From: Procambarus clarkii | Lineage: Eukaryota > Arthropoda > Malacostraca > Decapoda > Cambaridae | Direction: 5' to 3' | Length of the DNA: 64,000 nt | Assembly (NCBI RefSeq): GCF_040958095.1 | Contig: NC_091188.1 | Location: forward strand, 42,061,454 to 42,125,453 | In this document: one piece after another, positions 1 to 64,000 of the stretch | How positions within the stretch are numbered: the stretch's first letter is position 1 | Layout: every line of letters begins with the position of its first letter | Translations under genes and position numbers: made by a program | The notes under the pieces: generated by a model | Database searches by the model: none | What the model was told of the DNA's origin: nothing | The model's input: only the letters and a program-made list of their open reading frames with translations

Positions 1-332
1 AGATGGAGGAACAGGATACTGTGTTGGCCATTAGGTGGTGGTCAATGAACAACCACTCCAGAAATAACAAGACCACAGAAACAAAAATGGATGATGGCTG
101 GTTGAAAGCCAGAAAATGCTGCAACGACTGTGAGACTACCTCGTGCTGATGACAGGATCAAACCCTTCCCCCCGATTTCACTCTGAATGTGAGGGCATCA
201 GTGCTTCATTCTCAACTGGTGCCTGTGTACAAGTCCATTTTGCCTTCGGCTGTTATATTTACTTAAGAGTTCTGCCGCACAGGCTTTGTCTTCATATTCA
301 TTCATGGCCTTGCATGCTATGTGCTTACCTGA

Positions 333-705
333 AGTATACCTGAAGAGGGTTCTGAGAGTTGTTCTACTTCCCAAGCGTAGCCGGCGGCAGCATCAACTTG
401 TGATAACTTTATCTAAAAGGCTGTTGCTTAGGGCAGTCCGCAGGCCCATTTATCCATTACAACCGAACTGATCCAGCACCACCTGCAGGAACTTTTCTAA
501 TTGTTTTTGGAACATGTTCACTTTTGTTCCAGGCCATATTTCTTGTATTTGCAGGGAGGATATTGATGAGCCATGGATCTTTTATGTTTATACAGTGTGT
601 ATGCCATCTCCACTGGGTCTATTTTGCATTTCTTACCTTATCTTTTGCTTTAATATGTTGTTATTTTGTTGTGCATATTAGAAACCTAGCTTTGTCCTCA
701 CATGT
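333..705 (-). mobile_element. Diverged LINE-C tail (RT C-terminus and 3' tail)
   Basis: This is a degraded copy of the tail seen better at 8201-8852. It shares the landmarks in the same order: a stem of the 'gggttctgagag' type, a 'ctgttgctt' block, 'gcaggcccat', 'gttcca..catatttcttgtattt' and 'tttatgtttatacagtgt'. It reads right to left and no open frame survives. The flanks (1-332 and 706-1081) show nothing else I can name. Confidence 0.55.
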
Positions 706-1092
706 TGTTTGTTGGGTTTCTGTTTGGTCTTTTTGACCCCACAGACTATGCACTGGGAAACTGTATAATATACTTTTATTGCAAAATCTTCACAATAACT
801 ATAAAATCCTACCCTATCCTGCTGCTCGGTGATTGAGAGATTCCGGATTGCACCCACCAAGCTGCGTGCAATGCGCCACCCACATGCACGAGGAAGACTT
901 CCTGGGTTCATAATTAAAATCTGAAGCAAAAATAAGCAGGCTCAGAAATTGTTAATGGATATTTTACAGACCTAAAATGTAATATGCAAGTGATAAGAGC
1001 TGCAGTAATAATGTATTTAGAACTCTAGCAATTAACTACAGGATATTACCAAATAAAAAAAAAAACAGCATTGAATGTACAGTAATGAAACG

Positions 1093-1517
1093 CCATTTTC
1101 TGGGCGAGTCCCGGAGGCTCCCCGGAGCTATCCATGGCTGATATGGATATCCTAACTATTTTGCATCAGTCGATGTGGGTGGAGTTCTAGCCTACCAGGG
1201 ACCACGAGCCAGAACCTGGCCCCCTCACAGAGGCACGAGGAGCAATGGCCCATAGAATGTACATGTGATTTGGAGCATTCCATATCTGCCATCGACCGGG
1301 ACAGGCACCCAGAAAGGTAAGTGCCCCAAAACAAACCCCTATTCTGGTTAACAACAAAAATTGACAAACGAGTGGACAGAACTCCCCAAAAGAAAAACGA
1401 GCAAACCAGCATGATGTCACACGAGCCGCGCCGCATGTCTGCGCAGCTCCCCCCTCCCCGGGAGGGGGAAGGGGAAGCCCCAGACCCCCAAGCCGGCGAT
1501 CCACCCCAGTTCTGAGG
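1093..1517. repeat. DIRS left inverted terminal repeat
   Basis: About 425 bp that is the reverse complement of 5964-6388, with a few substitutions and small gaps. Landmarks in both arms are 'gctatccatggctgatatgg', the 'catcagtcgatgtgggtgga' block, a conserved 'acaacaaaaattgacaaacg' block and the GC-rich 'agccggcgatcca' at the inner edge. Confidence 0.88.
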
Positions 1518-1570
1518 CTGGATATCAAAAACCGCGAAAAACCGCCAAAAGGAGGGCGGGAGGGATGCCG

Positions 1571-1660
1571 AGGAGCCTCTGGGACTCACCCAGAAAATGG
1601 CGTTTCATTACATTTAACGCTGGTTTTCTGGGGGGGAGCCCCTGCGGTTCCCCGGAGCTA
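1571..1660. repeat. DIRS internal complementary region
   Basis: The first part (1571-1611) is the reverse complement of the extreme left end, around 1082-1110 (the gtaatgaaacgccattttct stretch). The second part (1624-1660) is the reverse complement of the extreme right end, around 6347-6385 (ttttctggggg..agcccct..ggagcta). A short region matching both termini head to tail, just inside the 3' inverted repeat, is a known DIRS hallmark. It is thought to template the joining of the two ends during replication. Confidence 0.82.
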
Positions 1661-1769
1661 CCTCACCAAAGACTACCAAGAAAACCAAGGGCACTTACCC
1701 GGGAGGCGGTCGGTGCTCCACACCTCAAGATGAAGCCGAGACAATGGGCTGCAACCGCCGACCTAAGGC

Positions 1770-2740
1770 AACACAGGCCCGACCGGGCCCAGGAACGTTA
1801 ACAAGGTAGCGTGCAGCCAGGGCCCTGTTCGACCGCCAAAATCCCCATGTCTGAAAGTCAGCCCAAGACATATTGCCGAAGTCGGCAGCAAGAGCAGCGA
1901 ACTTACGAACGTCATGGGCACGGGGATAGACCGCAGGTTGGCTGGATTTAATAACCCTGCGGACAACCTGAGAGACAAGAACCCGCGAACAGGGAAGGGA
2001 AACCGGATCAACTCAAAGCGTGTCCCTGGACACAGAAGCCGTGGCGCGCAGATAACGGCGGAGGGCCGCAACCAGACACAACACATGGTGAACCCCCGGC
2101 CTGACAAACCACGCATCAACAACCCAAGGACCCCTCCGGAAAGCAGCAGTCTCATTCTTCGCCAGAAAAGAGGGAGACGGCTGCAAACGAACAAACCGAA
2201 GACCACGACCAAAGGAGCAAAAACCTCTGCGCCGGAGAAGAGCATGAAGCTCTGCCACGCGACCCCCAGAGGCTAATGCCAACAGAAAAAGAGCTTTAGC
2301 AAAGCAATCTTGAACTGAAGGGGCCACAACAAACCGAGGTGTGGAAAGATAGAAGAGCACTCTGTCCAAGGACCAGGACGGCTCGGGCGGCGCATGAGCA
2401 GGCCGGAGGTGAAACAACGCCAGAGACAGCTTGCGAAATGGCTCAGAAGTAACATCAATACCAAAAGCAAGCTGCAGCGGCTTCGCCAGTGCCGCACAAT
2501 ACGAGGCGACAGTATTAGGCATCAGATGACGGTCCTGAAACAATCTAGAGAGAAAGGACAACACCACCCGAACCGAAAGCGAGGAACAACGACGAAGGGT
2601 CAAAAAGAACCGGAAGGACCGCCAGGAAACTTCATACTGCCGCTGAGAGAAAACTCGCAGGTGAGAAACCAACAAGGAAGCCACCTGCTCACCATAAAGA
2701 TGGTGATAAACACGAGTCAAAAACACCAAACGCGAAGACT
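1770..2740 (-). pseudogene. DIRS tyrosine recombinase (broken)
   Basis: This is the catalytic part of a tyrosine recombinase, which would insert the circular DNA copy. It lies in two frames. In 2013-2740 a helical core carries the motif LALASGGRVAEL, with the first catalytic Arg near position 2270. After a frame change near 2.02 kb, the segment at about 1770-2010 carries HDVRK (the HxxR box) and, about 30 residues later, FWRSNRALAARYL with the candidate nucleophilic Tyr. R, HxxR and Y are therefore all present in order, split by one frame change. The second segment has no start codon and could be missed in a plain ORF scan. Confidence 0.78.
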
Positions 2741-3720
2741 TGCGGAGAAGAGTGAACCAGTCACGTACCGGACCGGCCCGATCTCCTGAAAGAGGCGGAG
2801 CCGCGGAAAAACCTCCGGGTTCGGACACCGAGCAACCAGCGCCTGAAACCACAGCTGGGCCGGCCACCAAGGGGCCAAGAGGACCACTCGACCCTGGTAA
2901 GTCTCCAAGCGAGCCAAGACCCGGAGCAGCAGCTGAACCGGGGGAAAGAGGTACAGGAACCCCCCCACCTCGACCAGTCCTGCCGAAAGGCGTCGATCCC
3001 GACGGCCTCTCAGTCGCGGAAGGGCGCCACGTAAACCGGAAGATGCTTCGACCACGCCGATGCGAAGAGATCCACCTCCGGGCGCCCGAACGTCCTGCAG
3101 AGCCAACGGAAGGAGCCGGCATCGACCGTCCATTCCATGGACAGGGGAACGAACCTGGACAGGCCGTCCGTCAGGACGTTGGACAACCCTCGGACGTGAA
3201 CCGCTAGGAGAGCCAAACCACGAGAACTCAGCAGACGAATCACCCAAAGCGACCAACCCCAAAGACCCAAGGACCGCATCGAACCCCCTCGGTTCAGACA
3301 ATGAACCACCGGGGAGCAGTTGGAATGGAGCCGGATCGTCGATCTGCGGGCGACCCGAACCCTCCGAAGAGCAATCCATACCACCGCGAACTCCTGCACC
3401 GTGCTGTGGACCCGACGGAAGGACGGACCCCACTGCCCCTGGCCGGCCTGGTGAGCACTGGTCACAAAACCCCAGCCTAGAGACGACACGTCCGTGAACA
3501 CATCGAGCGAAGGCTCGGGTAGGCACCAAGGCACTGAACCCCGAAAAACCCAAAGAGGAAGCCGGCGAAGCAGCAGCCGACACAAAGCCCCTGGGGGTCG
3601 AATCCAGCGATCACGAGAGAGGCGGAAGGAACGTTCCCGAAGGAACCAGAACAGCTGACGAAGCCAAACCCGACCCGGCGGGTAGACCAATATCGCGAAG
3701 TTCAGGCTGCCGCACAACTC
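2741..3720 (-). pseudogene. DIRS RNase H and connection region (broken)
   Basis: Downstream of the reverse transcriptase on the minus strand, the peptide LDVFTDVSSLGWGF (near 3.45 kb) is the first acidic block of a DIRS/Ty3-type RNase H, and HVRGLSNVLTDGLSR (near 3.2 kb) is its C-terminal His/Asp block. It is followed by PEVDLFASAWSKHLPVYVAP (near 3.03 kb) and, in another frame, FPPVQLLLRVL and PWWPAQLWF (2.8-2.95 kb), the region linking RNase H to the recombinase. Frame changes near 3.71, 3.01 and 2.73 kb interrupt it. Confidence 0.72.
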
Positions 3721-4508
3721 TCGAGCAACCGCCGGGTGACCCGGGAGCCTCCCAGAAACAGACCCAGGCGAGACCGCAGCCGAAGGAGAGACTCCGGAGG
3801 AAGAGACAAGGAAGCGGTCCGAGAGTCCCACACAAGACCCAGCCAGGACCGAACCTGGGAGGGCACCAGATGGGACTTCCGCCAGTTTACCAGGAACCCG
3901 AACCTGGCGAGCTGGGAAAGCACCAAATCCCTGGCAAGCAGACACGCAGACCGACTGAGAGCCCAAACCAGCCAGTCATCGAGGTAAGCCAACACCCGAG
4001 CACCTAAGAGACGCAGACGGGCCACCACGACCCAGGTAAGGCGTGTGAACACGCGAGGTGCCAGGTTCAACCCGAAGGGGAGACAACGAAAGCGGTAGCA
4101 CTGACACCCCACAACAAAACCGAGCCAGTCCCGGAACCCCACATGATTAGGGACGTGCCAATACGCGTCCTTGAGGTCCAGGGACACCATCCAAGCGCCC
4201 GGCTCCAACAGAAGTCGGACCTGGGACAGAGTGGTCATCCGAAACAAGGGGCAAGAAACCCAAGGGTTCAGACGGGACAAGTCCAGAATGAAGTGCAGGT
4301 CTGCACAGTCCCGTTTCGGAACTGGAAACAGGCGGGAAACCCACCTGAGGGACGGAGTCGTTTCGACCACGCCCAAGCGCACCCACTCCAAGATGACCCG
4401 ACGGAGCGCAGGAGAGGAAGCCTGCCCCGTCAGCCCCGAACCCCCCGCAGGAGGTGGAGCCACCCAACGCCACCGCAGGCCGCGAGAAACGACCTGAAAA
4501 GCCCACAA
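3702..4508 (-). pseudogene. DIRS reverse transcriptase domain
   Basis: This 268-codon minus-strand frame carries the reverse transcriptase core in order: LHFILDLSRLNPWV (finger region), MVSLDLKDAYWHVP (motif A with the first catalytic Asp), FRCLPFGLNLAPRVFT (motif B) and the catalytic box VLAYLDDWLVW (YLDD). These forms are typical of DIRS polymerases. The core itself is open and could pass for a functional domain. The frame shifts into RNase H only near 3.71 kb and is not continuous with gag upstream. Confidence 0.85.
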
Positions 4509-4509
4509 A

Positions 4510-5289
4510 TCGTGAGACCAGGCGTGAGCGAACAGAGACAGCCTCCCCCCATCGCCCCGTCAATGGGGCGAACCGCGAAAGAGCCGCTGCCCCTTACGAG
4601 AACCCGACCTGCGTGCAGAGCGAACACCGCGCCGACCAAGCACAGGTGGGACCGCAGGCGACACCGGCACCGAACCCGACACCTGTGGCCCACCCCGACG
4701 AACGGAACTGTGCGCCCTGGTACGACCCCGCCGGGAAGGAACCCCCCCCTGTTCCCCCGAAGAACCAACAACTCAGACATAGGGCGGCAAGAGGAAGAAG
4801 CCGCCTGAATCCCCGGACGGGGCAACCCCCAAAACTGCCCGAGTCTCAGAAACCTCTAAACCCCACCCTGACCCCGAAGCCCTCAGACGCTTAGGGGCTG
4901 GAAGCAGGGAAGGGGGGGACAGAATGAACCACCGAAGGGGAAGAACAAGGGGGCGCGGACGGAACCAAGGCCGAAGCGACCAACACCCCAAAGTCTGGGT
5001 CCCTATACACAAAGCGGGGCAGCCGCGGGGCGTCCGGGGAAGCAATAACCCGCACGCTTTGCAATAACCTAAACCTACCTTGCAACGCACGAGCTGCCTG
5101 CACCCGAAGTAACTCATCAGCAGACTGGGTGAATTGAGTCACAAACAAGCAACACAGCTCGCAGGACTCAAGGGTCGAATGTGTCACCGACCCAACAGGC
5201 AGCATGATGAAGGCAAAAACAATGAGAGTCACCCTGAAACAAGGGGACAAAGCAACCCTCAAACTCGCACACAGCGATAGGGGACGCAA
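4510..5289 (-). pseudogene. DIRS gag-like region (low confidence)
   Basis: Between the right terminal repeat and the reverse transcriptase there are only short overlapping minus-strand frames. The longest begins near 5289 (132 codons). By position this is the gag-equivalent ORF1 of a DIRS element. The translated pieces are Pro/Ser/Arg-rich and show no domain I recognise. At least two frame changes are needed to connect it to the polymerase. Confidence 0.4.
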
Positions 5290-5963
5290 GGGTCTCCTCC
5301 ATCGGACCCAAGAGCCCCCGCGGGGTTTCCCAGGGCCCCTAGACTGGGTCTGCTAAGGGTTATCCCAGGCAGGGCACTGCTAACCGGCGACCCAAACTAC
5401 CAAGCAATCTGCTAAAAGCTGAACCCACGGGACGTGTCCACTCACGAGGGCGAAGTAGGGGGTGCCACCACACAAACGACCTGAATATAAGGGGAGGGAA
5501 AAACAAGGCAGACCCCCCACCCCCCCCCCCCCCACCAGGCAAAAACAAAAAGAAAAGAAAAACCACCCAAGTGGACAACGTACCCAGAGGGAACAGAGCC
5601 GGCCGCTGTTATAGGTGAAAACTAGCTACACAGTACCCTGTGCCCCACCAGTGCTATAACTACCACTTACCCCAAGGTAAACAAGGGAGGAAAACCCCCA
5701 AACACTCAGGGCGGACAAACACCAAGCAGCGAAAAGCCAACAGAGGTAGACCCAAGGTGACTTGTGGAAGGCAACCCCAAGCCCCAAGGGCGGTACTTAC
5801 AGGGCACTCAGGGAATGTGACCCTAGGCACATGCAGTCTGAGTACCTGAGAATACTACTCCCAGCTCACACGACCACCGTAAGAGCAGCACTGAAAACAA
5901 GTCACAGCACTGAGACAAGACTGGAGTTGGAGTCACACGACCGTGCACGATCCCATCAGCCGA
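5290..5963 (-). other. DIRS leader between terminal repeat and gag
   Basis: Non-coding internal leader of the DIRS element. It has a C-run near 5514-5534 and otherwise no feature I can name. Confidence 0.5.
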
Positions 5964-6388
5964 GGAACTGAGGTGTGGATCGCCGGCTCGGGGGTCTGGG
6001 GCTTCCCCTTCCCTCTCCCGGGGAGGGGGGAGCTGCACAGACATGCGGCGCGGCTCGTGTGATGTCATGCTGGTTTGCTCGTTTTTCTTTTGGGGAGTTC
6101 TGTCCACTCGTTTGTCAATTTTTGTTGTTAACCAGAATAGGGGTTTGTTTTGAAGCACTTACCTTTCTGGGTGCCTGTCCCGGTCGATGGCAGATATGGA
6201 ATGCTCTAAATCACATGTGCAATGCTATGGGCCATTGCTCCCCGTGCCTCTGTGAGGGGGCCAGGTTCTGGCTCGTGGTCCCTGGTAGGCCTAGAACTCC
6301 ACCCACATCGACTGATGCAAAATAGTTAGGATATCCATATCAGCCATGGATAGCTCCAGGGAGCCGTAGGGGCTCCCCCCAGAAAAGA
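5964..6388. repeat. DIRS right inverted terminal repeat
   Basis: Reverse complement of 1093-1517. It is 5' relative to the element's coding strand. The outermost bases up to about 6400 also pair with the second half of the internal complementary region at 1624-1660. Confidence 0.88.
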
Positions 6389-6400
6389 TACCAACTTAAA

Positions 6401-6923
6401 TACTAGTTTATGCTATTACATGCAGAAATATATTAGGATTCATTACTATTCAACCATAATACATTAATTAAAATCTGTATGAGATTAACACTGAAAATAT
6501 ACTCTCATAAAAAAATATTGCATGGGGTAAAGTTGCTCTATTCCAGACCGTCTCTAACCGGTGGACATCAACACTAACACACACCTGTAACACCTACTCC
6601 AGTGCACATAACTAACCCATAAAACTAAGAGAAACCAGTCAGATATACCACATAGGGTATGCAGATGAATTGTAAAAGCAAATATTATATGTCCACCGAG
6701 CTTTCATTAAGAGTTATGCCCTGTAATCTGTAGTGCAACGTCCTGCTACCCTATTCTATATGAAAGATTAGAGAGCATACATAAAAAACTAGCTTCTTCT
6801 GTCCTTCCTGGCTATCTATTGGATCTTTATTTTACTTCTAATCTGTTACTATTTTATGTGTATTTGCTTCTATTCTTGTGTTTTGCTATATCGTGTATCT
6901 TATCGTGATCACTCTGCATTTCC
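6401..6923 (+). other. AT-rich spacer and probable LINE-A 5' untranslated region
   Basis: No open frame of interest. The last 150 bases are pyrimidine-rich and lead into the LINE-A endonuclease frame, so they are probably its 5' untranslated region. The true element start is not visible. Confidence 0.4.
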
Positions 6924-8129
6924 ATGCACACTGATATTGATCCTGATCAAAATCTTCTGTCTCATATCTACACCAACCAGCACATTGATCATCATTATTG
7001 CAAGTATTTCACAGCACACCAGGCAAAAAACAAACTCCAAAATAGCACCTGTTTATCAGTTTACAACCAAAATGTTAGATCACTTGGTAAACATTTTGAT
7101 GATATAAATGCATTACTCACAGCACTAGGTACTAACCTATCGTTCATTATTTTAACAGAAACTTGGCTAAATAAAGACTATACCCAACTCTACAACTTAG
7201 CTGGTTATAAAGCCATTCACAACTGTAGGCCTAATAAAAAAGGTGGTGGCACAGCTATATATTACCGAGATACATTTATCTGCAACAGTGTTATTAGTGA
7301 TAGAGATGACTACTGTGAATATACTTTTGCTCAGTTTACAATTAAATCCCTTAAATCCTCCTTGACTATTGGAGCCATCTATAGATTTCCCAATACTAAC
7401 ATAGCTTCTTTCTCAGACAACCTAAGGAATCTTATTATAAACAACAATCTTAACAAAAACCACATCATTCTGGGAGGAGACTTTAATATTGACCTGGGTC
7501 AACAAAATTGCTCTCAAGTTGACTATTTCCTTAACAGCATGAACTCCTGTATGCTAATCCCCACAGTCACCAAACCTACCCGAGTCACTCAAACATCAGC
7601 CACTACCTTGGATCACATATGGACAAACATAACAGCTCCCCTTGTATCTGGTATAATCTACGACAGAACAACTGACCACTATCCTACCTTTCTCATAGCG
7701 AACATGGGCATAACACCACCAAAAAGCAAGAAACTTTCATTCAGGCTACACAGTGAATCAGCTTTAGGCAATCTTACAAATGCACTTCACAATATTAACT
7801 GGGATTCTGAATTCAATAATACCCAGGATATAAATTCATTAGCTAACCTCTTCCTCTCCAAAACTCTAAGCCTCTACAACCTTCATTGTCCCCTTCTTAC
7901 CAAGCAAGTAACTGACAAAAGATTAAACAATCCATGGCTCACAAGTGGCATTCTCAACTCAATCAACAAGAAACATGAATATGAAAAGAAACTTAGGATT
8001 GGCCTAGTTTCAAAGGAAGTAGCTAAAAGGTACTTATCAATGCTTACCAGTATCATAAAAAAAGCAAAACTTTCATATTATGTGAATAGGTTCAATGAAG
8101 CAAAAGGCAACATGAAAAGCACATCATAA
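6924..8129 (+). pseudogene. LINE-A endonuclease domain (5' half, interrupted)
   Basis: A 401-codon frame encoding the apurinic-type endonuclease of a CR1/L2/jockey-like non-LTR retrotransposon, which nicks target DNA to prime reverse transcription. Visible blocks are VYNQNVRSLGKHFDD, FIILTETWL (catalytic Glu), LGGDFNIDL (Asp/Asn), TTLDHIWTN and TTDHYPTFL (catalytic Asp-His). It closely parallels the LINE-B endonuclease at 14.4-15.2 kb. An in-frame stop at 8127-8129 precedes the LINE-C insertion that separates it from its own reverse transcriptase. Only this left copy of the 12.3-kb duplication keeps an endonuclease half. Confidence 0.85.
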
Positions 8130-8200
8130 ACAATCTCTAGTATCCTAGGAACTAAACAACACTCACATAACCAAATAAAACTCTATAAGGATGATATCTG

Positions 8201-8852
8201 GCTGGTTGATACCTGGTTGATGGGGTTCTGGGAGTTCTTCTACTCCCCAAGCCCGGCCCGAGGCCAGGCTCGACTTGTGAGAGTTTGGTCCACCAGGCTG
8301 TTGCTTGGAGCGGCCCGCAGGCCCACATACCCACCACAGCCCGGTTAGTCCGGCACTCCTTGGAGGAATAAATCTAGTTTCCTCTTGAAAATGTCCACGG
8401 TTGTTCCGGCAATATTTCTTATGCTTGCTGGGAGGACGTTGAACAACCGCGGACCTCTGATGTTTATACAGTGTTCTCTGATTGTGCCTATGGCACCTCT
8501 GCTCTTCATTGGTTCTATTCTACATTTTCTTCCATGTCGTTCACTCCAGTACATTGTTATTTTACTGTGTAGATTTGGTACTTGGCCCTCCAGTATCTTC
8601 CAGGTGTATATTATTTGATATCTCTCTCGTCTTCTTTCTAGTGAGTACATTTGGAGGGCTTTGAGACGATCCCAATAATTTAGGTGCTTTATTGCATCTA
8701 TGCGTGCCGTATATGTTCTCTGTATTCCCTCTATTTCAGCAATCTCTCCTGCTCTGAAGGGGGAAGTGAGTACTGAGCAGTACTCAAGACGGGACAACAC
8801 AAGTGACTTGAAGAGTACAACCATTGTGATGGGATCCCTGGATTTGAAAGTT
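8201..8852 (-). mobile_element. LINE-C tail, copy 1, inserted into LINE-A
   Basis: A 5'-truncated LINE in reverse orientation. Its minus strand is open from 8824 to 8345 and encodes the C-terminal part of a LINE protein, with IEGIQRTYTARIDAIKHLNY, SLERRRERYQIIYTWKILEG and NIRGPRLFNVLPASIRNIAG. The non-coding tail ends at a doubled 'acctggttgat' motif near 8201-8220. It splits LINE-A between its endonuclease and reverse transcriptase. Compared with the other two copies it has the left-type bases 'ttctggg', 'agcccggccc', 'ggttagtcc' and 'tacattg' (A at 8553). Confidence 0.85.
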
Positions 8853-10533
8853 AAAGATTTGATGTGTATACACCGTCAACTGATTTAGAAATGGCAAATG
8901 AATTTAATAGCTTCTTTTCATCAGTTGGTGCTAATCTTGCCAGTAAAATCCCACAGACTCAGACACATATTAACACACATCTCTCAGGCAGCTATCCAAA
9001 CGCTCTTCTCCTTTCACCAGTCAGCCCGGCAGATGTTGTGTCCATCATACACTCTCTAACAACCAAGGCAGGGAACACCAGTGAAATTCCGTCCATTGTA
9101 TACAAGAGCGCCTCCCATGCCCTTGCCCCACCCATAGCTCTGTTCAACAAATCTATAGTGTCACACCTTCCCTGATATCCTTAAAAAGGCAAGAGTAACG
9201 CCAGTCTATAAAGGAGGCAATCTGGTGGACATAAACAATTATAGACCAATATCAAATCTACCCATTCTATCAAAAATATTTGAAAAAATTATCTACAAAC
9301 AGCTCTATTCATACCTCGTAAAATTTAACATACTCAGCCCCTGCCAGTTTGGCTTCCGGTCCCAAAAGAGCACCAACGATGCAATCATTAGTCTCCTTGA
9401 CGTAATCTACTCAGCCCTTGACAAAAATGAGTTTCCGATTGGACTCTTCATTGACCTAAGAAAAGCCTTTGATACTGTTAATCACAACTACCTCTTACTT
9501 AAACTCCAGCATTATAGAATCCAAGGCCTTGCCCTTGACTACATCCGATCCTATCTTAGTGACAGACACCAATGTGTAACCATCAATGATACAACTTCTT
9601 CCACTCTACCAATTACCGTTGGAGTGCCACAGGGCAGCATCTTAGGACCTCTTTTATTTCTTATATATATCAATGATCTGCCTAATGTCTCTTAATATTC
9701 TTAAACCTATATTGTTTGCTGATGATACTACCCTTATCTATTCAGACCCCAACCCACATACACTAAATAATGTTGTGAATAATGAATTAAAAAAAGTCCA
9801 CTTATGGATGTCAACTAACAAACTAACATTAAACATAGAAAAGACCTACTACATCTTATTTGGAAGCAAATCATCGAATGCAATTCAGCTACAGATAGAC
9901 AACATTAACATCAGTAATAAAAATGACGGCAAGTTTCTTGGCCTATTCCTAGACAAGAGACTCAACTTCAGCACCCACATTCAACACATAACTAAGAAAG
10001 TCTCTAAAACAGTTGGTATACTCTCTAAAATAAGATATTATGTTCCTAACTCTGCTCTCCTCTCACTATATTATGCACTAATCTACCCCTATCTTAATTA
10101 TGGTATCTGTGCATGGGGGTCTACCACTGCAAACCACCTTAAGCCCATCATCACACAGCAAAAATCTGCTATCAGAATAATAACTAACTCTGCTTTCAGA
10201 CAACACTCAGCTCCCTTGTTTAAATCCCTAAACTTGCTAAATATTAACTCCCTCCACACATTCTCTTGTGTCAACTACATTTACAAAACCCTGTTCTTAA
10301 ATGCAAACCATGCTCTGAAACTCTCCCTGGACAGATGTAATAGGACTCATTATCACCACACCAGAAATAAATATCTCTTTGATATCCCCAGAGTCAAACT
10401 TAATCTATGTAAACACTCTATGCAAATTAAGGGACCTAGTCTATGGAACTCACTCCCTAGTGAATTGAAAAGCTGTCAAACTTTTGCCTCATTTAAAAAC
10501 AAAAACAAAAAGTACCTAAATTCATCTTCGTAG
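8853..10533 (+). pseudogene. LINE-A reverse transcriptase half, copy 1
   Basis: This continues LINE-A after the LINE-C insertion. Reverse transcriptase blocks occur in order over three frames: ANEFNSFFSSVGANLAS (from 8888), [31 protein letters not shown] (motif A), [20 protein letters not shown] (motif B) and ILFADDTTLIY (catalytic FADD, about 9.72 kb). Frame changes near 9.17 and 9.69 kb break it. The C-terminal frame runs to 10533 and contains the YLNYGICAWGSTT block. The element is dead, and the duplicate at 21151-22831 has the same lesions, so they predate the duplication. Confidence 0.85.
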
Positions 10534-10987
10534 TTTCCTACACTGAGCTTTAAATTTGCTCTGTATCTAGTGTTACCCAATCTCCCAATCTTTATGTACT
10601 TTACCCAAACAATTTTATCATTGTGTTCATTGCAGTCTTCTTTTATGTGCTAGCCATATACTGTATTGTGCCTGCTAAGTTTTGTTAAACTACCATTCAA
10701 GCTGTCATTGCAATCAATCTGAGCTACCTATGTGCTCTAATATACCTACAATTTTCTCTCATCTTTTATTTTTTTTCTTGTTGTGTAACTGTTATCATTT
10801 TTTATAAATTTGGCAAGTATTTACCTACTTAAAATTTTCTTAGATTAAGGACCTGCCCGAAACACTGCGCGTACTAGTGGCTTTACAAGATTGTAATTTC
10901 TATGCTAGTATCCTCACAATCTCAATGTACCTTCTTGTATATATATAAATAAAATAAATAAAATAAATAAAATAAATAAAAAATAAA
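10534..10987 (+). repeat. LINE-A 3' untranslated tail, copy 1
   Basis: Begins after the reverse transcriptase stop, contains the family signature 'ctgcccgaaacactgcgcgt' near 10854, and ends in a tandem AAATAAAT tail at about 10945-10987. A related tail lies at 56770-56915. Confidence 0.75.
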
Positions 10988-12289
10988 GGCTACAGCATCT
11001 ATTATCCCCATCTCACAGGATGGTCCACTTGTAGTGTGTGGAAATTCAAATTATGTTCGTTGTGGTACAAAAAATAGCAAAAGTTAATTTTTGCACTTCC
11101 TAGTAAGAATCCCTGCTTATCCTGGGAGGAATCCTTGCCATACATTGCAGGAAAGTGAGCTTAGTTACTATATATACTCTTTCATTACGGGCAAAACTTT
11201 ATCATTGTTATGACAAATCACTCCCACATTAATGGTACATTTAAACACACGAGTGCCACAAAATATATGATATGGTTTGACTCGATAATTAATATTATCT
11301 TTAATAAAATTGTTTAACAAGTGACATGAAATATGAACTCTTATTTGCTCTTCTACAAACAAAAAAATTCTACTCTTAATATTATCGCTAAAAGATTTAA
11401 AATCGAAACAGCCTTAGCTGGAGAATGAAGCCAAAGATACAAGTCACATCACAGCCCAAGATGATTTACCAATGGATTAGTAAACATGCCTAACCTTAAT
11501 ACAAGAATAAATGAAATGGCAGAAAGGCTATTGACCCACATTAACCCTAGAGAAATGTCAGCACTGTGGAGAAATGCCCGACAGACCACTGGAACATTTG
11601 GAACATTATCTAACACAGTGCATAGTTACACCCACAACAGACCACTGGAACATTATCTAACACAGTGCACAGTTACAAACCCATTAAGATTTCAACTTAG
11701 ATTCAACAGAGCAGTTGTTGTTGTTAAACACGTGGGTTAAAATCTTACTGAAGCGACCATACGAGTCATAAATACTCATAATCCGGCCACGTAAAACAGA
11801 AACAAGCAGCACTTAGTGGGCCAGCCAGAGGATTAGGGCCCGTGCAGGAATATCGCTGCTAAAAAGCCTAACCTATCAACTCACATGTGGTTTTTGCCAA
11901 TTTGAAAAACTGTCAAAAAGACTGATTATGACTTGATTTGATACATATCACATACACAATATGTTTGACTAATGGATCCTTTAACCTACCTAAAAATGAA
12001 GGAAACTGTAGAAGGATGCCAGCCACATCCTAAAGAGGAGAGTTTGTCAACAGATTTTAAATCCTTCCTACCTAACCCAAACCAACCAAGCCTCTCCTAG
12101 ATTAATACATGGTCATCTATTGATATATACACTGCAACTCAAGGAGAGACTATAGGAACTGAACGTCACATCACTAGAAGAAACATAATCACCACATCCA
12201 AGATTCTTATAGGAATTGATAGAGTAGATCAAGACCCTTTATCTAACACAGGGAGCACATGCACTAGGGGACACTGGTGAAAATTTAGT
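10988..12289. other. Unassigned spacer, copy 1
   Basis: AT-rich, with only short frames (the longest is 84 codons) that show no domain. A 30-40 bp motif containing 'accactggaacattatctaa' is repeated near 11580-11670. I see no gene. Confidence 0.4.
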
Positions 12290-12575
12290 ACCCAAATAAG
12301 CCATATACATATTACAAGGAACATTTTAGTGTGGGAGTAGTTAACGGATGGAATGCATTAGGAAGTAATGTGGTGGAGGCTGACTCCATACACAGTTTAT
12401 AATGTAGATATGATAGAGCCCAGTAGGCTCAGGAACCTGTACACACCTTTGGAACCTTTTCAAAGCATTATATGACAAAGACTGCTGGGAAGACAGGACA
12501 CCACGAGCGTAGCTCTCATCCTGAAACTACACTTAGGTAATTACACTTAGGTAATTACCAGTTGATTGATGGGAC
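12290..12575 (+). mobile_element. LINE-D tail fragment, copy 1
   Basis: Matches the tail at 51395-51550: 'gctgggaagacaggacacca', 'gagcgtagctctcatcctg' and a doubled terminal 'acacttaggtaatt' repeat. Its upstream part also matches the reverse strand of 43.93-44.03 kb ('gatagagcccagtaggctca'). Confidence 0.6.
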
Positions 12576-12689
12576 CAAAGAGCCAAAGTGCAAGCACAAC
12601 TAAGCAAGTACATCTAGGCGAGTACCATTATGATAATCAGAAAAGGAGCTTTGTCGAGTTCCCTTGGTGTACAATTTGACTATACCCCG

Positions 12690-12880
12690 TGCTGAAGACC
12701 TATTGGGGCAGATACAGTTGAGTTCATTCCTGCCTCACAAACAGGAATTCTGGGTTTGAATCCTATGCAGGACAGAAGTGGTTGGGCACATCTATTGCCT
12801 AATGCCCCTGTTCACCTAACAGTAAATAAGTAGCTACGACTTAGCTTGTTGGGATACAAGTTCCTTCGTACACAAGACGA
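12690..12880 (+). mobile_element. tRNA-derived SINE relic, copy 1
   Basis: A B-box-like 'gggtttgaatcct' near 12750 is followed by the SINE body block 'aatgcccctgttcacctaac' and 'agtaaataagtagct', shared with the clearer SINEs at 48163-48415 and 50095-50340. The A box is not clear. 12881-13550 shows no feature beyond an 11-base G run near 13060. Confidence 0.55.
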
Positions 12881-13550
12881 TTCGCAGGCGGAGTTTGAAA
12901 CTTACTTAACCTAACTCACCTCAACTTAACCTACCCAACTCAGCCCAATACAACCTAACCTGAGCTAATACAGTCTAACATAACAATATATACACTTTTA
13001 ACGAACAGAAAACTAGCTTCGTCAAATGGTCTGGTGGTCCATGCTTGGGGCTGCATCCTGGGGGGGGGGGGTCAACCTTAAGCGAGAGAGGAACCGAGGA
13101 ATTATTTTATCATAACCTAAACAACCTTAACACAGATAATCTAATGAGGTATATCGTTTTAACAATGTATAAAACGAACATTGTCTTATAAGGCAATATA
13201 GGATTTGGCCAGAAGCATAGACGTATACGGCCGCCATCACCTCTTATTTGTCAGTCTGCCAGCCCCACACACCCACAATACTCACTATTACTTCCTGTAA
13301 TCCTTCTTATCTCATCTGTAAGGAATGTACAAGTGTTAACAGTCCAAAATAAGGGCGAGGAGCACCTTGGTGTAGAGGCCAGACGTCGATGGTGTCTTGT
13401 GTTTACGGCGCTTAAACTACAGTTACAACTACCCTTTACAAGCCTCTGGTCGCTTAAGAAATTGTGTAGATTCCTCTAACTTGGACAAACATATCAATTG
13501 TATCACTAACTCTCCACGTATGTCAGTAGCTTAATTTAGAAACTGTACTT

Positions 13551-13820
13551 ATGGTCGATCTCGAACCAATTGTTGATCTCATCTCATCTGCAGTTGCTAG
13601 TAAATCCACTGTTTATGTGAATGAATGTCTGACCAGGTGCAGGCAAAAACTCTTTTTTAAACTGCGTGGCTTCTGCAAAAATTCCCCTACAATTAAACAC
13701 TGTTTTGTGCGAGATGGTAAAATTATAGCTAGGAGGACTGACACTGGAAAAACCTATTCAATAACCACAGAAGCTCACCTTAATTCTTTCCTCAGTGACT
13801 GTGGGATAGCTGCTGTATAG
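13551..13820 (+). CDS. LINE-B ORF1-like C-terminal domain, copy 1
   Basis: A small 89-codon frame upstream of the LINE-B polymerase frame. The order ECLTRCRQKLFFKLRGFCK, then CFVRDGKIIARRTDTGK, then a short 'TTEAHLNSFLSDCGI' end resembles the C-terminal domain of baculovirus FP-like proteins. That fold also occurs in ORF1 proteins of many animal CR1/L2-type LINEs. I infer the truncated remains of ORF1, an RNA-binding or chaperone partner of the polymerase. The N-terminal coiled coil or zinc finger expected of a full ORF1 is absent, so the element is probably 5'-truncated or decayed here. The assignment is from pattern only. Confidence 0.5.
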   Translation: MVDLEPIVDLISSAVASKSTVYVNECLTRCRQKLFFKLRGFCKNSPTIKHCFVRDGKIIARRTDTGKTYSITTEAHLNSFLSDCGIAAV

Positions 13821-14227
13821 CCTGAATTCAGATTATAATCTCTTATAACTACCTTTGTGTACTCTAGCTCTGCCTTTCCCTTCAAAAGGTTTTAACTTTA
13901 GTTTAAAAAAAAAAAAAAAGAAAAAGAATAATATTGTCATCTTTATTATTGTCTTTTTTTTTCTTTTTACTCCCATGTTCCTTAGTACACTGGCTTTGCC
14001 TGTGTCCTCTAGTATTAACTTCATTATCCAATGTTCCTGAGTGTATCTCTATTTAAACTACCTCAGTTTGTTTTAGTGTAACTTTAGTATTCAATTATAG
14101 TGTACTTATATTAGTATAGTAAGCAAGCTTATTATCTTATAGATTTCATAATTGTTTTTTTTACTTTTTTGGTCATCTATTGTTATTAATTATTCTAGTT
14201 AATTTTTTACATTCCTAGTTCCCATTA

Positions 14228-14260
<33 letters not shown>

Positions 14261-14380
14261 CTTTTTACTTAAAATTACCATTAAGTTTATTTTACTTTAG
14301 AATTTTTAATCTACTTTTTTCTTTGTTTTCTATTTTGTAATTTGCCATTCTTACCTTGTTTTCCTGCAATCAGCCTTTTT
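13821..14380 (+). other. LINE-B inter-ORF region with A and T runs, copy 1
   Basis: About 560 bases between the small frame and the polymerase ATG. It contains an A run near 13903-13919 and a long T run near 14231-14260. These homopolymers differ in length in the second copy (26202-26224 and 26530-26562), accounting for part of the size difference between the copies. Confidence 0.6.
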
Positions 14381-17305
14381 ATGCAGACAAGTATAGACCC
14401 AGAACTAAACCTCTTATCCACTATCTATGACAATCATCACTTCAATGATCAAAATTGCAGATATTTTACAGCACATGATGTAAACAATGTATTAACAGAT
14501 AATCTCAATATCTCTGTAATCAACTTGAACGTTAGATCCCTAGGTAAACACTTCGATGATGTTAGTGCCTTGATTGAAACTATTGACAACAAATTCTCTT
14601 TTATTATACTTACTGAAACGTGGTTGAAAGAGGATAATACTCAACTCTTTAACATGCCTAACTACTCGGCAATTCACAACTGTCGTCAAATGCAGAGAGG
14701 TGGTGGTACTGCTCTTTACTACCACCAAGAACTAACATGCTTAAAAATAATTAGAACTAGAGACTGCTGTGGGGAGTATATCTTCGCCAGTTTCAGAGTC
14801 AAGGGTGCCGAGTCTGTCCTGTCTGTGGGTGCAGTCTATAGAATTCCTAACACTGATGTGTCTGAATTCAACTCAAACCTTAGAAATCTAATACTAGATA
14901 ACAGATTGAACAAAAACCATCTAATTATCGCAGGGGACTTTAATATTGACCTCTGCGAGCCTGAACACCCTACTGCTGTTAGCTTCCTCAACTGTATGAA
15001 TTCCTGCTTCCTCATACCCTTAATCACTAGACCAACTAGAATCACTGATAGTACTGCTACGACTCTAGATCACATCTGGACCAACATAACCTCTCCGCTT
15101 ACTTCAGGTATAATCACCGATAGCACTACAGACCATTACCCCACATTTCTCTTAACTAACATTAGCAAACCACCTCTAGAGACAAGGGAGTTAAGCTTTA
15201 GGCTGCACAATGAAACTGCTATAAACAATTTTATAACTGCTGCTGATAATGTCAACTGGGAGTCCGAGTTAGGTAACATAGGGGACATCAACCTAGCAGT
15301 GAAATCTTTTCTACAAACAACTCTTAGCCTTTATAACACCCACTGTCCTATGCTTACTAAACAAGTCACAAGCAAAAGACTTAACAATCCTTGGCTTACA
15401 AAGGGAATACTTAAATCCATTAACAAAAAACACGACCTTGAGAAGAAGTATAGGCTAGGAACAGTCTCCAAAGAATTCTCAAAGAATTACTCGTTATTGC
15501 TATCTAAAATAATTAGACGAGCCAAAACTAAATACTATGAAGATAAATTTACCCAAATAAAGAGCAACATTAAAAAAACTTGGAGCACAATTTCACAAAT
15601 ATTGGGATCAAAGAAGATTTTAAATAACAAACCAACACTCCTTTCCAATAACGTTGGTCAGCTTTCAGCTTCTGGTTCTGCTATTGAGTTCAATAGGTTC
15701 TTCTCTTCCATTGGGTCATCCCTTGCAAATGATATTCCATCTTCCTGTACTGATGTTAAGGACTATCTTACAGGTAACTATCCACAGTCTCTGTACCTAA
15801 AGCCTACTAGTTCCACTGATGTCAATGAAATAATCCTTTCCCTTAAAACCAAGTCTAGTGCCCTCGAGGAGATACCAACTTTAATTTACAAAAAAGCCTC
15901 CAGATCTCTAGCCCCTGCTATTGCATTGCTCTTCAACAAGTCACTTGAACTCCAAACCTTTCCTGACATTCTAAAAAAAGCAAGGGTAACCCCTGTCTAC
16001 AAATGTGGTGATCTCACTGATGTTAACAACTACAGACCTATATCAATCCTGCCTAACTTGTCAAAAATATTCGAAAAGCTAATCTACAAGCAGCTTTACT
16101 CTTTTCTAGCCAAACACAATATACTTAGCTCTTGTCAATATGGCTTCAGACCCAAAAAAAGCACTAACGATGCACTTATTAGTATGATTAACTTAATTCA
16201 CGCAGCTCTTGATAAAAAGGAGTTTCCTGTTGGGTTATTTGTGGACCTGCGTAAGGCTTTTGACACTGTCAACCATCAAAACCTTCTTCTTAAATTACAT
16301 CATTATGGAGTCAGAGGACACTCCCTGCAATACCTCAAATCTTATCTTACTGACAGGCTCCAGTATGTTTCTGTGAATAATACAATTTCTCCCACCCTAC
16401 CCATCAACATTGGTGTTCCTCAGGGCAGCATACTTGGCCCTCTCCTCTTTCTCATCTACATTAATGATCTTCCAAATGCCTCCCAACACCTCAAACCAAT
16501 TCTATTTGCTGACGACACAACCTTCATTTACTCCAGTCCTGACCCCCTTGCTCTAAATGCCACAGTAAATACTGAGCTAGAGAAAGTCCATCTTTGGCTA
16601 ACTGCCAACAAACTCACCCTTAACATTGACAAAACGTTTTATATTCTGTTTGGCAATAAATCCTCTAATCAGATAAATCTCAAAATAAACAATACCCAAA
16701 TTTGTAACAAATTAGATGGCAAATTCCTTGGCGTTCTCATCGACCACAAGCTGAATTTCCAGGGTCACATTCTAAATATATCAAAAAAAGTTTCAAAAAC
16801 TGTTGGCATTCTTTCTAAGATCAGATATTATGTACCCCGCCCTGCCCTGGTTACTCTCTATTACTCCCTCATCTATCCATACCTCAACTATGGTATTTGT
16901 GCTTGGGGCTCTACTACCCAAAATCATTTACGTCCTCTCATTACCCAACACAAAGCTGCTATTAGGACAATAACCAACTCTGGCCCCAGACATCACTCGG
17001 TACCCTTACTCAAATCTCTGAATATGTTAGATATTAAGTCACTGCACATTCTCTCTTGTGTATTATACATATATAAAACGCTGAACTGTAATGCCAATCC
17101 TGACCTCAAAAGCTTCATTGAAGGTTGTATCAGAACCCATGAGCACCACACCAGGAATAAATACAGTTTTGATATTCCTAGAGTACGACTTAATCAAACT
17201 AGAAATGCTCTACAAATCAAGGGGCCCAGAATGTGGAATGACCTTCCCAACCATGTTAAAGACTGTACCTCTCTCAACCAGTTTAAGATAAAAACTAAAC
17301 ACTAG
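14381..17305 (+). CDS. LINE-B endonuclease / reverse transcriptase, intact frame
   Basis: A single 974-codon frame for the second protein of a CR1/L2-like non-LTR retrotransposon, which nicks DNA and reverse-transcribes its own RNA. The endonuclease (about residues 1-260) shows NLNVRSLGKHFDD, FIILTETWLKE, IIAGDFNIDL, TTLDHIWTN and TTDHYPTFLL. The reverse transcriptase (about 490-770) shows [65 protein letters not shown] and ILFADDTTFIY (FADD near 16.51 kb). A C-terminal block YLNYGICAWGSTT follows. The frame is open for 13 codons upstream, but the first ATG is at 14381. No lesion is visible, so this is the best candidate in the window for a recently active LINE protein. The duplicate at 26.6-29.6 kb is broken by a 4-bp insertion. 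Confidence 0.9.
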   Translation: MQTSIDPELNLLSTIYDNHHFNDQNCRYFTAHDVNNVLTDNLNISVINLNVRSLGKHFDDVSALIETIDNKFSFIILTETWLKEDNTQLFNMPNYSAIHNCRQMQRGGGTALYYHQELTCLKIIRTRDCCGEYIFASFRVKGAESVLSVGAVYRIPNTDVSEFNSNLRNLILDNRLNKNHLIIAGDFNIDLCEPEHPTAVSFLNCMNSCFLIPLITRPTRITDSTATTLDHIWTNITSPLTSGIITDSTTDHYPTFLLTNISKPPLETRELSFRLHNETAINNFITAADNVNWESELGNIGDINLAVKSFLQTTLSLYNTHCPMLTKQVTSKRLNNPWLTKGILKSINKKHDLEKKYRLGTVSKEFSKNYSLLLSKIIRRAKTKYYEDKFTQIKSNIKKTWSTISQILGSKKILNNKPTLLSNNVGQLSASGSAIEFNRFFSSIGSSLANDIPSSCTDVKDYLTGNYPQSLYLKPTSSTDVNEIILSLKTKSSALEEIPTLIYKKASRSLAPAIALLFNKSLELQTFPDILKKARVTPVYKCGDLTDVNNYRPISILPNLSKIFEKLIYKQLYSFLAKHNILSSCQYGFRPKKSTNDALISMINLIHAALDKKEFPVGLFVDLRKAFDTVNHQNLLLKLHHYGVRGHSLQYLKSYLTDRLQYVSVNNTISPTLPINIGVPQGSILGPLLFLIYINDLPNASQHLKPILFADDTTFIYSSPDPLALNATVNTELEKVHLWLTANKLTLNIDKTFYILFGNKSSNQINLKINNTQICNKLDGKFLGVLIDHKLNFQGHILNISKKVSKTVGILSKIRYYVPRPALVTLYYSLIYPYLNYGICAWGSTTQNHLRPLITQHKAAIRTITNSGPRHHSVPLLKSLNMLDIKSLHILSCVLYIYKTLNCNANPDLKSFIEGCIRTHEHHTRNKYSFDIPRVRLNQTRNALQIKGPRMWNDLPNHVKDCTSLNQFKIKTKH

Positions 17306-17670
17306 CTAATAAATTCCCTGTAACCTACCTCACTCCTTTATTGTCAACCCATGTCTGTTATTTTATTTTATTATTATTATTTTTTTTTTAATCAACACTG
17401 TTTGTCAACCTATTGTATTTGTGCTGCTTTTTCAGTCATGTTCCCCCTTTTTTTATCTTTATTTGTATTTGTTTTCAACACTTTTTATTCTTTTGCTCAA
17501 TTAGTATTAAGTTCTAGATATTAATGTTTTTCTTGCCCGAAACGCATTGCGTAATAGTGGCTTTAGGCATTGTATGTACTAGCTCTATCTATATATCAAT
17601 CCATTAATGTAACATCACTTGTATGTATGTACCTTACCTGAATAAACATATTTATTTATTTTATTTATTT
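17306..17670 (+). repeat. LINE-B 3' untranslated region and tail, copy 1
   Basis: Contains the signature 'gcccgaaacgcattgcgtaa' near 17535, an AATAAA at about 17641, and ends in a (TTTA)n-rich tail near 17650-17670. Confidence 0.75.
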
Positions 17671-17730
17671 GATGTGACGACTTATATTGAATTTTGTAAC
17701 TAGCTCATCAAGATTGTAACTTGCTTAGCT

Positions 17731-17870
17731 AAATAAATAAAATAAAAAAAAATATGCTTATTCAGGAAAGGTACATACATACAAGTGATGTTACATTAAT
17801 GGATCGATATATAGATGGAGCTAGTACATACAATGCCTAAAGCCACTATTACGCAATGCGTTTCGGGCAG
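17731..17870 (-). mobile_element. Inverted LINE-B 3' end, copy 1
   Basis: Reverse complement of the LINE-B 3' terminus (17535-17668), starting with an AAATAAAT tail and ending at 'gcgtttcgggcag'. It lies about 60 bp from the forward tail, so the two form a tail-to-tail inverted pair. Confidence 0.75.
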
Positions 17871-18049
17871 ATGAATTGAAATGAATGAAATGAATTATGG
17901 GGTTCAGTCTCTGCCAATATGTGCCTCTTTAACCCTCTCCACTACCTTCCACAACATGGGTATGGGGTGCATAATAAATGAACTAAACTAACTATTGTGT
18001 GACAGTCAATACGACCATTATCTATGTTACGATCATTATCTATGTATTT

Positions 18050-18134
18050 TATGTACTAGCTCTATCTATAAATCCAACATTATGTTTAACTCATCTTCTA
18101 TGTATGTACTTTTACCTGAATAAGCATTTTGCTT
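18050..18134 (+). mobile_element. Second short LINE-B-family 3' end, copy 1
   Basis: A diverged forward fragment of the same 3' terminus ('atgtactagctctatctata' ... 'acctgaataagca'), ending a few bases before the LTR at 18142. 17871-18049 shows nothing else I can name. Confidence 0.55.
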
Positions 18135-18141
18135 TTGATGT

Positions 18142-18480
18142 TGTAGCGAGTAGATTATCCCAATAATATACTCGCTCCAAATATAGTGTTAATATGCCTG
18201 TCAACCTTTGGAGATGAATGAGGTGAGGCGTTGCCCGGGCAGCACGGTGAGGTGTTGCCCGAGCAATATAAGCGGCAAGAATAGCAAACATTCAAACTAG
18301 TCTACTTTCAAGTGTGGTCTAGAGCAGACACTTGCGAGATACTGTACCGACGCTCAGTGCGCTCAACTCACACCAAAGTATCACCGGTGTACTTCTGTAT
18401 ATTCGACCAAATATATATATAGTATCTTAGTGTCTGTGTTTATTTGTCACCATACTTTACGTAACAATAGAACCGTTACA
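18142..18480 (+). mobile_element. Left LTR of a Ty3/Gypsy-like retrotransposon, copy 1
   Basis: A 339-bp block starting TGTAGCGAG and ending GTTACA (TG...CA), immediately followed by TTGGTGACCCC, a primer-binding-site pattern seen after 5' LTRs of Gypsy or BEL elements. A TATA-like 'tataag' lies at 18267-18272. No second LTR is present, so this is the 5' end of a truncated element rather than a complete one. The boundaries are inferred from the TG/CA ends and the primer-binding site. Confidence 0.65.
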
Positions 18481-18809
18481 TTGGTGACCCCAGAGAGTTT
18501 CGACGATACCCAGCCACGATGGACTACAACATGGACTCTCACTGGACCTCTACTGCTACTGTTTGCTGTGGTGCTGTGATGGAACACTGCCAACACCCTC
18601 GCCACAGCTATGATTTTCATCGCGTCCATCTCTGCATTTTCATCTACTACGGCTTGCTGCTCCACGATCACTACTCACTCATCTGGCAGCTTCATCAGTA
18701 ACTACATAATGTGTGATCTACAGCCTGTCCTGCCGACTCTCCGTCGCTGCCAGGGCACTGCTTGTTCTACAGGGGCGCCCACGAAAGCTGTTCTTTCCTC
18801 AGATTCATT
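18481..18809 (+). mobile_element. LTR-element internal remnant with primer-binding site, copy 1
   Basis: The primer-binding-site-like TGGTGACCCC begins at 18482. An ATG at 18519 opens a 60-codon frame (MDYNMDSHWTSTATV...), possibly the start of gag, which ends near 18701. The element is then cut off by the minisatellite at 18810. No polymerase sequence follows. Confidence 0.5.
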
Positions 18810-20500
18810 CAGGACCCCACAGGGACACCAGGACCCCCATAGGGACACCAGGACCCACCACAGGGACACCAGGACCCCCACAGGGACACCAGGACCCCCA
18901 CAGGGACACCAGGACCCCCCACAGGGACGCCAGGACCCCCACAGGGACACCAGGACCCCCACAGAGACATCAGGACCCCCACAGGTACACCAGGACCCCC
19001 ACAGGGACACTAGGACCAAACAGGGATACCAGGACCCCCACAGGGACACCAGGGCCCCCACAGGTACACCAGGACCCCCACAGGTACACCAAACCCTACA
19101 GGTACACCAGGACCGCCACAGGTACACCAGGACCCCCACAGGGACATCAGGGCTTCCACAGGGACACCAGGACCCCCACAGGGACACCAGGACTCCCACA
19201 GCGACACCAGGGGCCCCCACAGGGACACCAGGGCCCCCACAGGGACACTAGGGTCCCCCACAGGTACACTAGGACCCCCAAAAGTACACCAGGATCCCCC
19301 ACAGGTACACCAGGAACCCCACAGGTACACCAGAACCCCCAAAGGTACACCAGGACCCCCCACAGGTACACCAGGACCCCCACAGGTACACCAGGACCCC
19401 CAAAGGTACACCAGGACCCCCCACAGGTACTCCAGGACCCTCACATGTACACCAGGACCCCCACAGGTACACCAGGACCCCCAACAGGGACACCAGAGCC
19501 GCCACAGGTACACCAGGACCCCCACAGGGACACCAGGACCCCCACAGGGACACCAGGACCAAACAGGGACACCAGGACCCCCACAGGGACACCAGGACCC
19601 ACCACAGGGACACCAGGACCCCCACACGGACACCAGGACCCCCACAGGGACACCAGGACCCCCACAGGGACTCCATGACCACCACAGGGACACCAGGACC
19701 CCTGCAGGGACACGAGGGCCCCCACAGGTACACCAGGACCCCCACAGGTACAACAGACCCTACAGGTACACCAGGATCCCCACAGGGACACCAGGGCCCC
19801 CCACAGGGACACCAGAGCTTCCACAGGGACACCAGGATTCTCACAGGTACACCAGGACCCCCACAGGGACACCAGGACCCCCACAGGTACACCAGGACCC
19901 CCACAGGGACACCAGGGCCCCTCACAGGGACACCAGGACCCCCCACAGGGACACCAGGACCCCCACAGGGACACCAGGACCCCCACAGGGACACCAGGAC
20001 CCCCACAGGGACACCAAGACCCCCCACAGGGACACCAGGACCCCAACAGGGACACCAGGACCCTCACAGGGACACCAGGACCCCCCACAGGGACACCAGG
20101 ACCCCCCACAGGGACACCAGGACCCCCACAGGGACACCAGGAACCCCACAGGGACACCAGGACCCCCACAGGGACACCAAGACCCCCCCACAGGGAAACC
20201 AGGACCCCCACAGGGACACCAGGACCCCACAGGGACACCAGGACCCCCCACAGGGACACCAGGACCCCACAGGGACACCAGGACCCCCATAGGGACACCA
20301 GGACCCACCACAGGGACACCAGGACCCCCACAGGGACACCAGGACCCCCCACAGGGACGCCAGGACCCCCACAGGGACACCAGGACCCCCACAGGTACAC
20401 CAGGACCCCCACAGGGACACTAGGACCAAAGAGGGATACCAGGACCCCCACAGGGACACCAGGGCCCCCACAGGTACACCAGGACCCCCACAGGTACACC
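18810..20500. repeat. 20-bp minisatellite array, copy 1 (about 85 units)
   Basis: Tandem repeat with the consensus unit caggacccccacagggacac and a common variant with 'caggtacac'. Some units are 19 or 21 bp. Because 20 is not a multiple of 3 and the unit contains no stop on either strand, long frames run through it in all directions. They read as PQGHQDPHRDTRTPTGTPGP on the plus strand and as Gly/Val/Trp/Cys-rich peptides on the minus strand. I treat none of these frames as genes. Confidence 0.95.
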
Positions 20501-21150
20501 TGGTTGATACCTGGTTGATGGGGTTTTGGGAGTTCTTCTACTCCCCAAGCCCAGCCCGAGGCCAGGCTCGACTTGTGAGAGTTTGGTCCACCAGGCTGTT
20601 GCTTGGAGCGGCCCGCAGGCCCACATACCCACCACAGCCCGGTTGGTCCGGCACTCCTTGGAGGAATAAATCTAGTTTCCTCTTGAAAATGTCCACGGTT
20701 GTTCCGGCAATATTTCTTATGCTTGCTGGGAGGACGTTGAACAACCGCGGACCTCTGATGTTTATACAGTGTTCTCTGATTGTGCCTATGGCACCTCTGC
20801 TCTTCATTGGTTCTATTCTACATTTTCTTCCATGTCGTTCACTCCAGTACGTTGTTATTTTACTGTGTAGATTTGGTACTTGGCCCTCCAGTATCTTCCA
20901 GGTGTATATTATTTGATATCTCTCTCGTCTTCTTTCTAGTGAGTACATTTGGAGGGCTTTGAGACGATCCCAATAATTTAGGTGCTTTATTGCATCTATG
21001 CGTGCCGTATATGTTCTCTGTATTCCCTCTATTTCAGCAATCTCTCCTGCTCTGAAGGGGGAAGTGAGTACTGAGCAGTACTCAAGACGGGACAACACAA
21101 GTGACTTGAAGAGTACAACCATTGTGATGGGATCCCTGGATTTGAAAGTT
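20501..21150 (-). mobile_element. LINE-C tail, copy 2: hybrid at the duplication junction
   Basis: Same 5'-truncated LINE tail as 8201-8852, joined directly to the minisatellite at 20500. Its first part has the bases of the right-hand copy at 32806 ('ttttggg', 'agcccagccc', 'ggttggtcc', G at 20851). Its last part has those of the left-hand copy (C at 20985, 'attgcatct', 'tgctctg', 'gtgacttg'), and like that copy it joins LINE-A at 21150. The change lies between 20852 and 20984. Confidence 0.9.
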
Positions 21151-22831
21151 AAAGATTTGATGTGTATACACCGTCAACTGATTTAGAAATGGCAAATGAA
21201 TTTAATAGCTTCTTTTCATCAGTTGGTGCTAATCTTGCCAGTAAAATCCCACAGACTCAGACACATATTAACACACATCTCTCAGGCAGCTATCCAAACG
21301 CTCTTCTCCTTTCACCAGTCAGCCCGGCAGATGTTGTGTCCATCATACACTCTCTAACAACCAAGGCAGGGAACACCAGTGAAATTCCGTCCATTGTATA
21401 CAAGAGCGCCTCCCATGCCCTTGCCCCACCCATAGCTCTGTTCAACAAATCTATAGTGTCACACCTTCCCTGATATCCTTAAAAAGGCAAGAGTAACGCC
21501 AGTCTATAAAGGAGGCAATCTGGTGGACATAAACAATTATAGACCAATATCAAATCTACCCATTCTATCAAAAATATTTGAAAAAATTATCTACAAACAG
21601 CTCTATTCATACCTCGTAAAATTTAACATACTCAGCCCCTGCCAGTTTGGCTTCCGGTCCCAAAAGAGCACCAACGATGCAATCATTAGTCTCCTTGACG
21701 TAATCTACTCAGCCCTTGACAAAAATGAGTTTCCGATTGGACTCTTCATTGACCTAAGAAAAGCCTTTGATACTGTTAATCACAACTACCTCTTACTTAA
21801 ACTCCAGCATTATAGAATCCAAGGCCTTGCCCTTGACTACATCCGATCCTATCTTAGTGACAGACACCAATGTGTAACCATCAATGATACAACTTCTTCC
21901 ACTCTACCAATTACCGTTGGAGTGCCACAGGGCAGCATCTTAGGACCTCTTTTATTTCTTATATATATCAATGATCTGCCTAATGTCTCTTAATATTCTT
22001 AAACCTATATTGTTTGCTGATGATACTACCCTTATCTATTCAGACCCCAACCCACATACACTAAATAATGTTGTGAATAATGAATTAAAAAAAGTCCACT
22101 TATGGATGTCAACTAACAAACTAACATTAAACATAGAAAAGACCTACTACATCTTATTTGGAAGCAAATCATCGAATGCAATTCAGCTACAGATAGACAA
22201 CATTAACATCAGTAATAAAAATGACGGCAAGTTTCTTGGCCTATTCCTAGACAAGAGACTCAACTTCAGCACCCACATTCAACACATAACTAAGAAAGTC
22301 TCTAAAACAGTTGGTATACTCTCTAAAATAAGATATTATGTTCCTAACTCTGCTCTCCTCTCACTATATTATGCACTAATCTACCCCTATCTTAATTATG
22401 GTATCTGTGCATGGGGGTCTACCACTGCAAACCACCTTAAGCCCATCATCACACAGCAAAAATCTGCTATCAGAATAATAACTAACTCTGCTTTCAGACA
22501 ACACTCAGCTCCCTTGTTTAAATCCCTAAACTTGCTAAATATTAACTCCCTCCACACATTCTCTTGTGTCAACTACATTTACAAAACCCTGTTCTTAAAT
22601 GCAAACCATGCTCTGAAACTCTCCCTGGACAGATGTAATAGGACTCATTATCACCACACCAGAAATAAATATCTCTTTGATATCCCCAGAGTCAAACTTA
22701 ATCTATGTAAACACTCTATGCAAATTAAGGGACCTAGTCTATGGAACTCACTCCCTAGTGAATTGAAAAGCTGTCAAACTTTTGCCTCATTTAAAAACAA
22801 AAACAAAAAGTACCTAAATTCATCTTCGTAG
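21151..22831 (+). pseudogene. LINE-A reverse transcriptase half, copy 2
   Basis: Duplicate of 8853-10533 with the same two frame changes (near 21.47 and 21.99 kb). No endonuclease half lies upstream, because the duplication boundary falls inside the LINE-C insertion. Confidence 0.85.
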
Positions 22832-23285
22832 TTTCCTACACTGAGCTTTAAATTTGCTCTGTATCTAGTGTTACCCAATCTCCCAATCTTTATGTACTTT
22901 ACCCAAACAATTTTATCATTGTGTTCATTGCAGTCTTCTTTTATGTGCTAGCCATATACTGTATTGTGCCTGCTAAGTTTTGTTAAACTACCATTCAAGC
23001 TGTCATTGCAATCAATCTGAGCTACCTATGTGCTCTAATATACCTACAATTTTCTCTCATCTTTTATTTTTTTTCTTGTTGTGTAACTGTTATCATTTTT
23101 TATAAATTTGGCAAGTATTTACCTACTTAAAATTTTCTTAGATTAAGGACCTGCCCGAAACACTGCGCGTACTAGTGGCTTTACAAGATTGTAATTTCTA
23201 TGCTAGTATCCTCACAATCTCAATGTACCTTCTTGTATATATATAAATAAAATAAATAAAATAAATAAAATAAATAAAAAATAAA
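22832..23285 (+). repeat. LINE-A 3' untranslated tail, copy 2
   Basis: Duplicate of 10534-10987, including the AAATAAAT tail. Confidence 0.75.
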
Positions 23286-25847
23286 GGCTACAGCATCTAT
23301 TATCCCCATCTCACAGGATGGTCCACTTGTAGTGTGTGGAAATTCAAATTATGTTCGTTGTGGTACAAAAAATAGCAAAAGTTAATTTTTGCACTTCCTA
23401 GTAAGAATCCCTGCTTATCCTGGGAGGAATCCTTGCCATACATTGCAGGAAAGTGAGCTTAGTTACTATATATACTCTTTCATTACGGGCAAAACTTTAT
23501 CATTGTTATGACAAATCACTCCCACATTAATGGTACATTTAAACACACGAGTGCCACAAAATATATGATATGGTTTGACTCGATAATTAATATTATCTTT
23601 AATAAAATTGTTTAACAAGTGACATGAAATATGAACTCTTATTTGCTCTTCTACAAACAAAAAAATTCTACTCTTAATATTATCGCTAAAAGATTTAAAA
23701 TCGAAACAGCCTTAGCTGGAGAATGAAGCCAAAGATACAAGTCACATCACAGCCCAAGATGATTTACCAATGGATTAGTAAACATGCCTAACCTTAATAC
23801 AAGAATAAATGAAATGGCAGAAAGGCTATTGACCCACATTAACCCTAGAGAAATGTCAGCACTGTGGAGAAATGCCCGACAGACCACTGGAACATTTGGA
23901 ACATTATCTAACACAGTGCATAGTTACACCCACAACAGACCACTGGAACATTATCTAACACAGTGCACAGTTACAAACCCATTAAGATTTCAACTTAGAT
24001 TCAACAGAGCAGTTGTTGTTGTTAAACACGTGGGTTAAAATCTTACTGAAGCGACCATACGAGTCATAAATACTCATAATCCGGCCACGTAAAACAGAAA
24101 CAAGCAGCACTTAGTGGGCCAGCCAGAGGATTAGGGCCCGTGCAGGAATATCGCTGCTAAAAAGCCTAACCTATCAACTCACATGTGGTTTTTGCCAATT
24201 TGAAAAACTGTCAAAAAGACTGATTATGACTTGATTTGATACATATCACATACACAATATGTTTGACTAATGGATCCTTTAACCTACCTAAAAATGAAGG
24301 AAACTGTAGAAGGATGCCAGCCACATCCGAAAGAGGAGAGTTTGTCAACAGATTTTAAATCCTTCCTACCTAACCCAAACCAACCAAGCCTCTCCTAGAT
24401 TAATACATGGTCATCTATTGATATATACACTGCAACTCAAGGAGAGACTATAGGAACTGAACGTCACATCACTAGAAGAAACATAATCACCACATCCAAG
24501 ATTCTTATAGGAATTGATAGAGTAGATCAAGACCCTTTATCTAACACAGGGAGCACATGCACTAGGGGACACTGGTGAAAATTTAGTACCCAAATAAGCC
24601 ATATACATATTACAAGGAACATTTTAGTGTGGGAGTAGTTAACGGATGGAATGCATTAGGAAGTAATGTGGTGGAGGCTGACTCCATACACAGTTTATAA
24701 TGTAGATATGATAGAGCCCAGTAGGCTCAGGAACCTGTACACACCTTTGGAACCTTTTCAAAGCATTATATGACAAAGAGTGCTGGGAAGACAGGACACC
24801 ACGAGCGTAGCTCTCATCCTGAAACTACACTTAGGTAATTACACTTAGGTAATTACCAGTTGATTGATGGGACCAAAGAGCCAAAGTGCAAGCACAACTA
24901 AGCAAGTACATCTAGGCGAGTACCATTATGATAATCAGAAAAGGAGCTTTGTCGAGTTCCCTTGGTGTACAATTTGACTATACCCCGTGCTGAAGACCTA
25001 TTGGGGCAGATACAGTTGAGTTCATTCCTGCCTCACAAACAGGAATTCTGGGTTTGAATCCTATGCAGGACAGAAGTGGTTGGGCACATCTATTGCCTAA
25101 TGCCCCTGTTCACCTAACAGTAAATAAGTAGCTACGACTTAGCTTGTTGGGATACAAGTTCCTTCGTACACAAGACGATTCGCAGGCGGAGTTTGAAACT
25201 TACTTAACCTAACTCACCTCAACTTAACCTACCCAACTCAGCCCAATACAACCTAACCTGAGCTAATACAGTCTAACATAACAATATATACACTTTTAAC
25301 GAACAGAAAACTAGCTTCGTCAAATGGTCTGGTGGTCCATGCTTGGGGCTGCATCCTGGGGGGGGGGGTCAACCTTAAGCGAGAGAGGAACCGAGGAATT
25401 ATTTTATCATAACCTAAACAACCTTAACACAGATAATCTAATGAGGTATATCGTTTTAACAATGTATAAAACGAACATTGTCTTATAAGGCAATATAGGA
25501 TTTGGCCAGAAGCATAGACGTATACGGCCGCCATCACCTCTTATTTGTCAGTCTGCCAGCCCCACACACCCACAATACTCACTATTACTTCCTGTAATCC
25601 TTCTTATCTCATCTGTAAGGAATGTACAAGTGTTAACAGTCCAAAATAAGGGCGAGGAGCACCTTGGTGTAGAGGCCAGACGTCGATGGTGTCTTGTGTT
25701 TACGGCGCTTAAACTACAGTTACAACTACCCTTTACAAGCCTCTGGTCGCTTAAGAAATTGTGTAGATTCCTCTAACTTGGACAAACATATCAGTTGTAT
25801 CACTAACTCTCCACGTATGTCAGTAGCTTAATTTAGAAACTGTACTT
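23286..25847. other. Spacer with LINE-D tail and SINE relic, copy 2
   Basis: Duplicate of 10988-13550. The LINE-D tail is at about 24589-24874 and the SINE relic at about 24989-25179. I see no gene. Confidence 0.6.
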
Positions 25848-26117
25848 ATGGTCGATCTCGAACCAATTGTTGATCTCATCTCATCTGCAGTTGCTAGTAA
25901 ATCCACTGTTTATGTGAATGAATGTCTGACCAGGTGCAGGCAAAATCTCTTTTTTAAACTGCGTGGCTTCTGCAAAAATTCCCCTACAATTAAACACTGT
26001 TTTGTGCGAGATGGTAAAATTATAGCTAGGAGGACTGACACTGGAAAAACCTATTCAATAACCACAGAAGCTCACCTTAATTCTTTCCTCAGTGACTGTG
26101 GGATAGCTGCTGTATAG
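25848..26117 (+). CDS. LINE-B ORF1-like C-terminal domain, copy 2
   Basis: Same 89-codon frame as 13551-13820, with one noticed change (a Lys codon AAA in copy 1 is Asn AAT here, near 25947). The resemblance to an FP-like ORF1 C-terminal domain is the same. 26118-26682 is the inter-ORF region with length-variable A and T runs. Confidence 0.5.
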   Translation: MVDLEPIVDLISSAVASKSTVYVNECLTRCRQNLFFKLRGFCKNSPTIKHCFVRDGKIIARRTDTGKTYSITTEAHLNSFLSDCGIAAV

Positions 26118-26526
26118 CCTGAATTCAGATTATAATCTCTTATAACTACCTTTGTGTACTCTAGCTCTGCCTTTCCCTTCAAAAGGTTTTAACTTTAGTT
26201 TAAAAAAAAAAAAAAAAAAAAAAAGAATAATATTGTCATCTTTATTATTGTCTTTTTTTTTCTTTTTACTCCCATGTTCCTTAGTACACTGGCTTTGCCT
26301 GTGTCCTCTAGTATTAACTTCATTATCCAATGTTCCTGAGTGTATCTCTATTTAAACTACCTCAGTTTGTTTTAGTGTAACTTTAGTATTCAATTATAGT
26401 GTACTTATATTAGTATAGTAAGCAAGCTTATTATCTTATAGATTTCATAATTGTTTTTTTTACTTTTTTGGTCATCTATTGTTATTAATTATTCTAGTTA
26501 ATTTTTTACATTCCTAGTTCCCATTA

Positions 26527-26562
<36 letters not shown>

Positions 26563-26682
26563 CTTTTTACTTAAAATTACCATTAAGTTTATTTTACTTT
26601 AGAATTTTTAATCTACTTTTTTCTTTGTTTTCTATTTTGTAATTTGCCATTCTTACCTTGTTTTCCTGCAATCAGCCTTTTT

Positions 26683-29611
26683 ATGCAGACAAGTATAGAC
26701 CCAGAACTAAACCTCTTATCCACTATCTATGACAATCATCACTTCAATGATCAAAATTGCAGATATTTTACAGCACATGATGTAAACAATGTATTAACAG
26801 ATAATCTCAATATCTCTGTAATCAACTTGAACGTTAGATCCCTAGGTAAACACTTCGATGATGTTAGTGCCTTGATTGAAACTATTGACAACAAATTCTC
26901 TTTTATTATACTTACTGAAACGTGGTTGAAAGAGGATAATACTCAACTCTTTAACATGCCTAACTACTCGGCAATTCACAACTGTCGTCAAATGCAGAGA
27001 GGTGGTGGTACTGCTCTTTACTACCACCAAGAACTAACATGCTTAAAAATAATTAGAACTATATAGAGACTGCTGTGGGGAGTATATCTTCGCCAGTTTC
27101 AGAGTCAAGGGTGCCGAGTCTGTCCTGTCTGTGGGTGCAGTCTATAGAATTCCTAACACTGATGTGTCTGAATTCAACTCAAACCTTAGAAATCTAATAC
27201 TAGATAACAGATTGAACAAAAACCATCTAATTATCGCAGGGGACTTTAATATTGACCTCTGCGAGCCTGAACACCCTACTGCTGTTAGCTTCCTCAACTG
27301 TATGAATTCCTGCTTCCTCATACCCTTAATCACTAGACCAACTAGAATCACTGATAGTACTGCTACGACTCTAGATCACATCTGGACCAACATAACCTCT
27401 CCGCTTACTTCAGGTATAATCACCGATAGCACTACAGACCATTACCCCACATTTCTCTTAACTAACATTAGCAAACCACCTCTAGAGACAAGGGAGTTAA
27501 GCTTTAGGCTGCACAATGAAACTGCTATAAACAATTTTATAACTGCTGCTGATAATGTCAACTGGGAGTCCGAGTTAGGTAACATAGGGGACATCAACCT
27601 AGCAGTGAAATCTTTTCTACAAACAACTCTTAGCCTTTATAACACCCACTGTCCTATGCTTACTAAACAAGTCACAAGCAAAAGACTTAACAATCCTTGG
27701 CTTACAAAGGGAATACTTAAATCCATTAACAAAAAACACGACCTTGAGAAGAAGTATAGGCTAGGAACAGTCTCCAAAGAATTCTCAAAGAATTACTCGT
27801 TATTGCTATCTAAAATAATTAGACGAGCCAAAACTAAATACTATGAAGATAAATTTACCCAAATAAAGAGCAACATTAAAAAAACTTGGAGCACAATTTC
27901 ACAAATATTGGGATCAAAGAAGATTTTAAATAACAAACCAACACTCCTTTCCAATAACGTTGGTCAGCTTTCAGCCTCTGGTTCTGCTATTGAGTTCAAT
28001 AGGTTCTTCTCTTCCATTGGGTCATCCCTTGCAAATGATATTCCATCTTCCTGTACTGATGTTAAGGACTATCTTACAGGTAACTATCCACAGTCTCTGT
28101 ACCTAAAGCCTACTAGTTCCACTGATGTCAATGAAATAATCCTTTCCCTTAAAACCAAGTCTAGTGCCCTCGAGGAGATACCAACTTTAATTTACAAAAA
28201 AGCCTCCAGATCTCTAGCCCCTGCTATTGCATTGCTCTTCAACAAGTCACTTGAACTCCAAACCTTTCCTGACATTCTAAAAAAAGCAAGGGTAACCCCT
28301 GTCTACAAATGTGGTGATCTCACTGATGTTAACAACTACAGACCTATATCAATCCTGCCTAACTTGTCAAAAATATTCGAAAAGCTAATCTACAAGCAGC
28401 TTTACTCTTTTCTAGCCAAACACAATATACTTAGCTCTTGTCAATATGGCTTCAGACCCAAAAAAAGCACTAACGATGCACTTATTAGTATGATTAACTT
28501 AATTCACGCAGCTCTTGATAAAAAGGAGTTTCCTGTTGGGTTATTTGTGGACCTGCGTAAGGCTTTTGACACTGTCAACCATCAAAACCTTCTTCTTAAA
28601 TTACATCATTATGGAGTCAGAGGACACTCCCTGCAATACCTCAAATCTTATCTTACTGACAGGCTCCAGTATGTTTCTGTGAATAATACAATTTCTCCCA
28701 CCCTACCCATCAACATTGGTGTTCCTCAGGGCAGCATACTTGGCCCTCTCCTCTTTCTCATCTACATTAATGATCTTCCAAATGCCTCCCAACACCTCAA
28801 ACCAATTCTATTTGCTGACGACACAACCTTCATTTACTCCAGTCCTGACCCCCTTGCTCTAAATGCCACAGTAAATACTGAGCTAGAGAAAGTCCATCTT
28901 TGGCTAACTGCCAACAAACTCACCCTTAACATTGACAAAACGTTTTATATTCTGTTTGGCAATAAATCCTCTAATCAGATAAATCTCAAAATAAACAATA
29001 CCCAAATTTGTAACAAATTAGATGGCAAATTCCTTGGCGTTCTCATCGACCACAAGCTGAATTTCCAGGGTCACATTCTAAATATATCAAAAAAAGTTTC
29101 AAAAACTGTTGGCATTCTTTCTAAGATCAGATATTATGTACCCCGCCCTGCCCTGGTTACTCTCTATTACTCCCTCATCTATCCATACCTCAACTATGGT
29201 ATTTGTGCTTGGGGCTCTACTACCCAAAATCATTTACGTCCTCTCATTACCCAACACAAAGCTGCTATTAGGACAATAACCAACTCTGGCCCCAGACATC
29301 ACTCGGTACCCTTACTCAAATCTCTGAATATGTTAGATATTAAGTCACTGCACATTCTCTCTTGTGTATTATACATATATAAAACGCTGAACTGTAATGC
29401 CAATCCTGACCTCAAAAGCTTCATTGAAGGTTGTATCAGAACCCATGAGCACCACACCAGGAATAAATACAGTTTTGATATTCCTAGAGTACGACTTAAT
29501 CAAACTAGAAATGCTCTACAAATCAAGGGGCCCAGAATGTGGAATGACCTTCCCAACCATGTTAAAGACTGTACCTCTCTCAACCAGTTTAAGATAAAAA
29601 CTAAACACTAG
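26683..29611 (+). pseudogene. LINE-B endonuclease / reverse transcriptase, frameshifted copy 2
   Basis: Duplicate of the intact frame at 14381-17305. A 4-bp insertion (ATAT) at 27061-27064 shifts the frame and gives an immediate stop at 27064-27066, inside the endonuclease domain. The rest of the protein is open in another frame from 27131 to 29611 (826 codons, all reverse transcriptase blocks intact). One silent-looking T/C change was seen near 27975. The insertion looks like a 2- or 4-bp slippage, so it arose after the duplication or is a sequencing error in one copy. Confidence 0.88.
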
Positions 29612-29975
29612 CTAATAAATTCCCTGTAACCTACCTCACTCCTTTATTGTCAACCCATGTCTGTTATTTTATTTTATTATTATTATTTTTTTTTAATCAA
29701 CACTGTTTGTCAACCTATTGTATTTGTGCTGCTTTTTCAGTCATGTTCCCCCTTTTTTTATCTTTATTTGTATTTGTTTTCAACACTTTTTATTCTTTTG
29801 CTCAATTAGTATTAAGTTCTAGATATTAATGTTTTTCTTGCCCGAAACGCATTGCGTAATAGTGGCTTTAGGCATTGTATGTACTAGCTCTATCTATATA
29901 TCAATCCATTAATGTAACATCACTTGTATGTATGTACCTTACCTGAATAAACATATTTATTTATTTTATTTATTT
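29612..29975 (+). repeat. LINE-B 3' untranslated region and tail, copy 2
   Basis: Duplicate of 17306-17670, differing by a base or so in a T run. Confidence 0.75.
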
Positions 29976-30035
29976 GATGTGACGACTTATATTGAATTTT
30001 GTAACTAGCTCATCAAGATTGTAACTTGCTTAGCT

Positions 30036-30175
30036 AAATAAATAAAATAAAAAAAAATATGCTTATTCAGGAAAGGTACATACATACAAGTGATGTTACA
30101 TTAATGGATCGATATATAGATGGAGCTAGTACATACAATGCCTAAAGCCACTATTACGCAATGCGTTTCGGGCAG
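30036..30175 (-). mobile_element. Inverted LINE-B 3' end, copy 2
   Basis: Duplicate of 17731-17870. Confidence 0.75.
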
Positions 30176-30446
30176 ATGAATTGAAATGAATGAAATGAAT
30201 TATGGGGTTCAGTCTCTGCCAATATGTGCCTCTTTAACCCTCTCCACTACCTTCCACAACATGGGTATGGGGTGCATAATAAATGAACTAAACTAACTAT
30301 TGTGTGACAGTCAATACGACCATTATCTATGTTACGATCATTATCTATGTATTTTATGTACTAGCTCTATCTATAAATCCAACATTATGTTTAACTCATC
30401 TTCTATGTATGTACTTTTACCTGAATAAGCATTTTGCTTTTGATGT

Positions 30447-30785
30447 TGTAGCGAGTAGATTATCCCAATAATATACTCGCTCCAAATATAGTGTTAATAT
30501 GCCTGTCAACCTTTGGAGATGAATGAGGTGAGGCGTTGCCCGGGCAGCACGGTGAGGTGTTGCCCGAGCAATATAAGCGGCAAGAATAGCAAACATTCAA
30601 ACTAGTCTACTTTCAAGTGTGGTCTAGAGCAGACACTTGCGAGATACTGTACCGACGCTCAGTGCGCTCAACTCACACCAAAGTATCACCGGTGTACTTC
30701 TGTATATTCGACCAAATATATATATAGTATCTTAGTGTCTGTGTTTATTTGTCACCATACTTTACGTAACAATAGAACCGTTACA
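30447..30785 (+). mobile_element. Left LTR of a Ty3/Gypsy-like retrotransposon, copy 2
   Basis: Duplicate of 18142-18480, followed by the same primer-binding-site-like TGGTGACCCC at 30787. The internal remnant runs to 31114, where the minisatellite cuts it off. Because both LTRs belong to duplicated blocks in direct repeat, they should not be read as the two ends of one LTR retrotransposon. Confidence 0.65.
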
Positions 30786-31114
30786 TTGGTGACCCCAGAG
30801 AGTTTCGACGATACCCAGCCACGATGGACTACAACATGGACTCTCACTGGACCTCTACTGCTACTGTTTGCTGTGGTGCTGTGATGGAACACTGCCAACA
30901 CCCTCGCCACAGCTATGATTTTCATCGCGTCCATCTCTGCATTTTCATCTACTACGGCTTGCTGCTCCACGATCACTACTCACTCATCTGGCAGCTTCAT
31001 CAGTAACTACATAATGTGTGATCTACAGCCTGTCCTGCCGACTCTCCGTCGCTGCCAGGGCACTGCTTGTTCTACAGGGGCGCCCACGAAAGCTGTTCTT
31101 TCCTCAGATTCATT

Positions 31115-32805
31115 CAGGACCCCACAGGGACACCAGGACCCCCATAGGGACACCAGGACCCACCACAGGGACACCAGGACCCCCACAGGGACACCAGGAC
31201 CCCCACAGGGACACCAGGACCCCCCACAGGGACGCCAGGACCCCCACAGGGACACCAGGACCCCCACAGAGACATCAGGACCCCCACAGGTACACCAGGA
31301 CCCCCACAGGGACACTAGGACCAAACAGGGATACCAGGACCCCCACAGGGACACCAGGGCCCCCACAGGTACACCAGGACCCCCACAGGTACACCAAACC
31401 CTACAGGTACACCAGGACCGCCACAGGTACACCAGGACCCCCACAGGGACATCAGGGCTTCCACAGGGACACCAGGACCCCCACAGGGACACCAGGACTC
31501 CCACAGCGACACCAGGGGCCCCCACAGGGACACCAGGGCCCCCACAGGGACACTAGGGTCCCCCACAGGTACACTAGGACCCCCAAAAGTACACCAGGAT
31601 CCCCCACAGGTACACCAGGAACCCCACAGGTACACCAGAACCCCCAAAGGTACACCAGGACCCCCCACAGGTACACCAGGACCCCCACAGGTACACCAGG
31701 ACCCCCAAAGGTACACCAGGACCCCCCACAGGTACTCCAGGACCCTCACATGTACACCAGGACCCCCACAGGTACACCAGGACCCCCAACAGGGACACCA
31801 GAGCCGCCACAGGTACACCAGGACCCCCACAGGGACACCAGGACCCCCACAGGGACACCAGGACCAAACAGGGACACCAGGACCCCCACAGGGACACCAG
31901 GACCCACCACAGGGACACCAGGACCCCCACACGGACACCAGGACCCCCACAGGGACACCAGGACCCCCACAGGGACTCCATGACCACCACAGGGACACCA
32001 GGACCCCTGCAGGGACACGAGGGCCCCCACAGGTACACCAGGACCCCCACAGGTACAACAGACCCTACAGGTACACCAGGATCCCCACAGGGACACCAGG
32101 GCCCCCCACAGGGACACCAGAGCTTCCACAGGGACACCAGGATTCTCACAGGTACACCAGGACCCCCACAGGGACACCAGGACCCCCACAGGTACACCAG
32201 GACCCCCACAGGGACACCAGGGCCCCTCACAGGGACACCAGGACCCCCCACAGGGACACCAGGACCCCCACAGGGACACCAGGACCCCCACAGGGACACC
32301 AGGACCCCCACAGGGACACCAAGACCCCCCACAGGGACACCAGGACCCCAACAGGGACACCAGGACCCTCACAGGGACACCAGGACCCCCCACAGGGACA
32401 CCAGGACCCCCCACAGGGACACCAGGACCCCCACAGGGACACCAGGAACCCCACAGGGACACCAGGACCCCCACAGGGACACCAAGACCCCCCCACAGGG
32501 AAACCAGGACCCCCACAGGGACACCAGGACCCCACAGGGACACCAGGACCCCCCACAGGGACACCAGGACCCCACAGGGACACCAGGACCACCATAGGGA
32601 CACCAGGACCCACCACAGGGACACCAGGACCCCCACAGGGACACCAGGACCCCCCACAGGGACGCCAGGACCCCCACAGGGACACCAGGACCCCCACAGG
32701 TACACCAGGACCCCCACAGGGACACTAGGACCAAAGAGGGATACCAGGACCCCCACAGGGACACCAGGGCCCCCACAGGTACACCAGGACCCCCACAGGT
32801 ACACC
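31115..32805. repeat. 20-bp minisatellite array, copy 2
   Basis: Duplicate of 18810-20500, unit for unit as far as I compared, with a difference near 32589 (accaccatag versus acccccatag) and another near 32.6 kb. This near-identity in a repeat class that normally changes quickly points to very recent duplication. Confidence 0.93.
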
Positions 32806-33574
32806 TGGTTGATACCTGGTTGATGGGGTTTTGGGAGTTCTTCTACTCCCCAAGCCCAGCCCGAGGCCAGGCTCGACTTGTGAGAGTTTGGTCCACCAGG
32901 CTGTTGCTTGGAGCGGCCCGCAGGCCCACATACCCACCACAGCCCGGTTGGTCCGGCACTCCTTGGAGGAATAAATCTAGTTTCCTCTTGAAAATGTCCA
33001 CGGTTGTTCCGGCAATATTTCTTATGCTTGCTGGGAGGACGTTGAACAACCGCGGACCTCTGATGTTTATACAGTGTTCTCTGATTGTGCCTATGGCACC
33101 TCTGCTCTTCATTGGTTCTATTCTACATTTTCTTCCATGTCGTTCACTCCAGTACGTTGTTATTTTACTGTGTAGATTTGGTACTTGGCCCTCCAGTATC
33201 TTCCAGGTGTATATTATTTGATATCTCTCTCGTCTTCTTTCTAGTGAGTACATTTGGAGGGCTTTGAGACGATCCCAATAATTTAGGTGTTTTATCTCGT
33301 CTATGCGTGCCGTATATGTTCTCTGTATTCCCTCTATTTCAGCAATCTCTCCTGCTTTGAAGGGGGAAGTGAGTACTGAGCAGTACTCAAGACGGGACAA
33401 CACAAGTGCCTTGAAGAGTACAACCATTGTGATGGGATCCCTGGATTTGAAAGTTCTCGTAATCCGTCCTATCATTTTTCTGGCTGTCGCAATATTTGCT
33501 TGGTTATGCTCCTTAAACGTTAGGTCGTCAGACATTATTATTCCCAAATCCTTTACATGCTGTTTTCCTACTAT
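32806..33574 (-). mobile_element. LINE-C tail, copy 3, flanked by minisatellite on both sides
   Basis: The longest of the three LINE-C tails. Beyond the point where copies 1 and 2 stop, it continues on the minus strand with GKQHVKDLGIIMSDDLTF and KMIGRITRTFKSRDPITMVV, reverse transcriptase C-terminal sequence also present in the older body at 58.1-60.6 kb. Both ends abut the 20-bp array, and 'ggtacacc' occurs at each junction. This is what a 5'-truncated insertion into the array would look like, although that octamer is common in the array itself. Confidence 0.88.
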
Positions 33575-36500
33575 GGGTACACCAAACCCTACAGGTACAC
33601 CAGGACCGCCACAGGTACACCAGGACCCCCACAGGGACACCAGAGCTTCCACAGGGACACCAGGACCCCCACAGGGACACCAGGACTCCCACAGCGACAC
33701 CAGGGGCCCCCACAGGGACACCAGGGCCCCCACAGGGACACTAGGGTCCCCCACAGGTACACTGGGACCCCCAAAGGTACACCAGGACCCCCCACAGGTA
33801 CACCAGGAACCCCACAGGTACACCAGAACCCCCAAAGGTACACCAGGACCCCCACAGGTACACCAGGACCCCCACAGGAACACCAGGACCCCCAAAGGTA
33901 CACCAGGACCTCCCACAGGTACACCAGGACCCTCACATGTACACCAGGACCCCCACAGGGACACCAGGGCCCCCTCAGATACACCAGGACCCCCAACAGG
34001 GACACCAGAGCGGCCACAGGTACACCAGGACCCCCACAGGGACACCAGGACCAAACAGGGACACCAGGACCCCCACAGGGACACCAGGACCCCCACAGGG
34101 ACACCAGGACCCCCACAGGGACACCAGGACCCACCACAGGGACACCAGGACCCCCACACGGACACCAGGACCCCCACACGGACACCAGGACCCCCACAGG
34201 GACACCAGGACCCCCAAAGGTACATCAGTTCGTCCACAGGTACACCAGGACCCCCACAGGGACACCAGTACCCCCACAGGAACACTAGGACCCCCACAGG
34301 GACACCAGGACACCCCACAGGTACACCAGGACCAAACAGGGACACCAGGACCCCCACAGGGACACCAGGACCCCCACAGGGACACCAGGACCCCCACAGG
34401 GACACCAGGACCCACCACAGGGACACCAGGACCCCCACACGGACACCAGGACCCCCACACGGACACCAGGACCCCCACAGGGACACCAGGACCCCCAAAG
34501 GTACATCAGTTCCTCCACAGGTACACCAGGACCCCCACAGGGACACCAGTACCCCCACAGGAACACTAGGACCCCCACAGGGACACCAGGACACCCCACA
34601 GGTACACCAGGACCCCCACAGGGACACCAGGACCCCCCACAGGGACACCAGGGTCCCCACAGGGACACCAGGATCCCCACAGGTACACCAGGGCCCCCTA
34701 CAGGTACACCAGGACCCTCCACAGGTACACCATGTCCCCCACAGGTACACCAGAACCCCCACAGGTACACCAGGTCCCGCACAGGGATACCAAGACCCCC
34801 ACAGGTACACCAGGGTCCCCACAGGTACACCAGGACCCCCACAGGGATACCAGGACCCTCACAGGTACACCAGGTCCCCCACAGGTACACCAGAACCCCC
34901 AAAGGTACACCAGGGTCCCCACAGGTACACCAGGACCCCCACAGGTACACCAGGTCCCCCACAGGGATACCAGGACCCCCACAGGTACACCAGGGTCCCC
35001 ACAGGTACACCAGGACCCCACAGGTACACCAGGACCCCCCACAGGTACACTAGGACCCCCACAGGGACGTCAGGACCCCCACAGGGACACCAGGACCCCC
35101 ACAGGTACACCAAACCCTACAGGTACACCAGGACTGCCACAGGTACACCAGGACCCCCACAGGGACATCAGGGCTTCCACAGGGACACCAGGACCCCCAC
35201 AGGGACACCAGGACTCCCACAGCGACACCAGGGGCCCCCATAGGGACACCAGGGCCCCCACAGGGACACTAGGGTCCCCCACAGGTACACTAGGACCCCC
35301 AAAAGTACACCAGGATCCCCCACAGGTACACCAGGAACCCCACAGGTACACCAGAACCCCCAAAGGTACACCAGGACCCCCCACAGGTACACCAGGACCC
35401 CCACAGGTACACCAGGACCCCCAAAGGTACACCAGGAACCCCCACAGGTACTCCAGGACCCTCACATGTACACCAGGACCCCCACAGGGACACCAGGGCC
35501 CCCACAGGTACACCAGGACCCCCAACAGGGACACCAGAGCCGCCACAGGTACACCAGGACCCCCACAGGGACACCAGGACCCCCACAGGGACACCAGGAC
35601 CAAACAGGGACACCAGGACCCCCACAGGGACACCAGGACCCACCACAGGGACACCAGGACCCCTGCAGGGACACGAGGGCCCCCACAGGTACACCAGGAC
35701 CCCCACAGGTACAACAGACCCTACAGGTACACCAGGATCCCCACAGGGACACCAGGGCCCCCCACAGGGACACCAGAGCTTCCACAGGGACACCAGGATT
35801 CTCACAGGTACACCAGGACCCCCACAGGGACACCAGGACCCCCACAGGTACACCAGGACCCCCACAGGGACACCAGGGCCCCTCACAGGGACACCAGGAC
35901 CCCCACAGGGACACCAGGACCCCCACAGGGACACCAGGACCCCCACAGGGACACCAGGACCCACCACAGGGACACCAGGACCCCCACACGGACACCAGGA
36001 CCCCCACACGGACACCAGGACCCCCACAGGGACACCAGGACCCCCAAAGGTACATCAGTTCGTCCACAGGTACACCAGGACCCCCACAGGGACACCAGTA
36101 CCCCCACAGGAACACTAGGACCCCCACAGGGACACCAGGACACCCCACAGGTACACCAGGACCAAACAGGGACACCAGGACCCCCACAGGGACACCAGGA
36201 CCCCCACAGGGACACCAGGACCCCCACAGGGACACCAGGACCCACCACAGGGACACCAGGACCCCCACACGGACACCAGGACCCCCACACGGACACCAGG
36301 ACCCCCACAGGGACACCAGGACCCCCAAAGGTACATCAGTTCCTCCACAGGTACACCAGGACCCCCACAGGGACACCAGTACCCCCACAGGAACACTAGG
36401 ACCCCCACAGGGACACCAGGACACCCCACAGGTACACCAGGACCCCCACAGGGACACCAGGACCCCCCACAGGGACACCAGGGTCCCCACAGGGACACCA

Positions 36501-39500
36501 GGATCCCCACAGGTACACCAGGGCCCCCTACAGGTACACCAGGACCCTCCACAGGTACACCATGTCCCCCACAGGTACACCAGAACCCCCACAGGTACAC
36601 CAGGTCCCGCACAGGGATACCAAGACCCCCACAGGTACACCAGGGTCCCCACAGGTACACCAGGACCCCCACAGGGATACCAGGACCCTCACAGGTACAC
36701 CAGGTCCCCCACAGGTACACCAGAACCCCCAAAGGTACACCAGGGTCCCCACAGGTACACCAGGACCCCCACAGGTACACCAGGTCCCCCACAGGGATAC
36801 CAGGACCCCCACAGGTACACCAGGGTCCCCACAGGTACACCAGGACCCCACAGGTACACCAGGACCCCCCACAGGTACACTAGGACCCCCACAGGGACGT
36901 CAGGACCCCCACAGGGACACCAGGACCCCCACAGGTACACCAAACCCTACAGGTACACCAGGACTGCCACAGGTACACCAGGACCCCCACAGGGACATCA
37001 GGGCTTCCACAGGGACACCAGGACCCCCACAGGGACACCAGGACTCCCACAGCGACACCAGGGGCCCCCATAGGGACACCAGGGCCCCCACAGGGACACT
37101 AGGGTCCCCCACAGGTACACTAGGACCCCCAAAAGTACACCAGGATCCCCCACAGGTACACCAGGAACCCCACAGGTACACCAGAACCCCCAAAGGTACA
37201 CCAGGACCCCCCACAGGTACACCAGGACCCCCACAGGTACACCAGGACCCCCAAAGGTACACCAGGACCCCCCACAGGTACTCCAGGACCCTCACATGTA
37301 CACCAGGACCCCCACAGGGACACCAGGGCCCCCACAGGTACACCAGGACCCCCAACAGGGACACCAGAGCCGCCACAGGTACACCAGGACCCCCACAGGG
37401 ACACCAGGACCCCCACAGGGACACCAGGACCAAACAGGGACACCAGGACCCCCACAGGGACACCAGGACCCACCACAGGGACACCAGGACCCCTGCAGGG
37501 ACACGAGGGCCCCCACAGGTACACCAGGACCCCCACAGGTACAACAGACCCTACAGGTACACCAGGATCCCCACAGGGACACCAGGGCCCCCCACAGGGA
37601 CACCAGAGCTTCCACAGGGACACCAGGATTCTCACAGGTACACCAGGACCCCCACAGGGACACCAGGACCCCCACAGGTACACCAGGACCCCCACAGGGA
37701 CACCAGGGCCCCTCACAGGGACACCAGGACCCCCACAGGGACACCAGGACCCCCACAGGGACACCAGGACCCCCACAGGGACACCAAGACCCCCCACTGG
37801 GACACCAGGACCCCAACAGGGACACCAGGACCCCCACAGGGACACCAGGACCCCCCACAGGGACACCAGGACCCCCCACAGGGACACCAGGACCCCCACA
37901 GGGACACCAGGAACCCCACAGGGACACCAGGACCCCCACAGGGACACCAAGACCCCCCCACAGGGAAACCAGGACCCCCACAGGGACACCAGGACCCCAC
38001 AGGGACACCAGGACCCCCCACAGGGACACCAGGACCCCACAGGGACACCAGGACCCCCATAGGGACACCAGGACCCACCACAGGGACACCAGGACCCCCA
38101 CAGGGACACCAGGACCCCCCACAGGGACGCCAGGACCCCCACAGGGACACCAGGACCCCCACAGGTACACCAGGACCCCCACAGGGACACTAGGACCAAA
38201 CAGGGATACCAGGACCCCCACAGGGACACCAGGGCCCCCACAGGTACACCAGGACCCCCACAGGTACACCAAACCCTACAGGTACACCAGGACCGCCACA
38301 GGTACACCAGGACCCCCACAGGGACACCAGAGCTTCCACAGGGACACCAGGACCCCGACAGGGACACCAGGACTCCCACAGCGACACCAGGGGCCCCCAC
38401 AGGGACACCAGGGCCCCCACAGGGACACTAGGGTCCCCTACAGGTACACTAGGACCCCCAAAGGTACACCAGGACCCCCCACAGGTACACCAGGAACCCC
38501 ACAGGTACACCAGAACCCCCAAAGGTACACCAGGACCCCCCACAGGTACACCAGGACCCCCACAGGTACACCAGGACCCCCAAAGGTACACCAGGACCCC
38601 CCACAGGTACACCAGGACCCTCACATGTACACCAGGACCCCCACAGGGACACCAGGGCCCCCACAGATACACCAAGACCCCCAACAGGGACACCAGAGCG
38701 GCCACAGGTACACCAGGACCCCCACAGGGACACCAGGACCAAACAGGGACACCAGGACCCACCACAGGGACACCAGGACCCCCACACGGACACCAGGACC
38801 CCCACACGGACACCAGGACCCCCACAGGGACACCAGGACCCCCAAAGGTACATCAGGGCCTCCACAGGTACACCAGGACCCCCACAGGGACACCAGTACC
38901 CCCACAGGAACACTAGGACCCCCACAGGGACACCAGGACACCCCACAGGTACACCAGGACCCCCACAGGGACACCAGGACCCCCCACAGGGACACCAGGG
39001 TCCCCACAGGAACACCAGGATCCCCACAGGTACACCAGGGCCCCCTACAGGTACACCAGGACCCCCACAGGTACACCATGTCCCCCACAGGTACACCAGA
39101 ACCCCCACAGGTACACCAGGTCCCCCACAGGGATACCAGGACCCCCACAGGTACACCAGGGTCCCCACAGGTACACCAGGACCCCCACAGGGATACCAGG
39201 ACCCCCACAGGTACACCAGGTCCCCCACAGGTACACCAGAACCCCCAAAGGTACACCAGGGTCCCCACAGGTACACCAGGACCCCCACAGGTACACCAGG
39301 TCCCCCACAGGGATACCAGGACCCCCACAGGTACACCAGGGTCCCCACAGGTACACCAGGACCCCACAGGTACACCAGGACCCCCCACAGGTACACCAGG
39401 TCCCCCACAGGTACACTAGGACCCCCACAGGGACGCCAGGACCCCCACAGGGACACCAGGACCCCCACAGGGACACCAGGACTCCCACAGGGACACCAGG

Positions 39501-40144
39501 ACCCCCACAGGGACACCAGGACCCCCCACATGGACACCAGGACCCTTGCAGGTACACCAGGACCCCCACAGAGATACCAGGACCCCCACAGGTACACCAG
39601 GACCCCCACAGGGACATCAGGGCGTCCACAGGGACACCAGGACCCTCACAGGGACATCAGGGCGTCCACAGGCACACCAGGGCTCCCACAGATACACCAG
39701 AACCCCCACAGGTTCACCAGAACCCCCACAGGTACACCAGGACCCCCACAGGGACACTAGGGGCCCCCACAGGTACACCAGGACCCCCATATGGACACCA
39801 GGACCCCCACAGGGACACCTGGACCCCCCACAGGGACACCTGGACACCCCACAGGGACACCAGGACCCCCCACAGGTACACCAGGGCCCCCACAGGAAGA
39901 CCAGGACCCCCACAGGGATGCCATGGCCCCACAGGGAGACCATGGCCCCCACAGGGACACCAGGACCCCACAGGGATGCTATGGCCCCCACTGGGACACC
40001 AGGACCCCCACAGTGATGCCAGGGCACCCACAGGTACACAAGGGCCCCCACAGGGACACCAGGACCCCCACAGGGACTCCAGGGCCCCCTGCAGGGACCC
40101 CAGAAGGCCCCCCACAGGGACACCAGGATCCCCCACAGGGACAC
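33575..40144. repeat. 20-bp minisatellite array, long block (about 330 units)
   Basis: Same unit family as at 18810-20500, with more variants (cagggatac, caggtacac, cacggacac). Higher-order structure is visible. The segment around 34.7-35.8 kb repeats at an offset of about 1830 bp (34732 with 36562, 35466 with 37296), and a 281-bp step repeats inside it (34197/34478 and 36027/36308). Units towards 39.5-40.1 kb are more diverged, as expected at an array edge. Long plus- and minus-strand frames here, up to 707 codons, are by-products of the stop-free unit. Confidence 0.95.
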
Positions 40145-41020
40145 AAACTGCCACGAGGTGTCCCTGTGGGGGGTTTGGGTGTCATCTGATAACTCAATGT
40201 TGGCATTATTTTCCTGATTTTATTTGTATTGTTGATCTTCAGTGTGTTTAAGGGTTCACTGAAAACAGTCGCGCTGCGTCCTCAGTACTTCACTCATTTC
40301 TTTGTTGTAGTCTGTCAGAAGTTCCATCTTCCTTGTGCAAGGGCCCAATTCTAGATGTCATTTTTGTTCTTGATTTTGCATAGCAGTATTTTGGGTTCTT
40401 TTTCAATTTTACTGATGGCCATTTGCTCTTTTTTGTCTCTACTGTAATGTTTGCACACAAGTAACATTGTATGCAAACATGTCTCATGCAAGAGGTCCAT
40501 TAGCTAATTGCATTAGCTATTGAAAATCTATAATTATTTATAAGACTTTATTTATAATTGTAAATGCTCAAAAAAAAAATCAGCCAAACATGACAAAACA
40601 AAAATTTTATTTACAAAATAAAGTAGAAAAAATATATAACATGTCAGTGAGAAAAACTCTAGTAGAGACAGAGCACATTATGAAGACTTTATCGACTGAC
40701 ACCGTGGCACAGGGAGGCTCTATGTATTGCAACTGCATATAAATTATTGGCATGTTAATAACTCAAACATGCAGGTATTGACTTGGAAATAGGTCTTGCA
40801 TGTCTACATGATATAAAATGAATACAAAAAATGATTATTTACAAAATACAAGGTACTTTTGGTATGCCGTGCAAAACAATTGCTGAAGACCTGTAGACAG
40901 CAGTTAGAAAACAAGACAACCAAATGACACCATGTGTGTGTGTGTGTGTAAAAAAATACATGTGTGTAATTAACACCAACCCACACACGCACTCGACCAA
41001 GAAAGTGATGCCATTAGTAC
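40145..41020. other. AT-rich unassigned region
   Basis: No gene seen. There is a short (GT)n run near 40933-40949 and several AATAAA-like motifs on both strands. Near 40148-40170 a short stretch is the reverse complement of the minisatellite unit. Confidence 0.4.
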
Positions 41021-41400
41021 CTGCTTGATGGGGTTCTGGGAGTAGTTCTACTCCCCATGCCCAGCCTGAGGCTAGGATTGAAGCCCAGCCTGAGACCAGG
41101 CTTGAAGCCCAGCTTGAGGCTAGGCTTGAAGCCCAGCCTGAGACCAGGCTTGAAGCCCAGCCTGAGACCAGGCTTGAAGCCCAGCCTGAGGCCAGGCTTG
41201 AAGCCCAGCCTGAGGCCAGGCTTGAAGCCCAGCCTGAGGCCAGGCTTGAAGCCCAGCCTGAGGCCAGGCTTGAAGCCAAGCCTGAGGCCAGGCTTGAAGC
41301 CCAGCCTGAGGCTAGGCTTGAAGCCAGGCTTGAAGCCCAGCCTGAGGCTAGGCTTGAAGCCAGGCTTGAAGCCCGGTCTACGGTCTGAACTGTGTCGAGT
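41021..41400. repeat. 24-bp minisatellite grown from a LINE-C tail
   Basis: Begins with the LINE-C tail ('gcttgatggggttctgggag') and passes into about 13 tandem copies of a unit like gcccagcctgaggccaggct plus tgaa (24 bp), from about 41068 to 41385. The unit is plainly derived from the LINE-C block 'agcccggcccgaggccaggc'. A 24-bp unit keeps frame, giving Lys/Pro/Ser/Leu-rich repeats on one strand and Ala/Ser/Trp-rich repeats on the other. These are not genes. Confidence 0.85.
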
Positions 41401-41699
41401 TGTCAAGGAAGAGAGAATATGAATCCATTACAGACCAAAATGTCATCACTTTCCATCTTTTCGTATGTGGGCCTTGGGTATTAATTTTCAGCCACTTTAT
41501 TGTGGCTTATTCTATGCGTACATTTGTATATTCTCAAGCTGTTCCAATAACAATATAAATTAGCTATAGGAATTGCTCCTTTACAATATTTACTTAATTC
41601 CTCTTGACTATTATGCTGTTGACATTTTATTTACAATGATTATTTCACAAAATTGTAACAAATTTTTTGGCAAATATCGTGTGCTAGTAGACTAAAAGG

Positions 41700-41915
41700 A
41701 CAGATTTTTCTGGGAAGAGAAGGGAAGAGAACTATCAGGGGAAAGTGCCACGTCATTACGACTACACAGCACTTGGAAGAGGTCAGGATAAGGATCTGGG
41801 ATGGGACGGGAAAGAATGGTGCCCAACCACTTGGACGGTTGGGGAATTGAATGAAGGCCTGCATGACGCGAGACCGTTGCTCTACCGTCCAGCCCAAGTG
41901 GTTGGGAAGAGGAGA
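41700..41915 (-). mobile_element. tRNA-derived SINE, reversed
   Basis: Reverse complement of the SINE at 57715-57910. The minus strand has a tRNA-like head with 'ggacggtagagcaacggtct' and a B-box-like stretch around 'ttcaattccccaaccgtcc', then 'gtggttgggcaccattcttt', 'atcctgacc' and 'acttggaagtg'-type body sequence. The sequences between 41401-41699 and 41916-42890 show no feature I can support. Confidence 0.7.
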
Positions 41916-42895
41916 GTGAAGACCTTGCACATCACTTCTGCTCAGACTGCCAGATACAAAGTATTAAAAGTGTTCACTTAACACATTCAAATATGGATAA
42001 ATACGTATTGAGGTGTACGACAGACTCAAACCCATGCACAGCCTTAATATTTATTCATAGATTCATCGTGTTATTGTGACTTTCACTGTGTATTAAAGTA
42101 TGCATGTGTGGAGAGTTGGTGAAGTCTAAACTAGCAGTGTAGCATCATTATTTACTACAGTCCGACAACACAGCAATTCACGTAATGAATTGTGATGTCT
42201 CAAAATTCTATACAACTTTTCCACAAGAACTGTCCAAAAATGTTTACTACATCACACTACATGATGCTACATGGAAGACTGAAATATTAGACTTCAAGAT
42301 GTGAAATGTAAAATATAACTTTTAGGTCAAAAGCATGACCTAGTGGCATCGTGAGCAGGTAGATGACGACTTGGCTTGGAGAAGAAAATGGTCACATCGG
42401 GTGTTCACGTCAGGGTTGTGTGGTAATAAACGTTATTTGGCATCACTACTCTACATACAAAAGCTGATTTTAACAAATCAAGCATTGGTGGGTCTTGCCA
42501 TGACATATTGGTGCTTAAAATATATTTAACACAGTATATTGCAAAGCTATTTACAAGATACAATTTATATAACGGCTATAATCTTTGTACATATGAACTA
42601 TCAATAAATACAGAATAATCCTAACGACTTGGTCAGCATGCCCTCTCAGCCAGGCTGTGGGTTCCTCTCACTAAACCTGTAAGTATAAAAACAAATTATA
42701 AATATTTATATTGTTTAATTTATTAAAAAGCACTATAAGCATGTAAGAAGGAGGAGTCATACAAAATTTAAATAATTTTTAGTACTCGAAATAAGGAATT
42801 AACAGGGTTGCAAAGTGACAAATACAAATGTTCATATAAGTAGCCAAGTCAACATTCTTTGGTTCTATCAATCTATCTAGGGACCCACTGCTTGA

Positions 42896-43540
42896 TACCT
42901 GCTTGATGGGGTTCAAGGAGTTCTTCTACTCCCCAAGCCCGGCCCGAGGCCAGGCTTGACTTGTGAGAGTTTGGTCCACCAGGCTGTTGCTTGGAGTGGC
43001 CCGCAGGCCCACATATACCTGGTTGATGGGGTTCTGGGAGTTCTACTGCCCAAGCCCGGCCCGAGGCCAGGCTTGACTTGTGAGAGTTTGGTCCACCAGG
43101 CTGTTGCTTGGAGTGGCCCGCAGGCCCACATATACCTGCTTGATGGGGTTCTGGGAGTTCTTCTACTGCCCAAGCCCGGCCCGATGCCAGGCTTGACTTG
43201 TGAGAGTTTGGTCCACCAGGCTGTTGCTTGGAGCGGCCCACAGGCCCACATATACCTGCTTGATGGGGTTCTGGGAGTTCTTCTACTGCCCAAGCCCAGT
43301 CCGAGGCCAGGCTTGACTTGTGAGAGCTTGGTCCACCAGGCTGTTGCGTAAAGCGGCCCGCAGGCCCACATACCCAGCACAGCCTGGTTGGTCCAGCACT
43401 CCTTGAAGAAAACAATCTAGTTTCCTCTTGAAGATGTCCATGATTGTTCCGGCAATATTTCTGATGCTCGCTGGGAGGACGTTGAACAACTGCTGACCTC
43501 TGATGTTTATACAGTGTTCTCTGATTGTGTCTATGGCACA
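42896..43540 (-). mobile_element. LINE-C tail with its first 120 bp repeated four times
   Basis: Four head-to-tail copies of the non-coding end of LINE-C, each starting 'tacctg(c/g)ttgatgggg' and ending 'caggcccacata': 42896-43015, 43016-43132, 43133-43252 and 43253-43372. The rest of the tail (43373-43540) follows once and encodes the FNVLPASIRNIAG-type end on the minus strand. The repeats differ at several bases. Confidence 0.85.
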
Positions 43541-43574
43541 AGCATGCATGTGACACTCTTACATGTGACATCCA

Positions 43575-43830
43575 GCAGCCACACCATCCTCATTATTATG
43601 GACAGAAAGCCTGTACTTGAGCTCAGTGTTTCCTAGGCCAACTACTGACCTTCCCAAAGATGTAACCCACAATAGTTGTCTAACACCTGGGAGCCTGTTT
43701 TGACAGAACAGAGGCATCAGGTAAAAGGTAATGTGCTCAATCATTTCTATCCTGCCCAGGGATTAAAATACATAACCTTCAGTTTTCAGCTGAGGACATA
43801 GACCACTCTGCTATGGTGTGTTAATATGAA
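43575..43830 (-). mobile_element. Degraded tRNA-SINE, reversed
   Basis: Has the body order of the other reversed SINEs (a 'acccacaatagttgtctaaca' block, 'gcatcaggt' and a tRNA-like 'ggacatagaccactctgct' end) with many substitutions. Confidence 0.45.
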
Positions 43831-43879
43831 TCTGTCGATGACATAAATGGCAGCTTCTTTACTCACTTGTGCTTGCGGG

Positions 43880-44170
43880 GGTTGAGCTCTGGCTCTTTGG
43901 TCCTGCCTCTCAACTGTCAATCAACTGGTGTACAGATTCCTGAGCCTACTGGGCTCTATCATATCTACATTTGAAACTGTGTATGGAGTCAGCCTCCACC
44001 ACATCACTGCCTAATGCATTCCACCTGTTAACTACTCTGACGCTGAAAAAGTTCTTTCTAACTTCCCTGTGGCTCATTTGGGTAGTCAGTTTCCACCTGT
44101 GTCCCCTTGTTTACATACAGTACCACCTGTGTTAGTGGTACGTATGAGTGTGTACGAGTCAACTTCCCTT
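43880..44170 (-). mobile_element. LINE tail fragment, reversed
   Basis: Contains the reverse of the 12.3-kb-unit motif 'gagcctactgggctctatca', then 'tggagtcagcctccaccaca' and 'tggctcatttgggtag'. This is a common LINE tail pattern. The following kilobase (44171-45190) is AT-rich, with a short (TA)n near 44850, and shows no gene. Confidence 0.55.
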
Positions 44171-45194
44171 TATACAGGGTTAGAATTTGATTCAAAAGGC
44201 TGGTGGACCATTCCTTCCCTCCCTCCATCTTAATATTCCAGCTCCTATCTCATCCTCATATCCCTCCCATGTGCTACTACATATACTAAAACTGCCTTAG
44301 CACTTTCTTATTATTATTTATACTTTTGCAGAGTTTACTACAACAGCCTAAATTTTGTATTTCTTTCCAATCTTATATTTCACTGTTACAAGTCAGGAAT
44401 GGTAAAAGTATAACATGAAAAGTAATTAGCAGAAACCAAATGTAAAGAACAAAGACAGTAAGAATAGTGGAATTATATTAGAGTATGCAAGTTGCAGATC
44501 CACAAATGTGATATACAAAGATACATCTATGAAGACTTCTCGGCTTAAATGTAATGAATAGCATATTGTGTTTCTTACATAGAACTCACGTGTTTGGTCC
44601 CCACCTCCAAGTGTATATACTCTGTATTATATTTACATGCACAAAAACCTTTGTTCCCCTTCAAAACCACTTTAAAATCACATTTAATAAATGTACTGTA
44701 AGTTGAATCGTACAATAACTGGTCTTTCTTTCATCCACAAAATATCCACGTGTCTTATACACAGGCAAATATGAGACTTCATGAAATCATCCTGATCAAA
44801 TTATCCATGGTAACTAAATAAAGCATTGTTTAAAGTTTTCTGTATTGATATATATATATATATAAAATGATCTCTTGCAGTTACATCACACAGTGTTTGA
44901 CATATTAATTTAAGATTTAAAGTTAAAACAAAATACAATAAATTGCAAAGAAATGGTCAGATATGACACCTTTTTAAAAAAAGGAACAATAAATAAAATG
45001 TTAGTAAAAATGTCATGCTGAGAGATGTTAGAGAATGCAAATTTATTTAGAGGAAAAGTCTTAATAAAGTTAAACGTCTTTTTTTTATCCTGCACAGTTA
45101 TGCATTTTATTAGTGAGCATAACTTATCTGGCAAAAAGTTCTCTTCAAGCACTCACATTGGCTCAAGTGATGTTTAACATTATGCCTAAGTTAT

Positions 45195-45372
45195 GCAGGC
45201 GATGAGTCACAATAACGTGGCTAAAGTATGTTGACCAGACCACACACTAGAAGGTGAAGGGACGACGACGTTTCGGTCCGTCCTGGACCATTCTCGATCG
45301 ATTTGAGAATGGTCCAGGACGGACCAAAATGTCGTAGTCCCTTCCCTTCTACTGTGTGGTCTGGTCAACATG
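45195..45372. mobile_element. Foldback element A
   Basis: Near-palindromic. The left arm, beginning 'gttgaccagaccacacacta' at 45229 and including 'gacgacgacgtttcggtccg', is repeated in reverse complement up to 45369 ('gtgtggtctggtcaacat'), with a short loop near 45290-45305. The same arms occur at 47826-48005 and at 63893-64000. It has no coding capacity. Confidence 0.8.
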
Positions 45373-45532
45373 CCTAAGTTATGTTTCAGTATTGTGAGAC
45401 ATAAGGTTTCTAGGTATCCATTTAGAAAGTTATGGAGCATTTTCAAATCCCAAAATTGTATAGATTGATCACAAAAGAAAAACAGCAGTATACAAAGTAA
45501 CAGTAATGTGAAAGGATAAAAGGCCCAGCATT

Positions 45533-45625
45533 GAATATAATGAAATGCCACTTTTTCTGCTGGGTCCCTCGGTGGCTCCTCAAGCTACCGAGGGACCTTC
45601 CCAGAAAACGGGAAATACCTTAGCT
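45533..45625. mobile_element. DIRS-like terminal fragment
   Basis: The sequence 'agcattgaatataatgaaat' followed by 'gccactttttctgctgggtc' and 'ggtggctcctcaagctaccg' resembles the DIRS left end at 1066-1130 (agcattgaatgta..atgaaacgcc..ctgggcgagtcccggaggctcc). Only the extreme end is present. Confidence 0.45.
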
Positions 45626-45699
45626 GGAAAGGAAAATTAGTATTTTATTTTTGGGACACAAACAAATTTAGGAGAGAAAGAAGTGTTACAAGGAGACTG

Positions 45700-45835
45700 A
45701 TATACACTATAGTAAAGCAAATGGGTCCTGTAGCAAAGGCATCGGGTGAAAGGAAACACACCAAGCCAATTGTCCTGCCCGGAGATTGAACCTGGGTCTC
45801 GCAGTTGTCAACTGAGGATGTAGAATCAAGATATC
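45700..45835 (-). mobile_element. Degraded tRNA-SINE, reversed
   Basis: Carries 'ggcatcgggtgaaaggaaac' and a reversed B-box-like 'ggagattgaacctgggtctc'. 45836-46900 shows nothing I can name. Confidence 0.45.
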
Positions 45836-46899
45836 CTGAAACTGGTCAGTGATGGATAGGGTTGAAGAGGTTGTGCAGGTCAGAAAATCCAATCAGAAAA
45901 TACCTCGTAAGTAAACATGACTTTAGTGTAAGCAGTTTGTTAGGACAGAGTAAATGCTCGACATTTTTGTCCATGGCAACTTACGACAGCATATTTTACA
46001 CCTAGTCTAGGACGCGTTGGAGATACTGCTGTGGATGGGTTGTTGTGGTGGTGCTGACTCTCCATGATGCTGTCGAGTGTGGAAAGTATTGCAAGTGAAT
46101 GAGTGTCACTTAATATATCTTTAATATATTTAACTCTCTTTTACCCATATTATATAGATATGTTCTCAAGGCAAATGCCTCCCCATCCCATGAAAAGGGA
46201 AACAGGGTAATAATGATGATGATGAATATAAAAAGAACACAAATGTTAACCATCAGTGCAGTTTATAGCAGCACCTACAAGCCCATGGTATGAAAATATG
46301 CCCCTAGCTTGTGGACTGGGCAAGTAACAATAAGCAAGAGTTGCACTCAATAGAAAACCATTATAATGGTATTTTACAAGGTGCAAGTTCTTGGTCCACT
46401 GCAATGTTGATGATCAGCAGTTTAATAACCACACATCTAAAACTTCACTGATGATACACAACTAGGACATACATACCTATCACAAGAACCAGGACAAGGT
46501 ATCCATTTTTCTATAAAAAAGTTTTATAGCAAAGATGTAAAAATGAAAACAACAATAATGTAAGGCAGGGCCTTTTAAATGGCTTTTCAGATGCCTTTTC
46601 TGGTGAAACACTATTTGAAACTCCCACCAAGGCAGCAACTAGCCTGCACATGTGTGGAAGCCATATTTGTCCTGCGAGAGCTGTTCCCCTCTCAATGAAT
46701 GTAAACACATACTCCAGTTCTTATATAAGCACTCCCAAGTACATTGATCAAACAAAAACGTACTAAAATATAAGTGTTATGTACAAATGTGGTTCAAAAC
46801 ATCAGAATGTGTTGGTGGGAAGACCGAATACAAAGTGCAAGTCAGCCTTGTGGGAAGAGTCGTTGATGAGTGTCGGTTGCGGAAAGATGTACAGTATCT

Positions 46900-47147
46900 T
46901 CTTTTGAGATGATTTCGGGGCTTAGCGTCCCCGCGGCCCGGTCCTCAACCAGGCCTCCGTTTTGTTACACATCCCCAGGAAGCAGCCCGTAGCAGCTGTC
47001 TAATTATCAGGTAACTATTTACTACTAGGTAACGGGGGCATCAGGGTGAAAGAAACTGCCCATTTATTTCCACGTCCACCGGGGATCAAACCCAGAACCT
47101 CAGGACTATGAATCTGAAGCTCTGTCCACTCAGCTGCCAGGCCCCAT
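46900..47147 (-). mobile_element. tRNA-derived SINE, reversed
   Basis: Reversed copy of the family at 48163-48415. On the minus strand it has a tRNA-like head (ggcctggcagctgagtggac ... gggtttgatccc), the body 'ctgatgcccccgttacctag' and a conserved end (gaccgggccgcggggacgct). Confidence 0.7.
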
Positions 47148-47369
47148 GTGGATTTCATGAATTTTGTTACCATCTTTCTGAACTTTGTAAATGCCCTCCA
47201 TCCACTAGAGGACTGAGCCTCTACTCTTCAATTTACACAAGTATTCTGTGCAACATTGTGAAGTATATTTTGTTAGAATAGTGTATGATTTTTGGCCTAT
47301 TTAATGATTCTTTTGTGAATGGCCTGGCCCAGCTGGCATCTGGTAATGTTTGATTCTAGACCCTTGTGT

Positions 47370-47600
47370 GTGTGTAATTACATAAGTGTAATTACCTAAG
47401 TGTAGTTACAGGATGAGAGCTACGCTTGTGGTGGCCCGTCTTCCCAGCACTCTGTCATATAACACTTTGAAACTATTGACGGTTTTGGCCTCCACCACCT
47501 ACTCATCTAACTTGTTCCAACCGTCTACCATTCTCTTTGCGAAAGTGAATTTTCTTATATTTCTCTGGCAGCTTTGTTTCGTTAACCAAAGTGTGTGTGT
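47370..47600 (-). mobile_element. LINE-D tail, reversed
   Basis: Reverse complement of the tail at 51395-51550. It starts with the terminal 'taattacctaagtgtagtta' repeats and includes 'gtggtggcccgtcttcccag' and 'ctccaccacctactcatcta'. Confidence 0.65.
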
Positions 47601-47825
47601 GTGGAATATTAAGTCCCTGTGCCTCTAAACATCCATATTTAATTTAGTGTACCTTCAGTAGAACCCAAGTATAAATTGTCCTTGTCATTTTCATCATAAC
47701 ATTTATTTTTGTAATTAGATTACAACAAGTGTAAAATCTTTTATTTTGTAAATTGCTCAGAGTACAGTAGTTATATTTTGAGGCCTTTTAGATAAACACT
47801 TGGTTATATCAGGCAACCCCCAATT

Positions 47826-48005
47826 TGTTGACCAGACCACACACTACAAGGTGAAGGGATGACGACGTTTCGGTCCGTCCTAGACCATTCTCAAGTCGAT
47901 TGAGAATGGTCCAGGACGGACCAAAGCGTCGTCGTCCCTTCACCTTCTAGTGTGTGGTCTGGTCAACATACTTTAGCCACGTTATTGTGACTCATCGCCT
48001 GCAAC
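47826..48005. mobile_element. Foldback element B
   Basis: Same family as 45195-45372. Arms starting 'gttgaccagaccacacacta' and ending in the reverse complement at about 47970. Right of this it continues with the reversed outer segment 'ttagccacgttattgtgact', which lies outside the left arm of element A. Confidence 0.8.
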
Positions 48006-48162
48006 CCCCAATTTCTAGTTTAGAAATCATTGATTTCATTAAAGTAAAATTAAGGTCAATAAAAGTCTATTTTCCCACAATTTAATCTTAAGACTATTAA
48101 ATAAAAACAGTGGCCCCCTGCCAGCTATCATTTAACCTAGTGTAAAAAAGGGAGGGAAAGGG

Positions 48163-48415
48163 AGCCGGTGGCTGAGCGGACAGAACACTAGACGCGTGAT
48201 CCTGTGGTCCCAGGTTCGATCCCAGGCACCGGCAAGAAACGATTGGCAAAGTTTCTTTCATCCTGATGCCCCTGTTACCTAGCAGTAAATAGGTACCTGG
48301 GAGTTAGTCAGCTGTCACGGATTGCTTCCTGGGCGGGTGGAGGCCTGGTCGAAGACTGGGCTGCGGGGACACTAAAGCCCAGAAATCATCTCAAGATAAC
48401 CTCAAGAAGAAGAAT
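48163..48415 (+). mobile_element. tRNA-derived SINE with tRNA-Ser-like head
   Basis: The best-preserved SINE of its family. The head 'gccggtggctgagcggacag' has an A-box-like promoter, and 'ggttcgatccc' is a B box. The roughly 75-bp head could fold like a tRNA, with the acceptor pairing gccggtg/caccggc. A shared body follows ('ctgatgcccctgttacctag', 'agtaaataggtacctgggag') and a tail near 48395-48415. It is a SINE head, not a functional tRNA gene, because the body continues without a terminator. Confidence 0.78.
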
Positions 48416-48428
48416 ATGTTCTTGTTAA

Positions 48429-49998
48429 CCCTTACACTGCTCAGGGGTCCTGGGAACATTTACACCCCTGTGCACAAGAAAAAAATAAATTCAAAAAATT
48501 TTGTTCGCCTTCTAAACATGTTAATTTGTCCCCTGAGCACGGGAAAAAAAAAAAATCGTAGGCGATATATTTTAGGCGCAATTGACCGAGGAAGTCTGGC
48601 AAAAAGTGGGCGTTGACAGAGCGGTCGTCAGACCCGGTCAGCGTCACCCACGCTGACAGGTGGGAGTTGCCACAAAGATATTATTATCTAATTGTTTCAA
48701 TGTCTCCAATTGATTTTTTCTTAGTTTTTTTGCAGTAATATTATTCAATAGTGTGTATTGTAATATATTTATATAATAAAAGTGGTGAATAATCGCTATA
48801 CTCAAAAGTATGATGTGCATATTAGTGATTCAATTATTATGTTTATAAAACAATAAACAAATAGTTTTGCTGCTATTACACTCTATACACAGGTTATATA
48901 TAAGTATCTGCATGTTTTGGTCACCATAACAAACCACTAAGTTGGTATTGAGAGTCGAAAAGCAACGAAGAGTTACCGCCACACACCAGCCAGCCACTCG
49001 CTGCCACTCCCTCAACATACGCACTAAACTTTCTTCCCCAACAACACCATTTGTGGTGTTATTACACTATATACAGACGTTATATATAAGTATGTATATA
49101 TTTTGTTCACCACAACTGTACAGCTAAGCTGATATAGTTAGTTCAGGCACTAAGAGTCGTCGCTATACACAAATGGAGGCTGGCGGCTCCCTCACTCATT
49201 CAAGGTCACACGCACTAAACTTTCTCCCCCAACAATACTGTTTACAGTGTTATTACCCTATATACACATATTATATATAAATATCTACATGTTTTATGCA
49301 CCGTAACTGTACACCTAAGCTTGTAGTGCGCCCAAAGAGCATAGTGGCCACCCTCTAAACAGCTAGACAAATCGTGCAGACGACGTCACCTCCATCACCC
49401 ATATGGCTCCTCCCAGCATAATCCTTTTGCTGTTATTACACTAATACACACATTATATATAAGTATCTACATTTGTGTTCACCATAGAGAACCACTGAGC
49501 TGGTATGGTGAATGCAAACAACAACAGGTAGCCACACAGTCAGTAAACGATGCTGTCTCCCTCTGTCTCTCAGCATCACTCCTCCCACAGCGCTAATTAT
49601 TACAACAATCCTGCTATTATCACAACCCTGGTTATTTATATCACAGTCATGGGTCATCTGTAATATTGTCATCGCTAAATAATAACAATTATATATTTAT
49701 TTTGACATTTTTCGGCGATGCTGTGATCACAAGCTGAACAGCAATGCTGTTCGCTCATGCTGCGTGCGCCGGCCTTGGTTGCTCCAACAGTACTGTGCCT
49801 CTCACACCTGAGAATATTGCCCACGATTTTTTTTTTAAATGGCGTCTGTTTACAAGAGCCCTGAGGAAGCTACTGTGAACCCCGTGTAGCCGTGGGCCAT
49901 TTGAATCGGGCCTGGCACCCTATGGCGTATATGTACGCCATGCGCACAGTGGGACATGTTACTCAGGGCGTATATATATGCCATGCGCAGTTTAAGGG
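48429..49998. mobile_element. Non-autonomous piggyBac-like element 1 (1.57 kb)
   Basis: Flanked on both sides by TTAA (48425-48428 and 49999-50002). The left end is CCCTTACACTGC and the right end, reverse complemented, is CCCTTAAACTGC: 11 of 12 bases match. TTAA target duplication and CCCTT termini are the hallmark of piggyBac-type cut-and-paste transposons. No transposase frame is present. Internally, four tandem units of about 185 bp carry the motif 'ttatatataa' at about 48.90, 49.08, 49.27 and 49.45 kb. Near the right end a short repeat 'ggcgtatat..gcgc' occurs twice. Confidence 0.72.
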
Positions 49999-50094
49999 TT
50001 AACCCAGTTTGTTTGAAGAGAGACGTAAATATTGTTTCATCAAGGTACGTCTCACTATGCAGTTTATAAACCTTGTGTACTTGTCTGCGGTTAT

Positions 50095-50340
50095 CTTATC
50101 TTATCTTGAGATGATTTCGGGGCTTTGGTATCCCCGCGGCCCGGTCCTCGACCAGGCCTCCACCCCCAGGAAGCAGCCCATGACAGCTGACTAACATCCA
50201 GGTACCTATTGTACTGCTAGGTAACAGGGGCATAGGGTGAAAGAAACTCTGCCCATTGTTTCTCGCCGGCGCCCGGGATCAAACCCGTGTCCACAGGATC
50301 ACAAGTCCAGTGTGCTGTCCGCTCGGCCGACCGGCTCCCT
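50095..50340 (-). mobile_element. tRNA-derived SINE, reversed
   Basis: Reversed copy of 48163-48415. The tRNA-like head is at the right (agggagccggtcggccgagc on the minus strand) and the conserved body end 'gcggggataccaaagccccg' at the left. Confidence 0.72.
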
Positions 50341-50467
50341 ACGGGCAAGGACGGGTAAGGACGGGCAAGAGACACTCCTGTACCCTCTCAAGAAAATATA
50401 TCTGGAAGAGCATTAGAGGAAGTAAAACAGGAGAGAGATCTGTGACATAATCACTGATGTTCTTTAA

Positions 50468-51050
50468 CCCTTAGACGGCGACTATAGAGAATTGGTCATA
50501 TCCGCCTATGCACAAAAAATAAAAAAACTTCCAACAATTAATTTTTCATTATAGAATTATTAATTTGTATGCAGAATGTAAGAAAAATATGAAAATATGT
50601 GAATATTTATCCTTTCACTGGGGTGAAGGCATTCTGCAAGGCTACGTCTGGTACTTGTAATTGCCTCGTGCCCGACTATGCTGACGCTTCCTGTTTTATC
50701 CTCCGATATTTCACCGATTGTTTTATCACATTTTTCTTTATATGCCCAGAGTGCTTTTATACCAATATTTTGCATCATACATGTAAAACCCAGATAATAA
50801 TGGTTTAAATCATCTTATGACGATGACTGCATTCCCCTAGTAACATTCATAACAATAACCACATTTGTACCACGAAAAGCTAGCTGCATTTTGTCATGGG
50901 TCAACGTAAACTCCATTACATCCACATAGACCTATTATATCCATATTTGCATTATACATGTAAAACTCAGCCAATAATTTTGTAAATCTTCATAAGATGA
51001 TAACGCATTACCCTGTGAATCATCAACTGACGATAACCGCTGTCTAAGGG
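50468..51050. mobile_element. Non-autonomous piggyBac-like element 2 (583 bp)
   Basis: Flanked by TTAA at 50464-50467 and 51051-51054. The ends are CCCTTAGACGGCG and, reverse complemented, CCCTTAGACAGCG (12 of 13 bases). A short 'ttatcatctt'-type AT-rich interior and two subrepeats ('catacatgtaaaacccag' near 50776 and 'atacatgtaaaactcag' near 50953) are seen. There is no coding capacity. It differs internally from element 1, so it is another family or a derivative sharing the same termini. Confidence 0.75.
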
Positions 51051-51119
51051 TTAAACACACAAAGCAATGAAAATATATTGAACATGTGATGAGGTCGAAT
51101 CATCACCCCTGAACTCCTG

Positions 51120-51570
51120 AGGCATGCGCATACACATCAATAAACTGGAAAAGATGCAAAGGCGTGCCAGTAAGTGGTTCCCAGAACTGAAGGACAAGAG
51201 CTATAAGGAGAGGTTAGAGGCATTAAATATGCCGACACAGAAGATAGAAGGAAAAGAGGCGATATGATCACTACATACAAAATATTGATAAAATTGATAG
51301 GGAAAAATGCCTGAGACCTGGAACTTTAAGAACAAGAGGTCATAGATTTAAACTAACTAAACAAAGATGTTGAAGAAATATACGAAAATTCCTTTTATCA
51401 AACAGTGGTAGACGGTTGGAACAAGTTGAGAGGTGGTGGTCGAGGCCAAAACTGTCAGTAGTTTCAAAGCGTTATACAACAAAGAGTACTGGGAAGACGG
51501 GACACCACGAGCGTAGTTCTCATCCTGTAACTACACTTAGGTAATTACACACACACACACACACACACAC
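51120..51570 (+). mobile_element. LINE-D 3' end with (AC)n
   Basis: The upstream part encodes a decayed polymerase C-terminus (LEKMQRRASKWFPELKDKSY in one frame near 51140-51210). The tail follows ('gtactgggaagacgggacac', 'acacttaggtaattac') and runs into an (AC)n microsatellite at 51548-51570. Confidence 0.7.
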
Positions 51571-51718
51571 CTGACTGAGCCATGATAAGGTAGTACATGG
51601 GCCTGGGAAGTACTGGGAGCGTGTTTAATCCCAATTTATGGCCTCAATATTTTCTCGTAGATTCCTCAGATTCTTGTGATTTGTGCACATAAAGTAATGT
51701 TGAGGAATAAAGGAAACG

Positions 51719-51724
51719 TTTATT
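51719..51724 (-). terminator. Candidate polyadenylation signal of the RhoGEF gene
   Basis: AATAAA on the minus strand, about 315 bases beyond the stop codon at 52039. This is the nearest downstream signal, so a short 3' untranslated region ending near 51.70 kb is plausible. It is inferred, not demonstrated. Confidence 0.4.
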
Positions 51725-52038
51725 GCATACTACAAATGCCAGAAACTGAAACTTGCCTCTTCACAAAACTAGTTAAAATGTACCAAGAATATCCTGTGGA
51801 ATTCAGGTTACTGTACCAAATGGCATAAAAAATGAGGAATGATGAATAAGTTCAAAGAATATTACAGCAACTATACTTATGCCAAAATAGAATGGTTCAC
51901 TACTAGTCATTACGCTATTATTAAAAGTATACATAGAAAAAATCCCCACAATACAGATACCTTTATGGACCATCAGGTCTCCCGTGATCTGTGAAACCTT
52001 TGGAATATAGTTAAAATAGCTAAATATACTGTAAATTA

Positions 52039-52319
52039 TCAAGATACCTCAGTAGTGAGAAGCATTTTTGCTGAAGAGTCCTTTACAGTAGGTGTGACAG
52101 ATTGTGTTTCATATATGACATCCGTAGGTCTTGTAGGGGAGACCATGATGAGGGAGGGTGAAGTGGGTGCTACAGGGAAGACTGGTGAGCACGATGAGAC
52201 CGGTGACAGAGCAGAATCAACAGAGACCGTTGTCACTGTGGAATTTGACCTCTCGACTCTTCGATGGGACTGAGCGTCGTCGTCACCGCCAGAGTACATG
52301 TCAGCAAGAATACCACTTT
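52039..52319 (-). CDS. RhoGEF exon 9 (C-terminus)
   Basis: Acceptor 'aattttcag'. Encodes ESGILADMYSGGDDDAQSHR and a Ser/Thr/Pro-rich end, stopping with TGA at 52039-52041. A possible donor (GAG/gtatct) lies 3 codons before the stop, so an alternative isoform might splice onward, but no good downstream exon was found. Confidence 0.75.
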
Positions 52320-55300
52320 CTGAAAATTAACATTAATAATAGTACATGAAATGAAGTCATACTATATATATGAAAGGAAAATGATCTTTCAGCCATTTCA
52401 TGACCTAATCAGGGTCTAAGATGGACCAAAAACATTATCACTTTCACTTCATTTCCTAAGTGTGGAATGAGTTACTATAATACTGTGTAGATTATATAAT
52501 AATTGACATGAGCATTCTTGTTCTTTTCTTTTCCTGACAAAGGAGTATTGTGTTTACATGAGTAGGACTCCTTCTGAAGATGTATTAATATACGAAAGTA
52601 CTTAAGGAAATTCCTGTTTCATTTTTCCTCCGTGGTCTGACATTGTCACATTTTTAAATCACGTGTTTATTTTCGTGATATACACACATGAGTAGGAAGA
52701 TAATAGAGTCCTGATCTGACTGGACCACGGAGAAACAAACATCCAGATGCAGGTTGGTACAGTTATGGTAGCTCATAACCATTTCTAGAGATAGTCTATA
52801 GTACCAAGTTATTTATTCCCTCTAATGCGGAAAATCCACAAAGAAACAGGAAAGGATAATGAACGTTTCGGCTTTTTCACCCATTGTCAACACCAGTGAG
52901 TCTGGTGTTGACAATGGCCGAAACAGCCAAAACGTCCATCTTCCTTTCCTATTTCTTTGTGGATTTTCCACATACAAATGATCGGTGTTTCGTGATTGTC
53001 AATTGCATTCCCTCTAATGATCGACTAGAGGTAAATACATAAAAAAAAAATTTTTTGATACTGTACTTGCTTCTGGCATTTACCCGAGTTAAATGGGGAG
53101 GGGCAGAGAGTTGAGATATTGAGAGAGGATGGGGAAAGAGCCAGGTACATGCGGGTACCCCATCTAGTTATCATAATACAGTGTATATATACTGTAACCA
53201 TTATACAGTATTTGTGTCACAAAATTACCTGCAGAACATTGGCTGGTACGTGTCACTGAACGATGAAGGGGTCGCGGGGAGTTCCCTGCTTCAAAACCCA
53301 GGTTAAGCGCTCCAACATAAGTTGGACAAACAGTTGACGAATGTGACGAAGATGCCGACGAGGCTGATGAGGATGCCGACGAGGAACTAACAGAAATTAT
53401 AGAGTGAGGTCTTTTCCCCACTCCACCGTTCAAGTCACCAATAGCGGATGTTGAACCAGTTCGAAGACGAGGTGCTGCAAGCAAATAGAAACACCAAATA
53501 TTTGCCTTGAAAAAATAAATGTACTGTATAGTAGTCATAAAATACATTTTCAATTACCAAAGAAATATGGTAAGTGGTTTTGTGATACTGTACATAAAAA
53601 AAATAAAAAATAGTGTAAACAAATTTATTTAGTAAAATGATATTCAAACAAACCTTTATTTAGCTGGTTAATGCTAATGGATCTGTCACTGATCTGATCT
53701 TCACTTGGCCGTATATCCAGACATGGCTTGTTACCTATACCCATAGATGACATCTCGTGCAGTCTCATAGTTCTGTTACGAAGTGCTTGGCGCCACAGTA
53801 ATTTGGATATTTCCTCTGTCCACGCCTCTTTCATCTCTGCACTGGGAGCTTGGAAAAGATAAGTGTCCGATGGCTTTCGCTTGCGGAACCAAATTTCAAA
53901 TTTAGTAGTGCTAACGCTAACTTGTTCTGTCAAACCAATGTCGGTCATTTTCATGCTATGCTTGTACTGAAATATATCTAGTGCCTGAAATGTGGAATAA
54001 AATAAATGATTAAAATTAGTAAACTTAATATGTCTACTGTAACATTTATCAGAAATAATATACTAACATTTCACCAAATTAACCAGTGATTCCCCAAGTA
54101 CTGCACTCAATTATTCATACCTTCTTTTCTGGATCTCGTCTTGCCTTGCTGAAGAGGATTAAATCTTCAAATAAGAAAACATGTCTAACAGACTTCTTGG
54201 CTCTGCTTCCCTCCCACACCACAAACTCTCCTTGCCTCAACAATCTCCCTTGTTCCTTCAGGTTCACCTGCAATGCATCATAATGACGAATTATTAATTT
54301 GTTGGGATTTCAAACATTTGGAAATGACAAACAAAAAACTAGCATTGAATGTAATGAAACACCCTTTTCTAGGCGAGCCCCGGAGGCTCCCTGACACCCT
54401 CTCTACCTCCCCTAGGTCGGCGGTCTTCATCGTTCAAGAACTAGAGTGTTGGACTGCCGGCTCCCCCTCCCTCCTCCTCTTGGGGGACGGGGTTTAGTAG
54501 TAATGAGTGGTATTGCTAGTTGGATGACGTGTTGCTTGTTTGTATTCTTTTTGGGGGAATTATTTTGCTATATTCGAACGTAGGTCACAACCTTCACCAG
54601 ATTGTGGTCCGTTTCGTTTCACCTATCTTTCCGGCTGCCCTTCCCAGGTGATGGCCATTATGACATACTTTAAATGTAAAGTGATCATAGAGCCATTGCT
54701 CCCTGTGCCTCTCTGACAGGACGAGATTCTGGCGTGTGCTTCCCGGTAGGCATAAGGACTCCAGTGCCTGACGACCCAAAACTAACGTACCACACATCAG
54801 TTCAGATAGCTTCAGGAAGCCGACCAGGCTCCAAATAGAAAAGATTAAGATGAGCTAATTCTGCTCATATAAACTTATTTAATATCACCCCAGGCAAATC
54901 TGGCCAAATGATGTTGATAAAACAACGAATCAACAATAAAAATATTGATCCAATGTCAATTTAATATTACTCGAACATGTCTGACCCAAAAAGGATATCA
55001 AGGGGAAAAATAAATTACGATTAAAGAAAACTACAAACAATATTATGTAACAGTGCGTACATCACAATCCCTCAAGGAATCCATGGCAAGGAGATCATTG
55101 CCGTGACGCAGTTGAAATTGCACCATCTCTTGAGCACCCTGGATTTCATCATAATTCTCCTCTCCACGACCACATTCCTTCAGTAACTGTAGGATACAAG
55201 AACAAAATTTCATTAGCGTCATGAGACTTTGTAAGGCACAATGTATTGGTTAATATTGAACAATTAATTGGCTAATACTGCACAATGTACAGGTTAATAC

Positions 55301-58300
55301 TGCACAATGTACAGGTTAATACTGCACAATATATTGATTAATACTGCACAATGTACAGGTTAATACTGTACAATGTATTTGTTAATATTGCACAATGTAT
55401 TAATTAATACTGCACAATGTATAGGTTAATATTGCACAATGTATAGGTTAATTAATACTGCACAATGTATTAGGTAAATTGCAAACTAGTATATTGTTTT
55501 CTATTTTTTCTAGTTTTTTGCTATGAAAATATAAAACAAAATCCAATTAACTGCATAAAAAGCATTGGAAAATATTTACAAAATAATATAAACAATTAAA
55601 ACATATATTCTTGAGGATTTGTGAAACACTATATTAAGCGGGAAAATTCAATTCTCAAAACACCAAGTTTTAGGTTTTTCACTTCAGTTTGTTAGTTTTC
55701 ATCTGATTTAGATGAAATTAAAGATAATTTCTTAGAACCCACTACTGATTGGGCTTTACATTTCTGTTTGAGCATTTTTTTTTTTTAACTTTTTTATGAA
55801 TGATATTTTGCAATAAAAATTCAAAACACTAAATTTTATGACACACAGAAATCGCAATAGCGTGATGCATCACGCAAGGCAACATCTGAGATCCTCTCGG
55901 ACGTAGGTTCGAACCCTCGTCACGGCCCTTGTGGATTTGTTCATTTGACCAATTTTATGCTTTTTATTAGGAAACAAACTAGAAATTTCCTCAAACACAA
56001 CTATAGAACTGTGTCGGGTTTTTCCAATGAAAAAGACATCAAAATGGATCTGCAGTACAATTTATAAATCTGAAGTAGATTTAAAAAATATATACATATA
56101 ATATATATATATATATATTGTATATTGCATTAAATATTTTGTTTATTATTTATTTTATTTATATTTTGTTTGCTAAAACCTGCTTTTTAGTAACCATTCT
56201 TATGTTTTAAGGCTAACTTTCAGAGATATGTAACTCTGAAAACACTGTTGAGGAGTAAAGTTGACTCATCTCTTTAATACTGTACAATGTACAGTATTAG
56301 GTTACCTGGATTGTACCTGGATGGGGTTCTGGGGGTTCTTCTACTCCCCAAGCCCAGCCCGGGCCCCACACTTGATTAGGGTAATACAGTACTCTAAAAT
56401 ATATTTGGTTAATACTGTACAATGTATTAAGGTAATACTGTACAATGTATTACAGTAATACTGTACAATGTATTAAGGTAATTCGGTACAATATATTCAA
56501 TTATTATTGTGCAATGTATTAGGTTAATACTGAACAATGTACAGTATTAGGTAAATATAATTTTGTTGTGATTTTTTACACAAAATTTGTATTTCTAAAT
56601 TACATCAAAGGTAAATGTTAAATTCTAAGTGAGTATGTGGGTTAAAAAAAAATAAAGATGAAATATCTGTTATTATAATTTTCTTGTTAATACACAATCT
56701 CCTTGGTTAATGTAGTCATTTGTTGATATAAAACCTTGCTACAATATATCTTTTCATCATACCTGATGTGTTAGATTAAGGACCTGCCCGAAACGCTATT
56801 CGTGTTAGTGGCTTTGCATGAATGTAAAAATACCAATCTTAATCTCACAACCCATTGTACCTTCTTGCAAATAAATTATTATAATTATTATTATTATTAT
56901 TATTATTATTATGTTGCCTTAGCTAATGGGCCAACCAGCGTCATATTTGCTCTGTTGCAGCTTCCGTCACCTCTACTGCTATTCATATTTTTGAGGCAAA
57001 TATTTGTTGCAATTTTACACTAATTTAATTTCCTTCAGAATCTAATGAGAGGTGTTTATATTTATGCTGGTTAAGAATGTGGGATCCAAAGACGTGTCAA
57101 TCTCTATAATTAGAATTGTTCATATGATCCGCTCTGATATTCTTACCTTGCCTCCAACATTCTGATTCAGTCACTAAGCTGAAGCTTCTATCACTGGTGC
57201 AGCTTTTTTGCCATTTTGGAATTTAATTTTATGATTTTTATTCAAAAATTATATTTTCTTCTAAATCTCATTCTAAATTTCTTCAAAGGTACTTTCTGAA
57301 TGTTGATTTTAAAGTGAAAATAAGAGTAACATTCTCAGAATAGAAAATACTGAATAAACACACTCAGATGAGACATAAATGACTTACCTGTTTAAGAATA
57401 AGAGCATATTTCCCCATGCGCTGTACAGGTTTCAACAAGTACGAAGCAAGGTCCATTCGGTCCTCCAACTCTAGCTGCTTTTTCCGAAAGAATGCTGATC
57501 CATATTCAGACATTAAAGAATCTGATTTTGGTTTGTTCTTGTTGTAGAGCGCATACAAGTAAAACTGACTTTCCTGAAATACAATGATAAATACAATACA
57601 AGTACAATACTGGTATTTAATGCAGAGAATAAGACCCAATAACACCGGTGAAACAAATAACCATAAACAAAATTGTGACAAGAAATAAAAGTGATGACAT
57701 CTTGGCCTATCTTGGACCCTTACCACCCAGCCACTTTGACTGGACGGTAGAGCGACGGTCTCGCTTCATGCAGGTAGGTGTTTAATCCCCAACCGTCCAA
57801 GTAGTTGGGCACCATTCCTTCTTCCCCGTCCCCATCCCAAATCCTTATCCTGACCCCTTTCAAGTGCTATAAAGTCGTAATGGCTTGGTGCTTTCCACTT
57901 GATAATTAAAACATTGGACCCTTACCATGCATGACAAAGGGTATTCTCATCTTACCAAAGAATAATCTCGGTAAGTCTAAGACAATGTAAGGATGACTGA
58001 TGAACTAAGTTAAGGAAGGTAAGAGATACCCTGATCATGATCTACACACCATTCAAGTCATGGAACTGAAAAATCTATTATATTGTACTTTGTAAAGTAC
58101 CATGATGAGAGGCATGCATACACACACATGATTAGGCACCTTGAATTAGATGGTCAGTACAATTAACTAGGAATGAAAACACGCTGGACTTCATATTCAC
58201 GAACAAGGATGAACTAATCAGAGACATTACCATCTCAGGTACTACATACAGAGCCCACAAGCTCATTGAAGTATAAAATAACATTAATAATGGTAGTAGG

Positions 58301-61300
58301 TCTAAGAGAAGGGTTATTCAATCAATTTAATTTCAACAATAAGAGGATCAACTGGGAAAAATTAAATGTAGACCTTGCAAACATTCAATGGGAGATGGTT
58401 TTAAGCAACAAAACTCTCACAGAGGAAATAGCTGAACTGACAGCTGAAGCTTACAAGGTGTGCTTGTAGCACGTGCCTGTGAGGAGGGTCAGAAAGAGGA
58501 CCACTCTAGAAAGAGAACACAAACGACTGTACAGGAGGACAAAAATCACCAAAATACTTAAACAGACACGACTAACACAAGCAAGGAAAACAGTGTAACT
58601 CTAAACAGGGAGATTGAAGAAATAGAGCAGATGCTGAAGCGCTCATGGGAGTTTGAGGTAATGGAATTGGAACAGAAAACTATACAAGAGATAAAGATGA
58701 ATACAAAATATTTTTTTACATATGCAAAATCAAAATCAAAGACCTCTAACAGTATTGGACCTTTACTTACAACTGAAGGTACGTACACAGAGGACAACAG
58801 AGAAATTAGTGAAATTCTAAAAGGCCAGTATGAGGCTGTGTTTAGCACCCCAATAAACATGAAAGTTGAGGATCCAGACAGCTTCTTTATGAATGACATC
58901 CAAGCTCCAGATAATATAATGGATATGAACGCAAACTCAGAGGACTTTGAAAGAGAAATTGACAACATGCCCATGAACTCAGCTCCTGGTCCCTGATTCA
59001 TGGAATTTAATATTCATCAAGAAATGTAAAGTACCAGTAGCGCGAGCACTTAGCATAATATGGAGAAAGAGCCTGAATACAGGGAAGATTCCAGCAGCAC
59101 TTAAATCAAAAGATATAGCTCCTTTGCATAAGGGAAGTAGTAAAGCTTTGGCAAAAAATTATAGACCAGTTGCAATAACATTACACAATATAAGTTTTTG
59201 AAAGAGTGATTAGGAATCAAATTTCCAGCTTTATGGACAATAATGAGCTACACAACCCAGGACAACATGGATTTAGAGTGGGAAGATCCTGTCTGTCACA
59301 GTTACTCAACCACTATGACAAAATCACAGAAGCCTTAGAGGAAAAGCAAAATGCAAATGTTGTATACACAGATTTTACAAACGCATTCGACAAATGTGAC
59401 CATGGGGTGATAGCCCATAAAATGAGATCAATACGAATAATGGGGTAAAGTGGGGCATTAGATTTTCAGCTTTCTTTCAAACAGAATGCAGAGAGTGACA
59501 GTCAATCAAATAAGATCAAGCCTAAGTGCAGTGAAAAGCTCTGTACCCCAGGGCACAGTCCTTGCACCACTGCTATTTCTCATTGTGATTTACCCAAGAT
59601 TCTTATCTCCGATATAGACAAAAATACAAGTCACATCTTTGTGTCATCCTTGCAGATGATACAAAACTCAGCATGAAAAGTGCCACTGTAGAAGACACTG
59701 AAAAACTACAGGCAGATATAAATAAAGTATTCGATTGGGCAACTGAAAATAACATGCTTAATGGCAATACATTCCAGGTACTGTACTGAGGTATGGTGTA
59801 AATGAGGAACTTAAACAAAACAAAGGGTTCAGGACACAATCAGGCCTACTCATATAAGGAAAGCAACATGTTAAAGATCTGGGAATTATGATGTCTGAAG
59901 ACCTGACATTTAGTGAACATAATTGGAAAAATATTGCAGTGGCCAGGGAAAATGATAGGATAGATTATGAGAACTTTCAAATCCAGGTACCCCACAGGAA
60001 TGCTAACACTATCTAAATCACTCTTGCAGTCCCTTCTTGAGAATTGCTTGGTACTCACTTCCCCTTTCAGAGCACAAGAGATTTCTGAATTAGAAGGAAT
60101 ACAGAGAACTTATACGGCATGCATAGAAACTATAACATATCTGAATTATTGGGACTGTCTCAAAGCTTTCAAAATGTACTCTCTAGAAAGGAGAAGAGAA
60201 AGGTATCAAATAATATATACAGTAATGTGTACATGGAAGATACTGGAGGGCTAGGTCCCAAATTTGTACGGTAGAATAACAACATACTGGAACAAAAGAT
60301 ATGGAAGAAAATTCAGAATATAACCACTGAGGAGTAGAGGTGCCATAGGCACAATCAGAGAGCACTGTCTGAACATCAGAGGTTCACAGCTGTTCAACAC
60401 CCTCCAAGCAAGCATTAGAAATATTGCCAGAACAAAAGTGGAGGTATTCAAGAGGCACTTGGACAGGTTCTTGCAAGAAGTGCCGGGCCAACCAGGCTGT
60501 AGTGGATATATAGGCCTGCAGTCTGCTACAGCCTTGAGTTGTAACATGGAATGTTACAGTTCAATATAGACAAAAATATATATTGAAGCCTTGGCTCACT
60601 GTGGTGAGCTTCGGCTCACCACAGTGGGTCCCCCCACGATGGCTCCCCGTTCCTGCTCAGGGAGCCACCATAGAAAATTGTTAATGAAGGAAATTTGTGT
60701 TAATCTCAACAATGTAGTAATGTTCTGCATAAACAAATACCTAAAGAAAAGAAAGAAAAAATAAGCAAATATTTAGACATTATCTATATTTACTTATCTA
60801 AGAGGGATGTACCTACATATCTCAGGAATATTGAGCCCACTGCGAAAGGTCGCATCTCACAGGCTTCAAGGGCTCGTAGGAAGTAACCAGAATGAAATTC
60901 ATAGATTTTCTCAATATTGCCGAAGACAACATTACGCTGGCCCCTGAGAGCTTGAGGTATATCTTCTCTCATCAGCTCCGGAATGTAATTCTGGAGATAA
61001 AAAATAAAAGTCTTTTAAGAACACCAGCCTAAATCTGACTACAGTATTGACATATTTTATGAGCTAAAATAATTCATTTACTTTTATGGCATTACTATTT
61101 TCCAAGGCTACAGTACTATTACTTACCTCAATAATATATTCAAGTGAATTAACATAATCCCTTTCTGTCTGAATCAGTTCCCTCATGGTCAGCAAAAGAG
61201 TTCTAAAGAAAGAAAAAAAAAATTTAATAAACATTTTAATATTTCATAAAAAGTATTATTTTAATATAAATAAAATACACAATTCTTAGTTTCAAAGATT

Positions 61301-62274
61301 TGTATGTGCAAATTGATGACATGCCACTATGACGGCATCATGACAATGACGTGTGTGTATAAATCCCATTTGTGGTGACAGGAAGCCTATACTGTATTCA
61401 TGTTTATCGAGGTTCCCCCCCCCCACCCCGGGCCCAACTACTGTCCATTCCCAGGATGCCACCCACAACAGTTGCCTAACTCCTGGGTAAACTATTTTAC
61501 TGCTAGGTGAACCACGTTATCAGGTGGAAGGAAAAATGTCCAGCCATTTCTGTTCCGACCTGAGATTTGCCCGGGACTCCGGGCAAATGAATGTGAGCCG
61601 AGGATGTAGATCACTGTGCGGGACCCTATGTCAGATGGGACCATATCATACAGGACCCTATGTCAGATGGGACCCATATCATACGGGACCCTATGTCAGA
61701 TGTGAAGTTCAGGAAAAGTATTATGGTAAGTGACAATTCTTGGAGATAAAAGCATTCCACAATGAAAGCAATCAAGTATATCAACAGTCTGAAAGTGAAA
61801 TGGCATACAATATTTTAAAATAACATCTATTTACTACAGTATCATAATTCCTGTTGTCAGGGAGAGGCTTATTGAGGTCTCCCTAGGCCAGGTATACACT
61901 TTCCCCAGGATGCAATCCACAACAGTTTCATGAGAGGAACATTTCATGAGTTTCATGAGAGGAAAAGAAACATGGCCAACCGTTTCTATCATGCTGAGGA
62001 AACTGAGGAGGAGACCTGGGTTCGAGGAATCGAACCCAGGTCCTTCAGTTGTGAGTCAAAAACATACATGCCACCTATACAACAAAGCAAACAAAAGCAC
62101 AGTTGACATATAATGGATGACTTACTTGCTCTTTTTAACTTCTTCTTGTGACAAGTCATCCATGTTGATTGACAGGTTGAGTTGCGAGCCACGGATCAGT
62201 AAATGAGAATTGACAGCAGAGGATGGAGGTATACTCTTGTGGCTTGTGGGTGAAAGGGGTACTCCATCATCCAT
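52039..62274 (-). CDS. PLEKHG4-like: RhoGEF of the Puratrophin-1/PLEKHG4 family, nine exons (5' end probably missing)
   Basis: Encodes a Dbl-family guanine nucleotide exchange factor, which loads GTP onto Rho GTPases and acts in actin control. Nine exons with GT-AG borders join in frame to 571 codons from the first in-frame ATG. The DH domain (about residues 52-235) has MRELIQTERDYVNSLEYIIE, the ESQFYLYALYNKNKPKSD helix and LASYLLKPVQRMGKYALILK. The PH domain follows (about 240-375) with FQLRHGNDLLAMDSLRDCDV just before it, HVFLFEDLILFSKA and FEIWFRKRK. After it comes the family signature MSSMGIGNKPCLDIRPSEDQ, then a Ser-rich tail. These motifs fit PLEKHG4/Puratrophin-1 better than Trio or Kalirin. 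Vertebrate members have CRAL-TRIO and spectrin-like regions upstream. Because exon 1 here has its own splice acceptor, more 5' exons probably lie beyond the window. Every joined codon is open. Confidence 0.88.
52815..53019. mobile_element. Foldback element in RhoGEF intron 8, with 13-bp target duplication
   Basis: Arms 'ggaaaatccacaaagaaaca' (from 52830) and 'tttctttgtggattttcc' (to about 52970) are inverted repeats, with 'gtcaacacca'/'tggtgttgac' near the centre. The whole is flanked by the direct repeat attccctctaatg at 52815-52827 and 53007-53019, which looks like a target-site duplication. Confidence 0.75.
53229..53474 (-). CDS. RhoGEF exon 8 (Ser-rich tail)
   Basis: 246 bases, donor gtaatt, acceptor 'gcttgcag'. 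Encodes APRLRTGSTSAIGDL, a Ser/Ala tract (SSSSASSSASSASSSHSS) and RPLHRSVTRTSQCSA. Probably disordered. Confidence 0.85.
53654..53984 (-). CDS. RhoGEF exon 7 (PH end and family signature)
   Basis: 331 bases, donor gtttgt, acceptor 'catttcag'. Encodes ALDIFQYKHSMKMTDIGLTE, FEIWFRKRKPSDTYLFQAPS, the PH C-terminal helix with WTEEISKLLWRQAL, and MSSMGIGNKPCLDIRPSEDQ. Confidence 0.9.
54121..54267 (-). CDS. RhoGEF exon 6 (PH start)
   Basis: 147 bases, 49 codons, donor gtatga, acceptor 'cattgcag'. Encodes VNLKEQGRLLRQGEFVVWEG and HVFLFEDLILFSKARRDPEK. Confidence 0.88.
54335..54840. mobile_element. DIRS-like terminal repeat remnant in RhoGEF intron 5
   Basis: Starts 'agcattgaatgtaatgaaac' and runs through 'ggcgagccccggaggctccc', as at the DIRS left end. 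It then contains 'cattgctccctgtgcctctc' and ends near 'agaaaagatt' like the right end at 6230-6390. It is a diverged relative of the DIRS termini with no coding interior: a solo remnant or a short non-autonomous element. Confidence 0.6.
55061..55186 (-). CDS. RhoGEF exon 5 (DH end to PH linker)
   Basis: 126 bases, 42 codons, donor gtacgc, acceptor 'cctacag'. Encodes LLKECGRGEENYDEIQ and FQLRHGNDLLAMDSLRDCD, a stretch highly typical of PLEKHG4-family proteins. Confidence 0.88.
55225..55480. repeat. 22-bp minisatellite in RhoGEF intron 4
   Basis: About 11 tandem units of roughly 22 bp, like ggttaatactgcacaatgta plus two bases, with variants. The same unit family recurs at 56265-56560. Confidence 0.85.
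55855..55935 (+). mobile_element. Short tRNA-like SINE fragment
   Basis: Contains 'aatagcgtgatgcatcacgc' and a B-box-like 'ggttcgaaccctcgtcac', followed by 'ggcccttgtggatttgttc'. Only the head is seen. Confidence 0.55.
56098..56122. repeat. (TA)n microsatellite
   Basis: Alternating TA run in RhoGEF intron 4. Confidence 0.8.
56265..56560. repeat. 22-bp minisatellite split by a LINE-C tail fragment
   Basis: Units such as ggtaatactgtacaatgtat occur on both sides of a roughly 65-bp piece of LINE-C tail (about 56302-56366: 'gatggggttctgggggttct'). The neighbouring array is at 55225-55480. Confidence 0.75.
56770..56915 (+). mobile_element. LINE-A-family 3' tail with (ATT)n
   Basis: Matches the LINE-A tail signature 'attaaggacctgcccgaaac' and 'gtaccttcttg' and ends in an (ATT)n run at 56878-56912. 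Confidence 0.7.
57388..57573 (-). CDS. RhoGEF exon 4 (DH core)
   Basis: 186 bases, 62 codons, donor gtaagt, acceptor 'tatttcag'. Encodes ESQFYLYALYNKNKPKSD and the most conserved DH helix, LASYLLKPVQRMGKYALILK. Confidence 0.9.
57715..57912 (+). mobile_element. tRNA-derived SINE
   Basis: Forward copy of 41700-41915. Head 'gactggacggtagagcgacg' (A-box-like), B-box-like 'gtttaatccccaaccgtcc', then 'gttgggcaccattccttct' and 'atccttatcctgacccct'. It lies in RhoGEF intron 3, just upstream of exon 4 in transcription order. Confidence 0.72.
58140..60560 (+). pseudogene. LINE-C body (old copy) in RhoGEF intron 3
   Basis: An old copy of the LINE whose tails occur at 8.2, 20.5 and 32.8 kb, inserted opposite to the host gene. 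Pieces in order: NKDELIRDITISGTTYRAHK (endonuclease end), a region from 58631 with SEILKGQYEAVFSTP, NELHNPGQHGFRVGRSCLSQ and VVYTDFTNAFDKCDHGVIAH (motif A), PQGTVLAPLLFLIVI (motif B), ILADDTKLSM (ADD box) and FKSRYPTGML through SLERRRERYQIIYT to FNTLQASIRNIAR. Many stops and frame changes. The long non-coding tail with 'ggcccgaggccaggc' found on the short copies is absent here. Confidence 0.82.
60817..60990 (-). CDS. RhoGEF exon 3 (DH)
   Basis: 174 bases, 58 whole codons, acceptor 'tctccag', donor gtaggt. Encodes NYIPELMREDIPQAL and NVVFGNIEKIYEFHSGYF, conserved DH region 1 to the second helix. Confidence 0.88.
61127..61202 (-). CDS. RhoGEF exon 2 (DH start)
   Basis: 76 bases, donor gtaagt. 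Encodes the first DH helix, with RELIQTERDYVNSLEYIIE. In frame with the preceding exon (2+1). Confidence 0.88.
61385..61618 (-). mobile_element. Degraded tRNA-SINE in RhoGEF intron 1
   Basis: Reversed SINE pattern with 'tgccacccacaacagttgcc', 'ggtaaactattttactgcta' and a head-like 'gaggatgtagatcactgtgc'. A C run lies near 61415. Confidence 0.5.
61619..61702. repeat. Short tandem repeat, about 31-bp unit
   Basis: 'gggaccctatgtcagatg' recurs at about 61619, 61651 and 61685, separated by 'catatcatac'. Just under three units. Confidence 0.75.
61860..62075 (-). mobile_element. Degraded tRNA-SINE in RhoGEF intron 1
   Basis: 'aggatgcaatccacaacagt' and a head with 'gggttcgaggaatcgaaccc', a small palindrome over the B-box position. 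A 'catgag' segment is duplicated in the middle. Confidence 0.45.
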
Positions 62275-62275
62275 C
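62126..62275 (-). CDS. RhoGEF exon 1 of those visible
   Basis: Acceptor 'cccacag' lies just before 62275 and donor 'gtaag' at 62121-62125. It encodes MDDGVPLSPTSHKSIPP and continues to LSQEEVKKSK, a low-complexity linker before the DH domain. The ATG at 62272-62274 follows the acceptor by one base, so it is either the first coding exon after a 5' untranslated intron or an internal exon. Confidence 0.75.
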
Positions 62276-62449
62276 CTGTGGGATTAACAGTGGTAAAAGC
62301 TGTCGTTAAAATGTGCAGGTTTTTGAGTTTGGTGAGGTTAATTTCATTGAACCAACCTTAATATCATTCATTTAAATGTTGCAATGCATAAACTATACAT
62401 CAAATGAAGTAACCTTGGGGCAAGTGGTGTAGGAAGCACCTGGGTACAT

Positions 62450-62960
62450 ACTGGCTTGGACACGGTTCTAAACTCTGGAACAAATTACCGGGTGACATAA
62501 TTTACCTGAGGGCCACTAATACACTAGAGGCCTCGACGAAGACAGGAAGCCAGAGGTTTATCAATGGTTCCCCTATCTACCGTAAATGTACGATGCGACC
62601 ACACAAGCGATAGAAATAAACCCGCCGTGTATCCACGTGCAGTGGGCATGAAAGTGTTATAACTCTGTGGGTGAAAAAGCATCTTCTGTTTTCAATCCCA
62701 CATTGTGGCTTGTTGAGCTTGAAACCGTTGTTCCTTGTCTGTGTTACATCTGACCTTTTGAAGACGTCTGGATCAACATTCTTCAAATTATTCGGTACCC
62801 ACACAGTATTTTAAAATTTGGATGAAATCAGCCCATGCCTGGTTTGCAGTGTTGTTAGCCCTGTGGCCCTTAACGGTTTCTGGCATGAGAGTTGACTTAG
62901 TTCTGGAATAATTATTGATGCCCAGTGTTAAACTTTCTCCAATGTAGCTGTGTCTTTCTC
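62450..62960 (-). mobile_element. LINE-E tail, reversed
   Basis: A reversed LINE polymerase C-terminus and tail. 62848-62945 is the reverse complement of 63118-63218 ('ttctggcatgagagttgact' against 'agtcaactctcatgccagaa'). Confidence 0.55.
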
Positions 62961-62964
62961 GGTG

Positions 62965-63600
62965 TCAATGCCGCTCAAACCCTTGGAATAATCAAGCATA
63001 CCTTTCACTTTAAGGAAAAGAAGGTAGTGATTCAACTGAATAAATCTCTGGTGCATCCCGAATTGGATTATTGTATCCAAGCATGGAGACCACATCATCA
63101 GTAGGATATAGGTGCTTTGGAGAAAGTTCAACACCGGGCAACAAAAATCATTCCTGAACTAAGTCAACTCTCATGCCAGAAACGGTTGAGGGCCACAGGG
63201 CTAACAACACTGCAAACCAATAATATCACATCAGGAGACCAGAAGGCATCGTAGGATGTACAGAATACCCCCATTAAAGAGCAGAGGTGCAATAAGTGCT
63301 CTGAGAGAGAACGCTATCAACATCAGAGGCCCAAGACTGTTCAACCATGCTTCCACTACACATAAGGGCCATAACTGGCCGACCCCTCACAGTGTTCAAG
63401 GTAGAGCTTGATAAACACCTCCAAAGGATACCTGATCAACCTGGCTGTGATTCTTATGTCAGGCTGTGAGCAGCTACATCCGCAGAAATGAAAGCAGGTA
63501 TCCAACAGCCTGGTTGACAAGATGACCAACCAAGAGGCCTGGTCACAGACCGGGCCGCGGGGACGTTGATCCCCGATATCAGCACAAGGCAACCCGCAAG
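62965..63600 (+). mobile_element. LINE-E C-terminus and tail
   Basis: Encodes in pieces a LINE C-terminus (a 'NLVHPELDYC..AW'-like block near 63040 and a 'NIRGPRLFNH' block near 63320), then the tail 'gaggcctggtcacagaccgg' with 'gccgcggggacgttgatccc', similar to the SINE body ends, suggesting a shared LINE/SINE 3' end. 63601-63890 shows no feature. Confidence 0.6.
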
Positions 63601-63892
63601 CCAAGGTCATTGTGGTTTTATAATCTTCTCCAGAGGTTCCACTTAGTTATCAAAACTCTACCTGTCTCATCCATCTAGTTCCCTTTCTTTCCTTTCTCCC
63701 CTTTGACACATATCTTTAAACAAGTTCAGTGATGACCTTGAAATTTTCCCCATGATGCTTCCATGTCACAGTCACCTATCACTAAACTGTTTCAAGATTA
63801 GGTTTGACATGTGAAAGAGGAGGATAATGGATATAAATAGGAGCTGCTTCGTATGGACCAACAGGCCTTCTGCACTCTCCTATATTCTTATG

Positions 63893-64000
63893 GAGGCGAT
63901 GAGTCACAATCACGTGGCTGAAGTATGTTGACCAGACCACACACTAGAAAATGAAGGGACGACGACGTTTCGGTCCATCCTGGACCATTCTCAAGTGGAT
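63893..64000. mobile_element. Foldback element C, cut by the window edge
   Basis: Left half of the family at 45195-45372: 'ggcgatgagtcacaatcacg', then 'gttgaccagaccacacacta' and 'gacgacgacgtttcggtcca'. The right arm would lie beyond base 64000. Confidence 0.75.

What the first reader, a model, noticed from the sequence alone, without database searches (positions are those of the whole stretch)
20501..21150. Hybrid LINE-C tail at the duplication junction: footprint of LINE-mediated unequal recombination
Seen: three LINE-C tails in the same orientation begin near 8201, 20501 and 32806. At sites where the outer two differ, the middle copy follows the right one up to base 20851 (G, versus A at 8553 in the left copy). 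From base 20985 it follows the left one (C, versus T at 33290 in the right copy). The identical 133-bp stretch between these sites contains the switch. Known: recombination between same-direction repeats duplicates the intervening DNA and leaves a hybrid repeat in the middle. Inference: LINE-C copy 1 (inside LINE-A) and copy 3 (inside the minisatellite) recombined and duplicated 12.3 kb.
Basis: partly seen in the sequence, partly recalled or inferred. Interest (0 to 1): 0.75.

Follow-up and report, generated by a model that had tools for sequence, protein, structure and literature searches.

The report
Recombinant retrotransposon at crayfish duplication junction
In what looks like crayfish DNA, two earlier copies of the same jumping element appear to have recombined with each other, which duplicated the 12.3 kb between them and left a half-and-half copy of the element at the seam; the process is already well known, but this is a clean example.

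Summary
A 12.3-kb tandem duplication (8202-20499, 20500-32804) is bounded by three LINE-C 3' tails: R1 8202-8852, R2 20500-21150, R3 32805-33574. R1 and R3 differ at 10 sites; R2 follows R3 at the first four and R1 at the last six, with one switch in the identical 133 bp 20852-20984 and no private change. R1-R3 divergence (10 of 651) is about 26-fold that between unit copies (7 of 11,647).

R1 and R3 are separate insertions. R3 carries 119 bp more at its 5' end and sits in a minisatellite, flanked by a 7-bp GGTACAC duplication; R1 splits an older LINE. R2 has R3's left and R1's right flank. That is the geometry of unequal recombination between R1 and R3.

The best protein match is Procambarus clarkii: probably a crayfish. 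LINE-LINE recombination is known (PMC4344489); this is a member of that kind with a short, 651-bp substrate. Without reads a false duplication cannot be excluded; crossover and replicative template switching cannot be told apart.

The parts
8202..8852 (-). R1: LINE-C 3' tail, 5'-truncated, inserted in LINE-A; left parent
20500..21150 (-). R2: hybrid LINE-C tail at the duplication junction
20852..20984 (.). 133-bp stretch identical in R1, R2 and R3 that contains the switch
32805..33574 (-). R3: LINE-C 3' tail with 119 bp more 5' sequence (33456-33574), inserted in the minisatellite; right parent
8202..20499 (.). unit copy 1 (12,298 bp)
20500..32804 (.). unit copy 2 (12,305 bp)
6909..8201 (+). 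LINE-A 5' part with endonuclease domain, not duplicated
8853..10509 (+). LINE-A 3' part with reverse transcriptase; copied at 21151-22807
18810..20499 (.). 20-bp minisatellite to the left of R2 (copy of 31115-32804)
31115..40144 (.). 20-bp minisatellite array interrupted by R3
32798..32804 (.). left copy of R3's target-site duplication, GGTACAC (also 20493-20499 beside R2)
33576..33582 (.). right copy of R3's target-site duplication, GGTACAC (one extra G at 33575); absent to the right of R2

Best explanation
Before the duplication the locus held one unit. It ran from LINE-A split by R1, through LINE-B, to a minisatellite split by R3. R1 and R3 are independent, 5'-truncated insertions of one LINE family in the same orientation, 12.3 kb apart and 98.5% alike over 651 bp. 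R3 on one chromatid or homologue paired with R1 on another and exchanged within an identical 133-bp stretch. The product keeps R1, gains a second unit, and carries at the seam R2, which is R3 on its left and R1 on its right. Shown: the duplication as assembled, the separate insertions, the flank mismatch and the single switch. Inferred: that the event was a homologous exchange, most simply an unequal crossover in the germ line.
For: Ten of 10 informative sites fit one switch, in the direction the flanks predict, with no R2-private site. Tails are about 26-fold more diverged than the unit, P = 2e-9, which fits R1 and R3 being older than the duplication. Their 5' truncations and target sites differ while the 3' ends are shared. 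R3 has the GGTACAC duplication read against uninterrupted minisatellite copies at 19083, 31388, 35104, 36934 and 38263 (not five independent copies: 19083/31388 are the two units); R2 has only its left copy. LINE-A is collinear with LINE-B to 8198 and again from 8900. R2 aligns without gaps to both parents, 651 of 651 columns. Two sites resolved as shared-derived point the predicted way: 8228 (R2 with R3) and 20985 (R2 with R1), the latter on one 78% relative.
Against: At the five sites resolved as private (two R1, three R3) R2 merely has the state of the relatives, and three sites are unresolved. The outgroups are few: the right-hand sites rest on one relative at 60 kb, and four of the six rows on the left are tandem pieces of one LINE-C copy. 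The K/R codon at 33358 gives conflicting polarity: K in 8 of 8 more distant proteins looked at, R in P0001, and the R1-type base in the 60-kb relative. R1 has no clean target-site duplication. A 651-bp substrate is shorter than the 1-4 kb documented for human LINE pairs. No reads, no unduplicated allele, and the window's own assembly was never reachable.
Confidence: 0.8

Rival explanations
1. Replicative template switching (break-induced replication or FoSTeS/MMBIR) moved from R3 back to R1 through their homology and copied the unit again; no reciprocal crossover took place. (This overlaps with the best explanation where the switch is driven by homologous pairing, so the odds given are not exclusive and do not add to one.)
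For: It gives the same product and needs only a short identical stretch. PMC4344489's Discussion says Alu-Alu rearrangements are now thought to come rather from such routes or from homeologous recombination, and 651 bp is short for LINE recombination.
Against: The seam is clean, without inserted or lost bases, and the identical 133-bp stretch is far longer than microhomology. Nothing here separates the two routes.
Confidence: 0.12
2. The second unit is an assembly artefact: two haplotypes joined end to end by a false overlap between R3 of one and R1 of the other, which would also make a hybrid tail.
For: Outside the tails the units differ by only 7 substitutions and 5 indels, four of the indels in homopolymers; that could be allelic. 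No read evidence could be examined.
Against: The longest exact R1-R3 match is 205 bp and the whole homology is 651 bp at 98.5%, less than long-read assemblers normally accept as an overlap (own knowledge). The window holds no N across a 9-kb minisatellite stretch, so it probably comes from long reads (inference).
Confidence: 0.12
3. The three tails are copies of one insertion, made by the duplication itself, and the apparent switch is a chance layout of later private mutations in R1 and R3.
For: R2 carries the state of the relatives at the five sites resolved as private.
Against: R3 has 119 bp of LINE-C absent from R1 and R2, plus its own target-site duplication. It needs 10 changes where about 0.6 are expected, none of them on R2 (0.017) and perfectly ordered (1/210).
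Confidence: 0.02

Closest known systems
LINE-LINE nonallelic homologous recombination in humans (Startek et al. 2015, PMC4344489; abstract, Introduction and Discussion read)
   Same: Directly oriented LINE copies recombine; the intervening DNA is duplicated or deleted and the breakpoint lies inside the LINE.
   Different: Events confirmed there share as little as 4 kb, with enrichment down to 1 kb. Here the homology is 651 bp, the LINE is a different family, and the host is probably a crayfish.
Alu-Alu mediated rearrangements (as mentioned in PMC4344489; otherwise recalled)
   Same: Short, diverged, same-direction retroelements with a chimeric element at the seam (recalled).
   Different: A SINE in primates; PMC4344489 says those events are now thought to be rather products of replicative routes or homeologous recombination.
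Ty-Ty recombination in yeast (as mentioned in PMC4344489)
   Same: Dispersed retroelement copies act as recombination substrates.
   Different: LTR elements; longer homology (recalled).

Membership tests
LINE-mediated NAHR tandem duplication | two homologous copies in direct orientation at the ends of the unit | tested here: met
   R1 and R3, same strand, 98.5% over 651 bp
LINE-mediated NAHR tandem duplication | copies pre-date the duplication as separate insertions | tested here: met
   different 5' truncations and target sites; about 26-fold excess divergence
LINE-mediated NAHR tandem duplication | middle copy is a hybrid with one switch and flanks from both parents | tested here: met
   10 of 10 sites, one switch; R3-type left flank, R1-type right flank
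LINE-mediated NAHR tandem duplication | seam without non-templated bases | tested here: met
   R2 aligns without gaps to both parents over 651 bp
LINE-mediated NAHR tandem duplication | reciprocal deletion or unduplicated allele exists | not testable with these tools
   own assembly unreachable (8 unanswered requests); no population data
LINE-mediated NAHR tandem duplication | homology of 1-4 kb or more (usual range in humans, not strictly defining) | tested here: not met
   651 bp against the range in PMC4344489
non-LTR retrotransposon (LINE-C) | protein related to reverse-transcriptase polyproteins | tested here: met
   97% to a Procambarus clarkii protein (P0001); some relatives carry PF00078, e.g. 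P0003. The fragment itself has no Pfam hit at E 0.001
non-LTR retrotransposon (LINE-C) | 5' truncation with fixed 3' end and target-site duplication | tested here: inconclusive
   R3: GGTACAC duplication; common 3' end in R1, R3 and the 42.9-kb copy. R1: truncation and 3' end met, but no clean target-site duplication

The most novel reading that the evidence does not exclude
In repeat-rich crayfish genomes, short 3'-anchored LINE tails of a few hundred bases are routine homologous-recombination substrates. This locus, now with three near-identical tails at 12.3-kb spacing, would be a live copy-number-variable array in which a whole second LINE (LINE-B) is multiplied without retrotransposition.
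Probability: 0.2. Interest if true: 0.45.

Novelty: new member of a known kind. Interest (0 to 1): 0.3.

Why it matters
From sequence alone it shows the marks expected of a LINE-mediated unequal exchange: two parents, a switch point and mismatched flanks. It does so with a substrate of only 651 bp, probably in a crayfish. It also shows how a long LINE with an intact frame (LINE-B, unit 1) can be copied passively by recombination between fragments of another LINE on either side of it; the second copy now carries a 4-bp insertion.

Tried and rejected
Rejected: R3 as a truncated third unit (it has 119 bp more LINE-C, and its own target-site duplication); three separate LINE insertions (R2's flanks are those of R3 and R1); a chance layout of private mutations.

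Led nowhere: a clean target-site duplication for R1 was not found. The left flank AAGGATGATAT and the right flank AAAGATTTGATGT are only loosely alike, and LINE-B is too distant to give the empty site. The polarity table is partial. In one search all 240 retrieved proteins were aligned together (120 of the 165 hits and 120 of the 158 hits, the lists being capped), although the second 120 came from the LINE-B search; for polarity I used only nine rows that I had chosen (P0001-P0007, P0014, P0028). Seven paper searches, whose lists are capped (for instance 10 of 7,386 papers), showed no title or abstract start that reports LINE-mediated duplication in crayfish; only listings were seen, so this is not proof of absence. 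PMC12842422 and PMC7814009 were searched for heterozygosity passages and gave no figure that I could use.

Mended on checking: one search printed 80 of 1,235 rows, and the rest were not seen; the non-independence of the outgroup rows and of the empty-site copies is now stated; the membership row on truncation and target-site duplication is now 'inconclusive' because R1 lacks a clean one; the second LINE-B copy is said to be broken.

Full report
Source. The LINE-C fragment of R3 (243 aa) is 97% identical to an uncharacterized protein of Procambarus clarkii, and its next named relatives in the list are from Cherax quadricarinatus. The source is therefore probably a crayfish close to or identical with P. 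clarkii; the species itself is inference. The assembly could not be reached in eight requests.

The duplication. A self-comparison gives one long near-identical direct match, 8202-21150 against 20500-33455, 12,958 columns at 99.78% (80 of 1,235 rows were printed, the other 79 printed rows all lying in the minisatellite; the remaining rows were not seen). The aligned columns hold 17 substitutions and 5 indel events. Ten substitutions lie in the LINE-C tails and seven in the remaining 11,647 bp. Four indels are in homopolymers; one is a TATA insertion at 27060-27063. The minisatellite blocks left of R2 and of R3 differ by one substitution (20286) and no length change.

The three tails. R1 is 8202-8852, R2 20500-21150, R3 32805-33574. 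They encode, on the minus strand, the C-terminal part of a protein related to reverse transcriptases, so their common left edge is the element's 3' end and the right edges are 5' truncation points. A related copy at 42.9 kb starts at the same 3' position. R3 continues 119 bp past the point where R1 and R2 stop, and that part still matches another LINE-C relative at 59.9-60.5 kb. R3 and that relative are in opposite orientation.

The switch. R1 and R3 differ at 10 sites. R2 equals R3 at 20526, 20553, 20645 and 20851, and R1 at 20985, 20991, 20992, 20994, 21052 and 21104. There is no R2-private change. The switch lies in 20852-20984, 133 bp identical in all three; the longest identical R1-R3 stretch is 205 bp, elsewhere. 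Divergence between R1 and R3 (1.54%) is about 26 times that between the units (0.06%), Fisher P = 2e-9.

Separate insertions. LINE-A matches LINE-B collinearly up to 8198 and again from 8900, so R1 interrupts it. R3 interrupts the 20-bp minisatellite 31115-40144. The uninterrupted stretch CACAGGTACACCAAACCC occurs at five other places in the two arrays (19083, 31388, 35104, 36934, 38263; some of these are copies of each other), and R3 is flanked on both sides by GGTACAC (32798-32804 and 33576-33582), a 7-bp target-site duplication. R2 has GGTACAC on its left and LINE-A on its right. This mismatch is what recombination between R1 and R3 must leave and what an insertion would not leave. R1's own target-site duplication could not be read cleanly.

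Polarity. With relatives inside the window, two sites are private to R1 (8347, which makes a stop codon, and 8553) and three to R3 (those at R2 20992, 21052, 21104). Two are shared-derived in the predicted direction: 8228, T in R2 and R3 against C in five of six rows, four of which are tandem pieces of one LINE-C copy; and 20985, C in R1 and R2. Three are unresolved (8255, and those at R2 20991 and 20994). All right-hand sites rest on one 78% relative. Protein relatives give a conflicting reading at the 33358 codon. So polarity is mildly supportive; the weight rests on geometry, ordering and divergence.

Mechanism. Shown: duplication as assembled, independent parents, hybrid with one switch, mismatched flanks, clean seam. 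Inferred: homologous exchange between R3 and R1 on sister chromatids or homologues. Replicative template switching would leave the same DNA and stays open (0.12; it overlaps with the best explanation). A false join of haplotypes stays open (0.12) because no reads were at hand; it is disfavoured because a false overlap would have to be accepted on 651 bp at 98.5% (own knowledge of assemblers).

Comparison. LINE-LINE nonallelic homologous recombination is established in humans; PMC4344489 (abstract, Introduction and Discussion read) reports confirmed events with as little as 4 kb of homology and statistical enrichment down to 1 kb. The present case works the same way with a shorter substrate in another LINE family. 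It is a new member of a known kind.

Noticed in passing
14285-17305 and 26587-29611: LINE-B has an intact 1006-aa endonuclease plus reverse transcriptase frame in unit 1; the unit-2 copy is split by a 4-bp TATA insertion at 27060-27063.
   Followed up: partly
41059-41374 and 42895-43372: A 24-bp array (13 copies) and a 120-bp array (4 copies) are tandem amplifications of LINE-C 3' tail sequence: satellites born from a LINE end.
   Followed up: partly
33575-40144: The minisatellite holds a higher-order duplication with an offset of about 1,830 bp (33576-38307 against 35406-40144, 91%).
   Followed up: no
1102-6379: An element with long inverted terminal repeats (three adjoining arms of 250, 69 and 89 nt, 93-97% complementary) and a reverse transcriptase frame at 3702-4559 on the minus strand; DIRS-like by recall.
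   Followed up: partly
53625-57765: PH and RhoGEF domain pieces on the minus strand, perhaps exons of one host gene.
   Followed up: no
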